Assembly: GCA_947038155.1 (NCBI GenBank)
Contig: CAMQVH010000007.1
Coordinates: 62,001 to 126,000, forward strand
Direction of reading: 5' to 3'
Length of the DNA: 64,000 nucleotides
Origin: an uncultured Bacteroides sp.
Lineage (GTDB): Bacteria > Bacteroidota > Bacteroidia > Bacteroidales > Bacteroidaceae
The translations under genes were made by a program, and so were the position numbers. Of this stretch, positions 1-64,000 are shown piece after piece (position 1 is the stretch's first letter; every line of letters starts with the position of its first letter). Under the pieces are notes generated by a model. That model was not told the DNA's origin, did not search any database, and saw only the letters and a list, made by a program, of their open reading frames with translations.

Positions 1-1211
1 TCAGTCAGTTTTCCGGCTCGCAAATCCTTAATAAAAGAAACTACATAGAATGTGTTTTCCCGGGCAGGCAAATGCACGTAAGCAGGCATAAGAGATTCGA
101 TGAATCCTTTCCGCACCTCTTTGTTGGGATAAGCAAGTGTATAAAGCTGAAATTCAGGGTCATATCCTTTGATAGTGAGATAACCGCTTTGATAAAGTAC
201 GGGAAGAGGGTCAGTAATAGCACTCGTCGGGGCATCAAACTGCTCGGCAGTAGCCGTAGCACCGTCCAATTCACGAATATCGAAATTACTTTGCTGCAAT
301 ATGTTTATCAAGAAAGTAGGCGTTCCGGTAGAAAACCAGAAATTTTCATAACTCTTTTGAGCAAATGCATTAAACAAACTGAACGGATTATAAACATCTT
401 CACATTTCTTACTGAAATGATAACCGTCATACTGTTGTTTCAGATGCATGCAAGCCTCCTCATAGGTTTCATCATTGGCCTGTGCCATCATCTCAATATC
501 AATTTTCAGTTGCGTACGCAATTCCTGCTCGGTAATACCACAGATAGCGCTATAATCATCCCGCATACTGATATTCTGCAAATTATTCAATTCACTGAAA
601 ATACTCATCTGACTGAATTTGCTGATACCTGTCAGGAAAAGAAAGCGTAGATATTCCCCTTGTGCTTTCAAAGGACTGAAGAATTTCCGCATTTCTTCAC
701 GAAGATCATTTTGCAGTTCCGGCAAATGATTACTGTCTAATAAAGGAGCGTCATATTCGTCGATAAGTACTACTACCTGCAAACCTGTCTGCTGATATGC
801 CCTTTTTATTATTCCGGAAAAACGAGCCGCATAACCTTCTTCTTCCGGATCATTACCATAAATTCGTTCCCATTCACGAAGTTGAAGATTTAAACGTTCT
901 TCTAAATCAGACATAGCAGTGTACTTTGTCATGCTGAAATCTATGTGCAACACCGGATAGACATTCCACTCTTTCTCCAAACGTTCCATCGCCAATCCTT
1001 GGAACAAATCTTTCTTCCCTCGAAAATAAGCATCAAGAGTAGATACCAGCAAACTTTTCCCAAAACGGCGAGGACGACTCAAAAAATATACCTTATTGGT
1101 ATTTGCCAGACGATATATCAACTCCGTCTTATCTACATATACGTTGTTGTTATTACGTAAATCTTCAAAATTCTGTATCCCTATCGGGTATATTCTGAAA
1201 GTGCTATCCAT
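1..1211 (-). CDS. AAA-ATPase-like / PD-(D/E)XK nuclease superfamily protein (DUF1703 type), 3' end outside window
   Basis: Not in the ORF track because it runs off the left edge. Reverse complement from ATG at 1211 reads MDSTFRIYPIGIQNFEDLRNNNNVYVDKTELIYRLANTNKVYFLSRPRRFGKSLLVSTL..., closely similar to the 1401..2954 product, with no stop to the window edge. Confidence 0.85.
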   Translation of the reverse strand, partial: MDSTFRIYPIGIQNFEDLRNNNNVYVDKTELIYRLANTNKVYFLSRPRRFGKSLLVSTLDAYFRGKKDLFQGLAMERLEKEWNVYPVLHIDFSMTKYTAMSDLEERLNLQLREWERIYGNDPEEEGYAARFSGIIKRAYQQTGLQVVVLIDEYDAPLLDSNHLPELQNDLREEMRKFFSPLKAQGEYLRFLFLTGISKFSQMSIFSELNNLQNISMRDDYSAICGITEQELRTQLKIDIEMMAQANDETYEEACMHLKQQYDGYHFSKKCEDVYNPFSLFNAFAQKSYENFWFSTGTPTFLINILQQSNFDIRELDGATATAEQFDAPTSAITDPLPVLYQSGYLTIKGYDPEFQLYTLAYPNKEVRKGFIESLMPAYVHLPARENTFYVVSFIKDLRAGKLT

Positions 1212-1400
1212 AACGCTTATCTTTATTAAAATGAAATGTAGACAAATATAGGGATTAAAAAAGATACCACAAACAGTACATACTGTTTTCTACACCTCAT
1301 TCTGTTAAAAGCAATCATCTTATACTTTTCTCTTTCTAAAAACAATGAAGTAGTTGGAAATTTACTACCTTTGTGTAATTGAGTTATAAAACCGGAGTAT

Positions 1401-2954
1401 ATGAGTAGTAAAATTTACCCTATTGGCATACAGAATTTCGAAAAGATTCGTAATGACGGTTATTTCTATATTGATAAAACGGCATTGATGTATCAAATGG
1501 TAAAAACCGGTAGTTACTATTTCTTAAGCCGCCCGCGCCGCTTCGGAAAGAGTCTGCTCATCTCTACTCTGGAAGCTTATTTTCAAGGAAAGAAGGAACT
1601 GTTCACGGGACTGGCTGTAGAAAGGCTGGAAAAAGACTGGATTAAATATCCGATATTACACCTAGACCTTAATATCGAAAAATATGATGCACCGGAAAGT
1701 CTGGATAATATACTCGAAAAATCGTTGACTGCATGGGAAAAGCTCTATGGTGCCGAGCCATCCGAACGCTCATTTTCCCTGCGTTTTGCCGGTATCATAG
1801 AACGCGCCTGCAAGCAGGCAGGACAACGCGTAGTTATTTTGGTAGATGAATATGATAAGCCCATGTTGCAAGCCATCGGCAACGAGAAATTGCAAAAACA
1901 ATTCCGGGACACTTTAAAACCTTTCTATGGAGCACTCAAAACAATGGATGGCTATATAAAGTTTGCGTTCTTGACCGGCGTTACAAAGTTTGGCAAAGTC
2001 AGTGTGTTTAGCGACTTGAATAATTTGGATGACATCTCAATGCGAAAAGATTATGTTGAAATCTGCGGTGTCAGCGATCAGGAGCTTCATGAAAACCTAG
2101 ATATCGAACTTCATGAGTTTGCAGAGACGCAAGGTTTGTCGTATGACAAGCTCTGTACAAAACTAAAAGAATATTATGATGGCTATCATTTTACACATAA
2201 TTCTATCGGTATATATAATCCGTTTAGTCTGCTCAACGCTTTCAAATATAAAGAATTTGGCAGTTATTGGTTTGAGACGGGGACACCTACCTATCTGGTT
2301 AAGTTACTAAAAAAGCATCATTATGATCTGGAACGGATGGCACACGAGGAAACCGATGCACAGGTATTGAATAGCATAGATTCCGAATCAACCAACCCGA
2401 TTCCAGTGATTTACCAAAGCGGATACCTCACCATTAAAGGATATGACGAACGTTTTGGCATATACCGTTTAGGTTTTCCCAACCGTGAAGTAGAAGAAGG
2501 TTTCATCCGTTTCTTACTTCCTTTTTATGCGAATGTGAATAAGGTGGAATATCCGTTTGAAATTCAAAAGTTCGTTCGTGAAGTAGAGGCCGGAGACTAT
2601 AGCTCTTTCTTCCGCCGCCTGCAGAGTTTCTTCGCTGATACGACTTACGAAGTAATCCGGGAGCAGGAATTACATTATGAAAATGTACTTTTCATCGTTT
2701 TCAAACTGGTTGGTTTCTATACCAAAGTGGAATACCACACCAATAACGGACGCATAGACCTCATCCTGCAGACAGACAAATTCATTTATATAATGGAGTT
2801 TAAGCTGAATGGTACAGCGGAAGAGGCGTTGCAGCAGATTAACGACAAACGATATGCATTGCCTTTCGAAGCAGATGGGCGAAAACTGTTCAAGATAGGG
2901 ATTAACTTCAGTGAGAAAACCCGTAATATCGAGAAATGGGTGGTGGAATCCTGA
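1401..2954 (+). CDS. AAA-ATPase-like protein with C-terminal PD-(D/E)XK nuclease motif (DUF1703 type)
   Basis: 517 aa; P-loop FLSRPRRFGKS, Walker B VVILVDEYD, C-terminal GRIDLILQTDKFIYIMEFKL (D...ExK). TACCTTTG -7 box upstream. Confidence 0.88.
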   Translation: MSSKIYPIGIQNFEKIRNDGYFYIDKTALMYQMVKTGSYYFLSRPRRFGKSLLISTLEAYFQGKKELFTGLAVERLEKDWIKYPILHLDLNIEKYDAPESLDNILEKSLTAWEKLYGAEPSERSFSLRFAGIIERACKQAGQRVVILVDEYDKPMLQAIGNEKLQKQFRDTLKPFYGALKTMDGYIKFAFLTGVTKFGKVSVFSDLNNLDDISMRKDYVEICGVSDQELHENLDIELHEFAETQGLSYDKLCTKLKEYYDGYHFTHNSIGIYNPFSLLNAFKYKEFGSYWFETGTPTYLVKLLKKHHYDLERMAHEETDAQVLNSIDSESTNPIPVIYQSGYLTIKGYDERFGIYRLGFPNREVEEGFIRFLLPFYANVNKVEYPFEIQKFVREVEAGDYSSFFRRLQSFFADTTYEVIREQELHYENVLFIVFKLVGFYTKVEYHTNNGRIDLILQTDKFIYIMEFKLNGTAEEALQQINDKRYALPFEADGRKLFKIGINFSEKTRNIEKWVVES

Positions 2955-3145
2955 ATGAGATATTCCCGCACATTGAAAAAATGCATGGATTCAAACAACA
3001 TCAAGTTATTCAAATCTATGCATTTACAATATACAATAATATTATTAACGTATTTCTTTCACAAAATAAATCAAGGCCGGGAAGTGGTCACTATATCCAT
3101 TTAAAAAGTATTACTGGAGAAAGTATTTATTATCTACGGTAATAT

Positions 3146-3994
3146 TTATTCTAACCCAGGCCAGGCTTTGGTTGAGTAAGTGGCTTCAAGTGCATTTTCC
3201 AAGTTATCATTAAGATTGGGAAAGAAATCGATTCCTGTTTTTTCTTCCAGTTCGTCTATCGTAAGGGCGTAGTCGGCGAGTCTGATTGTTGACGGTTTGC
3301 TGTCTTGGTGTTCCATCCAAAAGGCTATCGCTTTGAACGATTCGCCTTTCTTAAACAATAAAGCCATGTAGTAATATTTGGGAACGGGCTTGCTGCGGTC
3401 GCCGCCGATATATTCCTTAATATGTTCTTCCTTATCAATCGTTCCGCCTTTCACTACGTACAAGGTGTCGGAAGCGGTACAGCTACGTCCCCACGACTGC
3501 ACTTGTCCTTCCAATGCCAGCCAAACGCCTGTATTGAAATTGTTTCGTTGCGGGCTCATGTTGGTATAATAGAAAGTCTGATCATTGGCTTCTTGCAAAT
3601 AAAGTCGGTCGGCTGAAGCACAGAGGTGCCCTCTATCATAACCTCTTCTCCCGAAGTCTGCTTGTACGCGCTGGTATTCTGTGCCAAGCAAAGGGTCTGG
3701 GATAAATTCATTGCCACGGGTTGCTGTCTGTAACCGGGTCTGATTGTCGAACCGGAATGCAATCCAACGGGAGTGTTTCTTACTTTTATCATATTCCATA
3801 CTAAAAGAGGTTATTTTCTGCCCGTTGAAAGTAGTAGAGTGAGTTATGAATACATCGTTTACGCCATTGCGAAGAGCCGGAAGTTCTACGATGCCGGTGG
3901 CAAAATTATTGGAATCGTAATTGTCATCTTTATCACAAGCGATAATTCCAACACACAAAACTCCCAATAAAACATATTTTAATTGACATTTCAT
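3146..3994 (-). CDS. DNA/RNA non-specific endonuclease (NUC1/NucA family), lipoprotein
   Basis: 282 aa; GYDRGHLCASADR and YYTNMSPQRNNFNTGVW motifs; N-terminal signal with C (GVLCVGIIACDKDD). Confidence 0.9.
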   Translation of the reverse strand: MKCQLKYVLLGVLCVGIIACDKDDNYDSNNFATGIVELPALRNGVNDVFITHSTTFNGQKITSFSMEYDKSKKHSRWIAFRFDNQTRLQTATRGNEFIPDPLLGTEYQRVQADFGRRGYDRGHLCASADRLYLQEANDQTFYYTNMSPQRNNFNTGVWLALEGQVQSWGRSCTASDTLYVVKGGTIDKEEHIKEYIGGDRSKPVPKYYYMALLFKKGESFKAIAFWMEHQDSKPSTIRLADYALTIDELEEKTGIDFFPNLNDNLENALEATYSTKAWPGLE

Positions 3995-4060
3995 TGTATT
4001 TCTTTTTGAATTAAATATAGACTACAATATCAAATTATCAGTTGTCTAAAGAAATAGAAA

Positions 4061-4086
4061 GCTGCCCTCAACAATAAGGACAGCCT
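4061..4086 (-). terminator. Intrinsic terminator downstream of the 4115..6139 gene
   Basis: Minus-strand GCTGTCCT-tattgttg-AGGGCAGC stem (one G-U) followed by a T-rich tract. Confidence 0.6.
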
Positions 4087-4114
4087 TCATTATCAAATTA
4101 TAATCAGAGAAGTA

Positions 4115-6139
4115 TTATATCTCTGTAATGGTTACAGGCCCCTTAAGTCCCGGAACCGAGAAATATTTCTCCAGATTAGCTTGTATCAATACTAATTTTC
4201 CTTTATTTGTTGGATTTGTTTTTAATCCCCATGTAGTACGCCAAGTCGCTGGACTCTTTGGTAATTCGACAGGAATTAACTTTTCCGGTGCTGTCTCAGT
4301 TGGAGAGTCAGCCAATAATAGATTAGTATCACCTGCAAAATTCTCAAACTGAAGATTTTTTTCTGTCATAGACCCATTATTGGCAAAACCTACAATATAA
4401 CCTTTCACATAATATGGACCTTTTTTTGTGCTATTGAGCGTTATTACATCTTCCACAGAGTATGGATGTGCTTCTGAACCATCAGCTTCCTCAGGTTTAG
4501 GCTCTTCACCACTCTTTTCAGTAGCATATAATCTTATATTATAAAGACGAATACCAAAAGCATTGTCAGTTCCATTAGTAGAAAATTTCAAAGTGGAATT
4601 ATCTGTTCCAACCACCGAGATTTCAACTTGCATTTCATGAAATATTCCACTAACTTTACCATTACCCACAACTTCTTTACTAACAGGAGTGACTTCCTGA
4701 TCATTAAATGTGAGTTTCAAATGATTCAGATCATCAATTTCTGTCGTCTTATAGACATTAGATGCAATCTCATAAACTACAATAAACTTGGTATATCCTG
4801 TTGCATTAATGTTACTAATTAAAAACTCACCAGCTTTATTCGCAGGGAACCAAATATTATTTATTTTCCGAGATTCTTCCGTATTCTCCGGTGTTCTATG
4901 AGCAATTGCACGAATATCAGCAGTAGTAGCTGAATATGAATAATTATTATCCCAATGAGTAAAATTTGCAATAGCCGTAGTACTTCCCAATATATTTGCT
5001 TCCACATCCGACCCAAACTTCTCTGTGAATATTAATTCACCTTCAATCGGTGTCGGACTTGGTTCAACAGTACCACCTCCTTCACCTTCTCCTGTTACTT
5101 TCACATTTCTCACTTCCCATGTACCTACATCAGAAGTAGTACTCATATATTTGAAAGCAAATTGAATATTTTTACCTACATAGCTAGAAAGGTTAATATT
5201 ACCAGATGAAACAAATTTCCAATCAGAATTAGTTCCGTATGTTGGAATTGTAACTTGGGTCCAATCAGAAGCTGTACTTTCCTTCACCCATACAGTTAAC
5301 TCTTTTGTTGGATCGCCACAGAATTTATGAGCATGCTCAAATGTTAATGAAGCACTTGTTGCTTTTGTCAAATCTACAGCAGGAGATATCAACCAACTTT
5401 CTGAAGCTTCCTTTTCTGTTGCAGAAATAAAAGCACTAGCTTTCATATATGTACTAGTAGTACCACCTGCTTCCGGTGTATAAGATTCCCACTTCCAGAT
5501 TTCTTCAACCTTAGCAGGACGTGTTTTATCTTCGATAGTAAAAGAGCCTTTGTCTGAAGCAAATGTCTCCTCAAAGAATGTGACATTACCAACCGGTGGT
5601 TCAGGTTCTTCACCACCTTGTTCCTCACCAATTGGTTGATTATTAAACACCGCAGCTGTTGTATTAATCAACGCAGCCTTTCCAAAGCCCTTGCTCAACT
5701 CACCTTGAATCAACAACAGACCACCTTTATTATCCGGATGATCTTTCAGATTTAAAGCATTTGCCAAATCACTTCCGTTCTTTATTTTAACCGGCAAACA
5801 TTTGCTTTCATTAGTTTCGTCAGGACTTTCTGCTATCAAAACATTAGATGTAATATTGAAAGGAGCAGTAAAACTAGCCTTATTACCAGCAAATTCACCT
5901 TTATCATCATATACATTCTCAATTGCTCCTACAATATACCCTTGCACCCAAGCGATAGAGCCATCTTGTTTCTGCTGAGCAGCTTCAATATTATATGGAT
6001 TTTCCTTAGTACCATCTCCTACGACTCCCGGAGCATCACCTTCTCCCAATATATCATAAGGAGCAGGAACATCACTACATGAACTAAATGTAAACACCGC
6101 AAGCAGTGTTAAGAATAAAGCATTTAGAATCTTTTTCAT
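4115..6139 (-). CDS. Lipoprotein with two DUF6359-like repeats flanking choice-of-anchor J-like domains
   Basis: 674 aa; signal LAVFTFSSCSD; N-terminal DGTKENPYNIEAA...GYIVG... and C-terminal DGSEAHPYSVEDV...GYIVG... are repeats of the same unit. Confidence 0.7.
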   Translation of the reverse strand: MKKILNALFLTLLAVFTFSSCSDVPAPYDILGEGDAPGVVGDGTKENPYNIEAAQQKQDGSIAWVQGYIVGAIENVYDDKGEFAGNKASFTAPFNITSNVLIAESPDETNESKCLPVKIKNGSDLANALNLKDHPDNKGGLLLIQGELSKGFGKAALINTTAAVFNNQPIGEEQGGEEPEPPVGNVTFFEETFASDKGSFTIEDKTRPAKVEEIWKWESYTPEAGGTTSTYMKASAFISATEKEASESWLISPAVDLTKATSASLTFEHAHKFCGDPTKELTVWVKESTASDWTQVTIPTYGTNSDWKFVSSGNINLSSYVGKNIQFAFKYMSTTSDVGTWEVRNVKVTGEGEGGGTVEPSPTPIEGELIFTEKFGSDVEANILGSTTAIANFTHWDNNYSYSATTADIRAIAHRTPENTEESRKINNIWFPANKAGEFLISNINATGYTKFIVVYEIASNVYKTTEIDDLNHLKLTFNDQEVTPVSKEVVGNGKVSGIFHEMQVEISVVGTDNSTLKFSTNGTDNAFGIRLYNIRLYATEKSGEEPKPEEADGSEAHPYSVEDVITLNSTKKGPYYVKGYIVGFANNGSMTEKNLQFENFAGDTNLLLADSPTETAPEKLIPVELPKSPATWRTTWGLKTNPTNKGKLVLIQANLEKYFSVPGLKGPVTITEI

Positions 6140-6159
6140 AATTATATGTGTTAATTGAA

Positions 6160-7002
6160 TTAATTATTTCGTTTGATATCATTTAAAGTGCGGACAATAA
6201 CCTCCCATTGGTTATTGTAACGTAACAAAATACCTGTAATATTCACACTACCTTGCGGCATTACCTCCTTTGAGAAGTTTGCGTAAGCACTAGTATAAAG
6301 GAACAAGTTACTTCCACTCTCTGTACCATCAGCATAAGTGAAATAACGCTTTACGGAACCTTCATCACCAGGAGCGTAGGTTGCCGTTCCGTCTGCTTCG
6401 GAAAGCTTTACGTTTTTAAAAGTAACCAATACCGGCGCTGCCTTCAAATCAATAGCAGCAAGCTCGGCAGGCGTACTAACCTCAATCGGTTTCAATTCCT
6501 CATAATACAACTTCGGTTCATTAATCAGACGAACATGCTGCTTCCATACATACTCGGGCATACGTCCAACTGAATTATTATAAACAGTACCAATTTGCGC
6601 TTGCTTACGGTAGCTACCGATCTGCAAACCCTTACAATCGATTACCACTTTCTGGCCTACCGGACAAAATGCATACAAACCGGTTGCATTAACGCCAATA
6701 ACAATAGCACCTGTTTCGTCTGCCACGACCAACTTCTTGTACAGATTACCACTCTCGTCATCACAGGTAATTACACCTTCAATACGGGTTTCACCTTCAA
6801 TAGTAGTATAAGTATCTTTACTCGTATCTATAAAGTCATTATATTTTTCTTTCAACGCAGCGATTGAAATTGTGCGCCCTTCCGGAATAGAATTATTGCC
6901 ATAGGCATTACCTGTTACCGGGTCATCATAGTTCTCGCAAGAAGTAAGAACTGTACCACATAACAGCAATCCGGTACATAATATAGATAGTAATTTCTTC
7001 AT
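6160..7002 (-). CDS. DUF5689-type (OB-fold-like) lipoprotein
   Basis: ORF 6160..7047; likely start at internal ATG 7002 (MKKLLSILCTGLLLCGTVLTSCENYDDP). TTIEGETRIEGVITCDDESGNLYKKLVVADETGAIVIGVN resembles DUF5689. Confidence 0.75.
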   Translation of the reverse strand: MKKLLSILCTGLLLCGTVLTSCENYDDPVTGNAYGNNSIPEGRTISIAALKEKYNDFIDTSKDTYTTIEGETRIEGVITCDDESGNLYKKLVVADETGAIVIGVNATGLYAFCPVGQKVVIDCKGLQIGSYRKQAQIGTVYNNSVGRMPEYVWKQHVRLINEPKLYYEELKPIEVSTPAELAAIDLKAAPVLVTFKNVKLSEADGTATYAPGDEGSVKRYFTYADGTESGSNLFLYTSAYANFSKEVMPQGSVNITGILLRYNNQWEVIVRTLNDIKRNN

Positions 7003-7049
7003 AATCGTTTCTTCCTTTCTTTTTGTTTTGGATTGATAACTACACATTC

Positions 7050-9578
7050 TTAAAATCTATAACCAATATTCAAGAAAGCATTGAACGGGAATGCATAGAA
7101 ATACTTGGAGTTCTTAGAGAACTTGTAAATACGCGCGTCACCGTCTTTGTAATTATCATCACGGTTTTGTTCAAAGCCACCTGTACGGAGATCTGTATTA
7201 TTCAAGATATTAGTCAGACTCAGATTAAGGCTAATACTCTTGCCATTACGCAAACGGATAAATTTCCCGATAGAAGCATCAAGCATAAATCCTCCGTCCA
7301 GTTTTTCCTGTCCCGGAACATTAAGAACCGGATTACCGTTAGCATCTACACCTGCACCGTTCTTATCCAATACACTTCCAAGGCGACGATAGCTTGAGAA
7401 GTCAATGTATACACGATCATAGTAATTACCTGTCAGGTTGAAGAACCAACCATTTATGTTATAATCCAGGGCAAGGCTATAAGCAGACAACGGTGTTCCA
7501 TTAGCATGCAGACCTTTTGCATAAACACGATCAAGATTTGACTCATTTTCACTCTCGTATGTCAACACAGCATCAGGATTGTTTGCATATTTAGCATCAC
7601 TCCAAGTACCAATAGCGGTTAATGAAAGTTCACTTGTCAGCTTAAATGTAGCTGCCGCTTCTATCCCCCAATGCTCCTTTTCAATACCGTTCATAGAAAG
7701 ATAAGTGAAACGTGCTTCACTGTCATTATAGAATGCATCCATTTCCACCTGATTCTGGAAGCGTGTATAATAACCGGTCAAACGTCCCATTACCCATGAA
7801 GTATTGAAATTGTAAGTCAGATCACCACCGAAAATACGTTCTGTTTTCAAATCTTTCACAAAATCATTCTTAATACGCGGAGCAATGAAAGAGTTATAGG
7901 CAAGCGGTGCACGATCTTCATATCCTGCATTCAATGTAAACGAATGGTTGCCATTGATAGCCCAGCTTAATCCGGCTTTCACTCCCCCTTCCAAGAACTT
8001 GGCAGTACCGCTGCTACCCAATGACTTCAATGGAGCACGTCCGTTTCTCATTTGTCCGTCACGGAACATTTGTGTAGACCCAATCTTACCGGATACAAAA
8101 TAATTGAGCGAACCGGCATTGTTTCCTTGATAGCGTATCCAGGCACTCTGTTTATTTACATAAATATTATAATTGTAACCAAACTTATCGCCTTCACCGA
8201 TACGACGGTTCGGATTATCGAGGTCATTCTGTACCATAGTAGAACTTGCACCATGATCGCGCACTGCAAACTTATCAACATCAGTATAGAGTTGCGCACC
8301 CAACAAATCTTTCATTTTTTTATAGTGCATACCTTTCGTTGTATTCACCGCGATTCCTGCAACATAACTGTTACGTTCGTTCCATTGATGGTTGAATACT
8401 GAGTTGAAGTTGAATGCTAACTGGTCGTCATGACGTTCTTCTACATAATAGAGTGCTTCCTTACCCAATGAATTGGCTTGTTTATTGGCAAAATAAAGAG
8501 CATCCCAATCCAATTGACGATAAGCCTTATTATTCTTCCAATTATCAGTTACTTCATTAAATTGCTGCAACTCGTCAGGGGTAGGAACTGACTCCCATAC
8601 GTCAAAAATAGAACTAGGCAACTTCTTATAATAATCCGGACGTGGATCCGCCGCATTACCATTCCAACCCAAAGCACTCTTGCCATAATTAGAATACTTG
8701 AATCCGGCACTTGTCACCAACTTCTTATTATCATCAATATTGAAGTTCCAAGAAGCAATAGCCGATGGTTCAAACTGACGCACAATACGTGCATTTCGTT
8801 TCTCACCATTTTGATATCCCCAGTTCGGATTGTAATAATGGCTATTGGCTAAATAATAAGCTTCTTCAGTAGCTGCCATCTGTTGACCTCTCTCTGTAGG
8901 TGTTCCCCATGTAGCTAAAGAAAGGCTGTGACGTTCATTAAATACTTTCTCTGCACCAAGGAAATAAGAGAAAGAGTTATACTTAATACCTTCAATATTA
9001 CCTTCATTACCCCAACGATATCCCAATGAACCGGTAAATGCCCAGCCATTGTTCATCAAACCTGTGGAATAAGTGTACATTCCACGCAAAATGTAATTAC
9101 GGTTACTACCAGACAATGTGAGTTTTGAACCGGCGGCATATTGACTGGCACGTAAATTAATATTAGTAGCTCCCCCTATCGCTCCAAAAGTAAAATTATT
9201 GACTTCAAAAGGACCGATACCTTCTTTATTACGGGTCGCGTCATTTAATCCCCCGATTAATCCGTAGCTGAAACGTCCTGTTTCTACATCATTGAATTGT
9301 ACCCCATTGATGTACATATCGCTATACTGGGAATCATATCCCCTTACGCGAAATCTCATCGGGCTAAACAGATAACCTACATTTGACAGATAAACATCAT
9401 TGTTGGAAGTGACTAACGCAGAGGTACTCTGAGCTGTATCATCTTCTTCATTCAATTGTGATTCTGTAAACATGAAAGAAGCATTGTCTTCACGGGCATT
9501 TTGCTTTGCCTTTTGCTGAGCCAAAAGTGCTGGTGTTAAGCAAAATAGCACGATCGCTAACCCTAGTCGTTGTTTCAT
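7050..9578 (-). CDS. TonB-dependent receptor
   Basis: 842 aa; signal peptide; plug-like DVYLSNVGYLFSPMRFRVRGYDSQYSDMYINGVQFND; beta-barrel ending in FLNIGYRF. Confidence 0.85.
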   Translation of the reverse strand: MKQRLGLAIVLFCLTPALLAQQKAKQNAREDNASFMFTESQLNEEDDTAQSTSALVTSNNDVYLSNVGYLFSPMRFRVRGYDSQYSDMYINGVQFNDVETGRFSYGLIGGLNDATRNKEGIGPFEVNNFTFGAIGGATNINLRASQYAAGSKLTLSGSNRNYILRGMYTYSTGLMNNGWAFTGSLGYRWGNEGNIEGIKYNSFSYFLGAEKVFNERHSLSLATWGTPTERGQQMAATEEAYYLANSHYYNPNWGYQNGEKRNARIVRQFEPSAIASWNFNIDDNKKLVTSAGFKYSNYGKSALGWNGNAADPRPDYYKKLPSSIFDVWESVPTPDELQQFNEVTDNWKNNKAYRQLDWDALYFANKQANSLGKEALYYVEERHDDQLAFNFNSVFNHQWNERNSYVAGIAVNTTKGMHYKKMKDLLGAQLYTDVDKFAVRDHGASSTMVQNDLDNPNRRIGEGDKFGYNYNIYVNKQSAWIRYQGNNAGSLNYFVSGKIGSTQMFRDGQMRNGRAPLKSLGSSGTAKFLEGGVKAGLSWAINGNHSFTLNAGYEDRAPLAYNSFIAPRIKNDFVKDLKTERIFGGDLTYNFNTSWVMGRLTGYYTRFQNQVEMDAFYNDSEARFTYLSMNGIEKEHWGIEAAATFKLTSELSLTAIGTWSDAKYANNPDAVLTYESENESNLDRVYAKGLHANGTPLSAYSLALDYNINGWFFNLTGNYYDRVYIDFSSYRRLGSVLDKNGAGVDANGNPVLNVPGQEKLDGGFMLDASIGKFIRLRNGKSISLNLSLTNILNNTDLRTGGFEQNRDDNYKDGDARIYKFSKNSKYFYAFPFNAFLNIGYRF

Positions 9579-9778
9579 AATTTAATTTATATTAATGTTA
9601 ATTGGTCTTTCATTTTGCAATACAAATGAAATAAACTATCATGCAAAATAACAAAGAAATTTATGAATAACAATGTTTTTTTCGAAAAAAGTCGCTGCAA
9701 TAGGCGGTTTTTCCGTTTTCTTTTTAGATATTTGTCATACGAATGTCAAATTACCCACTTTTAAAATGAATTTTAAAG

Positions 9779-10804
9779 ATGAAAAAAAACCTAATGACTC
9801 TCGGCCTACTTGTCTTTTTTGTCCTAATGGCTTATGGACAAGAAAAGAAATACGCCCTCTACAGTGTAGCTTTCTACAACATGGAGAATTTATTCGACAC
9901 AATCCATGATGAAGGTAAAAACGACTACGAGTATTTGCCCAATGGAACGAACCAATGGAATTCGATGAAATATAAGGCAAAGCTGAAGAATATGTCGGAA
10001 ATTTTAAGTAAACTTTCAACTGACAAGTTGCCAATGGGACCTGCCATTATCGGTGTATCTGAAATCGAGAACTACAGAGTTCTGGAAGATATTCTGAAAC
10101 AACCAGCTTTAGCTGACAGAGATTATAAGTATATTCATTATGAAGGCGAAGACAGGCGCGGCGTAGATTGCGCATTCTTCTACAATCCGAAATTATTTGA
10201 ACTCTCAAACAGCAAGCTTGTTCCATATGTATATATAAATGATACAGTGCATAAAACACGCGGCTTCCTTATTGCCAGCGGCTATATAGCTGGAGAGAAA
10301 ATGCACTTTATTGTCAACCATTGGCCTTCACGCGCCGCTGCATCTGCTGCTCGCGAACGTGCGGGTGAGCAAGTCAGAGCAATCAAAGATTCTTTACTAA
10401 GGGAGGACTCTGCTGCAAAAGTGGTTATCATGGGAGACATGAATGACGACCCGATGGACAAAAGTATGGCTGTGGCACTTGGCGCCAAGAGAAAACCGGC
10501 AGATGTTGGTCCGGAAGATTTATACAACCCATGGTGGGATACACTGAAAAAAGGCTACGGTACATTAATGTATAGAGGCAAATGGAACTTATTTGACCAA
10601 ATTGTATTTACTGGAAACCTGTTAGGTAACGACCGTAGTTCATTGAAATACTATAAACATGAAATTTTCCGTCGGGATTTCATGTTCCAAAAAGAAGGGA
10701 AATATAAAGGATATCCAAAACGAACGCAAGCAGGTGGTGTATGGCTAAACGGATATAGCGATCACCTACCTACCATAATTTATTTAATTAAAGAAGTAAA
10801 ATGA
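9779..10804 (+). CDS. Endonuclease/exonuclease/phosphatase family protein, secreted
   Basis: 341 aa; YNMENLFDTIHD, GVSEIEN, GDMNDDP, NGYSDHLPTII catalytic motifs; signal peptide. Confidence 0.9.
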   Translation: MKKNLMTLGLLVFFVLMAYGQEKKYALYSVAFYNMENLFDTIHDEGKNDYEYLPNGTNQWNSMKYKAKLKNMSEILSKLSTDKLPMGPAIIGVSEIENYRVLEDILKQPALADRDYKYIHYEGEDRRGVDCAFFYNPKLFELSNSKLVPYVYINDTVHKTRGFLIASGYIAGEKMHFIVNHWPSRAAASAARERAGEQVRAIKDSLLREDSAAKVVIMGDMNDDPMDKSMAVALGAKRKPADVGPEDLYNPWWDTLKKGYGTLMYRGKWNLFDQIVFTGNLLGNDRSSLKYYKHEIFRRDFMFQKEGKYKGYPKRTQAGGVWLNGYSDHLPTIIYLIKEVK

Positions 10805-11994
10805 TAAAAGGATTATTTAAGTTATTTATTCTGTTCATAGTTTATAGCACAGTTGTATCTTGTAGTGAACAGAATATTCCGGACCTACCAGAAAATCCGG
10901 GCAATACCAATCAAGGAATTGCCTCTATTGACCAAACGCAAATCAATGCCAATGGAGGCGGATTTATCATTCGTGTAAAAGCTGACGGCACATGGCAGGC
11001 TTCAAGCAGTGAGACTTGGTGTACATTGAGTAGAGCATCGGGCAATGGAAATGGCTCTATCAGTGGATATATGAAAGCAAATACCAGTACAGAACGTAAT
11101 GTAACTATTACAATCACTTCAGGAAAAGAGAAGGCAATATTCACCATAAAGCAGTTGGCCGGCAACGGTTCCAATCCTGATCCTGACCCAAGCCCAGACC
11201 CAGACCCAAATCCGGGTCCAGATCCGGAAAAACCTTCGGGATATGCAGGAAGAATTGAGATTCCTGTATTAAAGGGAGGAAGTATGAATATATTTCATAC
11301 ATGGACTACCAAAGAAAATGGCAAAGAAACTGTCACATACAGTTATGAATATGACTGTACGAAAAAGCATGTACGCTGGGTAGCATTTACCTTCGACAAT
11401 TATACATGTCAATCAAATGTAAAACGCTCTGATGCATGGAAAGAGGACACCAATATCCCTGCGCAATACAGAACATCAAAAAGCGACTATAACCCAGAGT
11501 ATACAAGAGGACATATGGTTGGTTCCGGTGACAGAGTATATAGCAGAGCTGCAAATGAACAAACATTTTATTATTCTAATATGAGTCCGCAACAACAAGC
11601 CGGTTTCAATACTGGTGGCGGTGTTTGGAATAATGTAGAAGACCAAGTACAAGCATGGGGACAAATCAACAATCCTGCAGACACTCTATATGTTGTCAAA
11701 GGTGGTACTATTGATAAAGAAGAAGATATACGCACTCGGACTAGCACAGGAGTAGCTGTTCCTAAATATTATTTTATAGCAGTCCTGTCGTATAAGAACA
11801 AACAATATAAAGGTATTGCATTCTATGTAGAACATACAAATAATAAGACCAATCTTATTAAACGCTACTCTATGTCTATTAGAGAATTAGAGCAGAAAAC
11901 CGGAATCAATTTCTTCCACAACCTTGAAGATGCAATTGAAAACAACGTAGAAATTAACTATAATCCCAGTGATTGGAGTTGGAAAGAAGGTTAA
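10801..11994 (+). CDS. BACON-like domain plus DNA/RNA non-specific endonuclease, lipoprotein
   Basis: 397 aa; ATGA overlap with the upstream gene; VVSCSEQ lipobox; BACON-like GGGFIIRVKADGTWQASSSETWCTLSRASG; YTRGHMVGSGDR and YYSNMSPQQQAGFNTGGGVW motifs. Confidence 0.9.
   Translation: MIKGLFKLFILFIVYSTVVSCSEQNIPDLPENPGNTNQGIASIDQTQINANGGGFIIRVKADGTWQASSSETWCTLSRASGNGNGSISGYMKANTSTERNVTITITSGKEKAIFTIKQLAGNGSNPDPDPSPDPDPNPGPDPEKPSGYAGRIEIPVLKGGSMNIFHTWTTKENGKETVTYSYEYDCTKKHVRWVAFTFDNYTCQSNVKRSDAWKEDTNIPAQYRTSKSDYNPEYTRGHMVGSGDRVYSRAANEQTFYYSNMSPQQQAGFNTGGGVWNNVEDQVQAWGQINNPADTLYVVKGGTIDKEEDIRTRTSTGVAVPKYYFIAVLSYKNKQYKGIAFYVEHTNNKTNLIKRYSMSIRELEQKTGINFFHNLEDAIENNVEINYNPSDWSWKEG
11171..11232 (+). 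repeat. Asp-Pro-rich low-complexity linker
   Basis: Encodes NPDPDPSPDPDPNPGPDPEKP between the BACON-like and nuclease domains. Confidence 0.8.
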
Positions 11995-12005
11995 CCCCAA
12001 CATAC

Positions 12006-12052
12006 TGAAATATAATAAAAGCCAGCGGAATGCTGGCTTTTATTATATTTCA
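12006..12052. terminator. Bidirectional terminator between convergent genes
   Basis: Perfect 21-bp inverted repeat TGAAATATAATAAAAGCCAGC / GCTGGCTTTTATTATATTTCA with a 5-nt loop; T-rich on both strands. Confidence 0.85.
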
Positions 12053-12093
12053 ATTGTCATTTCAATCTGTCAGAACCGATAAGCCCCCGAGAC

Positions 12094-13398
12094 TTAAAAG
12101 GCATAATAGAAGAATAACAACAAAACAAGGTTACAAGCAATCACCACACCGAATCCTCCCAAAATCCAAGGGCGGAGTTTGCTCCCCTTTCCGGCAAAAA
12201 ACAGCGCATAGAGCATATTGACTAGTATATTACTGATGATAGCCTGCATGCTACAAGCCGTAATAACCAGCACAGCAACACTGCCTGTATTTTGCAACAG
12301 GTTTAATATGAAAGGCGTGATATCACTAAAGCCTGATACAAAAGAAAGAAGATTCAATCCGCCTGTACCTGCATAAACCAAAGTATAGTGTGTCAGAATA
12401 GTAAAGACTACAAAAAGTACGGCAAAAATCAATGCTACTTTGAACTCCAACGGGTTGCTGCTATCATCGTCTTCTTCGGTAGCAGGCTGACCTTTCGGGC
12501 GTTTTTGCCGGGAATGGATAAACCATCCCACAACGGCTGCTACGACTGACATAATCAGCAGATACGGATAAATAGAAAGGAAGATTTCCCTGCTAAAGAT
12601 AAGTATCAGTATCATAAAACGCAAGAACATCATGCTAACAGCCAGCAACATGGCGCCCACATATTCGGTAGCTTCTTGTTCCGAGGCTTTCCGGCTCTTA
12701 CGGGCCAGCACCGAGATAGTAGCCGTACTGCTATACAATCCACCAATAATACCGGAAACCAACGTTCCGGATTCATGGAATACATACCTCTTTAATAAAT
12801 AAGAGAGATAGGAAATACCGGAGACGACAACCGTCGCCAGCCAAATAGAATAAGGAGTGAGATTAATATCCGGAATCAGGTTCTTATGCGGAAGCATCGG
12901 TAATATGATACCACTGATAGCCAAGAATTTCGCCAACGTTATCATTTCGTCATTCTTCATGCGTTGGGCAAACTCCGTAAAGGTGTGTTTGAGTTCAGTC
13001 AATAAAAGTACAGTCACTATCACCATGACGTAGAACCAGGAAGGCTGCGTAGCCACAATGGGAGCCATACAATACGTAATCAAGGCAATGATAATAGTTG
13101 TAACGCCAAAGACATGGAATTGGGATTGCTTCACATAATAGTTTAATCCCAACAATAAGCCCAGCACTGCGCCACCACCCATAAACAAACGCATATCGGT
13201 AGGATCCAGTATATAGAGCAGGTATCCCAATATACCTATGAAAGTAAAGGTACGGTCGGTTCCGAAAAGAGTCGTTTCTCCCTCACGTTTCAAACTGATC
13301 CGACGTTGCGAGAGTCCGATTAATAAAGAAAACAAAGTTACCAATACAAAAGTAACCAATTCCCGCGGCACATAATTGTACAACTGTTCCATATCCAT
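12094..13398 (-). CDS. MgtC/SapB-DUF4010 family membrane protein
   Basis: 434 aa multi-TM; LVTLFSLLIGLSQRR...GTDRTFTFIGILGYLLY typical MgtC-like N-terminus, then DUF4010-like C-terminus. Confidence 0.75.
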   Translation of the reverse strand: MDMEQLYNYVPRELVTFVLVTLFSLLIGLSQRRISLKREGETTLFGTDRTFTFIGILGYLLYILDPTDMRLFMGGGAVLGLLLGLNYYVKQSQFHVFGVTTIIIALITYCMAPIVATQPSWFYVMVIVTVLLLTELKHTFTEFAQRMKNDEMITLAKFLAISGIILPMLPHKNLIPDINLTPYSIWLATVVVSGISYLSYLLKRYVFHESGTLVSGIIGGLYSSTATISVLARKSRKASEQEATEYVGAMLLAVSMMFLRFMILILIFSREIFLSIYPYLLIMSVVAAVVGWFIHSRQKRPKGQPATEEDDDSSNPLEFKVALIFAVLFVVFTILTHYTLVYAGTGGLNLLSFVSGFSDITPFILNLLQNTGSVAVLVITACSMQAIISNILVNMLYALFFAGKGSKLRPWILGGFGVVIACNLVLLLFFYYAF

Positions 13399-13447
13399 AC
13401 ATTACTCTTTTTAGATAAGAACAAATATACAGTTTATTTGTTAACGT

Positions 13448-13915
13448 TCACCACGTTTTATACGGTTTTTTCATTAGCTGTGAGTTGTAGTAGCGTATGT
13501 CGCCCGTGACCTCCTCACCGATAAAGTCGGGTTTTACAAAAGCCTCATCTTCTGATGCCAGCTCTACTTCTGCCACAATAAGTCCTTCGTTCTCACCATA
13601 GAATTCGTCAACTTCGAATACATGTTTGCCACTGCGCACCAAATAACGAGTTTTATCAATAATACCCGGTTCGCAAAGTTTCATCAACTCTTCTGCTTCT
13701 GACAAGGGCAGCTCCTTTTCCCACTCATAGCGACTGGTGCCGGAAGCATTAGACGCTCCCTTAATAGTCAGATACCCTCTATTGTCACGAATACGGACCC
13801 GGACAGTTCTCCCGCGAGCACTGCTGATATACCCTTGCACAATACGGCTCTGCGCAAATGCAAAAGGTTTGAATTCTCCGGAAACTAAAAATTTACGTTC
13901 TATTTCTTGTGCCAT
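13448..13915 (-). CDS. CYTH domain protein
   Basis: MAQEIERKFLVSG (ExExK CYTH signature) from internal ATG 13915 of ORF 13448..13981; TATCTTTG box just upstream. Confidence 0.85.
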   Translation of the reverse strand: MAQEIERKFLVSGEFKPFAFAQSRIVQGYISSARGRTVRVRIRDNRGYLTIKGASNASGTSRYEWEKELPLSEAEELMKLCEPGIIDKTRYLVRSGKHVFEVDEFYGENEGLIVAEVELASEDEAFVKPDFIGEEVTGDIRYYNSQLMKKPYKTW

Positions 13916-13936
13916 GACGCAAAGATAAATTAAAAA

Positions 13937-14023
13937 TTGAGAATTAAAAAATGATTGTTTAGTACCCCTCACACTACCCACAAAAGAACCGCAACAGCTT
14001 AATTCTCATTTTTTAATTCTCAA
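13937..14023. repeat. 18-bp perfect inverted repeat flanking a short spacer
   Basis: TTGAGAATTAAAAAATGA at 13937..13954 and its reverse complement at 14006..14023. Confidence 0.7.
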
Positions 14024-14029
14024 ATTATT

Positions 14030-15082
14030 TCAGAATCTCGTCATAAATTCAATTATGATCTTATCCTGTTCGGATTCTTTAGGTACACCGGACTTCTTAT
14101 AGAAATATTTTTCGAAATTCAGCCGCAAGTCAGCGATAAAGGCTTTAGAAAGACTTAGTGTGATTCCGCCTGTCACACGATGGCGGTCATAATCATTGAT
14201 TATCAAAGCCTTGGTTATTTCATCTTTCCTGCCGTCACTATGATCCGTCATCATGTCATAACGGGCAAGAAATGAAATCTTGTTGAATACCTTTTTCAAT
14301 GGTAAATCGTAATTAATGAAACTATTCATAGCATGCACATCCTTGAACGCTTCATGCCCATACATCTTATATAAGTATTCTGCTTCAATATGGAAACGGT
14401 TATTCTGATAATAAATACCGACATCATACACATTGATTCGTACATCTTCCGGTTTTATCATTTGGGTGCTGAGTGTTACATTCCAATTCTTATCAGGCAA
14501 CAGTTGCGCTTTCACCGAATAATTCAACGTCTTATGCCATTCTTTCTGATTCGTCAAGCCGGAACCGTTGAATAATCCTCCTTCAAGGATAAATGGGACG
14601 CTTCCTTTATTTATATAAGCCGTAGTAAAACCAACATCGCGTACATTCCCGACTTGTTTGGCAATGAACGAACGGTTTGCGAAATATTGCTGATGGGGAG
14701 AGCGATGTGCGTCTATCGTGAAAGGAACACGCATTTGTCCAATCGTAAAATTCAAGTCTTGCAGCGGAAAGACACGCGCATAGGCATCAAGCATTTTAAT
14801 AGATCCTTCGTCCGAAAGGTCGATTTCCGCTTTATAAGCCACCAACGGATGCACATTTCCTGAAACGCTGAAACGCGCATTACGTACCTCGAAACGGCTT
14901 TCCTGCGTTTCCGTCTGGTATTCATATTTTCCTCGGATGGTTCCATGAATTTCAGGCAGATAATCTTTAAATTCCATTGTTTTCATCTCCAGTTTTTTGC
15001 CATCCCCGGCATCTTCCTTGGCCTGTCCGAAGACCGATGTCGCTAGCAAAAGCGTAACGACTGTTGTTGTGATTCTACTCAT
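14030..15082 (-). CDS. Porin, OprO/OprP (phosphate-selective porin) type
   Basis: 350 aa; GTIRGKYEYQTETQESRFEVRNARFSVSGNVHPLVAYKAEIDLSDEGSIKMLDAYARV...IGQMRVPFTIDAHRSP; signal peptide; C-terminal F. Confidence 0.8.
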   Translation of the reverse strand: MSRITTTVVTLLLATSVFGQAKEDAGDGKKLEMKTMEFKDYLPEIHGTIRGKYEYQTETQESRFEVRNARFSVSGNVHPLVAYKAEIDLSDEGSIKMLDAYARVFPLQDLNFTIGQMRVPFTIDAHRSPHQQYFANRSFIAKQVGNVRDVGFTTAYINKGSVPFILEGGLFNGSGLTNQKEWHKTLNYSVKAQLLPDKNWNVTLSTQMIKPEDVRINVYDVGIYYQNNRFHIEAEYLYKMYGHEAFKDVHAMNSFINYDLPLKKVFNKISFLARYDMMTDHSDGRKDEITKALIINDYDRHRVTGGITLSLSKAFIADLRLNFEKYFYKKSGVPKESEQDKIIIEFMTRF

Positions 15083-15219
15083 TTCAGTTGTTTGCTACTT
15101 AATTCGTAGCAAAAGTACAACTGCGAGGATACACAAAAATGACAATTTGAATACGGATAAATTACAGAGAAGTTACATTCCTATTACATGGGTTACGGAT
15201 GTGTTACAAATTAAAAGAG

Positions 15220-15282
15220 TTCACTACAGATTACACGGATTACACAGATTTTTCTCCTATAATCTGTGTAATCTGTGGTGAA
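15220..15282. repeat. ATTACACGGATTACACAGAT-type inverted/tandem repeat
   Basis: TTCACTACAGATTACACGGATTACACAGATT-tttctcctat-AATCTGTGTAATCTGTGGTGAA; 13-bp inner stem plus a 9-bp outer stem separated by one extra 9-bp unit. Confidence 0.75.
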
Positions 15283-15285
15283 TAA

Positions 15286-15420
15286 TCAGCCAAAAAAGGA
15301 ATATGCGATCAGCATAATCAGCGCCAAAATAATCAATGAGACAAACACTATTTTGACAACTCTTTGGGCTTGCTCTTCTTCCTTTTTGCTTATTGCTGTT
15401 TTTTTCTTACTCTTACCCAT
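15286..15420 (-). CDS. Small single-TM protein, 44 aa
   Basis: Below the ORF-track length. Reads MGKSKKKTAISKKEEEQAQRVVKIVFVSLIILALIMLIAYSFFG; charged N-terminus plus one hydrophobic helix. Confidence 0.6.
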   Translation of the reverse strand: MGKSKKKTAISKKEEEQAQRVVKIVFVSLIILALIMLIAYSFFG

Positions 15421-15504
15421 AATAGTTAGCTTTAAAGTTCAACGCTAACAAAGTAAGAACAAATCTTTTAACTTTCCAAAAATAACACTTGCTAATTTTG
15501 CACT

Positions 15505-16621
15505 TTATGACTCTTGTGAGGAAAATTCCATCAGATAGGCTTTGATAAAGCCATCTATCTTACCGTCCATCACACCGTTCACATCCGAAGTCTGATAGTT
15601 GGTACGATGATCCTTCACGCGACGGTCATCAAATACGTAGCTACGGATCTGGGAACCCCACTCGATCTTCTTCTTACCGGCTTCCACCTTTGCCTGTTCT
15701 GCCATGCGGTGCTGCAATTCCTTATCATACAAGATGGAACGTAGTTGACGCATTGCATTCTCACGGTTCTTCGGCTGGTCGCGGGTTTCGGTGTTTTCAA
15801 TCAGGATTTCTTCTTCCTCGCCAGTATAAGGATCTTTGTATTGATAACGCAAACGGACACCGGATTCTACCTTATTTACATTCTGTCCACCGGCACCACC
15901 GCTTCGGAAGGTATCCCAAGAGATACGTGCAGGTTCAATGTTCACTTCAATACTGTCATCTACCAGCGGAGTAACGAACACGGAAGCAAAGGAAGTCATC
16001 CGTTTACCTTGTGCATTGTATGGAGAAACACGAACCAAGCGGTGCACACCGTTCTCGCCCTTCAAATAACCGTATGCAAAACCACCTTCAAGATTGATAG
16101 TACAGGTTTTGATTCCGGCTTCGTCACCTTCCTGAAGGTTGGCAATGGTAGCTTTATAACCGTTCGTCTCGGCATAACGCAGATACATACGCATCAGCAT
16201 GGAAGCCCAGTCCTGACTTTCCGTACCACCGGCACCTGAATTGATTTTCAACACACAATCCATCTGGTCGGCTTCGTCACGAAGCATATTTTTGAGTTCG
16301 AGCGCTTCTACAGCTTCGTAAGCTTTCGCATAAGCTACGTCCACATCTTCCTCAGTCACCAACTCTTCCTTATAGAAATCAAAAGACAGTTCGAGTTCGT
16401 CTGCCAGCGTCTTGACTTCATTATAGCCGTCAATCCACTTTTGCAGGTCTTTCACCAATTTCATTTGAGCTTCGGCCTTCTTTTGGTCATCCCAAAATCC
16501 CGGAGCTTGTGTTCTCAGTTGTTCTTCTTCGACTTGAATTTTCTTCCCGTCGATGTCAAAGATACCTCCTCAGCGCATCAGTGCGCTCTTTCACGTCTTT
16601 AAGTTGTTCAATAGTAATCAT
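15505..16621 (-). CDS. prfB: Peptide chain release factor 2, programmed +1 frameshift: complement(join(15505..16557,16559..16621))
   Basis: Zero frame MITIEQLKDVKERTDALRRYL then TGA; AGGAGG TAT CTT TGA C slip site; +1 frame gives DIDGKKIQVEEEQLRTQAPGFWDDQKKAEAQMKLVKDL... with GGAGGQNVNK (GGQ) motif. Confidence 0.95.
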
Positions 16622-16664
16622 TTGATTTACAATTTTATTATTTACAAATTTCAGATATCGGGTA

Positions 16665-16672
16665 CAAAGATA
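16665..16672 (-). promoter_or_regulatory. Bacteroides-type -7 box for prfB
   Basis: TATCTTTG on the minus strand upstream of ATG 16621. Confidence 0.55.
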
Positions 16673-16705
16673 CGCAAAATTCCGCTACTAAAAAGAAACA
16701 ACAGA

Positions 16706-18517
16706 CTATGCGTTTTCTTCATACATCTTTTCTATCAAATCTTTATAGTTTTCCGAAACGACCGAACGTTTCAATTTCAACGTATTAGTCAGTTCCCCAC
16801 GCTCCATACTGAACGGTTCAGGAAGTAAAGTGAAACGCTTGATCTGCTCGTAATGCGCAAACTGCTGTTGCAAGGTCTCTATCCGTGCACGGAACAGACC
16901 GACAATCTTAGGATGCCGCAACAAATCAGCCATATCTTTGTATTCGATGCCCTTCTCCTTTGCATACTCTTTCACATATCCGTATACAGGAACAATCAGA
17001 GCAGAGACAAACTTACGCCGATCGGCAATAATGGCAATCTGGTCGATATACCGGTCGATGACCAGTTTCGTTTCCAAAGCCTGCGGAGCAATATACTTGC
17101 CATTCGATGTCTTGAACAAATCCTTGATACGTTCCATCAGGAAAAGCTGACCATTCTTGAAATAACCCGCATCCCCCGTGTGAAACCATCCATCGGCATC
17201 AATGGCAGCAGCCGTAGCTTCCGCTTTCTTATAATATCCTTTTGTGATAGTCTTACCGCGAAGCAGGATTTCATTATCCTCACCTATCTTCACTTCAATC
17301 CCGGGTAATACGACACCTACCGAACCGATGTCATAGCCTACGGGCAACGTACAGGATACAGTAGCCGTAGATTCTGTCAACCCATATCCAACCACCATAT
17401 TGATGCCTACCGAATGGACGAATTCATTGATTTCATCGGGCACAGCAGCACCGGCAGTAGGGAAAAAGTTACCATTCTCAATGCCAATAGTCTTCTTCAG
17501 TAAAGAATAGATGGTCTTTTCGTAAAACTTATATTTCAACTGATTCATCATCGGCGGAGTCTTGCCCTGACGCAGATAATCCAGATTATGGATTTTACCT
17601 ACCCGGATAGCATCCAGCATCAGTGCTTTCTTCAACCCTGTTGTTTCGTTTATTTTCTCCTGTACGCCTGCATACACTTTCTCCCAGAAACGGGGAACAC
17701 TACACATCAGTGTCGGACGGATTTCCTTAATAGTCGTCTGAATATCCGCCGGACGGAGATTGATACAAATCTGCACCCCCTTATGGATACAAAAATAACA
17801 CCATGCTTTCTCAAACACGTGTGTCAAGGGGAGGAAATTCATAGACACATCCTTATCCGACATCGTTGTCAAACGGTCATCGTGTGTATGAAACTGTTCC
17901 AAATAGCAGGAATGATGAAGCATGACGCCCTTCGGTTCACCCGTTGTGCCGGATGTATAGAGAATGTTTGCCAAATCATCGTATGAAGCCCGTTCGGTAC
18001 GCTCTTCTACCGTATTATTATGAGGCAGCCCCTCTCCCAACGCCATAAACTCGTCAAAATAGATAGAGGATACATCACGAGGATCCTTCACCACCGAACG
18101 GTCAAAAATAATCAGCTGTTGCAGGGAAGTACAGAAACCGAAGATACTGAAAGCAGCATCATACTGGAATTGCTCACCTACAAAAAGATAACGTATTTGT
18201 GCATCATTGATAATATATTGCGCTTGTGCCGGAGAGCTGGTTGCATAGAACGGAATTGTAACAACCCGATTGGCAAACGCACCAAAGTCTACATAAAACC
18301 ATTCAGGTTTATTCTGCGAAAAGATTCCGATATTTTCTTGTTCCTCTACTCCCAGTGCCACAAGTGCGTTGGCCGCTTGCCTCACTGTCCCGGAGAATTG
18401 ATTCCAAGTAATCGGAATCCATTGTGCCGTCTCATAGTCGCGATATCTCAGAGCTACCTTGTTGCCATATTTTTCAGCCTGACGATGGACTAAGACAGAT
18501 AAATGATGATAAGTCAT
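16706..18517 (-). CDS. AMP-dependent long-chain fatty acid--CoA ligase
   Basis: 603 aa; YTSGTTGEPKGVMLHH, YGLTESTATVS, GWFHTGDAGYFKNG, ERIKDLFKTSNGKYIAPQ motifs. TACCTTTG box at 18543..18550. Confidence 0.9.
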   Translation of the reverse strand: MTYHHLSVLVHRQAEKYGNKVALRYRDYETAQWIPITWNQFSGTVRQAANALVALGVEEQENIGIFSQNKPEWFYVDFGAFANRVVTIPFYATSSPAQAQYIINDAQIRYLFVGEQFQYDAAFSIFGFCTSLQQLIIFDRSVVKDPRDVSSIYFDEFMALGEGLPHNNTVEERTERASYDDLANILYTSGTTGEPKGVMLHHSCYLEQFHTHDDRLTTMSDKDVSMNFLPLTHVFEKAWCYFCIHKGVQICINLRPADIQTTIKEIRPTLMCSVPRFWEKVYAGVQEKINETTGLKKALMLDAIRVGKIHNLDYLRQGKTPPMMNQLKYKFYEKTIYSLLKKTIGIENGNFFPTAGAAVPDEINEFVHSVGINMVVGYGLTESTATVSCTLPVGYDIGSVGVVLPGIEVKIGEDNEILLRGKTITKGYYKKAEATAAAIDADGWFHTGDAGYFKNGQLFLMERIKDLFKTSNGKYIAPQALETKLVIDRYIDQIAIIADRRKFVSALIVPVYGYVKEYAKEKGIEYKDMADLLRHPKIVGLFRARIETLQQQFAHYEQIKRFTLLPEPFSMERGELTNTLKLKRSVVSENYKDLIEKMYEENA

Positions 18518-18677
18518 ACTCTTTGTATTAGTAAATATGGCGCAAAGGTATTGGTTTTATTTGAAACTATTGCTCAAAATTAGTCAGAAGTTTTAGTTTC
18601 ATGGTTTGAATAAAAGGGAAATAGAAACGGAAGAATTGCGTTTAAAGATTCATTCAGAATGCATATCTCAAACGACC

Positions 18678-19469
18678 TTAGACAGATTCCATTTCAGTAC
18701 AAGTCACTACAGGATGCTCCTTGCTTTTGAAGTCCACACGAAGTCTGCGCATATAGTCCGGTCGAGCCTCTTCGCCGGCAGGCTTCAACGCCTCAATGAA
18801 AGGGGTGATTTCGAGCTTTCGATATGCCTTGCAGTGATATACTGCCGTTGTGTCCGAGGGATGTATCTCCACATCAAACTTCTCTTTAGCCACCAACACG
18901 ACTTCCAACTGTTCTCTTCGGCGCCAAGCATTTATAATAGGATGGAATTCGGATATATGCCGTTCAATTAAATATTGTTTTCCTTTTTCTGTGAGCCATA
19001 CGGTGGCACTGACTGAGGCACTGTCTCTACGAATGACATTATATGTTATTAGACTGGCGTCCCGATAGCGAATCATGCACGAGTCGCATCCGTGACATTC
19101 GTATGTCTCGCCCATATAATTACCGTTTACAATCCACACATTACTGATGGGAGTTTCCGTACCTCCCGGAAGAGGATGGGTGACATGCGGATATTTGCCC
19201 CCGAGAGGCAAGGTAACTTTACCTGTCTGCAAAACAAGAGCATACAACTCCTTATAAGGCTCGAGATGATTGCGGACTACGCGTTCCACATCAGCGTAGT
19301 TGCCACCACTACAGGCCGTGCAAAAGCATATCACAGCCATAGCAAACACTCCAACAGTGACAATACTTCGTGAAATAATATTAGATAGCATGTTAAGCAT
19401 ATAGTCAAGCATATAGTCAGGAATAAACAAGTAATCAATAATAAAAAGGAAAGAACACAAACTGCACAA
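18678..19469 (-). CDS. Hypothetical lipoprotein; true start probably one of several internal ATGs
   Basis: 263-aa ORF; VICFCTACSGG lipobox; N-terminus contains PDYMLDYMLNMLSN, so the start is ambiguous. Confidence 0.6.
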   Translation of the reverse strand: MCSLCSFLFIIDYLFIPDYMLDYMLNMLSNIISRSIVTVGVFAMAVICFCTACSGGNYADVERVVRNHLEPYKELYALVLQTGKVTLPLGGKYPHVTHPLPGGTETPISNVWIVNGNYMGETYECHGCDSCMIRYRDASLITYNVIRRDSASVSATVWLTEKGKQYLIERHISEFHPIINAWRRREQLEVVLVAKEKFDVEIHPSDTTAVYHCKAYRKLEITPFIEALKPAGEEARPDYMRRLRVDFKSKEHPVVTCTEMESV

Positions 19470-19529
19470 GTTATATTAGAAAATAGGGGAATTCTCAGAA
19501 TACCTGACCTATGCAATTTGTGTTCTTTC
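19449..19529 (-). terminator. Long-stem terminator at the end of the GH18 PUL operon
   Basis: GAAAGAACACAAACTGCA (19449..19466) versus TGCAATTTGTGTTCTTTC (19512..19529), 17/18 complementary; minus strand continues into TTTTTATT. Confidence 0.6.
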
Positions 19530-19541
19530 TATCACTCTACA

Positions 19542-20525
19542 CTACTTGATAAAGGTAATCTCGTAGATATCCGGTCCTGTACCACCGCTGGTTGTCAACA
19601 TTTCATCAAACTTGAGGGCATGCATATTAACGGGCTCCTTGAACTTCATATATATAACGCCATTGTTATTTCTGACAAATTTACCATACGAAATGAATCC
19701 GCTGCCTTCATCCACATACACGTTCATACTTCCAAGCTTGTAGCTATTAGTAACAACATCGATTCTGACTCCCAGTATTCTGGTAGGCTCTGAGAAAGTC
19801 ATTGTCAGGTAATCACTTTTTTTGCCGGGATACCACGTAGTCCCCGAACGGTTTCCATCATACAGACATTCCAGCCTATTGGTTTTGCTTGACTCAAAAA
19901 GAACATTGTTGTTGAAATACTCTCCTTCAATCTCATCATTAGACGGATCAATATTATCCTTTTCCAACCTGAGACTCATCTCTATCAACACGTTATAGTA
20001 CTGCCCCGATATTTTCACTCCACTGATAGCATCTACAAATTCCAAACATAGCGGGAGAACATATCCCGGCATTGCATTCAATACATCCGGCTTGGTGATA
20101 TCCAAAGCGATTGTCCCCTCTCTGCTTCCGGCGGTTATGATGGCATCAGCCAGTTCGAATGCTTCGTCCGGCAACTCTGCCAAAGTATGTCCTTCCAACA
20201 AATCGAGATCCTTTCTAAGACGTACCTTGACATCTTGATCCAAAGCCTTTTTCAATTTTACATTAAAGGTGAACTCAGTCCCTTCGGTTATCGTAGTCTG
20301 TGTCCCATCACTCTTGGCATTCAGTTTCATCACAGTCTTACCCTCCAGATACAAAATATTGGAAGGATCAAACGGAAACTCCTCTGGAATATCCACAAAT
20401 ACATAGTTTGCATCAAGCTGATAAGCCAAATCCTGGCTTACCACTTCTCCCTGATTGTCATCGCTACAGGCCGAAAAAAGAGCTACAGCCGACAACAAAT
20501 ACAGCAATTGAATTATTTTTTTCAT
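19542..20525 (-). CDS. DUF1735-type lipoprotein with discoidin-like C-terminus (putative surface glycan-binding protein)
   Basis: 327 aa; ALFSACSDD lipobox; C-terminal GNRSGTTWYPGKKSDYLTMTFSEPTRILGVRIDV. Confidence 0.7.
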   Translation of the reverse strand: MKKIIQLLYLLSAVALFSACSDDNQGEVVSQDLAYQLDANYVFVDIPEEFPFDPSNILYLEGKTVMKLNAKSDGTQTTITEGTEFTFNVKLKKALDQDVKVRLRKDLDLLEGHTLAELPDEAFELADAIITAGSREGTIALDITKPDVLNAMPGYVLPLCLEFVDAISGVKISGQYYNVLIEMSLRLEKDNIDPSNDEIEGEYFNNNVLFESSKTNRLECLYDGNRSGTTWYPGKKSDYLTMTFSEPTRILGVRIDVVTNSYKLGSMNVYVDEGSGFISYGKFVRNNNGVIYMKFKEPVNMHALKFDEMLTTSGGTGPDIYEITFIK

Positions 20526-20565
20526 TTGTCTTGATTTTTAATTGATTACACAAACAGAAGACTTA

Positions 20566-21831
20566 TCATTCGATTTCTTCTTCGGAATTTTCCGGCTCTA
20601 TAATAACCAAATCTTCCGATGGAAATTTCACATTGTCTACATACTGCATCGCAGGAGGATCTTCGTCCCATATACCCAACGTAGCGAAGTCTGAGAATTC
20701 CCAATTGCCGGTCAACTCTTCCATTTTATCATCTGCCACCCTTGTGAAAGGCATATACATAATCAGACCGGACTCTGCCGACGGATCGAGAGGCAGATAC
20801 TCCTTGTCTATGATTTCGCCTTCGGTCAACGCCCTGTTCCACATACGCGCTTCGCGGAGGTAGACACCGGAGTATTTGGTATTACCGATATACAAGCAAC
20901 ACTTGGGGTCGTCAGAGAAAGCGATGGGCGAAGTCGGGAACGTTTTCTGCAACTCTCCGTTCACATAAACCGATACGGTGGAAGCATCTCTGTGGACAAA
21001 AGTAATATGCAACCATCTATTATTAGACAGAGACTTTTGAGTGAAAGTTTCCTCTCCGTCGCGCCCGTTCTTAACCTGTATGCCCCGCTGACGTTCAATA
21101 CGGGTATAGAAATTGCCCGCACCGTTTTGGATGGACATAACCGTCCAGTTACCATCCCTATTAGGCAAGTTCCTATAGTACATGCTCACCTGCATGGTCC
21201 AATTAAACATAGGATCTTTTCTGATTTCCTCATTAGGTACCAGTGCGATACTTCCTCCACGTCTGAATTGTCCAACAGAAGTGATTATCTCACGGTTCAG
21301 ACGGATGAGGGTAGACCTCGGCGAACTCAATATCTTATATTGGGAAGCAGCAGTCACACTTACCGGCACGGCCAAACGCTTAAAAGGAGGATATTTGGTC
21401 TCATCCAATTTCGGAATCCTCACCTCCACACTGGCGTTGTACTTTCCAGGCTCGATGGTCACCACGGCTTTTCCATGCGTTTCTTTCGTTTTTTTGGCAT
21501 CCTCGCTATCTTTAGTGACGAACACAAAATCTTCTGCCGCCAAAGCTTCCATCGACAGACCAGCCTCGGCATTATATGCCGCCAACATTTCCTCATCCAA
21601 CTCTATGGTCACTTCCACCGGTTTGTCAGCCAAATTAGCCAATCGGGGAGTGATTACAGCACTGGCACCCTCATTGGTCACTACCACTGAAATTACGCCA
21701 TTACTGGTGGAGTTGCCCATATAAACCGCATTGCCGGTACCTTCTCCTTCACCGGTGACCATATCGCAAGCGGTAAAAAGTCCTAAGGACAGAACTACTA
21801 ACGCTATATATTTTTTCATTTTATGCTTCAT
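20566..21831 (-). CDS. DUF1735 plus LamG-like lipoprotein (putative surface glycan-binding protein)
   Basis: 421 aa; FTACDMVTG lipobox; NNRWLHITFVHRDASTVSVYVNGELQKTFPTSPIAFSDDPKCCLYIGNTKYSGVYLREARMWNRALTEGEI is LamG/concanavalin-like. Confidence 0.8.
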   Translation of the reverse strand: MKHKMKKYIALVVLSLGLFTACDMVTGEGEGTGNAVYMGNSTSNGVISVVVTNEGASAVITPRLANLADKPVEVTIELDEEMLAAYNAEAGLSMEALAAEDFVFVTKDSEDAKKTKETHGKAVVTIEPGKYNASVEVRIPKLDETKYPPFKRLAVPVSVTAASQYKILSSPRSTLIRLNREIITSVGQFRRGGSIALVPNEEIRKDPMFNWTMQVSMYYRNLPNRDGNWTVMSIQNGAGNFYTRIERQRGIQVKNGRDGEETFTQKSLSNNRWLHITFVHRDASTVSVYVNGELQKTFPTSPIAFSDDPKCCLYIGNTKYSGVYLREARMWNRALTEGEIIDKEYLPLDPSAESGLIMYMPFTRVADDKMEELTGNWEFSDFATLGIWDEDPPAMQYVDNVKFPSEDLVIIEPENSEEEIE

Positions 21832-21847
21832 TTTATAACGTGATTAT

Positions 21848-22966
21848 TTACTTAATAGGAGGATTCATGATAGAAATCGCCTTCCGTACGTTACGATACT
21901 CATTCTTCTCGGCTGCATCCGCATTGATGTGATAAGCACCGATTCCACCGGCCACACCGTCAAGGGTATTCACTATGAAATCCGCATAGCGAGTAAAATT
22001 CCCTTGGTTTGCGACGGCATTTTCAAATGTCTCCGTATAAATAATCCGGTCTTTCACATCGTTTCCCAAACGCTCGGTTATCCGAGACGGCCAAGAAGAG
22101 TAACCACCATGATAAGATTGTGCCACAAAGTAAGAGAAAAGACCTTTCATACTCGGAGACAGCCAATGAATTGAACCATTAATATTCAGTATTCTCTCTT
22201 TGCCGTCCTTGGCCTCCAGTTCGTCCAGACCATCGCGCAACGCTTGAAAGAAGAAGTTCTCATAATCTTTATTGCTATCTTGGCTACAAGAAATAATGGG
22301 CATTTCCTTACTCCATGGTTCTCCCTGATTCCAGTTTCCACAGTGCATTCCTCCCCAAGGAGAGGCATAAGAAGGTTCATAGTCGATATCAAAGCCGTCG
22401 TATCCATACTTGGCTATGGAATCGAGGATGGCATCGGCATATTGCTGGATTCCGGTATACGGGTCTTCAGACCATCCCCCGACAGGTTTGTTTTGGAGCC
22501 CGTTGCCTACCTCCTCAACAATCCATCCGACTATCACCTTGGTGCCTTTCTTCTGTACCTCTTTCATCTGTTTCAACCGATTGTCGCTAATATGGAAACA
22601 ATTTCCCCAAATGGAGACAATATCCATACTGTCGGGAAGCAGCGTCAAATTGAAATATTCACCCGGAGCGGTCTCATCCCATGCGTTAAACCATCCGAAC
22701 ATCACCGGATGCTTGGTCTTTTTATACTCCCTCAAATCTGCAAGATAGAGTTCATAGAGGCGTTCGTTCTCCTTGGCTATTCGTACGGAGTCCTCATAAT
22801 TCTGTCGCTTCTGCTCATCTTCTTCCGCCCATTTATCCTTATCACGCTTGTTGTACAAATCTTCCACAGCCTGTTTTTCCAAGTCGATGGTCTCTACATC
22901 AGTGCAGGCAAACATACAACCCGCTATAAGCGATAGAGCAAGCCATATTTTTATGCTATTCATCAT
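21848..22966 (-). CDS. GH18 endo-beta-N-acetylglucosaminidase-like lipoprotein
   Basis: 372 aa; intact GH18 motif YGYDGFDIDYEPS (DxxDxDxE); CMFACTD lipobox. Confidence 0.87.
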   Translation of the reverse strand: MMNSIKIWLALSLIAGCMFACTDVETIDLEKQAVEDLYNKRDKDKWAEEDEQKRQNYEDSVRIAKENERLYELYLADLREYKKTKHPVMFGWFNAWDETAPGEYFNLTLLPDSMDIVSIWGNCFHISDNRLKQMKEVQKKGTKVIVGWIVEEVGNGLQNKPVGGWSEDPYTGIQQYADAILDSIAKYGYDGFDIDYEPSYASPWGGMHCGNWNQGEPWSKEMPIISCSQDSNKDYENFFFQALRDGLDELEAKDGKERILNINGSIHWLSPSMKGLFSYFVAQSYHGGYSSWPSRITERLGNDVKDRIIYTETFENAVANQGNFTRYADFIVNTLDGVAGGIGAYHINADAAEKNEYRNVRKAISIMNPPIK

Positions 22967-22985
22967 TTCTGTATGTATTTAAGAG

Positions 22986-24605
22986 TTAATTTTTTACTTT
23001 TTTATCCCACCATACATTTACGGCGGCATTGTCTACACCACCCAAATACTGCTGGATGGCTTTTGTCAGGTTCTCATTATTGAGTTTGTATTCATCTTCC
23101 GGATAGGGGATACGACGCACTCCATCCTTGTATCCGTCGGTTGTCTTCACACCGGCATTAGTAAGATTGAGCACCGGAGGAATCTGACGCGGATATCCTG
23201 TACGTCTCCATTCGCTCCACGCCTCTTGTCCATCGGGGAAAAGGGCAAGATATTTCTGCGTGATGATGCGTTCCAACTTCTTCTCCATTTCGTCTTCTTC
23301 CACCCACTTCACGGTAATATTGCTGGGAGCCGCATGATTATAGGCAGCCTCCTTCATATCCTTGAAATCTGCCGGAGAAGCGGTACTGTTCAAATAACTG
23401 CCCAAGCTTACCTTACACTCCTCAAACGATTTCTGGATGCCCGATTCATAGAAATACTTAGCACTTCCGCCTCCCATATTGAAACCGGCCAGCACACCTT
23501 CGGCACGCAGGAAGTCTACTTCCGAAGCTCTCATCCAGTAGACAGGATCTTCCTCTTGAATGTTGGGCAAAGATGCCGCGTCATAGGTGTTTGCAGTAAC
23601 CGGCATACCAGCACGCACCGCAGATGCTCCATTATTTTGGAAATAGGTAGCAATACGCGGATCATTATACCCTTTCAAGTAAGATTGAATAGTGGCTCCC
23701 ATGCGGCTGTCATTATATTGTCCGGGATTAGCAATCTGGAACATAGGGTTTCTGATTTCAAAATTGGCACCTTTATGCATTTTCGCCATATCATCTACGC
23801 TTTCCATCACACCCAGCGGGTTTGTAACAGCCATTTCAGCATATTTGCGAGCCAATTCTTCATCGGCATAGCGCACGCGGATAGCCAAACGTAACATCAA
23901 AGAGTTGGCAAAACGTATCCACTTCGCCACATTGCCTTCGTACACCATGTCCGAAGCCAAAGGAACAACAGCACCGCCTCTCATGTAGAAATCGTAAAGA
24001 ATCTGAACCGCTTCATCCAATTCTTCAAAGAACGAATGATACACCGCTTCCTGCGAATCGTATTCCACAGTGAACGAACCACTTCCCGCCTTTGAGTAAG
24101 GGATAGGGCCATACTTATCGGCAGAACGGTGCAACCCCATAATTTTAGCAATCTGTACAATAGCATACAATTCTCTATTAGGATTATCACCATTCAGATT
24201 GATTTTCTTCAACTGAATCCAGGGAGTAAAGATCTTAGACGTAGCATAATCAAACATATGATTTGTCCGATTTACATGGAAAAAGAACGTAGTGGGATTA
24301 GCTCCTTCTTCCCATTTGTTGTCGCGCGGGGAGAAGTAGCCCACCCATGAGTCGCCACAAAGATTGATGGATACCTGATATGCATTAACCTCAGCTGTAT
24401 TGTCTGTTTTTAAAGGCACAGGAATGACGTGTTTTTCCAAGTTAGGCACATAAGCACCATTGAGCACACCGTCCAACTGTTCCATTTCCGTGTCGGAGTA
24501 ATACGGGTTCTTATTGATTTCTTCAAATTCCGAGCATGAGGTAATTGCCATGAGTTCCGCGCATGCCAATAGTACCCCTGTTATCTTTTTTATTTGTAAT
24601 TTCAT
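22986..24605 (-). CDS. SusD-like outer-membrane lipoprotein
   Basis: 539 aa directly downstream of SusC; AITSCSEFEEINKNPY; C-terminal QEAWSEWRRTGYPRQIPPV and RRIPYPEDEYKLN. Confidence 0.9.
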   Translation of the reverse strand: MKLQIKKITGVLLACAELMAITSCSEFEEINKNPYYSDTEMEQLDGVLNGAYVPNLEKHVIPVPLKTDNTAEVNAYQVSINLCGDSWVGYFSPRDNKWEEGANPTTFFFHVNRTNHMFDYATSKIFTPWIQLKKINLNGDNPNRELYAIVQIAKIMGLHRSADKYGPIPYSKAGSGSFTVEYDSQEAVYHSFFEELDEAVQILYDFYMRGGAVVPLASDMVYEGNVAKWIRFANSLMLRLAIRVRYADEELARKYAEMAVTNPLGVMESVDDMAKMHKGANFEIRNPMFQIANPGQYNDSRMGATIQSYLKGYNDPRIATYFQNNGASAVRAGMPVTANTYDAASLPNIQEEDPVYWMRASEVDFLRAEGVLAGFNMGGGSAKYFYESGIQKSFEECKVSLGSYLNSTASPADFKDMKEAAYNHAAPSNITVKWVEEDEMEKKLERIITQKYLALFPDGQEAWSEWRRTGYPRQIPPVLNLTNAGVKTTDGYKDGVRRIPYPEDEYKLNNENLTKAIQQYLGGVDNAAVNVWWDKKVKN

Positions 24606-24626
24606 AAATCTGAATATATTTAGTTG

Positions 24627-27600
24627 TTACAAGCTGAACTTAACACTGAATCCTAAGTTTCTCAAACTAGGCGGCATAAAGAAATCGCTACGGTTGTAAG
24701 TACCTGTAGAACCATTCATATCAGGATCGAACGGAGCTTTGCAGTAAAACATAAAAAGGTTACGTCCTACGAAAGAAACAGTAGCGTTGCTGAACACATT
24801 GCCTAGCCACTTCTTCGGCAACGAATAGGTCAATGAAAGTTCTTGAAGACGAATGTTGGTAGCATCATAAGTATAGTAAGCCATCAGTCCCTGTCCACCT
24901 ACAGTGTTATAAAAGCGTTCGGGGTCATACATATACCCATCAAGCATAACACCACCATTATCGCGCGCCTTGGCAGATACTTCGGACACGCCGAATGCGT
25001 CCATAAATGCCTGTGTCTGAGATGTAACGACACCACCGAAGCGTCCGGTAACCATCACACCCAACGAGAAGTTCTTGTAACTGATATCATGGCGCCATCC
25101 CATAGTGAAGTCGGGATCGGAAGAGCCCAGGCGAATACGCTGGCTGCGGTCTACCTGATAGCCATTTGCCTGTTCCACCAATTTGCCGTCTCTGCCACGT
25201 TGCAAAACACCTGTGGTGAAGATATCAGACATAGAATAGCCTTCGCGCAGATAAACGCCACCAGCTTCCTGCAACGAAAGTTCGGTAATACTAATTGATG
25301 TACCATCAATCGGATTAATCTGATTGTGCACCATCTCTTGAATCTTGTTCTTGTTGGCAGTGAACGTCAGGTGTGTAGAGTAGTTTACCTTACCATATTT
25401 GTCATTATACCCCCACGTCATTTCCACACCGCGGTTGCGCACCTTACCAGCCTGCACATAGAAGCCTGAATAACCGGTGGAAGAAGCCAACTGTGAGAAG
25501 AATGTCTGATTGTAAGTATTGGATTGGTAGATGGTACCGTCGAACGTAATACGTCCGTCCCAGAAACGTGCATTAAGACCTAACTCGTAGGACTTCGTAC
25601 GCTCAGGCTTGAAATCGGGATACGGGAAACTACCTATCGGATCAATCGCACCACTATTGATGACATGAGTAATAGTACCTGGAGTGATACCCACCTGTGA
25701 GATAGGCGAACCTACCTCGGTGTAAGATGCGCGCAACTTTAAATAAGAGATAAAGTCGGGCAACTTCACCATTTCGCTGATAATACCGGAAAGTCCGATA
25801 GAAGGGTAGAAGATTCCCTCTACATCACCGTTACTAACCAATTGCGAGGCCCAATCACAACGTCCGGTAGCCGACAAATAAAGCATATTTTTCCATCCCA
25901 ATTCAGCACTGGCAAATACAGCAAGGTTACGTGTACGATGGTAGCCTTGTGCTCTCTTACCCGAAGCAGGTTCCAAATTGGCAAGGGAGAAAAGGTTGGG
26001 TATTGTCATCAACTTGCCGCCCAAATCGACGCTACGCGTATAATGGTCTTCAAAGCTACCGCCCACATTGGCAGTCAGCGAGAAATCCTTGCCAAAACGT
26101 TTGTTTACGTTTGCCATCACATCAGCGTACGTCTGTGTGTAGAATTCTTCTTTCAGCTCATAGCTACCTTTGGAAGAACCGGTGTAGAGCTCAAGCGTAG
26201 AAGCGCTAAGCTTGCGTTCTTCAGTAGCGTGGCTCTTGTCCAACCGCACACGTCCGGCAATATTCAACCAGTCAAGGATGTCATATTGCAGTCTGGCATG
26301 AAGCATATAGCGGTTTTTCTTGGAGGGGAACATTTCGCGGTTGACAATCCAATAGGGATTTTCAAACGAAAGTCCTTGGTCACCATACTCCCAATGCTGC
26401 GTGGAAAAACGACGTTCTTCGTTGTAACGTTCGTATATCTTCACATTCTCGAAATCCTCACCACGGGGAAACAGATAAAGCGGGAACAACGGGTTGAAGT
26501 AGCGTCCGCCCGAAACCATGTTCTGCTCGGCTTGAATGACGTAGCTGGCACCTAAATCGACATGCAATTTATCGTTCAGCATCAACGCAGTATTTCTGAA
26601 AGAGAAATTGTAACGGTAATATTCGTTGTTCTTGATAATACCTTTAGAATTGGTAGAGGCCAAAGAGATAAACGTTTGATTAGTTCTGGTACCCGAAGAA
26701 ATGTTCAGCGAATTGATGGTGTTCATACCAGTCTTGAAAAAATCCATGGGATCAAATGAGGAAGGTGTAGCCAGTTTCTCGCCCCAGCTTCGATAGGAGT
26801 TTTCCCGGTTACCATAACTGTTCTGAAATTCCGGCGACATCATCGGTTTGGAAAACTCTGTATTGGATGAGAAGTTAATCTTCATCTTTCCCTCTACACC
26901 CTTCTTGGTGTTAATCAGAATCACACCGTTAGCTGCCGACGCACCGTAAAGGGCTGCTGCCGACGGACCTGTCAGTACAGAGATGCTTTCGATATCCTCA
27001 GGGTTGAAATCGGAGATACCTTCACTACCAGCCACTGCACCATATTCTGTCTGGATGACACCACGTGAAGGGTTTCCAACAGGTATACCGTCCACCACAT
27101 ACAACGCATTATTGTCACCAACGATAGATTTGGAACCACGCATGATGACGCGTGTAGCACCGCCCACACCAGAGGAACTCTTCTGGATATTGACACCAGC
27201 CACCTTACCGTTCAAGCTGTTCATAAAGTTAGCGTCTTTGGCTGCGGTCAGTTCTGAATTACTTACAGTCTGTACATTATAGGAAAGCGCTTTTTCAGCA
27301 CGTTTGATACCTAAAGCCGTAACAACCACTTCATCCAGTGCCTGCGAACCATCCTCCAACACTACATTGATTACATTTTCTTTTACAGCCACTTCCTTAG
27401 GCTGATAGCCGATATAGGAAAACACCAATATGGGAGTGGCACCTTGTGTGGTAATATGATAGTTACCGTCTATATTAGTTACAGTTCCGTTAGCAGTCCC
27501 TTTTTCAAGCACAGTAACTCCAATTAGCGGATCACCTTTTCCATCCACTACATTACCCGCCACATTTCTGCTTTTAGATTTTTTAGCAGCCTGTTCCGGA

Positions 27601-27905
27601 ATAATCATTATATAAGTATCTTTTACGGTATACGTGAACCCCGTTCCGGCAAGAATAGTATTCAGCGCCTGCTCCAAAGGCTGGTTGTTTATATCTAAAG
27701 ATATTCTTGTATTAGGGAGTTGAGAACTGTTGTAAGATACAGACATTTTGGTCTGTTCCCTAACGTCAGCCAAAGCTGTCTGCAATGAAATATTCTTCTT
27801 TTTTATTGTTATTTTACTATTACTTTGGGCATAAAGTATTGACCCTATTAATAATAGAAAAGTTATTAATATACTTTTTCTAGTGTTTTCCAGATATAAA
27901 TTCAT
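24627..27905 (-). CDS. SusC/RagA-type TonB-linked outer-membrane protein with N-terminal STN domain
   Basis: 1092 aa; STN domain, carboxypeptidase-like GNVVDGKGDPLIGVTVLEKGTANGTVTNIDGNY, ALDEVVVTALGIKR, plug and barrel. Confidence 0.95.
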   Translation of the reverse strand: MNLYLENTRKSILITFLLLIGSILYAQSNSKITIKKKNISLQTALADVREQTKMSVSYNSSQLPNTRISLDINNQPLEQALNTILAGTGFTYTVKDTYIMIIPEQAAKKSKSRNVAGNVVDGKGDPLIGVTVLEKGTANGTVTNIDGNYHITTQGATPILVFSYIGYQPKEVAVKENVINVVLEDGSQALDEVVVTALGIKRAEKALSYNVQTVSNSELTAAKDANFMNSLNGKVAGVNIQKSSSGVGGATRVIMRGSKSIVGDNNALYVVDGIPVGNPSRGVIQTEYGAVAGSEGISDFNPEDIESISVLTGPSAAALYGASAANGVILINTKKGVEGKMKINFSSNTEFSKPMMSPEFQNSYGNRENSYRSWGEKLATPSSFDPMDFFKTGMNTINSLNISSGTRTNQTFISLASTNSKGIIKNNEYYRYNFSFRNTALMLNDKLHVDLGASYVIQAEQNMVSGGRYFNPLFPLYLFPRGEDFENVKIYERYNEERRFSTQHWEYGDQGLSFENPYWIVNREMFPSKKNRYMLHARLQYDILDWLNIAGRVRLDKSHATEERKLSASTLELYTGSSKGSYELKEEFYTQTYADVMANVNKRFGKDFSLTANVGGSFEDHYTRSVDLGGKLMTIPNLFSLANLEPASGKRAQGYHRTRNLAVFASAELGWKNMLYLSATGRCDWASQLVSNGDVEGIFYPSIGLSGIISEMVKLPDFISYLKLRASYTEVGSPISQVGITPGTITHVINSGAIDPIGSFPYPDFKPERTKSYELGLNARFWDGRITFDGTIYQSNTYNQTFFSQLASSTGYSGFYVQAGKVRNRGVEMTWGYNDKYGKVNYSTHLTFTANKNKIQEMVHNQINPIDGTSISITELSLQEAGGVYLREGYSMSDIFTTGVLQRGRDGKLVEQANGYQVDRSQRIRLGSSDPDFTMGWRHDISYKNFSLGVMVTGRFGGVVTSQTQAFMDAFGVSEVSAKARDNGGVMLDGYMYDPERFYNTVGGQGLMAYYTYDATNIRLQELSLTYSLPKKWLGNVFSNATVSFVGRNLFMFYCKAPFDPDMNGSTGTYNRSDFFMPPSLRNLGFSVKFSL

Positions 27906-27918
27906 ATCTTTACGACGT

Positions 27919-28040
27919 TTTTAGTTTTAAATCATGTATTTTTTCTCGTTTCTTAAACAAGCAAGAAGTTGCTTATTTGTTTTAGGGCTAAAAATCATTT
28001 CATATCCGGAGAGGGTGGAGCCTCTTCCGGATATTTTTTT
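27919..28040 (+). ncRNA. Candidate antisense sRNA opposite the susC 5' leader
   Basis: Plus-strand TATCTTTA (27905..27912) resembles a -7 box; hairpin ATATCCGGAGAGG...CCTCTTCCGGATAT at 28002..28034 followed by T7. Boundaries inferred. Confidence 0.4.
28002..28040 (+). terminator. Intrinsic terminator oriented to the plus strand between susC and fecR
   Basis: 13-bp stem with one bulge, then TTTTTTT on the plus strand. Confidence 0.75.
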
Positions 28041-28090
28041 ACATAAGCATATTAGATTTAAGTTTAATAAAAAATATTTATTATTTTTCT

Positions 28091-29080
28091 CTACCAAATT
28101 ATATAGCAGATACTGTCTTCCAAACGATAATTGAATTGCCCAATGACCACTTTCATCACCTCCAATGTCTCTTCCAAAGTCGCGTCTTTTCTGAATACAA
28201 AATTATAACGGTCTTGATTAGATTTCTTTGTTGAGATATGAAATGTGATTCCGTAATGACGTTCCAGCGTCCGCACAATTTCGGCGAGAGTGACCTTGTC
28301 GAACACAAGTTCGCCCCTCATCCATGCCGTTACATCTTTCATGTTGGCAGTCAGCAATTGGCAGTCAGCCGTACATTTATTATACACAACCTGATAACCG
28401 GGAGTTAAGACATAACTGGTCGTATCATTGCAATCCACACGCACTTTTCCTTCGATCAAAGAAGCTGTTATCACATCTTCTTCCGGATAAGCTTTCACAT
28501 TAAACTCTGTTCCCAAGGCAGTTATTGCCATATTTGAGGATCGCACAATGAAAGGTTTCTCCGGATTTTTCGCCACTTTAAATTCTGCTTCTCCCATCAG
28601 ATAAACCGTCCGGGTCTTTCCCTCCAGATTTTCAGGATAAAATACATATGAACCGGAATTCAGATGTACGGTAGTTCCATCCGGAAGACTGATTGTCTCT
28701 TTAGCTCCATTATTCACATAATGTTCCACCATCACGGCGTTGTCTCTGTCAAAATGGTTGTAACTTACCCACAAAGTAGCCGTCACAGACAGAAAGACGA
28801 TAACAGCAGCTGCCGCAACAGATTTCCACCACTTCCAGCGGTTGGTATTTGTAATCCTTGGAGTGTATTCAATGCCGATTTTATCCAATATCTGCTGAAA
28901 CGAATGCTCCATACCGCGTTCAGACTTTCCTTTTGTCTCAAACCATAGATTATGAAGTGCTGTTTCTTTCTCTTCTGCAGAATCAGAACTGATCATCCAA
29001 CGGTGAAATCTGTCGATTGTCCGCTTTGAATAATCAAAGTCAATAAAAAAGCGTAGCTGTTTTTCCAATTTACTTTTCAT
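28091..29080 (-). CDS. FecR-type anti-sigma factor
   Basis: 329 aa; cytoplasmic N-terminus, TM AAAVIVFLSVTATLWV, FecR core ISLPDGTTVHLNSGSYVFYPENL...VYLMGEAEFKVAKN. Confidence 0.92.
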   Translation of the reverse strand: MKSKLEKQLRFFIDFDYSKRTIDRFHRWMISSDSAEEKETALHNLWFETKGKSERGMEHSFQQILDKIGIEYTPRITNTNRWKWWKSVAAAAVIVFLSVTATLWVSYNHFDRDNAVMVEHYVNNGAKETISLPDGTTVHLNSGSYVFYPENLEGKTRTVYLMGEAEFKVAKNPEKPFIVRSSNMAITALGTEFNVKAYPEEDVITASLIEGKVRVDCNDTTSYVLTPGYQVVYNKCTADCQLLTANMKDVTAWMRGELVFDKVTLAEIVRTLERHYGITFHISTKKSNQDRYNFVFRKDATLEETLEVMKVVIGQFNYRLEDSICYIIW

Positions 29081-29132
29081 CTATGCCAAATCAAGTGTTA
29101 CATATAAGAGACAACTTGCCAGACATACCTAC

Positions 29133-29681
29133 TTAGTCTAAATAGAAAAAAAATAAAAATAAAACGATTTTTTTCAAATCTTGAAGGGCTTTATAAATAT
29201 GTTGTTCAACTGTACGAACCGAAACATTCAGTTTCTCAGCAATTTCCGGTGAAGTCATACCTTCCTCTCTGCTCATTAGAAAAACACGCCTACGCTGTTC
29301 CGGCATACGTTCAAGGGCCATCTGAACAAAAAGCTCAAGTTCATGAGCACAAAATTCATCATCCGGCGTAGGCAATCCCTGCTCCGCCATTCGCATTTTT
29401 TCTGCTGCGATATCCAAATAGTCATATTCTACAGCCTTGTGCTTCAAAAAATTATAGATATGGTTCCGTACAACTGTATATAAATAACTATCCAATTTTT
29501 CACGTTCTAACCATAAATCCGGTTTCTCCCATAGCTTAACAAAAATATCTTGAGCTATGTCTTCTGCATCTTCTTCCGATTTTAACAATTGCCATGCGAA
29601 AGTCTTTACTTTGGGAAAATTCAGATCAAAAAACTTTTTAAAACGAAGAACTTTATCTTCCATTCGTGTGATAATCATCAT
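29133..29681 (-). CDS. ECF-family RNA polymerase sigma factor
   Basis: 182 aa; SEEDAEDIAQDIFVKLWE (region 2) and REEGMTSPEIAEKLNVSVRTVEQHIYKALQDLK (region 4). Confidence 0.93.
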   Translation of the reverse strand: MMIITRMEDKVLRFKKFFDLNFPKVKTFAWQLLKSEEDAEDIAQDIFVKLWEKPDLWLEREKLDSYLYTVVRNHIYNFLKHKAVEYDYLDIAAEKMRMAEQGLPTPDDEFCAHELELFVQMALERMPEQRRRVFLMSREEGMTSPEIAEKLNVSVRTVEQHIYKALQDLKKIVLFLFFFYLD

Positions 29682-29947
29682 GTATATCCATTAAGATTAA
29701 CAAGTAAAATATAAAATCCTCCAACAAAATTAATTATTAAATAATTTATCAACAACCTTTTCATAAGAAAACATTCAAAAAAATAAGTTCTCAAGGCCCT
29801 CTTTGGCATAAACCACTAATAATCAACATATAAGTATTTCTTTATTAATTTTATTTGAAACAATTACGCAAAATGACTATCTTTGTGTAAAAATAATTAG
29901 TAACAATATAACATCTGAATCACAACGCTAAAGCAGTATATCCAACT

Positions 29948-31015
29948 ATGAAATATGATATTCCGTATATGGCAACCGAGGCTGTAAGCCTGCTTAAATC
30001 ATTGATTAGTATACCTTCCATCAGCCGGGAAGAGACTCAGGCTGCCGATTTTCTGCAGAACTATATCGAAATGGAAGGTATGCAGACCGGACGCAAGGGA
30101 AACAATGTATGGTGTCTCAGCCCGATGTTCGACCTGAAGAAGCCGACTATCCTGCTTAACTCCCACATAGACACGGTAAAGCCGGTGAACGGCTGGCGGA
30201 AAGATCCGTTCACCCCGCGCGAAGAAAACGGTAAGTTATATGGATTAGGAAGCAATGATGCCGGTGCCAGCGTTGTCTCTCTGTTACAGGTGTTCCTGCA
30301 ACTATGTCGTACTTCGCAGAAGTATAATCTGATTTATCTCGCTTCCTGCGAAGAAGAAGTTTCGGGAAAAGACGGAATTGAAAGTGTACTGCCGGGGCTT
30401 CCGCCCGTTTCATTCGCCATCGTAGGCGAACCTACGGAGATGCAGCCTGCCATTGCCGAAAAAGGATTAATGGTTTTGGACGTGACCGCGACAGGGAAAG
30501 CCGGACATGCGGCACGCAATGAAGGTGACAATGCTATATATAAGGTATTGGATGATATTGCCTGGTTCCGCGATTATCGTTTTGAAAAAGAATCCCCACT
30601 GCTGGGTGCTGTGAAAATGAGTGTCACTGTAATCAATGCAGGTACGCAACATAATGTAGTTCCCGATAAATGCACTTTCGTTGTCGATATTCGTAGCAAT
30701 GAACTTTACTCCAATGAGGAATTATTTGCCGAAATCAAGAAGCATATTTCTTGTGAAGCGAAGGCACGTTCGTATCGTCTCAACTCTTCACGAATTGACG
30801 AGAAGCATCCGTTCGTTCAAAGGGCTATAAAAATAGGATGCGTTCCTTTCGGCTCTCCTACCCTGTCCGACCAGGCATTAATGTCCTTTCCATCGGTGAA
30901 AATAGGACCGGGACGTTCTTCACGCTCGCACACGGCAGAGGAATATATCATGTTGAAGGAGATAGAAGAAGCCATCGGGCTGTATTTAGAGTTATTGGAC
31001 GGGCTTCTGATTTAA
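29948..31015 (+). CDS. argE: M20-family acetylornithine deacetylase-like enzyme
   Basis: 355 aa; LLNSHIDTVKP, GLGSNDAGASVVSLL, EEEVSGKDGIE, GEPTEMQPAIAEKGLMV, PGRSSRSHTAEEYI. TATCTTTG box upstream. Confidence 0.8.
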   Translation: MKYDIPYMATEAVSLLKSLISIPSISREETQAADFLQNYIEMEGMQTGRKGNNVWCLSPMFDLKKPTILLNSHIDTVKPVNGWRKDPFTPREENGKLYGLGSNDAGASVVSLLQVFLQLCRTSQKYNLIYLASCEEEVSGKDGIESVLPGLPPVSFAIVGEPTEMQPAIAEKGLMVLDVTATGKAGHAARNEGDNAIYKVLDDIAWFRDYRFEKESPLLGAVKMSVTVINAGTQHNVVPDKCTFVVDIRSNELYSNEELFAEIKKHISCEAKARSYRLNSSRIDEKHPFVQRAIKIGCVPFGSPTLSDQALMSFPSVKIGPGRSSRSHTAEEYIMLKEIEEAIGLYLELLDGLLI

Positions 31016-31024
31016 CAGAAGCCC
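31001..31024 (+). terminator. argE terminator overlapping the stop codon
   Basis: GGGCTTCTG-atttaa-CAGAAGCCC; the TAA stop lies in the loop. T-tract is weak. Confidence 0.55.
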
Positions 31025-31101
31025 ATTCATGTTCTAAAATTCAATCTACTAATATATCACATACACTATCTCTTAATATTATCCCCATATTTCAAACATA
31101 A

Positions 31102-33189
31102 TTAAGGATAGATAAATTTCTGTAGCCCATCACTATCCACATAAAATGGAAGTTCTTCTTTTCCTCCCGTCAGGTTTCTGAGCCATAAAAGTGAACCGGA
31201 TGGAATACTGACCGTAATATAATTATATCTAGCCCGTTCACTCAGGATTTTCTTCCATTCGCCATTATTCCAACAAAACAATTCATATTGATTACCCGCT
31301 ATAATACCATTGTCAGCATTCAATGGCATCATCCGTATCTTTGTAACAAATTGAGGTTTCTTCAACATAAAACGTATAGTCGGGTAAAGCTCCGGAGATG
31401 TTTGCGGATTACCGTCGTATTCAGACTTCCATTTAATCCGTTCCAAAGGTTCATCCATTAGTCGGACTTCAGTTTTATCTTCTGATAAAGTATCCCCAGA
31501 TGACAGTATCGGCAAAGGAGATGCCGCAATGACATTCTCATATCCATATCGGATGTCAGTTATAAATTCCAGTTCGGACAGGGCAGCATGTGGATATTCA
31601 TCTGTTGTCTTTATCTGATAATATTGATAAGGTCCTTTATTCATGTCAAGTTTTATATCCTGAAAATAAGGTTGTAGTGTATCCGCTATTATCCCGACTG
31701 TATCACAGGGCTGAAAACCGGGTTCATTACTTGCCTGAATTACCGTTCCAATCAATTTTACCGCCTTATCCACCAATCCTTGCTTCATAGGGAACTTACG
31801 AAGCAATGTCACATCATCAGCCTTTCCTTCTATATGAGACTTTATTATCTTCCCACCTTTGTCCAGATAGAAAGGTTCTCCAAAAGAGAATGACTTGCCA
31901 AATGGTGAATAGTAAACAGGGAAATAGTATCTATCCGGAATTACGGACGAGAAAGTGACATTCTGCTTCGTACGGTTTATTTTCCCCCAAGTTACAGGAA
32001 TGATGCCGGAAGGCACTCCACTATTAAAAGCGGCAAGATATACCAAATTATTATTTCCGGTTTCCCGATAAGGAAGAATCAAAGGAATGGTCTTCAACAA
32101 ATGCGAAGTAACATCTTTCAGAAATGGAGAATCAAAAATATCCGGGACATATTCACCATTCTTCTCCATAAAGAAAGGCGTATCCTTTTGTTCTGAAAAC
32201 ATAAAACGATAAATATTCAGAATGTCTTTCGTATCAAAAGAACTATTGTCGCTAGTCGGTATTGACGATTCCGGATTAAACGCCAGCCAATTTCCATTTT
32301 TATCCAATACTACTCCATGATAATGCCTTCCCTGAAACTGTTTATAACATGCATTAAACTCCACAGCAGCAGGTATACCACAAGCCCTCAATATAGACAC
32401 ACCATAACTTGCAATCGGGATGCAGTCATGAAAGCCATAAAAAAACAGTTCCTGATAACCTATTTCTTCTTCATAAGGATATAACGGGAAAAATTTGCAC
32501 AACTGATTTATTACGAAATTATATCGCTGAACCACATTTTGCACGGAATCTTTATCAATGTCCTTCAAATATTTATCCATAAAAGCAAAATAAATATCTG
32601 AAAAATCAATCAATGAGTTATCGGGAATACTTCGATAAGGAAGAACATACTCATAAAAATCCTCTGTAGATAATCTTCGTACACTATTCATCTGCCTCTT
32701 CCATTCAAAGACATGATCTATATGATTGATTAATTGCTTGGCTGTAATCCAATTAAAATCATAATCTTCTTTCCAGAATATTTTGACAGATTGCTCCGAA
32801 ACTCTGACATCATTCTGTATTCTGAATCCAATGCGAACACTATCTATCAATTTTTGTATATTCTCATTATGAAAACTATCAGTAGCCATATACACTGAAT
32901 GATAGAAAAGAGAATCCGCGGCTTTTGTCAGTGAATCCAACAACGGATGTTGCCGCGGATTCCTTATGGAATAATACGAACGATGATACCGCATATTCGC
33001 AATTAAAAACTTTGCGGCTTTCAATTTTTGAGGTTCATGCTTATAATGCTTCAAAACCGTTTCCAACTCAGTCCTGTTCGCCCCAGATATTGACAAAACG
33101 GTATCAACACGCTTGTCTACTTCACTCGCACAGCCTGACAACAGAAACAGAAAAAAAGTAATAACAAGGCTATTCTTTATCATATTCAA
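31102..33189 (-). CDS. Transglutaminase-like domain lipoprotein
   Basis: 695 aa; LLSGCASEVD lipobox; FHDCIPIASYGVSILRACGIPAAVEFNACYKQFQGRHYHGVVLDKNGNWLAFNPES (Cys, His, Asp candidates). Confidence 0.8.
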   Translation of the reverse strand: MNMIKNSLVITFFLFLLSGCASEVDKRVDTVLSISGANRTELETVLKHYKHEPQKLKAAKFLIANMRYHRSYYSIRNPRQHPLLDSLTKAADSLFYHSVYMATDSFHNENIQKLIDSVRIGFRIQNDVRVSEQSVKIFWKEDYDFNWITAKQLINHIDHVFEWKRQMNSVRRLSTEDFYEYVLPYRSIPDNSLIDFSDIYFAFMDKYLKDIDKDSVQNVVQRYNFVINQLCKFFPLYPYEEEIGYQELFFYGFHDCIPIASYGVSILRACGIPAAVEFNACYKQFQGRHYHGVVLDKNGNWLAFNPESSIPTSDNSSFDTKDILNIYRFMFSEQKDTPFFMEKNGEYVPDIFDSPFLKDVTSHLLKTIPLILPYRETGNNNLVYLAAFNSGVPSGIIPVTWGKINRTKQNVTFSSVIPDRYYFPVYYSPFGKSFSFGEPFYLDKGGKIIKSHIEGKADDVTLLRKFPMKQGLVDKAVKLIGTVIQASNEPGFQPCDTVGIIADTLQPYFQDIKLDMNKGPYQYYQIKTTDEYPHAALSELEFITDIRYGYENVIAASPLPILSSGDTLSEDKTEVRLMDEPLERIKWKSEYDGNPQTSPELYPTIRFMLKKPQFVTKIRMMPLNADNGIIAGNQYELFCWNNGEWKKILSERARYNYITVSIPSGSLLWLRNLTGGKEELPFYVDSDGLQKFIYP

Positions 33190-33214
33190 TACTATTTATA
33201 ATATGAATCTTCAA

Positions 33215-34843
33215 TCATTCAAAATTCTCTTCTGTCAACAATCTCGTTTGTTCTCTTTTCATCTCTCTCTTCATCATTCGGATAGTTGAAGTTTTAATTT
33301 TCATTGGTTTATCTATAATTGACTTGGCAACATCAAGCATACGCTCCCGGTTGCCCACATCCTTATATAAATAGAACAACTTATGAAGAGGCAGGAAACG
33401 GGAAGGACACATCATAGATGCATTATCATAATACTTCTCCGCCAACTCATGCTTATCCAACTCCTGATAGTTTTCACCTATCATAAGTTCCAAATCATAA
33501 TCCGCCCAATATTTACGGCATTTCAACGCTACTTTCAGACTCTTTTCATATTGCTTATTCTCCAGAAGTATAGCTGCATAATTATAAAGAAAATACGGAT
33601 TATTCTCAAAATTCCTCTCTAACCCCACATAGGCCGGAAGAGTTTTTCCGGACACTCCATAAAGTGCAAGTCCTGATACCTTTCCCCATTCCTTTTCTGC
33701 CATTACACGCTCTACCAATTTGTAAACACCTCCAAGTGAACAGAGAAGAATAAAGATACATATGACATTCTTTATCATCGGACGAGCAAGAATCTCTGTA
33801 ATATATTCCCTTGTAAGAATAACGATGCACAAAAGTATGACAATCCACGTAAAAGGATAAGTGAACGGATAGGAGAAGAATGAAAATATACCTATTGATA
33901 TAAGGGAATAAAGAGCTATCCGTTTCTCCAGACAAGGGTGTGTGTTATAACAGTACATTAACAATGTTATCACTGCAAATATCATTAACAAGCCCACAAA
34001 TCCAAAATTCAGGAGAACTCCCACATATTCATTAAAAGGATGTTTTACATTATCAGCTAACATAGAATAATGGTTCTCCCCGTGTTGCCGGAAATAACCT
34101 GCCTGATAATCCATATAACGAGCTTCAAAACTACCTACCCCGTGACCAAACCACGGCGCATCTTTTATCATATCCGCGCTGCATCGCCAAATAAGTAACC
34201 TACCGTCAGCAGAGTCTTTTTTCATCCAGTAACATCCTGACAATAATAAAGCGAAACATACTAAAGAAAGACATTTCATCCATCTTTTATGAAAGAACTT
34301 CATATTCAAAAGAATAAAACAGATAAAGGCAATGCTCATAATACCCGCTCTTGATTGCGACAGAATCACAGCTACTGCAATTACGAATCCTGCCATCCAT
34401 CCTACATACCTGATATATTTATTCTTATCCGACAATAAGAATCCTGCAAAAGGAAAGCCTGCACATAGACATGCCGCAAAGCCCGCAGGATTGTCAAAAC
34501 TCCCTGTAACCTTAAAAACAGCAGACACCTGAAAGAAGCCGGAGAACTGAACTATGCCGAACATTGCCTGCGAAAAGCATGAAATAACAATGATAAAACC
34601 ATACACAGTTCTCCTCCTACCCTTCTGATTGTTCTGCCCGCAAAATAATATTCTTACTGCTTCATATACTAATATTACTAATAACATGAACACCACAAAG
34701 CACCATTTAGGAACAATGTACGAATCCGTAAATTGATATGAACAGACAAAAAGACTGCCCAAACACAATATAGCAAATAGACAATAAGACATCCTTATCA
34801 TTTTATCTATAGTACAGCAATCATTTTCTTCATCTTCAATCAC
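33215..34843 (-). CDS. O-antigen ligase-like (Wzy/WaaL family) membrane protein with C-terminal TPR-like region
   Basis: 542 aa, multi-TM; SQSRAGIMSI, DGRLLIWRCSADMIKDAPWFGHGVGSFEARYMDYQAGYF, NEYVGVLLNFGFVGLL; soluble helical C-terminus. Confidence 0.8.
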   Translation of the reverse strand: MIEDEENDCCTIDKMIRMSYCLFAILCLGSLFVCSYQFTDSYIVPKWCFVVFMLLVILVYEAVRILFCGQNNQKGRRRTVYGFIIVISCFSQAMFGIVQFSGFFQVSAVFKVTGSFDNPAGFAACLCAGFPFAGFLLSDKNKYIRYVGWMAGFVIAVAVILSQSRAGIMSIAFICFILLNMKFFHKRWMKCLSLVCFALLLSGCYWMKKDSADGRLLIWRCSADMIKDAPWFGHGVGSFEARYMDYQAGYFRQHGENHYSMLADNVKHPFNEYVGVLLNFGFVGLLMIFAVITLLMYCYNTHPCLEKRIALYSLISIGIFSFFSYPFTYPFTWIVILLCIVILTREYITEILARPMIKNVICIFILLCSLGGVYKLVERVMAEKEWGKVSGLALYGVSGKTLPAYVGLERNFENNPYFLYNYAAILLENKQYEKSLKVALKCRKYWADYDLELMIGENYQELDKHELAEKYYDNASMMCPSRFLPLHKLFYLYKDVGNRERMLDVAKSIIDKPMKIKTSTIRMMKREMKREQTRLLTEENFE

Positions 34844-35198
34844 TTACCTGATTCTCATCCTCCAATACTTTTTTCAGCCGATAATAAAGATTTAACTTAT
34901 GTTCCAAATCCTTCGAATCATCTACATTCTCCGATTTATTTTCAATCAAGCAAGCGTGTTTTTCTTCCGCAACAAGCATTGAAGCTTCCTCAAATTCTGC
35001 AATTTCCACCTCTATCACATCCCCAATTTCCAACATTCCCCCATCCCATACCAAGTGCATTTCTTCAGGCATTCTCAAACCACTAACACTCCAAAACACA
35101 CCACTATGCCAAGTAATATTAGCAACAAGACCTACTCCACATTGAGGAATACCAGCCTTGCATATTTTATTTTTAAATTTTACAACAAGTCCTTTCAT
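34836..35198 (-). CDS. Small hypothetical protein (paralogue of the 35204..35506 product)
   Basis: 120 aa; overlaps the next gene by 8 bp; ...LVWDGGMLEIGDVIEVEIAEFEEAS... plus helical tail. Confidence 0.65.
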   Translation of the reverse strand: MKGLVVKFKNKICKAGIPQCGVGLVANITWHSGVFWSVSGLRMPEEMHLVWDGGMLEIGDVIEVEIAEFEEASMLVAEEKHACLIENKSENVDDSKDLEHKLNLYYRLKKVLEDENQVSD

Positions 35199-35203
35199 AC
35201 AAT

Positions 35204-35506
35204 CTATATGAGCCCATTTTCCTGAAGCTCCACTTTAAGTTGTTCATATTTTATTTTCAATTCATCTTTATCACAGTTTTTTTTCATAGCAGGAGATACT
35301 TTTGATGTTTCAACTACTTTTATTACAACCTTATCACCTATTTTCAAGTTCTCATCAACCCAAACAAGGCTACTCAATGTATCTATTCCGCCTATATGAA
35401 TATTATCGCCAAAAGAATAATTACAGTTCATTATTACATATGCCACATCATTGGATGTAATAATCACAGGTTCTCGATTATTAATTATTACTTCAAATCC
35501 TATCAT
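35204..35506 (-). CDS. Small hypothetical protein (paralogue of the 34836..35198 product)
   Basis: 100 aa; ...LVWVDENLKIGDKVVIKVVETSKVS... plus helical tail. Confidence 0.65.
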   Translation of the reverse strand: MIGFEVIINNREPVIITSNDVAYVIMNCNYSFGDNIHIGGIDTLSSLVWVDENLKIGDKVVIKVVETSKVSPAMKKNCDKDELKIKYEQLKVELQENGLI

Positions 35507-35517
35507 AATCTTATATT

Positions 35518-36504
35518 TTAGTTAGGACGAGGACAATCCCATACCCCTTGTGCTAAACAGTATTCATGGCATCGCCTGCATTCAGAATACCCCCAACCAC
35601 CAGAATTCGGCTGACTATAATCTTTCCCATCCATACATTCATTATATTTTCTATTACAGTAATCCGTTGTACTATTTTGTTGACTTGCACATGTTACCAC
35701 TTCATACATATAAACGCCAGCAACAACAACAGTTACAACAGAAGCAACAATCTCACCGATAGGCGTCGGTTCACCAACAGCAATAGTCCAAACTGTTGCC
35801 AAGAATTTGGTACATCCCGCTCCTACATTTCCTCCATCTTCTATACTTCTTGTCTTAACCTTTGATAACTTAATATTATTATATGGAGTACTTAACATCA
35901 AACCTTGACGTTCAAGATAAGATACTTTTTGTATTCCATAGTATAGTACAGCAATAACATTCAACAATCTTTCTTGTTCTATTTCTGGAACTTGTGCACG
36001 AATTTCATTATTTAAGGCGACCAATTTAGACAATAAATCCTGAGAGGATTTACTCTTTTCACACTCACTAATAATTTTGCGAATAAACTCCAACTGGATA
36101 TCCGTCAACGAATTATACCTTTCCATAAATTCAGTAGCACTCATTGTCATTTCAATTGGCTGAACCTCCCCAGCAGCACGACTTCTCGCCATTGCAGGAC
36201 TCGCATTATACCAATCTTCATAAAACTTCTCACGAAAATCCTTCAAATCAACAATTTCCGAATAATCTATATTCAAATCATTCAATTTCCCTATCGTAGT
36301 TTCAATTTCTTTAGCTACAGCTTTCCCATAAGCCTCAACCTGTTTTGGAAAATCAATTTCCTCTTTTACAATCTCTTTTTCAACGCCAGACTGTCTATCT
36401 ACAAAATCATCACTCTGTGAACAGCTTTGCGTAAGTAAAGCAATACTAAATACAATAAAAATTAAGTTCTTCATCATCTTTGACCTTTTTAAATTAATAC
36501 TCAA
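35518..36504 (-). CDS. Hypothetical lipoprotein with hydrophobic, Cys-rich C-terminus
   Basis: 328 aa; LLTQSCSQSD lipobox; C-terminus ...CASQQNSTTDYCNRKYNECMDGKDYSQPNSGGWGYSECRRCHEYCLAQGVWDCPRPN; 4-bp overlap with upstream gene. Confidence 0.65.
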   Translation of the reverse strand: MSINLKRSKMMKNLIFIVFSIALLTQSCSQSDDFVDRQSGVEKEIVKEEIDFPKQVEAYGKAVAKEIETTIGKLNDLNIDYSEIVDLKDFREKFYEDWYNASPAMARSRAAGEVQPIEMTMSATEFMERYNSLTDIQLEFIRKIISECEKSKSSQDLLSKLVALNNEIRAQVPEIEQERLLNVIAVLYYGIQKVSYLERQGLMLSTPYNNIKLSKVKTRSIEDGGNVGAGCTKFLATVWTIAVGEPTPIGEIVASVVTVVVAGVYMYEVVTCASQQNSTTDYCNRKYNECMDGKDYSQPNSGGWGYSECRRCHEYCLAQGVWDCPRPN

Positions 36505-37562
36505 TATATATTAGCTAATATTTTTATGTATAGAATAGGCTTATTTATCGAATTGGAAGTTATAAAAATATCCCTAGTTACTTCTCCTAATTCTTCCGAT
36601 CTAAAATTAAATCCAACCATTACAGAGTCGTTAGGAGAGATAACAAATTCCTCCGAGTGGTCTACCAGATTCAAGCAAGAACAGCTTGTAAAAATCTTCA
36701 ATATCTTTAAAGGATATTTCCCGTCATTATGAATAGGAATCACAAAAGCATTATCTTCAGCAACCTCACAATCAGAAAGAGACACTATCTCATTATCTAC
36801 CCTAATATTAGGGCCATCATTTATTTTAAAATCAGGGGTTAGAAGTTTTTTGGCAATAATAAATTCATTCTTGAACAATTCCAAATAATAAGGATTCTCC
36901 AATTCCATCATCAATCCTGCTAATGTTTTGGATTTAATGGTATCATTATTCATTTGCTCTCCAACAATTCCCAAATAAACAGAATATGGATATCGCAATG
37001 AATCAATTGAGTTATTTAATGCAGTTGGAATGTATATGCCTTGATTCAAATCCGTCTTACATCCCAAAACTTGATTTAATAAAGGAATAACTGCATATTT
37101 AGGAAGTTTAAAGCGGTTAGGGTAATGGTAATTAGTTGTCCGCATATCAAATATCGCTTTTCTTGTATATAAAAAAGTCTCTTTGGTTGCTCCTGGAATT
37201 AAATCAATAAGTGTTCCATCATTCGAAAACACACATGTCAAAGGTAACGACAGAGGACAGAGCCACTTCATATACCACTCGTTTGAAGAAATATTAATAT
37301 CTGCAATATTATAAATCATTTTGCTTGTAAATACAAAATCTTTATTCTTCAATTTTAAACAATACTGTCGAGACAACTCTTGAGTAGAATCTACTAGAAC
37401 TATACAAAATGCTTCCTTATTTTTATATGCGATAGAACAAATATCTTCAAACGACTGATTAGTATATATTTTGTGTATATGCTCATTACAATTAAATAAA
37501 AACAAGCAACTAATTATAGCTAATAAAGAAAACAAAAACGATTCTCCATGTATTTTTCTCAT
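36501..37562 (-). CDS. DUF1573-type lipoprotein with thioredoxin-like N-terminal region
   Basis: 353 aa; FLFNCNEH lipobox; IPIHNDGKYPLKILKIFTSCSCLNLVDHSEEFVISPNDSVMVGFNFRSEELGEVTRDIFITSNSINKPIL is DUF1573-like. Confidence 0.72.
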   Translation of the reverse strand: MRKIHGESFLFSLLAIISCLFLFNCNEHIHKIYTNQSFEDICSIAYKNKEAFCIVLVDSTQELSRQYCLKLKNKDFVFTSKMIYNIADINISSNEWYMKWLCPLSLPLTCVFSNDGTLIDLIPGATKETFLYTRKAIFDMRTTNYHYPNRFKLPKYAVIPLLNQVLGCKTDLNQGIYIPTALNNSIDSLRYPYSVYLGIVGEQMNNDTIKSKTLAGLMMELENPYYLELFKNEFIIAKKLLTPDFKINDGPNIRVDNEIVSLSDCEVAEDNAFVIPIHNDGKYPLKILKIFTSCSCLNLVDHSEEFVISPNDSVMVGFNFRSEELGEVTRDIFITSNSINKPILYIKILANIY

Positions 37563-38134
37563 ATTTAGATAGGTATTTAAGTTTCGTCAAAGATAAGTTG
37601 ATTATAAGTCTTATACAAGCAGGAGTTACATCTCATATAATATTATATCACTAATTTTCAACTATTTAAAAGTATAGATAAGTCTAGGAAATACTAATAT
37701 TGTAACAATCTCCCAATGCATTATCCGTAGCTCACTTGCGCATTATACAAGTTTCCCACCAAAACCGAACTAAAGAGAACTTCAAACATGGAGACATTAA
37801 ACATAGTTAGCCATTATCCTCCTTTTTCCCACTATTCTAATTACATCCGTATTAGTAACAAACCGCCAAACACCCTATTTAGAACAGATTATTTGACATA
37901 CTTTTAGACAAAAAACAGTAGATAAAATAATCTATATGAAAACGTTACACTTGTTACAAAAGGATTCAATTGTATATCAAGTAGATAAAGATTTAGAAAT
38001 AAAGGAATTAAGCCTATATTGTAACAAACATATCCATATTTAAAACCTGTTTCAGTAGTATTCTGACAAGATTTCATGGTATTATTTGTCGTTTTTTCCC
38101 TTTCTTTGTATCAAAATTAAAAACAGGCAAAGTT

Positions 38135-38788
38135 ATGAACAAGAAAAAAAGAAAGAAAAATAGTTTGTATGCAGTAGTAACCATCATACTTCTATTCGTT
38201 ACATTCGCTATTTACAGTTGCAGTTCCGATGAATGCGAATACACAAATGAATCAAACGAACTTATTGACTCAATTACCAAATCGGATGAATTTTGGGATT
38301 TCGAATTATCTAGTGAGCTACTAGCAGACAAATACCAAGATTATACTTCGAAATTAGACTCAGTAGAGTATGACAAACTCATGGAAAACTTGAACGATGA
38401 TGATTACATGGAAGAGTTTATCAGAAAAGCGAATTTAGAAAAAGAACTTCAACAGATGAATGAAGCTAAGGAAAACTTGCTTCTACACACCGGATTCTCC
38501 AGACTAAGCGAAGATGAACGTATATCACTGTTCAGACAGTATGCCGAGAACCATGAATCTACAGGTAAAACACTCATAAAAACACGCACTGAAGGCGGAG
38601 ATGCTAATAGTTGTGAAGCAAAAAGACAAGCAGCCTATGCACAGGCAAAAGCGGATTATGATAATGACATTATTAACTGTAGAATGGGGTCCTCCACAAA
38701 TAGTTGCTACGCATATGCATTATCAAGATACGAAAGAGGCAAAGATATGGCAGATATAGAATACAAATCATGTATACAAAGAAATTAA
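38135..38788 (+). CDS. Hypothetical lipoprotein with helical middle and Cys-containing C-terminus
   Basis: 217 aa; FAIYSCSSDEC lipobox; ...LIKTRTEGGDANSCEAKRQAAYAQAKADYDNDIINCRMGSSTNSCYAYALSRYERGKDMADIEYKSCIQRN. Confidence 0.6.
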   Translation: MNKKKRKKNSLYAVVTIILLFVTFAIYSCSSDECEYTNESNELIDSITKSDEFWDFELSSELLADKYQDYTSKLDSVEYDKLMENLNDDDYMEEFIRKANLEKELQQMNEAKENLLLHTGFSRLSEDERISLFRQYAENHESTGKTLIKTRTEGGDANSCEAKRQAAYAQAKADYDNDIINCRMGSSTNSCYAYALSRYERGKDMADIEYKSCIQRN

Positions 38789-39072
38789 TTATATATATTA
38801 CTCTCAATAGCACAATGTGGCTTATCAGTATCGCAATGTGCTATTTGCATCGTTTTATTGACAACCTGAACTACACATTTCAAGATTTCCTAATATTCTT
38901 TTTTGAGCTTCTTGCACGAATAACACTTGTGGTTGGAGCTATCAGTATATTTCCACAAGAGCCATACTCCAACAGGCGAGTATGGTTCTATTATATCATC
39001 ATGGGTGGGAGTTTGACTATTATTGATACATTTATACGACTGGCAGGCACTTTACAAAAGTTATTATTTTAG
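38770..39072 (+). CDS. Small membrane protein
   Basis: Internal ATG of ORF 38704..39072; 100 aa with about three hydrophobic helices; overlaps the end of the upstream gene. Confidence 0.5.
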   Translation: MYTKKLIIYITLNSTMWLISIAMCYLHRFIDNLNYTFQDFLIFFFELLARITLVVGAISIFPQEPYSNRRVWFYYIIMGGSLTIIDTFIRLAGTLQKLLF

Positions 39073-39867
39073 CGCTGTTTGCAGAAAAGATTCCAGTTCC
39101 TCGTCGCCAATACCTAAACGCTTTCGGGCACGAGACTTCATCGTACGATACGTCCCGTCAGTAATACAAAATATAGATAGTATTTCATCTTTAGTCTTAT
39201 ACATCCGGATTAACACACAGAGTACAATATCCCGCGGTGGAAGTTGACAGCCTTGTTTCTTCAACCAAACAAAGAATTCGGAATCAATCATCCGGCATTC
39301 TTCTATCAGCAAAATATAGTCTTTGGCAGAAAATTGAGCGATAGACCGATTTTCAATAAGTTTGCGAAGGAGAACAATGTCCTTCTGTCCAGTCGGTGGA
39401 GAATCAAGTAATTGCTGCATTTTTTGAGTTTGAAGAACAGCCTGCCGCCGTTCATCCGCCAACTTCTGATACAATGTAATAGAGACTTTTATTGTAGCGG
39501 CTACCATTATACCAATAACGACCAACACAGGAATAGTATACTCCGACAACACAGGTGCTATTTCCATATGAATCTCCCTCGGCATAATCATATAAATTTC
39601 ATCTGCCGTAATCAAAATAAAAGCAGCAATGAACTGCCAGTCTATCACTTCAGAAATACCAATACGTTCTCCCTTTGCACGAAATGTCCACAATAACGCC
39701 CCCACAAAAAGAATCAGCCACATCAATAAATGCATCGAAGACGAGAATGCATCAACATACATTCCGGGGAAAAAGGCCTGAAATATATAAGCTGCCAGTA
39801 GAATCAAACAGCAAAGCAAGCCGCCTGACAGTAATTGCTTAAAAGGATAAGTCGGAAATTTCATCAC
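39064..39867 (-). CDS. Membrane-anchored HTH transcriptional regulator
   Basis: 267 aa; four hydrophobic segments, coiled-coil, C-terminal HTH-like DIVLCVLIRMYKTKDEILSIFCITDGTYRTMKSRARKRLGI. Confidence 0.65.
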   Translation of the reverse strand: MMKFPTYPFKQLLSGGLLCCLILLAAYIFQAFFPGMYVDAFSSSMHLLMWLILFVGALLWTFRAKGERIGISEVIDWQFIAAFILITADEIYMIMPREIHMEIAPVLSEYTIPVLVVIGIMVAATIKVSITLYQKLADERRQAVLQTQKMQQLLDSPPTGQKDIVLLRKLIENRSIAQFSAKDYILLIEECRMIDSEFFVWLKKQGCQLPPRDIVLCVLIRMYKTKDEILSIFCITDGTYRTMKSRARKRLGIGDEELESFLQTALK

Positions 39868-40085
39868 TCATTTTATCTTGTATTCTTGAATCACAAATAT
39901 AGCGAAAAGAATATTCACATTGATAATCATCTTCAATATTCTTTTCATAAAACGAAAAAGTCCCGGATTACCCAACAAAGCCACTGTCCCTTCATCGCTT
40001 TCACCTTTTTCCCGAAACCTCTATCCGAAGCAGGAAAGTGGGTGAAAGCGATGCTGTAAAAGTCGCCTCACAGTGCTTTCACCAC

Positions 40086-40721
40086 TTACCGCCGCACCAA
40101 TTCGCGCGACACCCCGTAATACCCTGCCGCAGGTACATAAATCGGTTGCATGCGTTTACCTATATTCCGCAATTTCCCTTCGTCCTGCAATCGTCGGAGA
40201 TGACGGTTCGCCGTAGTCCGCGTCATGCAGCACACTTCCTGAAAATCATAACGGAGCATTACATCATGCTCGGCAAAATACTCCTTCAACCGCATATCTA
40301 TCTCTACTTCCGACAGAGATTCCGAATGGCGCGCATAGTTGCTCCGGCTAACCTTGACACCTCTAAGCTCACCCTTCAGACGGGCATCGGGACGGAAACC
40401 GATTGTTTTCAATTCCATTTTCGATGATTTGTTCTTTGTGCTACGAGTCACTTTCTCCGTGCTCCTCAAGATAGGGGCAAAATAGCCGAGCCCTTCGATA
40501 TGCACTTCACGTCCTTCGCGCAGTTCCTCACCACAGATTTGGGCAAGCATCTCGAACGCATTTTTCACATCACCCACAGAAAGGGAACTGCGGTTGTGAA
40601 TCATCCGGCACAATTTGTCCATCCCCAGCTTCCCATTCAAAAAAATGCGGGGATGCAAGCCTTTCTCTTCCGAATCATCGGATTCACCGGGATTCTCATA
40701 CCAATCGTAAAGTATAGCCAT
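40086..40721 (-). CDS. HU-family DNA-binding protein with C-terminal winged-helix-like region
   Basis: 211 aa; HU-like SLSVGDVKNAFEMLAQICGEELREGREVHIEGLGYFAPILR; C-terminal DFQEVCCMTRTTANRHLRRLQDEGKLRNIG. Confidence 0.8.
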   Translation of the reverse strand: MAILYDWYENPGESDDSEEKGLHPRIFLNGKLGMDKLCRMIHNRSSLSVGDVKNAFEMLAQICGEELREGREVHIEGLGYFAPILRSTEKVTRSTKNKSSKMELKTIGFRPDARLKGELRGVKVSRSNYARHSESLSEVEIDMRLKEYFAEHDVMLRYDFQEVCCMTRTTANRHLRRLQDEGKLRNIGKRMQPIYVPAAGYYGVSRELVRR

Positions 40722-40780
40722 AAGCAGTTAACGTCTTTATAATGAATACTTTTCATGCACAACCTTTAGAACTACCAACG

Positions 40781-40866
40781 AACCACTACCGTGGTTCATT
40801 CAAACTACTACTGTTATTCAATTAAACAACTTTAGTCATTTAATTAAACCACACTAGTGAATCATT
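40781..40866. repeat. Four tandem degenerate ~22-bp palindrome-like repeats (candidate operator array)
   Basis: AACCACTACCGTGGTTCATT / AACTACTACTGTTATTCAATT / AAACAACTTTAGTCATTTAATT / AAACCACACTAGTGAATCATT. Confidence 0.7.
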
Positions 40867-40879
40867 AACAAATCTAAGG

Positions 40880-40887
40880 CAAAGATA
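40880..40887 (-). promoter_or_regulatory. Bacteroides-type -7 box for the HU-like gene
   Basis: TATCTTTG on the minus strand; the repeat array lies immediately downstream. Confidence 0.5.
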
Positions 40888-40963
40888 CGATAAATAATAG
40901 TGAAAAGGGTGATAAGAAGCAGATATCTTCCGTTAAGGAAAAAATATCTTTTTTCTAGAGAAA

Positions 40964-41230
40964 TTGCAACGCCACAACACCGCCTTTTATCATCCTTGTC
41001 CGGCGGAAGAAGTCTTTCATGCCTGCTACCGGATGGCCGGAGACGATGAAGAAGGAAGTGAACGGCTTTCGGCTTCAGACATATTCAGGAGACTGAAAAT
41101 GTATAACCCGGCTGCCATGCGCGGAAGTAATCCGGCTACATTTGCACAAGTGCTGCTCGCAGCGGGAGTCACCCGCAAACATACCAAATATGGGAATGTA
41201 TATCTGGTGAAACCGTTGAAAGCGGCATAA
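40964..41230 (+). pseudogene. C-terminal remnant of a VirE/DUF3874-type protein
   Basis: 88 aa from a TTG, no ATG start: PAEEVFHACYRMAGDDEEGSERLSASDIFRRLKMYNPAAMRGSNPATFAQVLLAAGVTRKHTKYGNVYLVKPL resembles the DUF3874 C-terminus only. Confidence 0.65.
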
Positions 41231-41356
41231 AGCCCCAAGCAGAGAAAGGATTCACCCATAAGAGATTGGAAAGTAATAGTTTACCCAAAAAGTGAAAGGA
41301 GTGAAAAAGAGATAGATGGGGAGGGAAATTATCAAGGTTAGAAACAGTCATCTATT

Positions 41357-42658
41357 TTATCGGTTGAGCCAAGGCTCCGGATTCAGTTTCTCTTTTTCCC
41401 GCCGCAACTGGAAATGCAATACTGTCCGTCCATTGTCCGTCCCGTCGGAGAAGACTTGTCCTATGGATTGCTTCGTTTTCACCGTATCACCGGTTTTCAC
41501 AGAGGCCGACGAAAGGTTACAATAAACGGAAATATAGTTGCCGTGACGGATAAGTACATTGAATAATCCGTTCAACTGGAATACGGCCGCTACTTTACCA
41601 TCGAAGATGGCACGCGCCTGCGCTCCGGGTTTTCCCTGAATGTCTATTCCTTTATTATCCAGTTTCACATTACGCAGCCCTTCTACTGCATATTGTCCGT
41701 AATGGCTGGTGATGATATAAGCACCGGATATAGGCATGGGAAGTTTACCACGGTTGGCGGCAAAGTTGCCGGACAGTTCCCGGTCTGCCTTGCTCATGGT
41801 GTAAGCTTCCAGAGGTTTTGAGTTTGTTTTTGCTGCTGTCCCCGTTCCGGAAGACTGGCTGCCTTCTGCCTTCTTACGTGCAGCCGCTTCACGGCGGGCT
41901 TCCTCCTGGGCACGCTTGCGGGCGCGTTCTATTTCCTCGGCAATGAGCTTGTCGATACGGGCATTCAGTTGGTTTGCCTCTTTGCGTTTCTTATTAATCT
42001 CGTTCTGAAGGCCTTTCTGTTTCTTTTGCAGATTGGCTACCAAGGTTCGTTTTTCTTTTTCCTGAGCTTCCAGTTTCACCTTTTCGCCTTCACGCTCTTT
42101 CAGCAGATTCTCCTTGGCTGCTTTCACCTGTTGGCGTTCTGCTTTTTTCTTGCGTATCTGCTCCTGCTTCTTCAGAATCTCTTCACCCTGCAAACGTTGG
42201 TAAGTGGCATACTCACGCACGTAACGCATACGGCGGTACGTCTGTCCCAAGTTCTTGGCAGAGAAGATGAACATTAATTTCTCCTCTATCGATTTATTCT
42301 TGTACAAGTATTGGACGGAAGCTTCATATTTCCTCTTTTTATCTTTCAAGTCTTTCTCCAATGCCCGCAACTGACGTTCCAAGGTGTTCAATTCACGTTC
42401 GATGGCTTCCACGTCATTATTGATAGCCAGAATATAACGTTTCCGTTCCTCAATCTGCCCTGTCAATGCAGCCAGACTATTCAGTTGGCTGCCTACGTCT
42501 TTCTTTGTATTCTTCAATATAGATTCCGACTCGGCTATCTGCTTTTGCAGAGCACCGCGCCTGCTTTCCAACTCGCGAATCAATTTATTCGACTGGGCGG
42601 AAAGTGGAACTGCCAACCATAGGCAACTGATTAGAATAACAAAGAGACGTTTCATCAT
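41357..42658 (-). CDS. Murein hydrolase activator, EnvC/M23 family
   Basis: 433 aa; signal peptide, long coiled coil, LytM-like C-terminus NKGIDIQGKPGAQARAIFDGKVAAVFQLNGLFNVLIRHGNYISVYCNL. Confidence 0.88.
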   Translation of the reverse strand: MMKRLFVILISCLWLAVPLSAQSNKLIRELESRRGALQKQIAESESILKNTKKDVGSQLNSLAALTGQIEERKRYILAINNDVEAIERELNTLERQLRALEKDLKDKKRKYEASVQYLYKNKSIEEKLMFIFSAKNLGQTYRRMRYVREYATYQRLQGEEILKKQEQIRKKKAERQQVKAAKENLLKEREGEKVKLEAQEKEKRTLVANLQKKQKGLQNEINKKRKEANQLNARIDKLIAEEIERARKRAQEEARREAAARKKAEGSQSSGTGTAAKTNSKPLEAYTMSKADRELSGNFAANRGKLPMPISGAYIITSHYGQYAVEGLRNVKLDNKGIDIQGKPGAQARAIFDGKVAAVFQLNGLFNVLIRHGNYISVYCNLSSASVKTGDTVKTKQSIGQVFSDGTDNGRTVLHFQLRREKEKLNPEPWLNR

Positions 42659-43221
42659 AACAAAGCCATCAGCATTTTTACTAATTCTTCCAAAGGAACT
42701 TGCCGGTATTTGGCGGTAAGTTCGGTCGGAGTCATGGAGAATTCTTTCGTAGAAAACTCATAAAGTTGGACTTTGGCCTTTTCCAATGAAGGAATGCCTA
42801 TATCTTTTCCCGTCAGTTCCGTCTTTCCACCGGGCAGGGACGCATCCATCAATATCTTTTCCAGACGGGAGAACTCCGCGTTCTTCGGTAACATCCCTTT
42901 CAGTTCTTCTTTCGTCGCACGGACAAATCTCCTGTTCATCCGGTCTACCAGCAATACTTCATCGGGAGTGATTTCGATACGCGCTACTTCCGTACGCAAG
43001 ATAGGCATCAACAAAGAGACTTGTACACGTTCGTGGGTTTTCATCTTCATCGTTCCCCCCACGGACATGCTCCCCCCCCCTTTATTGGGAATGGTCAGTT
43101 GAAGTTTGGAAGCCAGATAGCCGGATACGGGAGCCTTTGTTTCCGAAGTCGCCAGACGCTTCGAACTCTTACAACCTGCCAATACGACTACCACCAGCAA
43201 TAGATATACAAATCTTCTCAT
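42655..43221 (-). CDS. DUF4292-type lipoprotein
   Basis: 188 aa; VVLAGCKSSKR lipobox; 4-bp overlaps with both neighbours. Confidence 0.75.
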   Translation of the reverse strand: MRRFVYLLLVVVVLAGCKSSKRLATSETKAPVSGYLASKLQLTIPNKGGGSMSVGGTMKMKTHERVQVSLLMPILRTEVARIEITPDEVLLVDRMNRRFVRATKEELKGMLPKNAEFSRLEKILMDASLPGGKTELTGKDIGIPSLEKAKVQLYEFSTKEFSMTPTELTAKYRQVPLEELVKMLMALL

Positions 43222-44990
43222 TCTGCAATATATTTCTTCTTCTCTATTTTCCGTTTCAATGTTTTCGACTCACTGCCCATTTCGAGCGCCTGTTTCCAGT
43301 ATTTCAACGCACCTTCCACATCACCGGTCATAAAATAAATATCCCCGCAATGTTCCACTATCACATCGCTTTTCTCGCCGTCGCTCTTCATCGCATTATC
43401 AATGTAGATACGTGCCTCGGCATAATTCCCCTTTTCAAAAAGAATCCAGGCATACGTGTCGAGATAAGTGGAGTTATTGGGTTCCGCCTTTACAGTTTTG
43501 TAACTCATTTCTTCCGCCTTGTCCAAATCACGGCGTTCCACAGACAAGTAATAAGCGTAATTATTCAACGCGCCGATATTGGAAGGATTGTACACCAAAG
43601 CCGAGTCATAGGCAGCATAAGCCTCTGCCATCTGGTTCTTTGTGTGGTAAATATCCCCCATTATCGAATAGAAATCCGATACAACTTCTTTTCTCGTATC
43701 GGGTGTCACGTGTTTCAGTGCTCTGTTGCAAACAGTCAATACGCTGTCAGTCTGTTCCGCCTGATGATAGGCAATTGCCAGATAATAATACAATCCCAAA
43801 GCATCCGGAGTAGCCTCGATACCCGGCTCACAAACTTTTATAATCTGTTTATAATCTTCTTTTTTCACAGCGGCACTGACCAGCATCAAGCGGGCAGCCT
43901 TGTTAGCCGGGTCTAAGTCAACCACTTGTTCCAACACCGGGACGGCTTCCTGCTCCATATTCTTCGACAGCAGATACTGCGCATAAAGCATCGGGACTTG
44001 CGGGTCATCCTGTTCCTGCTTCATCATCCGGTCAAACAAAGCAATCACTTGGGTACTGTCTTTAGCCGATGACTGTTCATTTTCCACAATTATCTGACGC
44101 ATGACATTGATTTTCGTATCAGGAGTCACCTTCTTGTTCAGCAGCAGTGTATCCAGTTGCTGTTGGTGCAATTCCTTTTGTCCGGTCTGTTCATAATAAG
44201 AAGCCATCGAGAAGAGAGCCATCGGGTTGTCCGGCTCTGCCGCCAACACCTTCTGATATGTCTCGTAGGCTTCCTCTTTCTTGCCATTCTGAAGATATAC
44301 ATCTCCCAAAATCACCTGATACCGCATATCCATCGGATATTCCTGCACCAGGCTCTCGATTTCCTGAAACGCCTTCTTGTCATCTTTCATCTGGAGATAA
44401 ATGCGGAATTTCTCCATAGACAACTGTTCGTTCTTGCCCAAACGCTTCTCCAAGCGATTCAGTGTGGAAATCACATCGTTATATTTTTCCTGACGGCTAT
44501 AAATATCAAGCAGGCTGAACAAAGGTTCCTGCTTCGTCGGAAAACGGGTGACCATCTTCTCGAGCAAAACGACCGCTTTATCCAGTTCATTCTGCTGCTG
44601 ATACAGATTGACCAACCCCTGGCTATACCAATAATTGTCGGGAGCATAGGCCACCGCTTGCTCCAGAGCCGCCTGACCTTGCGGAACCTGGCGAAGGAAC
44701 ATGTAATACTGGGAAACTTCGTAAAGCGCAGAAGAAGCACCCGGATTAATATCCAGACAATGCTGCAACAAGCCGAAAGCCGCGTCATATTCCTTCTTCT
44801 CCTTCATCCGCATGGCTTCCAGAAAGAAATAGTCATACTTCCGCTGTTGCTCCGCCGTTACATAAGTCTTTCCTATCGGGGAAGAAGCCCCCTCATCCTT
44901 TGCAGACTTCGCCGTACGCCCTGTACGTGCCGTCCCGCACGAGGTCAAGACCCATACCGAGACCAGCAGCCATCCTATTTTTATCTTCAT
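43218..44990 (-). CDS. TPR-repeat lipoprotein
   Basis: 590 aa; VLTSCGTARTG lipobox; many TPR units. Confidence 0.88.
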   Translation of the reverse strand: MKIKIGWLLVSVWVLTSCGTARTGRTAKSAKDEGASSPIGKTYVTAEQQRKYDYFFLEAMRMKEKKEYDAAFGLLQHCLDINPGASSALYEVSQYYMFLRQVPQGQAALEQAVAYAPDNYWYSQGLVNLYQQQNELDKAVVLLEKMVTRFPTKQEPLFSLLDIYSRQEKYNDVISTLNRLEKRLGKNEQLSMEKFRIYLQMKDDKKAFQEIESLVQEYPMDMRYQVILGDVYLQNGKKEEAYETYQKVLAAEPDNPMALFSMASYYEQTGQKELHQQQLDTLLLNKKVTPDTKINVMRQIIVENEQSSAKDSTQVIALFDRMMKQEQDDPQVPMLYAQYLLSKNMEQEAVPVLEQVVDLDPANKAARLMLVSAAVKKEDYKQIIKVCEPGIEATPDALGLYYYLAIAYHQAEQTDSVLTVCNRALKHVTPDTRKEVVSDFYSIMGDIYHTKNQMAEAYAAYDSALVYNPSNIGALNNYAYYLSVERRDLDKAEEMSYKTVKAEPNNSTYLDTYAWILFEKGNYAEARIYIDNAMKSDGEKSDVIVEHCGDIYFMTGDVEGALKYWKQALEMGSESKTLKRKIEKKKYIAE

Positions 44991-45014
44991 TTCATTTTTT
45001 TAATTAAGCATTCA

Positions 45015-45446
45015 TCATACTCCGGTATGACCGAAACCACCGGCTCCCCGTTCTGTTTCATCCAGCACTTCCACTTCCTGCCATGTCGGTTGCTCATGCT
45101 TCGCTATCACCATTTGGGCGATACGTTCGCCATCTTCAATCACAAAAGTTTCGGAAGAGAGATTGATTAGGATAATGCAGATTTCCCCCCGATAATCCGC
45201 GTCAATCGTCCCCGGAGAATTAAGTACGGAAATTCCTTTCTTGATAGCCAGACCGCTACGGGGACGGATTTGTGCTTCAAATCCCTTCGGGAGAGCTATA
45301 TATAATCCTGTCGGCACCAGGCAACGTTGCAATGGTTCCAGTGTGATAGGTTCGGAAAGGTTAGCGCGGATGTCCATTCCTGCGGACAATTCGGTGGCAT
45401 AAGCCGGAAGCGGATGCTTCGATTTATTGATAACTTGAATATTCAT
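45015..45446 (-). CDS. dut: dUTP diphosphatase
   Basis: [30 protein letters not shown]...[28 protein letters not shown]...RIAQMVI...[11 protein letters not shown]; start at internal ATG 45446. Confidence 0.96.
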
Positions 45447-45570
45447 AAGTGCATGTTTACTATTTAACGGGCGAAAATACACATTTTGAACTGAAAAATA
45501 GTTAAGTTTGCAGTTAAATAATGTACCGTTCTCCAAATTGTAAATCGTAAATAGTCAAATCGTAAATAAA

Positions 45571-46917
45571 ATGATGAATTGGAACCAATTAATATCAGCT
45601 AAACGTTTCGGGATGGAAGAATTCCACGAAGAACGTCAGGAAAACCGCTCCGAATTTCAACGGGATTATGACCGACTTATTTTCTCCGCGCCTTTCCGCA
45701 GATTACAGAATAAGACGCAGGTATTTCCTCTGCCGGGCAGCGTCTTTGTACACAACCGGCTCACGCATAGTCTCGAAGTCTCCTGCGTCGGCCGTTCCTT
45801 GGGCAACGATGTTGCCAAAGCTATCCTGCAACGCCAACCGGAACTTCAGGAATCTTTCCTGCCGGAGATTGGTTCTATCGTATCCGCCGCTTGCCTGGCG
45901 CATGACTTGGGAAACCCTCCTTTCGGTCATTCCGGCGAACGGGCCATATCCACCTTTTTCTCCGAGGGGAAAGGTCTGCGCCTGAAAGAGAAGCAACCGG
46001 ACGGAGAGCAACTTTCTGCGATGGAATGGGAAGATTTGACACATTTCGAAGGCAATGCGAATGCATTCCGCATCTTGACCCACCAGTTCGAAGGACGTCG
46101 GAAAGGCGGCTTCGTCCTGACATATACAACGTTGGCTTCCATTGTAAAATACCCCTTTTCATCGAGCCTTGCCGGCAAAAAGTCTAAATTCGGGTTCTTC
46201 GTCAGCGAAGAAGACAGTTTTCATAAGATTGCGACGGAGCTGGGACTGACATTGCTGAACGAGCACCCGTTAAAGTATGCACGCCACCCGCTGGTCTATC
46301 TGGTAGAAGCCGCCGATGATATCTGTTACCAGATGATGGATATCGAAGATGCCCATAAATTGAAAATACTCACTACCGAGGAGACGAAAGAGTTGCTAAT
46401 GGCATATTTCGACGAGAAACGGCAGGAGCATCTCCGAAAGACTTTCCGGATTGTCAATGACACGAACGAGCAAATCGCTTATCTGCGTTCTTCCGTAATC
46501 GGATTATTGATTCGTGAATGCACCCGCGTGTTTTTGGAACATGAGCAGGAGATATTGTCCGGCACCTTCGAAGGGACGCTTGTCAAGCACATTTCCGAGC
46601 GTCCGGCAGGAGCTTACAAGCACTGCTCCGAAGTTTCTTTGAAGAAGATTTACCGTTCGCGAGATGTGCTGGACATTGAATTGGCCGGATTCCGTGTCAT
46701 CAGCACGCTGCTCGATCTGATGGTAGACGCCGTGACCTCACCCGAAAAGGCTTACTCCGAGCTTCTGATTAACCGGGTTTCCAACCAGTATAATATAAAA
46801 GCGCCTGTACTCTACGAAAGAATACAGGCGGTACTTGATTATATTTCGGGAATGACCGACGTCTTTGCCCTCGACCTCTACCGCAAGATTAACGGCAACA
46901 GTCTGCCTGCGGTGTAA
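45571..46917 (+). CDS. dgt: Deoxyguanosinetriphosphate triphosphohydrolase (HD domain)
   Basis: 448 aa; FQRDYDRLIFSAPFRRLQNKTQVFPL, RLTHSLEVSCVGRSLG, CLAHDLGNPPFGHSGE. Confidence 0.93.
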   Translation: MMNWNQLISAKRFGMEEFHEERQENRSEFQRDYDRLIFSAPFRRLQNKTQVFPLPGSVFVHNRLTHSLEVSCVGRSLGNDVAKAILQRQPELQESFLPEIGSIVSAACLAHDLGNPPFGHSGERAISTFFSEGKGLRLKEKQPDGEQLSAMEWEDLTHFEGNANAFRILTHQFEGRRKGGFVLTYTTLASIVKYPFSSSLAGKKSKFGFFVSEEDSFHKIATELGLTLLNEHPLKYARHPLVYLVEAADDICYQMMDIEDAHKLKILTTEETKELLMAYFDEKRQEHLRKTFRIVNDTNEQIAYLRSSVIGLLIRECTRVFLEHEQEILSGTFEGTLVKHISERPAGAYKHCSEVSLKKIYRSRDVLDIELAGFRVISTLLDLMVDAVTSPEKAYSELLINRVSNQYNIKAPVLYERIQAVLDYISGMTDVFALDLYRKINGNSLPAV

Positions 46918-47902
46918 CAACCTTAGGAGTAAACGCTTCATCATCCTCAAAAGGGATTTTCAGCGCATCCGGATGGCTTTCTATAAACGTCTGGATGTGC
47001 CGGATTCGCTTATCCTCCAGTATTTCATCCACGGCAATCAGGATTCCGGTCTCTTCCACATCACCGAATTCATAGTTGATGGCTGTGCCAAACATACGCA
47101 TCGTAGGACTCAGGCTCATATAAGCGTTCACCAGCGGCGGAATGTTATAGCCCAGTTTGCGAATCTCACAATTCAGGATTTTGTAATCTTCCTTAAAGCT
47201 GTCCTTACAGAACAATGCCCGCAACTCCTCTTCCGGAGTCTCCAATACCAAAGGTTCCATCGGCGTGACGAGCCTTTCCTTATCGTGGAAATGTTTCTTA
47301 AGGAAATAGAGAATCATATCACGGCCGCGGCGGTGGTAGCTGGGATACATTGTCACCTTTCCGAAGAAGTACTTCACGTTCGGCATAATCACGGTCAATG
47401 CTCCCAATCCGTCCCATAGGTTGTCCAGCGCAAACAGTCCCTTGCTTCCGGCACGGGTAGACTGATATTCAAGCGTCACAAACGAACGTCCCAACTCTAT
47501 CGTCTGCGGCAAATATTTTTCAATAAAAGTATCCGAGAAATCGAACATATGGGAAGTGGCAAGAATCGGAGCGCCTTTTTCGTCGAAACGCACGTCCGTC
47601 CCAAGCAGATAGCGGTAGCCGCCTAAAATCTCTTCGGCTTCCGGGTTCCACACAATGAGCTGCTTGTAGGGATGCTCCATTGTGTCGTATTCGTCTATAT
47701 CCATCGACAGTCCGGTTCCTCCGCCGGCAGCCCGGAAAGCAATTTCGCGCAAACGTCCAATCTCTTTCATCACATTGGGTGCATTCTGATGAGTAATAAT
47801 GTAAATCTGGTTATTACTCTTATTGGTCATTCGTAAGCGTCTGTCTTCCGTCAATTCAGCCTTCAGCAGTTCTTTGCTTATCGGTTTGATAATCTCTTCC
47901 AT
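46889..47902 (-). CDS. glsB: N-acyltransferase of glycine/serine-glycine lipid biosynthesis (GNAT, hemolysin-like)
   Basis: 337 aa; FRAAGGGTGLSMDIDEYDTM...ELGRSFVTLEYQ; adjacent to a PlsC-like acyltransferase as in the known Bacteroides gls pair. Confidence 0.82.
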   Translation of the reverse strand: MEEIIKPISKELLKAELTEDRRLRMTNKSNNQIYIITHQNAPNVMKEIGRLREIAFRAAGGGTGLSMDIDEYDTMEHPYKQLIVWNPEAEEILGGYRYLLGTDVRFDEKGAPILATSHMFDFSDTFIEKYLPQTIELGRSFVTLEYQSTRAGSKGLFALDNLWDGLGALTVIMPNVKYFFGKVTMYPSYHRRGRDMILYFLKKHFHDKERLVTPMEPLVLETPEEELRALFCKDSFKEDYKILNCEIRKLGYNIPPLVNAYMSLSPTMRMFGTAINYEFGDVEETGILIAVDEILEDKRIRHIQTFIESHPDALKIPFEDDEAFTPKVVTPQADCCR

Positions 47903-47928
47903 ATTTCTTGTTATAGTTGTTCTATCAA

Positions 47929-48756
47929 TTACAGTTTATATACAATGTCCTTTACGTATTCCGCCCATTGTACCGGTGTTTTCGATTTGTCGAAAGTCTG
48001 CCAGGGTATCGGCTTGCCAAAGGTGACGGTAAAGGTTTTGTGGCGGTTCTTAAACATCTCATCCGCAAGATACAACATGGCGATGTTGAACTTAATGCCC
48101 AGTGCCTTGCAGATATTTGCCAGATTGTAGAAGAAATCGGAGTTTCTGCCCCCGAAGTGCACCGGTATCACGTCGCGTTTTGCTTGTATGCTCTTTACTA
48201 TAAATGTCTTTTTCCATTCCAGGTCGCGAATCACTCCCTCCTGCCGGCGCGAACAGAGCCCGGCGGGGAACATGATAAGCTGGTCGTCGGAGTTGAATCC
48301 GGCTTCCACCATCTTAGGGAAATCTTTCGACTGCTTGCCTGTCTTATTAATAGGTATGCAGAGCGGAGCCAATCCGCGCAGGTTCATCAGCAAGTCGTTG
48401 ACCAGGTATTTCACCTTCCCGTCGTAATGGCGTCCTAGCACGTAGCCCAGCGCCACACCGTCCTGTCCGCCCAACGGATGATTGGAGACAAAGGTGTACA
48501 AACCGTCTTTGGGAAGATTTTCGAGTCCTTTCACCTCTACCTTCGCATCCAGAAAGTCCAGACACGCTTCGAGGAAGTCGACTCCGACCTTATCTTTCGA
48601 CTCATCCAAAAACACATTAATCTCATCCTGATGAACTATTTTCTTCAGATAAGAAATCACAAACTTAGGGATGTACTTGTATTGCTTCGGCGCTTTGGTC
48701 CGAAGAATTTTATCGACATCAATCAAAAATAAAGAGTCATCTGTCATTCTTTTCAA
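47929..48756 (-). CDS. glsA: O-acyltransferase of glycine lipid biosynthesis (PlsC-like)
   Basis: 275 aa; FVSNHPLGGQDGVALG (NHxxxxD), MFPAGLCSRRQEG. Confidence 0.82.
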   Translation of the reverse strand: MKRMTDDSLFLIDVDKILRTKAPKQYKYIPKFVISYLKKIVHQDEINVFLDESKDKVGVDFLEACLDFLDAKVEVKGLENLPKDGLYTFVSNHPLGGQDGVALGYVLGRHYDGKVKYLVNDLLMNLRGLAPLCIPINKTGKQSKDFPKMVEAGFNSDDQLIMFPAGLCSRRQEGVIRDLEWKKTFIVKSIQAKRDVIPVHFGGRNSDFFYNLANICKALGIKFNIAMLYLADEMFKNRHKTFTVTFGKPIPWQTFDKSKTPVQWAEYVKDIVYKL

Positions 48757-48849
48757 ATAAAATGATGCTACAAAATTAGCGGTTCTTTTTTATTATTTGC
48801 AATAAATTAGTAGAAAATGCAGGATTTAAGCTCATAAGCCCCCGAAAAC

Positions 48850-48906
48850 AACACCCGAAAACTATCAAATAACACCTGAAAACTGTCTGCAGACAGTTTT
48901 CAGGTG
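48850..48906. repeat. 21-bp-spaced direct repeat ending in a perfect 34-bp palindrome
   Basis: AACACCCGAAAACTATC (48850..48866), AACACCTGAAAACTGTC (48871..48887), palindrome CACCTGAAAACTGTCTG|CAGACAGTTTTCAGGTG (48873..48906). Confidence 0.85.
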
Positions 48907-48911
48907 AATTT

Positions 48912-48932
48912 CGGACGGATTATCCCCGTCCG
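48912..48932. repeat. Small hairpin next to the 34-bp palindrome
   Basis: CGGACGG-attatcc-CCGTCCG. Confidence 0.6.
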
Positions 48933-49005
48933 GTTCTCAAAAATCCCCGTAAACTTGCACCATCGAAATTAACGAACGAATATTCACCATTTAAAAGCAA
49001 CGTAT

Positions 49006-49509
49006 ATGAAAAGTTTAAGCTTCAGAAAAGATTTAGTAGAAGTACAGGATGAACTACTTCGCTTCGCTTATAAACTGACAACCGACCGCGAAGAAGCAAA
49101 TGATTTGTTGCAGGAAACCTCCTTGAAAGCATTGGATAATGAAGATAAATACACGCCCGATACAAACTTCAAAGGCTGGATGTACACTATCATGCGCAAT
49201 ATATTCATCAACAACTACCGCAAGGTGGTTCGCGACCAGACATTTGTCGACCAGACCGACAACTTATACCATCTGAATCTGCCACAAGACGCAAGCGTGG
49301 AGAGTACAGACAGGGCGTACGACCTGAAAGAGATGCACCGGGTGGTAAACAACCTTCCGAAAGAGTACCGCATTCCGTTTTCGATGCACATGTCGGGGTT
49401 CAAATACCGTGAAATCGCAGATAAACTGGAGCTTCCGTTGGGAACAGTGAAAAGCCGTATCTTCTTCACCCGGCAGAAGTTGCAGGAAGAGTTGAAGGAT
49501 TTCCGTTGA
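49006..49509 (+). CDS. ECF-family RNA polymerase sigma factor
   Basis: 167 aa; DREEANDLLQETSLKAL, GWMYTIMRNIFINNYRK, FKYREIADKLELPLGTVKSRIFFTRQKLQ. Confidence 0.93.
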   Translation: MKSLSFRKDLVEVQDELLRFAYKLTTDREEANDLLQETSLKALDNEDKYTPDTNFKGWMYTIMRNIFINNYRKVVRDQTFVDQTDNLYHLNLPQDASVESTDRAYDLKEMHRVVNNLPKEYRIPFSMHMSGFKYREIADKLELPLGTVKSRIFFTRQKLQEELKDFR

Positions 49510-49517
49510 ACCGGTTC

Positions 49518-50125
49518 TTACCGATAAATAAAAATCTGCTCTCCGTTGCCATTTATATAAAACGGAAGTTCTTCCTTACCTTCGGTCAGGTTTCTGAGCC
49601 ATAGGAGCGACCCGGGTGGGACTTCCGCTGTTATATAGTGGTATACAGCTTGCTGACTGGTTATTTTCTTCCATTTTCCATTGCTCCAGCCATACAATTC
49701 ATACTGATTGCCCGGCACAATACCGTTGTCGGCTGTTCCAATATCTTTTCTCCATCGCTTACTCTGAATTTCAAGACAAGTTCAAATCCCTTCCGGCTAT
49801 ACAAGCTATCGGGGTTTTCCACAACGAGTCCATAAAGAAGCGAATCGGCAAGATTCGTCAATGAATCCAGCAAAGGATGTTGCTGAGAGTTCCTTACCGA
49901 GTAAGGCGAATGATGATAGCGCATATTGGCTATCAGAAACTTTGCAGCCTTCAGTTTCTGAGGTTCGTGCCGATAATGCTGCAATACTGTTTCCAACTCA
50001 CTTCTGTTTGGACCGGAAATTGCTAAAATGGTTTCCACACGTTTGTCCATTTCGCTTGTACAGCCAATCATCAGTAACCATGCAAGAACAAAGAAAAGAG
50101 TCTTATTTTTTGTTTTTAATTTCAT
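49518..50125 (-). pseudogene. Internally deleted copy of the transglutaminase-like lipoprotein gene (31102..33189)
   Basis: N-terminal ~115 codons (MIGCTSEMDKRVETILAISGPNRSELETVLQHYRHEPQKLKAAKFLIANMRYHHSPYS...) and C-terminal ~70 codons (ADNGIVPGNQYELYGWSNGKWKKI...LLWLRNLTEGKEELPFYINGNGEQIFIYR) joined out of frame near 49730. Confidence 0.88.
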
Positions 50126-50181
50126 AACTATAAAAACATTTTTCAATGAGGGGACTTTCGAGTCCCCCATCAACTTACCTA

Positions 50182-50715
50182 TCATTTTACATGATGCTTC
50201 CAATACACAAGAATGTAATTTCGTCTTTTACCCTCCTCCGTAGGAACAAATCGTATCTCTTTTTTCAAACCTAATTCAATTTTACGATAAACAGAAACAG
50301 GAATAGTCGCAAATGGATTAGTACACGGAAAACTAAATTCAACTTCTGCTACACTTCCATTATCCGGATTAATATACATCGTAATAAATATGAATGTTTC
50401 TCTTACACGGTTTTTCTCTGTATCCGAAAAACAACTATTAACAATAGAAATACATTTGGGCTTTGTCCAACTATCTTTTTCCAATTGATCACTCATGTTT
50501 TCTTCAATGGATATGTATTTCCCGGTATACCTATCAATCTGATCTACATATGTAAATTTATTCTCTTTGTTATACAAAGTTACCATACCAAGTTGATCGC
50601 TCTGATAGGTGTAACCATTTTCGTAAAACGTCTTAGTTTTATCATAATATCTTGTTTGCACAGAAGCAAATAATACCATGAATAATTGTATAAATAATAT
50701 TGTAATAGTCTTCAT
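50182..50715 (-). CDS. Hypothetical secreted protein
   Basis: MKTITILFIQLFMVLFASVQ... from ATG 50715; 4-bp (ATGA) overlap with the upstream metallopeptidase-like gene. Confidence 0.6.
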   Translation of the reverse strand: MKTITILFIQLFMVLFASVQTRYYDKTKTFYENGYTYQSDQLGMVTLYNKENKFTYVDQIDRYTGKYISIEENMSDQLEKDSWTKPKCISIVNSCFSDTEKNRVRETFIFITMYINPDNGSVAEVEFSFPCTNPFATIPVSVYRKIELGLKKEIRFVPTEEGKRRNYILVYWKHHVK

Positions 50716-51647
50716 ATGCAATTTTCTGTTATTTTTCTTAAGTTGTTAAAATTAACCATTCTATCTTCATAAGGGGTATATTTATAATTCTCATACCCTG
50801 GATATGTTTTAAAACAATTAAGGAGAGTATAATCCCAATATATTTCAAAATTAATAGAATCTCCATAAAAGTTCCCTTTTTTATCAATATAGTATTCCAA
50901 TTTTTCCGTTGATAACATACGTTTATCTCCTCTAATTTTCCCTTTTATCCAATCGCTTTCATTATATGAAACAGTATCTCTACAATAATAAAGATATTGT
51001 GTATAATGTGATTCTATTTCCGAGTTTATTGTCTGATTTCTCCAAATATCAACATCATTTTTTTGTTTGTATTGATACGCGTGCATCATTTCATGCAACA
51101 AAGTTCCACTTTCCATATTAGGATTAAAAGTAATAACATTATTTATAGGAGAATATTTAGCACCTTTTTCTTTATCTGAAAAATTAAAGCTAATTTTGTT
51201 ATTGCTATTAAATATTTTAGATAATTCTTTATACAATCCTTCTCCCATACAATCATTTATTATCTTCTTTAGCATATTTTCCAGTTTCTTCCATTGTTCT
51301 TCTGTTAAATCGCCGGAAAAAATTTTTCTTGCGTTAGGAGCAGTCATAGGTTGAGTGCCTCCTTCCGGGGGAATAGGTACATAGCCACCATTACCTCCAT
51401 TACCGCCGCCGTTACCACCACCTTCACCGGGACCGGGATACCACGGTTCCTGTACATAAACAAGTTCGTCGTGACAACGTTCCACCGGCTCCCATTTTCC
51501 CACTTTACGACATTCTGTACCGAAGCCTAATCCATATTCCGGGTCTTCATAGGTAAATCCGTTACAATCATTGTATTCCACGTAAACAAATTCCGTGTAA
51601 CATACTCTCTGCATTTCCCATCCACGAGTCTTTATCTCCTCTTGCAT
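50712..51647 (-). CDS. Putative zinc metallopeptidase-like protein, apparently lacking a secretion signal (N-terminally truncated?)
   Basis: 311 aa; MESGTLLHEMMHAYQYKQ (HExxH); Cys/Tyr-rich N-terminus and Gly-rich linker PGPGEGGGNGGGNGGNGG; no signal peptide. Confidence 0.6.
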   Translation of the reverse strand: MQEEIKTRGWEMQRVCYTEFVYVEYNDCNGFTYEDPEYGLGFGTECRKVGKWEPVERCHDELVYVQEPWYPGPGEGGGNGGGNGGNGGYVPIPPEGGTQPMTAPNARKIFSGDLTEEQWKKLENMLKKIINDCMGEGLYKELSKIFNSNNKISFNFSDKEKGAKYSPINNVITFNPNMESGTLLHEMMHAYQYKQKNDVDIWRNQTINSEIESHYTQYLYYCRDTVSYNESDWIKGKIRGDKRMLSTEKLEYYIDKKGNFYGDSINFEIYWDYTLLNCFKTYPGYENYKYTPYEDRMVNFNNLRKITENCI

Positions 51648-51669
51648 ACGTACTCCCTCTTCCGGAAAT

Positions 51670-52175
51670 CAAGATTCCTCAGCCCTGAATCCATGAGGCC
51701 CGAAACCGGCAAGAGGCTTTTCTTTCACCATCTGCATAGTGACTTTCCAAATCAGCAACCTGCCGTCGGCAGAAGCAGCCTTGAAATGATACAGTCACCC
51801 CATGAACAACACAAGCACAACACATCCTGCCATTTTCCACCGCAAAGGAATATCAAAGCGTTTGCAGGCGGAAAATACGACAACGACCATCACGGCTATC
51901 CACGCCGAACAGCATCCAGCAAGCCACAAGTCTACAACGGTCAGCCGTGAGCCTGCTTCCTTCGCAGGCAGACAAGTTGCTGATATTCCTGCAATACCCG
52001 ACAAGAATATGCATACAAACAGAAACGATAGATGGATTTTATCAGGAATATCTTTCACAGGATTGAACGGCAGACTCAATATAAGAATGCCGACAGACAA
52101 AGAAACTATATTCTTCAACGTCCTCATGTATTCAAGTATTAGATATTCCTTACGGTCACAAATATAATAAAACAT
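51670..52175 (-). pseudogene. Degraded O-antigen ligase-like gene (copy of 33215..34843)
   Basis: 126-aa ORF 51795..52175 (membrane N-terminus) is interrupted; the downstream shifted frame reads YHFKAASADGRLLIWKVTMQMVKEKPLAGFGPHGFRAEES*, matching YWMKKDSADGRLLIWRCSADMIKDAPWFGHGVGSFEAR. Confidence 0.8.
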
Positions 52176-52332
52176 TCATAACAAACCACATACGCCACTC
52201 TTTTTTATTTCAAAAAGTATACATCAGCATCGTCCATCCCACTGCCCCGTCCCGCCACCGCGACGAATTAGCCGTTTCTCAGGCAAAATCTATTTTCCCG
52301 AAGCCTATTCCCTACCTCCCGCATTGCGAACA

Positions 52333-52386
52333 AGTATTCGTCTGACTATAGTTAACTATTCGTCTAACTATAGTCAGACGAATAGT
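52333..52386. repeat. 22-bp-spaced direct repeat ending in a near-perfect 32-bp palindrome
   Basis: AGTATTCGTCTGACTATAGTTA then ACTATTCGTCTAACTATAGTCAGACGAATAGT (one mismatched pair). Confidence 0.8.
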
Positions 52387-52523
52387 CGACCGAATGAAAA
52401 CAAACAGTTCCTAGACAGGCAACAACCAAACTCCAGCGATAAAACAAATAAACCATAGCATCCCCGCCTGCAAAGCATCTACGAAGCATCTTCATTTTCA
52501 AGCAATAAGCATTTAACAATCTG

Positions 52524-52549
52524 TTGAAAACTTCTCCGAAAGTTTTCAA
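52524..52549. promoter_or_regulatory. 10-bp perfect inverted repeat upstream of the dcw cluster
   Basis: TTGAAAACTT-ctccga-AAGTTTTCAA. Confidence 0.6.
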
Positions 52550-52579
52550 TGGGAAATGACGGGGAATTGTGGGGAATTT
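52550..52579 (+). promoter_or_regulatory. Three decameric MraZ-box-like repeats
   Basis: TGGGAAATGA CGGGGAATTG TGGGGAATTT, exact 10-bp period, upstream of a TACTTTTA -7-like box (52582..52589). Confidence 0.5.
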
Positions 52580-52643
52580 CATACTTTTACAGCCACTTTT
52601 TATAATAAGGTAGTGAGATGTTTTTTTTAAGAGACAAAGAAGG

Positions 52644-53573
52644 ATGGAAAAAGACAAGATGGAAAAAGACGAACTGATATATCACGTTCCGGTGTTACTC
52701 AAAGAAAGCGTCGACGGGATGAATATCCAGCCGGACGGAACGTATGTAGACGTTACATTCGGAGGAGCGGGACATTCGCGCGAGATTCTTTCACGGCTCG
52801 GCGAAGGCGGACGCCTCCTGGGATTCGACCAGGACGAGGATGCCGAGCGGAATATTGTCGACGACCCCCATTTTATCTTTGTGCGCAGCAACTTCCGCTA
52901 CCTGCACAATTTCCTGCGCTATCACGACATCGAACAGGTGGATGCGATTCTCGCCGACCTCGGTGTGTCTTCCCACCACTTTGATGACAGCGAACGCGGC
53001 TTCTCTTTCCGTTTCGACGGAGAACTGGATATGCGTATGAACAAGCGTGCAGGAGTTACGGCGGCAGACATCGTAAACACGTACGAAGAAGAGCGTCTCG
53101 CAAACATTCTCTACCTGTATGGAGAACTTAAAAACAGCCGCAAACTGGCTTCTGTCATTGTCAAAGCCCGAAACGGACAGCCCATCCGTACTATCGGAGA
53201 GTTTCTGGAAATCATCAAACCGCTTTTCGGCCGTGAACGGGAGAAGAAAGAACTTGCAAAGGTATTCCAGGCATTGCGGATTGAAGTGAACCAGGAGATG
53301 GAAGCGCTGAAAGAGATGCTGCTCGCGGCAACCGAAGCGTTAAAACCGGGTGGCAGACTGGTAGTTATCACTTATCACTCACTGGAAGACCGCATGGTGA
53401 AGAACATCATGAAGACAGGCAACGTGGAAGGTAAGGCAGAGACAGACTTCTTCGGCAACCTGCAAACTCCCTTCCGCCTAGTCAACAATAAGGTGATTGT
53501 GCCCTGCGAGGCAGAAATAGAAAGAAACCCGCGGTCGAGAAGCGCCAAGTTACGAATTGCAGAAAAGAAATAA
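52644..53573 (+). CDS. rsmH: 16S rRNA (cytosine(1402)-N(4))-methyltransferase
   Basis: 309 aa; YHVPVLLKESVDGMNIQPDGTYVDVTFGGAGHSREIL, LADLGVSSHHFDDSERGFSFRFDGELDMRM, RNPRSRSAKLR. Confidence 0.97.
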   Translation: MEKDKMEKDELIYHVPVLLKESVDGMNIQPDGTYVDVTFGGAGHSREILSRLGEGGRLLGFDQDEDAERNIVDDPHFIFVRSNFRYLHNFLRYHDIEQVDAILADLGVSSHHFDDSERGFSFRFDGELDMRMNKRAGVTAADIVNTYEEERLANILYLYGELKNSRKLASVIVKARNGQPIRTIGEFLEIIKPLFGREREKKELAKVFQALRIEVNQEMEALKEMLLAATEALKPGGRLVVITYHSLEDRMVKNIMKTGNVEGKAETDFFGNLQTPFRLVNNKVIVPCEAEIERNPRSRSAKLRIAEKK

Positions 53574-53579
53574 GAGAAA

Positions 53580-53945
53580 ATGGAAAAAGAAAAAGAAGAA
53601 GCAGTAAACAAGAAGGCAGAAGAGGGCAAGAAGAAAAAACGCACTTCGCTGAAAAGCATCCTGGGTGGAGACATTCTGGCCACCGACTTTTTCCGTCGCC
53701 AGACCAAACTACTGGTTCTTATCATGGTGTTCATCATCTTCTACATCCACAACCGCTATGCCAGCCAGCAGCAGCAGATTGAGATAGACCGTTTGAAAAA
53801 GGAACTGATAGATATTAAGTATGACGCACTGACACGCAGCTCGGAACTGATGGAGAAGAGCCGCCAGTCGCGCATCGAAGAATATATATCAAGTAAGGAA
53901 AGTGATTTGCAGACATCGACCAATCCCCCTTACCTTATTAAATAA
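53580..53945 (+). CDS. FtsL-like cell division protein
   Basis: 121 aa between rsmH and ftsI; basic N-terminus, one TM (LLVLIMVFIIFYIHN), coiled coil. Confidence 0.8.
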   Translation: MEKEKEEAVNKKAEEGKKKKRTSLKSILGGDILATDFFRRQTKLLVLIMVFIIFYIHNRYASQQQQIEIDRLKKELIDIKYDALTRSSELMEKSRQSRIEEYISSKESDLQTSTNPPYLIK

Positions 53946-54000
53946 GTAGAGAATAGAGAATTGAAAATTGAGAGCAGAGAGTTTTTAAAAGACAAGCACT

Positions 54001-56154
54001 GTGGCAGTTAACAAAAAAAATATAATGACCCGTTATTTCTTCGTCATCCTCCTGATGGCGTTGACAGGCGTGGCAATTGTCGTGAAGGCAGGCATCACCA
54101 TGTTTGCCGACCGCCAGTATTGGCAGGACGTGGCCGACCGTTTCGTAAAGGAAAACGTGACGGTGAAACCCAACCGCGGAAACATTATCTCTTCCGACGG
54201 CAAACTGATGGCTAGCTCCCTGCCCGAATACAGGATATATATGGACTTTATGTCCGGTGAAAAGGACGAGAAACGCAGAAAGAAAGACCAGGCACGACGG
54301 GATTCCATCCTTACCGCCAACATGGATTCAATCTGCATCGGACTTCATAAGATATTCCCGGATAAGAGCGTAGCCCAATTCAAGGCACATCTGAAGAAAG
54401 GACGCCAGGCGAAAAGCCGCAATTACCTGATTTATCCGAAACGCATCTCTTATATACAATATAAAGAGGTAAAGAGATTGCCGGTCTTCTGCTTGAACCG
54501 CTACAAAGGGGGATTCAAGGAACTGGCTTACAACCAACGGAAGAAGCCTTTCGGTTCACTGGCGGCGCGTACGCTAGGCGATGTGTATGCCGACACCGCG
54601 AAAGGAGCGAGAAACGGTATCGAACTTGCCTTCGATACGATTCTGAAAGGACGGGACGGATTGACCCACCGCCAGAAAGTGATGAACAAATACCTGAACA
54701 TCGTAGATGTGCCGCCGGTTGACGGTTGCGACCTCATATCTACCATCGACGTAGGCATGCAGGATATTTGCGAGAAAGCACTGGTAGACAAGCTAAAAGA
54801 ACTGAATGCCAGCGTGGGGGTCGTTGTATTGATGGAGGTGGCTACCGGAGAAGTGAAAGCCATCGTTAATATGATGCAGGGCAAAGACGGTGGGTATTAC
54901 GAGATGCGCAATAATGCCATCAGCGATATGCTCGAACCGGGGTCAACTTTCAAGACGGCTTCTATTATGGTGGCCCTCGAAGACGGGAAAATCACTCCGG
55001 ACTATGTAGTGGATACCGGCAACGGGCAAATGCCGATGCACGGCCGTGTGATGAAAGACCACAACTGGCATCGCGGAGGATACGGTAAATTAACGGTTAC
55101 CGAGATTTTGGAAGTGTCTTCCAATGTCGGTACATCTTATATTATAGACCATTTCTACGGCAGCAACCCGCAGAAGTTCATCGATGGATTGAGACGTATG
55201 AGCATCGACCAGCCTCTTCACCTGCAAATTGCGGGAGAAGGCAAGCCGAACATTCGCGGTCCGAAAGAGAGAAGTTATTTCTCCAAAACCGCCCTGCCAT
55301 GGATGAGTATCGGTTATGAGACGCAAGTCCCGCCGATTAATATTCTTACATTCTATAATGGAATAGCGAATAATGGGGTGACGGTACGTCCGAAATTCGT
55401 AAAAGCTGCGGTGAAAGACGGGGAAATAGTGAAAGAGTATCCGACAGAAGTTATCAATCCGAAGATTTGTTCGGACAAGACATTGACACAAATCCGTGAG
55501 ATTCTACGGAAAGTGGTAGGCGAAGGACTTGCCAAACCCGCGGGTAGCAAGCAATTCCACGTTTCGGGTAAGACCGGAACGGCACAGATTTCACAGGGAG
55601 CGGCCGGATACAAGACAGGAAGAACAAACTATCTTGTTAGTTTCTGCGGTTATTTCCCGTCGGAAGCGCCCAAATATAGTATGATTGTTTCCATTCAGAA
55701 ACCGGGCTTGCCGGCATCAGGTGGTCTGATGGCAGGCAGCGTATTCAGCAAAATCGCCGAAAGGGTGTACGCCAAAGACCTGCGTTTGCCTCTTACCAAC
55801 GCGATTGACACGAATTCCGTAGTCATTCCCAATGTAAAAGCGGGAGAAATGAGGGAAACACAACGGGTGCTGGAAGAACTGAATATTCAGGTTCAGGGCA
55901 AAATAGCCGACACGGGAAAAGAGGTGTGGGGGAATACCCATTCGGCCCCCCAGGCGGTAGTTCTCGAAAGCCGGAGCAATATGCAGAATTTCGTGCCGAG
56001 CGTTATAGGCATGGGGGCGAAAGATGCCGTGTACCTGCTGGAGAGTAAAGGATTAAAAGTACATTTGGTTGGGGTCGGCAAGGTGAAAAGCCAGTCGATA
56101 GCCAACGGAACGATAGTAAAGAAGGGGCAGACGATTACCCTTTCCATGCATTAA
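54001..56154 (+). CDS. ftsI: Penicillin-binding protein / peptidoglycan transpeptidase FtsI with PASTA domain
   Basis: 717 aa, GTG start; EPGSTFKTASIM (SxxK), SSN, KTGTAQ; PASTA-like C-terminus. Confidence 0.95.
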   Translation: MAVNKKNIMTRYFFVILLMALTGVAIVVKAGITMFADRQYWQDVADRFVKENVTVKPNRGNIISSDGKLMASSLPEYRIYMDFMSGEKDEKRRKKDQARRDSILTANMDSICIGLHKIFPDKSVAQFKAHLKKGRQAKSRNYLIYPKRISYIQYKEVKRLPVFCLNRYKGGFKELAYNQRKKPFGSLAARTLGDVYADTAKGARNGIELAFDTILKGRDGLTHRQKVMNKYLNIVDVPPVDGCDLISTIDVGMQDICEKALVDKLKELNASVGVVVLMEVATGEVKAIVNMMQGKDGGYYEMRNNAISDMLEPGSTFKTASIMVALEDGKITPDYVVDTGNGQMPMHGRVMKDHNWHRGGYGKLTVTEILEVSSNVGTSYIIDHFYGSNPQKFIDGLRRMSIDQPLHLQIAGEGKPNIRGPKERSYFSKTALPWMSIGYETQVPPINILTFYNGIANNGVTVRPKFVKAAVKDGEIVKEYPTEVINPKICSDKTLTQIREILRKVVGEGLAKPAGSKQFHVSGKTGTAQISQGAAGYKTGRTNYLVSFCGYFPSEAPKYSMIVSIQKPGLPASGGLMAGSVFSKIAERVYAKDLRLPLTNAIDTNSVVIPNVKAGEMRETQRVLEELNIQVQGKIADTGKEVWGNTHSAPQAVVLESRSNMQNFVPSVIGMGAKDAVYLLESKGLKVHLVGVGKVKSQSIANGTIVKKGQTITLSMH

Positions 56155-56184
56155 AAGTAAAATCAAGTATTTAAAAAAGAGACT

Positions 56185-57633
56185 ATGTTGCTAAACAAGT
56201 TACTGAAAGCAATTCAACCGGTACGGATAACCGGGGATTCAGACATAGAAATCACCGGAATCAACATTGATTCCCGTTTAGTAGAAGCCGGTCAACTATT
56301 CATGGCTATACGCGGCACACAAGCCGACGGCCATGCCTATATACCTGCTGCCATCAAAAAAGGAGCTGCCGCCATCCTTTGCGAGGATATGCCGGAAGAG
56401 CCTGTGGCAGGGGTTACTTATGTCCAGGTAAAAGACAGCGAAGATGCGACAGGTAAAATCGCCACTACATTCTATGGAGACCCGACTTCCAAGCTCGAAC
56501 TGGTCGGTGTCACCGGAACAAACGGCAAGACAACTATCGCCACCTTATTATATAATACATTCCGTTACTTCGGATATAAGGTGGGGCTTATCTCTACCGT
56601 TTGCAACTATATCGACGATGAAGCTATCCCGACAGAACATACTACGCCCGACCCCATCACGCTGAACCGCTTGTTGGGACGGATGGCGGATGAAGGATGC
56701 AAATATGTGTTCATGGAAGTCAGCTCCCACTCGATTGCACAGAAACGTATCAGCGGACTGAAATTCGCGGGGGGTATCTTCACCAATCTCACCCGTGACC
56801 ATCTCGATTACCACAAGACAGTAGAGAATTATCTGAAGGCCAAGAAGAAATTCTTCGACGATATGCCGAAGAATGCATTCTCTCTTACCAACCTCGACGA
56901 CAAGAACGGACTGGTAATGACACAGAACACACATGCCAAAGTATATACTTATTCATTGAGAAGCCTCAGCGATTTTAAAGGTCGGGTGTTGGAATCCCAT
57001 TTCGAAGGAATGCTGCTTGATTTCAATAACCACGAGCTGGCTGTCCAGTTTATAGGCAAATTCAATGCTTCCAATCTATTGGCAGTGTTCGGGGCTGCCG
57101 TCCTGCTTGGCAAGAAAGAAGAAGAGGTGCTTGTCGCTCTCAGTACACTTCATCCGGTGGCAGGACGCTTTGACGCTATCCGTTCGCCAAAAGGCATTAC
57201 GGCGATTGTGGACTATGCCCACACTCCGGATGCGCTTATCAACGTGTTGAACGCTATCCACGGAGTGCTCGAAGGAAAAGGAAAAGTCATCACCGTGGTA
57301 GGTGCAGGCGGCAACCGCGACAAAGGGAAACGCCCCATCATGGCGAAAGAAGCAGCCAAAGCCAGTGACCGAGTTATCATCACTTCCGACAATCCCCGTT
57401 GTGAAGAACCGCAGGATATCATCAATGATATGCTGGCAGGACTGGATGCCGAGGATATGAAGAAGACACTAAGCATTGCCGACCGTAAGGAAGCAATCCG
57501 CACGGCTTGTATGCTGGCAGAAAAAGGAGACGTAATACTCGTTGCCGGAAAAGGACACGAGAATTACCAGGAGATAAAAGGCGTGAAACATCACTTCGAC
57601 GACAAGGAAGTACTCAAAGAGGTATTCCAATAA
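56185..57633 (+). CDS. murE: UDP-N-acetylmuramoyl-L-alanyl-D-glutamate--2,6-diaminopimelate ligase
   Basis: 482 aa; [38 protein letters not shown]. Confidence 0.96.
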
Positions 57634-57695
57634 CGTCGTCTGCATAGTAAATTGTAAAATCGTAAATTGTAAATCGTAAAACAGTAAATTTCATC

Positions 57696-58964
57696 ATGCT
57701 ATATTATCTGTTTGAATGGCTGCAAAAGCTCAATTTTCCCGGAGCGGGAATGTTTGGTTACACCTCATTCCGTGCTTTGATGGCTGTCATCTTCGCATTG
57801 CTTATTTCAAGTATATGGGGAGACAGGTTTATCAACCTGCTGAAGAAGAAGCAAATAACGGAAACGCAGCGTGACTCGAAGATTGACCCGTTCGGTGTCA
57901 ACAAGGTAGGTGTGCCGAGCATGGGCGGTGTCATTATTATTATAGCCATTCTCATCCCCTGCCTATTATTGGGCAAACTGGAGAACATATATATGATATT
58001 GATGCTGATAACCACCATATGGCTGGGCTCACTCGGATTTGCCGACGACTATATAAAAATCTTCAAGAAAGACAAGGAAGGATTGCACGGCAAGTTCAAA
58101 ATCATCGGACAGGTAGGTCTGGGATTGATTGTCGGGCTTACTTTATATCTAAGCCCGGATGTGGTAATCCGCGAAAATATCGAAGTACATACTCCGGGAC
58201 AGGAAATGGAAGTGATACATGGGACAAACGACTTGAAATCGACCCAGACTACCATTCCTTTCTTCAAGAGCAACAACCTTGACTATGCCGATCTGGTCTC
58301 TTTCATGGGTGAGTACACACAGGCAGCCGGATGGATACTGTTCGTCATCATCACCATCTTTGTGGTTACCGCCGTATCCAATGGTGCCAACCTGAACGAT
58401 GGAATGGACGGAATGGCAGCAGGAAATTCCGCCATCATCGGAGCTACGCTAGGCATATTGGCCTACGTTTCGTCGCATATCGAGTTTGCGAGTTATCTGA
58501 ACATCATGTATATCCCCGGCTCGGAAGAACTGGTAATCTATATCTGTGCCTTCATCGGTGCACTTATCGGTTTCCTTTGGTATAATGCCTATCCGGCACA
58601 AGTATTCATGGGCGACACCGGCAGTCTGACAATAGGCGGCATCATCGCCGTATTCGCCATTATCATCCACAAAGAGCTGTTGATACCGATTCTTTGCGGT
58701 GTATTCCTCGTGGAAAACCTGTCGGTCATCCTGCAACGGGCTTACTATAAGGCAGGCAAGCGGAAAGGAGTGAAACAACGGTTGTTCAAACGAACCCCGA
58801 TTCACGACCACTTCCGCACTTCCATGAACCTGATAGAACCTGGCTGCACAGTCAAGTTCACCAAACCCGACCAACTGTTTCACGAATCAAAAATTACCGT
58901 CCGCTTCTGGATTGTAACGATTGTTCTGGCAGCCATAACAATTATAACGCTAAAGATAAGATAG
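57696..58964 (+). CDS. mraY: Phospho-N-acetylmuramoyl-pentapeptide-transferase
   Basis: 422 aa; GVPSMGGVIIII, GFADDYIKI, NGANLNDGMDGMAAG, FMGDTGSLTIGG, HDHF. Confidence 0.97.
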   Translation: MLYYLFEWLQKLNFPGAGMFGYTSFRALMAVIFALLISSIWGDRFINLLKKKQITETQRDSKIDPFGVNKVGVPSMGGVIIIIAILIPCLLLGKLENIYMILMLITTIWLGSLGFADDYIKIFKKDKEGLHGKFKIIGQVGLGLIVGLTLYLSPDVVIRENIEVHTPGQEMEVIHGTNDLKSTQTTIPFFKSNNLDYADLVSFMGEYTQAAGWILFVIITIFVVTAVSNGANLNDGMDGMAAGNSAIIGATLGILAYVSSHIEFASYLNIMYIPGSEELVIYICAFIGALIGFLWYNAYPAQVFMGDTGSLTIGGIIAVFAIIIHKELLIPILCGVFLVENLSVILQRAYYKAGKRKGVKQRLFKRTPIHDHFRTSMNLIEPGCTVKFTKPDQLFHESKITVRFWIVTIVLAAITIITLKIR

Positions 58965-59103
58965 CCGGCAAGGTGCCGGAGCCGGGTTTCCATTCGGAAG
59001 CCAAGTTTTTATAGAGAATATTAACCCGATTATTAACCTTTAAAGAATGTGCACAACCAATAAAGCAATTCAGCATATTGAAAACAAGAGCACATTATTG
59101 TAG

Positions 59104-60438
59104 ATGAAAAGAATAGTAATTTTAGGAGCTGGCGAAAGCGGCGCAGGTGCAGCCGTACTCGCAAAAGTCAAAGGATTTGAGACATTTGTTTCGGACATGT
59201 CCGCTATCAAGGACAAGTACAAGAAACTTCTCGACAGCTACAACATCGCCTGGGAAGAAGGACACCACACCGAAGAACTCATTCTGAATGCCGACGAGGT
59301 TATCAAAAGCCCCGGTATCCCGAATGACGCCCCGCTCATCCTGAAACTGAAAGCTCAAGGTACTCCGGTCATATCAGAGATTGAGTTTGCCGGACGCTAT
59401 ACGAACGCCAAGATGATTTGTATCACCGGCTCGAACGGGAAGACAACCACGACTTCCCTGATTTACCATATCTTCAAAAGTGCAGGTCTGAACGTAGGTC
59501 TGGCAGGCAACATCGGCAAAAGCCTTGCTCTGCAGGTGGCCGAGGACTACCATGATTATTACATCATCGAACTGAGTTCTTTCCAGTTGGACAATATGTA
59601 CAACTTCCGTGCGAACATCGCCGTATTGATGAACATCACCCCGGACCACCTCGACCGTTACGACCACTGCATGCAGAATTACATCGACGCAAAATTCCGC
59701 ATCACCCGGAATCAAACTCCGGACGATGCCTTCATCTTCTGGAACGACGACCCTATCATCAAACGCGAACTGGCGAAACATGGCCTGAAAGCCCATCTGT
59801 ATCCTTTCGCCGCAGTGAAAGAAGACGGAGCCATCGCCTACGTTGAAGACCACGAAGTGAAAATCACCGAACCGATTGCCTTCAACATGGAGCAGGAAGA
59901 ACTGGCTCTGACTGGACAACATAACTTATACAACTCCCTGGCAGCCGGCATCTCGGCCAACCTGGCAGGTATCGCCAAAGAGAATATCCGCAAAGCCCTC
60001 TCCGACTTCAAGGGAGTGGAGCACCGTCTGGAAAAGGTGGCGCGTGTCCGCGGAATTGACTTTATCAACGACTCGAAAGCCACGAATGTCAACTCCTGCT
60101 GGTATGCCCTGCAAAGCATGACCACCAAAACGGTATTGATTCTCGGCGGCAAAGATAAGGGAAACGATTATACGGAAATAGAAGATTTGGTACGCGAGAA
60201 GTGTTCGGCACTCGTATACCTGGGGCTGCATAACGAGAAACTTCACGAATTCTTCGACCGCCTCGGCCTCCCCGTAGCAGACGTGCAAACCGGCATGAAA
60301 GATGCCGTAGAAGCCGCCTACAAACTGGCTAAGAAAGGAGAAACCGTATTATTAAGCCCCTGCTGCGCTTCCTTCGACCTCTTCAAGAGCTACGAAGACC
60401 GTGGCGACCAGTTCAAAGAATGTGTAAGAGAACTTTAA
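59104..60438 (+). CDS. murD: UDP-N-acetylmuramoylalanine--D-glutamate ligase
   Basis: 444 aa; ITGSNGKTTTTSLIYH, LSSFQLDNM, NDSKATNVNS. Confidence 0.97.
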   Translation: MKRIVILGAGESGAGAAVLAKVKGFETFVSDMSAIKDKYKKLLDSYNIAWEEGHHTEELILNADEVIKSPGIPNDAPLILKLKAQGTPVISEIEFAGRYTNAKMICITGSNGKTTTTSLIYHIFKSAGLNVGLAGNIGKSLALQVAEDYHDYYIIELSSFQLDNMYNFRANIAVLMNITPDHLDRYDHCMQNYIDAKFRITRNQTPDDAFIFWNDDPIIKRELAKHGLKAHLYPFAAVKEDGAIAYVEDHEVKITEPIAFNMEQEELALTGQHNLYNSLAAGISANLAGIAKENIRKALSDFKGVEHRLEKVARVRGIDFINDSKATNVNSCWYALQSMTTKTVLILGGKDKGNDYTEIEDLVREKCSALVYLGLHNEKLHEFFDRLGLPVADVQTGMKDAVEAAYKLAKKGETVLLSPCCASFDLFKSYEDRGDQFKECVREL

Positions 60439-60453
60439 ACAACGTTTAGTAAA

Positions 60454-61791
60454 GTGGATTTATTAAAGAACATATTCAAAGGCGACAAGGTAATCTGGAT
60501 TATCTTCCTCTGTCTCTGCCTCATCTCGATTGTCGAGGTATTCTCGGCAGCATCGACACTGACTTACAAAAGCGGCGACCACTGGGGACCGATTACGCAG
60601 CACTCCATCATCCTGATGGTGGGTGCCGTAGTGGTGGTATTCCTGCACAACGTACCCTACAAATGGTTCCAGGTATTTCCGGTCTTCCTGTATCCTACAT
60701 CCTTGGTGCTACTTGCATTCGTCACATTGATGGGTATCATCACAGGCGACCGCGTCAACGGGGCAGCCCGCTGGATGAGTTTTATGGGACTACAGTTCCA
60801 GCCCTCGGAACTGGCTAAGATGGCAATCATCATCGCCGTCTCTTTCATCCTGTCCAAACGGCAGGACGAATACGGTGCCAACCCGAATGCCTTTAAATAT
60901 ATCATGATTCTCACCGGACTGGTATTTCTGCTCATTGCGCCGGAAAACCTTTCGACAGCGATGCTACTGTTCGGAGTAGTATGCATGATGATGTTCATCG
61001 GACGGGTATCTTCAAAAAAACTGTTCGGCATGCTGGGGATACTGGCACTTGTAGGCGGAGTAGCCGTAGGAATACTGATGGCCATCCCCGCAAAAACACT
61101 GCACAACACCCCTGGTCTTCACCGCTTCGAGACCTGGCAGAACCGTGTTTCCGGTTTCTTCAAGAAAGAAGAAGTACCCGCCGCCAAGTTCGATATTGAT
61201 AAAGATGCGCAGATTGCGCATGCCCGCATCGCCATCGCCACCAGCAACGTGGTCGGCAAGGGACCGGGCAACTCCATACAGCGTGACTTCCTCAGCCAGG
61301 CATTCTCCGACTTTATTTTTGCCATTGTCATCGAGGAAATGGGACTAATAGGAGGTGTCTTCGTCGTATTCCTTTACCTATGGCTATTGATGCGCGCCGG
61401 AAAAATCGCGCAGAAATGCGACCGGACTTTCCCCGCTTTCCTCGTCATGGGCATTGCCTTGCTACTGGTATCGCAGGCGATACTGAATATGATGGTTGCC
61501 GTCGGGCTGTTCCCCGTCACGGGACAACCGTTGCCTTTGGTCAGCAAGGGAGGAACAAGCACATTAATCAACTGCGCCTATATCGGAATGATATTGAGCG
61601 TAAGCCGATATACCGCTCATCTGGAAGAACTGAAAGAACATGACGCACAGATTCAGTTGCAGATAACAACAGATGCGGCAGCCTATTCTGAAGCACAAAC
61701 TGCCGCCGAACCGACTGCCCAGATTCTGAACAACGATGCCAAGTTCGAGGACGAGAATGATTATTTAACAAGAACTGTTGATGAACGATGA
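60454..61791 (+). CDS. ftsW: Lipid II polymerase / division protein FtsW
   Basis: 445 aa, GTG start; GAARWMSFMGLQFQPSELAKMAI, TGQPLPLVSKGGTSTLINC. Confidence 0.95.
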   Translation: MDLLKNIFKGDKVIWIIFLCLCLISIVEVFSAASTLTYKSGDHWGPITQHSIILMVGAVVVVFLHNVPYKWFQVFPVFLYPTSLVLLAFVTLMGIITGDRVNGAARWMSFMGLQFQPSELAKMAIIIAVSFILSKRQDEYGANPNAFKYIMILTGLVFLLIAPENLSTAMLLFGVVCMMMFIGRVSSKKLFGMLGILALVGGVAVGILMAIPAKTLHNTPGLHRFETWQNRVSGFFKKEEVPAAKFDIDKDAQIAHARIAIATSNVVGKGPGNSIQRDFLSQAFSDFIFAIVIEEMGLIGGVFVVFLYLWLLMRAGKIAQKCDRTFPAFLVMGIALLLVSQAILNMMVAVGLFPVTGQPLPLVSKGGTSTLINCAYIGMILSVSRYTAHLEELKEHDAQIQLQITTDAAAYSEAQTAAEPTAQILNNDAKFEDENDYLTRTVDER

Positions 61792-61836
61792 GCGCATCGG
61801 AAAAGGCGGACAACGGATAGAAAAAAAAGGATTGGA

Positions 61837-62958
61837 ATGGAAAAAGAACTTAGAATTATTATCAGTGGTGGAGGTACGGGAGGACACATTTTTCCCGCCG
61901 TCTCCATTGCGAACGCTATAATGGAACTGCGTCCCGACGCCAAAATACTTTTTGTAGGTGCCGAAGGACGTATGGAAATGCAACGGGTTCCCGATGCAGG
62001 CTATCAGATTATCGGTCTGCCGATAGCCGGTTTCGACCGCAAGCATTTATGGAAGAATGTATCGGTAGTAATAAAACTGTTGCGCAGCCAGTGGAAAGCA
62101 CGCAGCATCATCAAGAACTTCCGCCCGCAGGTGGCGGTAGGCGTAGGCGGCTATGCCAGCGGCCCTACCCTAAAGATTGCCGGAATGATGGGCATCCCGA
62201 CCCTGATACAGGAACAGAACTCGTATGCCGGAGTAACAAACAAGCTACTGGCACAGAAAGCCCGGAAGATTTGCGTTGCCTATGACGGAATGGAAAAGTT
62301 CTTCCCTGCTGATAAGATTATCATGACGGGAAATCCGGTACGGCAGAATCTGACAAAGGCGATGCCGGACAAGGAAGACGCACTGCGTTCCTTCAATCTG
62401 CAACCGGGCAAGAAAACAATCCTCATCGTAGGCGGCAGCTTGGGAGCACGTACCATCAACAATACATTGACAGCCGGACTATCGGCTATCAAAGCCAACA
62501 GCGACGTGCAATTCATCTGGCAAACAGGAAAATACTATTACCCGCAGGTGACCGAAGCCGTGAAAGCGGCAGGAGAACTTCCGAACCTGTATGTAACGGA
62601 TTTTATCAAGGATATGGCAGCAGCCTATGCCGCCGCCGACCTCGTTATCTCCCGTGCAGGAGCCGGTTCCATCTCTGAGTTCTGCCTTTTGCATAAACCG
62701 GTTGTCTTAGTGCCTTCGCCCAATGTGGCAGAAGACCACCAGACCAAGAATGCACTGGCCCTGGTAGACAAGCAGGCAGCTATCTGCGTCAAAGACAGCG
62801 AAGCGGAAAGCGCCCTGATGGACATAGCCCTGTCCACCGTCAACGACGGACAGAAGCTTGAAGAATTAAGCAAGAATATTGCCAAGCTGGCTTTGCCCGA
62901 CTCTGCGAAAATCATTGCACAGGAGGTAATAAAACTGGCTGTATCAGCAGCCGATTAA
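61837..62958 (+). CDS. murG: UDP-N-acetylglucosamine--N-acetylmuramyl-(pentapeptide) pyrophosphoryl-undecaprenol GlcNAc transferase
   Basis: 373 aa; ISGGGTGGHIFPAVSIA, GGYASGPTLKIAGMMGIPTLIQEQNSYAG, SRAGAGSISEFC. Confidence 0.97.
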   Translation: MEKELRIIISGGGTGGHIFPAVSIANAIMELRPDAKILFVGAEGRMEMQRVPDAGYQIIGLPIAGFDRKHLWKNVSVVIKLLRSQWKARSIIKNFRPQVAVGVGGYASGPTLKIAGMMGIPTLIQEQNSYAGVTNKLLAQKARKICVAYDGMEKFFPADKIIMTGNPVRQNLTKAMPDKEDALRSFNLQPGKKTILIVGGSLGARTINNTLTAGLSAIKANSDVQFIWQTGKYYYPQVTEAVKAAGELPNLYVTDFIKDMAAAYAAADLVISRAGAGSISEFCLLHKPVVLVPSPNVAEDHQTKNALALVDKQAAICVKDSEAESALMDIALSTVNDGQKLEELSKNIAKLALPDSAKIIAQEVIKLAVSAAD

Positions 62959-63032
62959 CCTCTCTGTCATTAGAGACTACCGGTTAACATATTACAAACA
63001 TAGATTAGAGAATATATTTAGCAACTAAAGAA

Positions 63033-64000
63033 ATGAATATCGAAACAATAAAATCAGTCTACTTCGTAGGTGCCGGCGGCATCGGCATGAGTGCGCTCGT
63101 CCGTTACTTCCTCTTCAAAGGAAAAGTAGTGGCTGGATACGACCGTACCCCTACTTCATTGACTGAAACCCTAATTGCTGAAGGCGCGCAAATACATTAC
63201 GAAGAAAATGTCGACCTGATTCCCGAGGCCTGCAAGGACAAGGAAAGCACTCTCGTCATATTCACACCCGCCGTTCCGCAGGAACACGAAGAATTAGTCT
63301 ATTTCCGCAACAACGGATTCGAAATACAGAAACGTGCGCAAGTATTGGGCACGATTACCCGTTCAAGCAAAGGACTATGCGTGGCTGGCACTCATGGCAA
63401 GACCACCACTTCCACCATGACCGCCCACCTGCTCCATCAGTCACATGTGGAATGTACCGCCTTCCTCGGAGGAATCTCTAAGAACTACGGAACCAACCTG
63501 CTGCTTTCCCAGCAAAGCCCCTACACGGTCATCGAAGCCGACGAGTTCGACCGCTCCTTCCACTGGTTGTCGCCCTATATTTCCGTCATCACCTCGACAG
63601 ACCCCGACCACCTCGATATCTACGGAACAGCGGAAGCCTACCTCGAAAGTTTCGAGCACTACACCACCCTTATCCAACCGGGCGGTGCATTGATAATCCG
63701 CAAAGGCATCTCCCTGCAACCGAAAGTGCAGCCCGGCGTACGTGTCTACACCTACTCACGTGACGAAGGAGACTTCCACGCAGAGAACATCCACATCGGC
63801 AACGGAGAGATATTCATCGACTTTGTAGCCCCGGACACCCGCATCAATGACATCCAACTGGGAGTCCCGGTAAGCATCAACATAGAAAACAGCATAGCCG
63901 CCATGGCATTGGCACACCTGAACGGAGTGACTGCCGAAGAGATAAAAAGAGGCATGGCAAGCTTCCGCGGAGTAGACCGTCGGTTCGACTTCAAAATCAA
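63033..64000 (+). CDS. murC: UDP-N-acetylmuramate--L-alanine ligase, 3' end outside window
   Basis: Not in ORF track (runs off edge). MNIETIKSVYFVGAGGIGMSALVRYFLFKG...AGTHGKTTTSTMTAHLLH...EADEFDRSFHWLSP; frame open to 64000. Confidence 0.95.
   Translation, partial: MNIETIKSVYFVGAGGIGMSALVRYFLFKGKVVAGYDRTPTSLTETLIAEGAQIHYEENVDLIPEACKDKESTLVIFTPAVPQEHEELVYFRNNGFEIQKRAQVLGTITRSSKGLCVAGTHGKTTTSTMTAHLLHQSHVECTAFLGGISKNYGTNLLLSQQSPYTVIEADEFDRSFHWLSPYISVITSTDPDHLDIYGTAEAYLESFEHYTTLIQPGGALIIRKGISLQPKVQPGVRVYTYSRDEGDFHAENIHIGNGEIFIDFVAPDTRINDIQLGVPVSINIENSIAAMALAHLNGVTAEEIKRGMASFRGVDRRFDFKI

Follow-up and report, generated by a model that had tools for sequence, protein, structure and literature searches.

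The Bacteroides locus examined here is probably the local form of an outer-membrane DNA-import module that occurs throughout the phylum Bacteroidota, extended in this case by two NucA-type lipoproteins and by a lipoprotein carrying DUF6359 and choice-of-anchor J domains; we put the probability of this reading at roughly 0.7. The core of the module would consist of a type-1 TonB-dependent receptor, a DUF5689 surface lipoprotein and an EEP nuclease, with DNA as their likely substrate here. Judging by sequence comparison, these three proteins are homologues of the products of three adjacent genes in the duck bacterium Riemerella anatipestifer, in which the receptor and lipoprotein genes have been tied to natural transformation. 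By analogy, the locus probably supports DNA uptake that needs none of the pili on which other bacteria rely.

Organisation of the locus

All six open reading frames that the preliminary description placed in this part of the window (the whole 64,000-nucleotide stretch of DNA analysed) were present at the coordinates and on the strands given for them (Table 1). Transcription on the minus strand would run from the receptor gene through those for the DUF5689 and DUF6359/anchor-J lipoproteins to the NucA gene. Because a terminator-like hairpin, recognised by pattern matching, precedes the NucA gene, transcription of this last gene may be independent of the others or weaker. On the plus strand, the EEP and BACON-nuclease genes share a 4-nt ATGA overlap, which bears out the coupling proposed for them. 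The intergenic region between the receptor and EEP genes gave no match to the Bacteroides -33/-7 promoter, and an Rfam search gave no match. Two other readings of the locus were set aside, a defence island, for which PADLOC returned zero matches, and a phage origin, for which the PHROG matches were only of nuclease type or of unknown function.

Table 1. Features of the locus, with positions numbered from the first letter of the window.
Feature	Position	Strand	Evidence
NucA/EndA-type non-specific DNA/RNA endonuclease lipoprotein	3146..3994	-	PF01223 5.3e-48
Terminator-like hairpin between DUF6359 and NucA genes	4057..4088	-	consensus scan only
DUF6359 - choice-of-anchor J - DUF6359 lipoprotein	4115..6139	-	PF19886 in two stretches; NF038128 62.8 bits
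DUF5689 lipoprotein, putative surface DNA-capture protein	6160..7047, likely start 7002	-	PF18942 3.7e-63
TonB-dependent receptor, 842 aa, type 1	7050..9578	-	profile homology; match to Riemerella RS04915
Intergenic region common to the divergent receptor and EEP units	9579..9778	.	
Exported EEP nuclease (Exo_endo_phos_3), divergent from receptor	9779..10804	+	PF19580 3.2e-107
BACON - NucA-type nuclease lipoprotein	10801..11994	+	PF01223 1.6e-40; PF13004 8e-10
Strong 20-bp hairpin at end of EEP/BACON-nuclease unit	12006..12052	+	consensus scan only

The receptor has zero Pfam matches, and its assignment comes instead from the profile of its family, which aligns over its full length (854 columns, 100% probability, E 1e-93) with that of a sister group carrying CarboxypepD, Plug and TonB-barrel domains. 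Thus, the original identification of the protein as a TonB-dependent receptor holds, by way of the family profile rather than any Pfam match. Its description as a receptor without a SusD partner is also borne out, as none of the six locus proteins matches the SusD family in Pfam and none of that family lies beside the receptor. In comparison with its relatives, most of which retain an N-terminal CarboxypepD_reg domain, the window receptor has lost this domain. A PDB sequence search with the receptor family matched the CarboxypepD domain and nothing else, and a single-sequence structure prediction of the receptor reached a pLDDT of 29.

The claim that three nucleases are encoded here agrees with our sequence check, in which the catalytic motifs proved intact in all three. 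The EEP nuclease retains five of five such motifs, and because its signal peptide is of the plain type, it may be periplasmic. The minus-strand NucA protein has an intact DRGH motif, carries the acidic stretch CDKDD after its lipobox, and matches the solved 'Nuclease' chains 2o3b and 1zm8 at about 1e-17, while the BACON-nuclease has a TRGH motif with the metal-site N and E. Both NucA-type proteins reach the PF01223 family score and display the RGH...N...E active-site pattern.

In the DUF5689 protein, the lipobox cysteine (Cys37), a residue invariant in DUF5689 lipoproteins, is followed by an acidic ENYDD stretch. Faint matches to PF01336 in 8 of 30 DUF5689 proteins (best 3.4e-5) lend weak support to an OB fold for this family. 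A single-sequence structure prediction of DUF5689 reached a pLDDT of 40, and a PDB sequence search found nothing convincing for DUF5689, EEP or DUF6359.

Homology to Riemerella and distribution in the phylum

The strongest indication of function comes from a paper on R. anatipestifer that mentions DUF5689 and in which transposon mutants were screened for natural transformation (PMC8459023). Three independent transposon insertions were recovered in RA0C_RS04915, which encodes an outer-membrane protein containing a carboxypeptidase regulatory-like domain, and transformation was below detection (PMC8459023). The insertion tested for polarity also silences the next gene, RA0C_RS04920, the product of which has DUF5689, DUF5017 and choice-of-anchor J domains (PMC8459023). 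Because the RS04915 insertions are polar, the roles of the Riemerella receptor and DUF5689 protein are not separable. RS04910, whose sole use in that study was as the upstream gene in the polarity controls (PMC8459023), is by its sequence the EEP gene. In addition, transformation is reduced in Riemerella tonBA and tonBB mutants, and in the tonBA mutant this occurs despite unimpaired iron uptake (PMC8383284).

To compare gene order, we used two Riemerella-like genomes found through a sequence identical to the comEC primer published for ATCC 11845. Their order is recA, a dinB-like gene, three succinate dehydrogenase-like genes (these labels, like dinB-like, come from reading the sequences), comEC, a gene for a 145-aa protein, a carboxyltransferase gene, and the EEP gene divergent from the receptor gene, which is followed by DUF5689. 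This arrangement agrees with the locus-tag spacing of RS04870/04895/04910/04915/04920, and the domains of the located proteins agree with those published (PMC8459023). The window receptor aligns with RS04915 at 27% identity over 831 aa (BLASTP, 1e-88), the DUF5689 protein with RS04920 at 32% over 227 aa (5e-24), and the EEP nuclease with RS04910 at 34% over its full length (1e-67). When the Riemerella receptor was searched in the window's own genome, its single match was the window receptor, and the receptor tree places the type-1 receptors, these two included, together and apart from type 2 with 100% support. At identities of only 27-34%, the substrate may have shifted relative to that in Riemerella.

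The lipoproteins appear to have been partitioned differently in the two organisms. The NCBIfam model NF052645 (M949_1556 family lipoprotein) matches the window DUF5689 protein over model positions 3-274 with 116 bits, below the curated cut-off of 475 bits that the Riemerella protein exceeds with 599, and the other half of the model matches the window DUF6359 protein with 46 bits. Since its halves match the DUF5689 and DUF6359 proteins respectively, one Riemerella lipoprotein seems to correspond to two proteins here. The choice-of-anchor J domain (NF038128, cut-off 30 bits), found in Riemerella's DUF5689 lipoprotein, here sits on the next gene, inside the DUF6359 lipoprotein. Intermediate forms exist, with DUF5689-DUF6359-DUF5017 in a single chain at one locus (L037) and DUF5689-DUF5017 in a single chain at another (L038); the DUF6359 lipoprotein is a separate version of the C-terminal half that is fused to DUF5689 in Riemerella and L037.

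Homologues of the Riemerella receptor were originally reported in Flavobacteriaceae only (PMC8459023). In our receptor-profile search, where a full-length match was one with E below 1e-190, about 64 of the 397 genomes sampled across the phylum gave such a match, although absence from a given genome is not proof, because these searches score few candidates per genome. All 8 genomes sampled from Riemerella's family have a full-length match, as do 32 of the 70 Bacteroidales genomes, which were sampled at one per family. A type-1 receptor is present in 7 of 10 Porphyromonas species, and the type-1 locus is patchy within the window's genus (7 of 25 genomes).

A check for a conserved neighbourhood had been named beforehand as one that could overturn the proposed association of these genes, and when it was run the neighbourhood recurred. 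Among 61 loci, picked from the best receptor matches rather than at random, DUF5689 lies downstream of the receptor in 57, and an EEP gene is the next one upstream in 49, with the two genes divergent in 44 of these and in the same orientation in 5. By this gene-order evidence, the EEP/receptor/DUF5689 unit is conserved phylum-wide and is more than a chance neighbourhood. NucA nucleases are found nearby in 16 of the 61 loci, Porphyromonas species included, and these NucA-bearing loci occupy two distinct regions of the receptor tree, one shared with the window and the other with Porphyromonas plus further members of the window's genus. Thus, the NucA nucleases are better regarded as a lineage-specific addition than as part of the core, and the conserved nuclease is EEP.

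Proposed mechanism and end uses

In the DNA-import module as we envisage it, the DUF5689 and anchor-J/DUF6359 lipoproteins would hold extracellular double-stranded DNA at the cell surface, where the NucA nucleases would shorten it to importable lengths. TonB would open the receptor and DNA would enter the periplasm, to be trimmed there by the exported EEP nuclease, a NucA enzyme or both. ComEC, together with a ComEA-like helix-hairpin-helix (HHH) protein, may then move a strand onward into the cell; alternatively, the DNA may be degraded to nucleotides. We infer both the order of these steps and what each nuclease does. The window's genome offers a way into the cytoplasm, since it encodes both ComEC and a three-motif, ComEA-like HHH protein; no DprA turned up in this assembly, which is 72% complete, whereas all other genomes tested have one.

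This scheme retains part of the preliminary description, which held that nucleic acid is bound, cut and imported by analogy with a polysaccharide utilisation locus (PUL). The idea of import gains from the homology of the receptor and DUF5689 protein to the Riemerella transformation pair, while the sugar-type PUL model gives way to one of DNA uptake. Assignment as a PUL is rejected because SusD and carbohydrate-active enzymes are absent from the locus, where Pfam finds nucleases only.

We judge genetic and nutritional end uses of the DNA about equally likely, and the two may coexist; the extra nucleases at the locus favour feeding, and Riemerella genetics favours transformation. On the nutritional side, it is plausible, if short of even odds, that surface nucleases cut DNA (and RNA), that the receptor imports oligonucleotides, and that periplasmic enzymes free nucleosides and phosphate, with DNA entry for transformation having been lost or being incidental. 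The presence of two additional non-specific nucleases, the addition of NucA at two distinct places in the receptor tree, and a patchy distribution like that of accessory catabolic loci are all consistent with this notion. However, the locus contains no nucleosidase, nucleotidase, phosphatase, transporter or regulator gene, and the receptor-DUF5689-EEP core occurs without NucA in 45 of the 61 loci and serves transformation in Riemerella.

Alternatively, and with the same tentative standing, the locus may confer competence, with EEP or NucA acting as a strand-processing nuclease in the manner of pneumococcal EndA. Homology to Riemerella genes that are essential for transformation points in this direction, as do the ComEC and ComEA-like HHH proteins of this genome and the DprA of its relatives. 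Yet ComEC, DprA and HHH proteins are just as frequent in relatives that lack the locus, the non-specific nucleases nearby would cleave transforming DNA, and in the literature searched we found no account of Bacteroides undergoing natural transformation. Flavobacterium, in which receptor homologues have been reported (PMC8459023), includes F. johnsoniae, which showed no transformation under the conditions tried (PMC7965970).

Competence in Porphyromonas gingivalis also weighs against a strict link to transformation. The genome that we take to be that of P. gingivalis, identified by a 16S primer that matched four copies, has no type-1 receptor and only an isolated type-2 receptor, so the type-1 module is not a general requirement for competence in the phylum. 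Type-2 receptors, about 25% identical to the window receptor, occur in most of the genomes sampled from the window's genus. They are usually followed by a lipoprotein-like protein of 440-860 aa and sometimes by a NucA nuclease; one of these lipoprotein-like proteins has a weak OB-fold match (2.3e-5), and the type-2 lipoproteins have no detectable homology to DUF5689. The type-2 receptor is a candidate for DNA uptake in P. gingivalis, where the authors of a 2024 study call the outer-membrane uptake mechanism unclear (PMC11532111).

It is improbable that the locus instead pairs an ordinary TonB receptor for a glycan, peptide or cofactor with nucleases that clear host extracellular-trap or biofilm DNA: the receptor family is defined by sequence only and nuclease lipoproteins on their own would fit DNA clearance, but EEP adjacency and DUF5689 linkage are kept over the phylum, Riemerella provides a genetic tie to DNA uptake, and SusD and carbohydrate enzymes are missing.

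Relation to known systems and significance

The closest known system is that of Riemerella, where, as in the window, a type-1 receptor (RA0C_RS04915) is followed by a DUF5689 lipoprotein (RS04920) with EEP (RS04910) divergent alongside. The window differs in having DUF5689 and anchor-J/DUF6359 on two proteins instead of a single lipoprotein, in its two added NucA nucleases, in its receptor without a CarboxypepD domain, and in its position away from recA and comEC. Its NucA-type nucleases have PF01223, to which we take pneumococcal EndA to belong, and an RGH-type active site in common with EndA and Anabaena NucA; unlike these, they are Bacteroidota lipoproteins, one of them with a BACON domain. 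In Streptococcus pneumoniae, EndA yields single strands for ComEC (reviewed in PMC12236230). The combination of a TonB-dependent receptor, surface lipoproteins and degradative enzymes recalls a SusC/SusD PUL, but nucleases take the place of SusD and carbohydrate enzymes. Finally, type IV pilus/PilQ secretin systems, like the proposed module, deliver DNA through the outer membrane to ComEA and ComEC, whereas the module would use a TonB-driven single-barrel receptor in place of pilus and secretin. A 2025 review that covers pilus/secretin uptake mentions neither TonB nor Riemerella (PMC12236230).

Three aspects appear to be new: the link of the module to Bacteroidales, EEP as its third conserved member, and the variant rich in nucleases. 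We found none of them described in the literature searched, which included few subscription journals and no preprints. More tentatively, many Bacteroidales, including gut Bacteroides and most sampled Porphyromonas, may carry a pilus-free, TonB-powered importer of long DNA with EEP as its dedicated processing nuclease. If so, natural transformation or DNA feeding would be a hidden general trait of the phylum, and DNA, if imported by a TonB-dependent receptor, would extend the range of TonB substrates by a new class. The locus supplies definite candidate genes for DNA uptake in tractable gut Bacteroides. Uptake of free DNA by such dense residents would bear on how genes spread there, as well as on the clearance or eating of host and microbial DNA in the gut.

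The proposed import locus and its neighbours in the window

Several genomes of the genus (L034, L035, L040, L115 and the window) have a DUF4010-CYTH-porin block close to the import locus. The receptors of the loci that carry it fall in two distant clades; this shared block despite such distant receptors suggests swapping at one chromosomal site. An ordinary SusC/SusD pair in the window is apparently unrelated to the import locus. A Pfam search of the 695-aa protein adjoining the O-antigen ligase-like protein gave no match.

Features and their locations
Feature	Location	Description
DUF4010-CYTH-porin block	window 12094-16464	
SusC/SusD pair	window 22986-27905	STN and CarboxypepD domains in the TonB receptor; SusD-like lipoprotein as partner
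Wzy_C protein	window 31102-34843	O-antigen ligase-like; span includes the adjoining 695-aa protein
Lone type-2 receptor	L163:7894-10509	P. gingivalis, 2,354,886-bp chromosome

Variants of the DUF5689 lipoprotein

DUF5689 lipoproteins of L097, L098, L099 and L175 carry two DUF5689 domains in tandem, and a domain scan of 30 DUF5689 proteins found a lamin-tail domain in one. Among control genomes, the family matched a protein of Bacillus subtilis, which may be YhcR, an OB-containing extracellular nuclease.

Type-2 receptors

Most genomes sampled from the genus carry the type-2 receptor family, approximately 25% identical to the window receptor (loci L043, L046-L048, L050-L052, L054, L055, L058-L060, L062 and L063). 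A protein of 440-860 aa, either OB-fold-like or uncharacterised, usually lies downstream, and several genomes also have a NucA nuclease at this locus. The type-2 loci represent a candidate general nucleic-acid system. In P. gingivalis, lipoprotein and nuclease partners are absent beside the type-2 receptor, which is itself a candidate for the outer-membrane DNA-uptake step of this naturally competent species.
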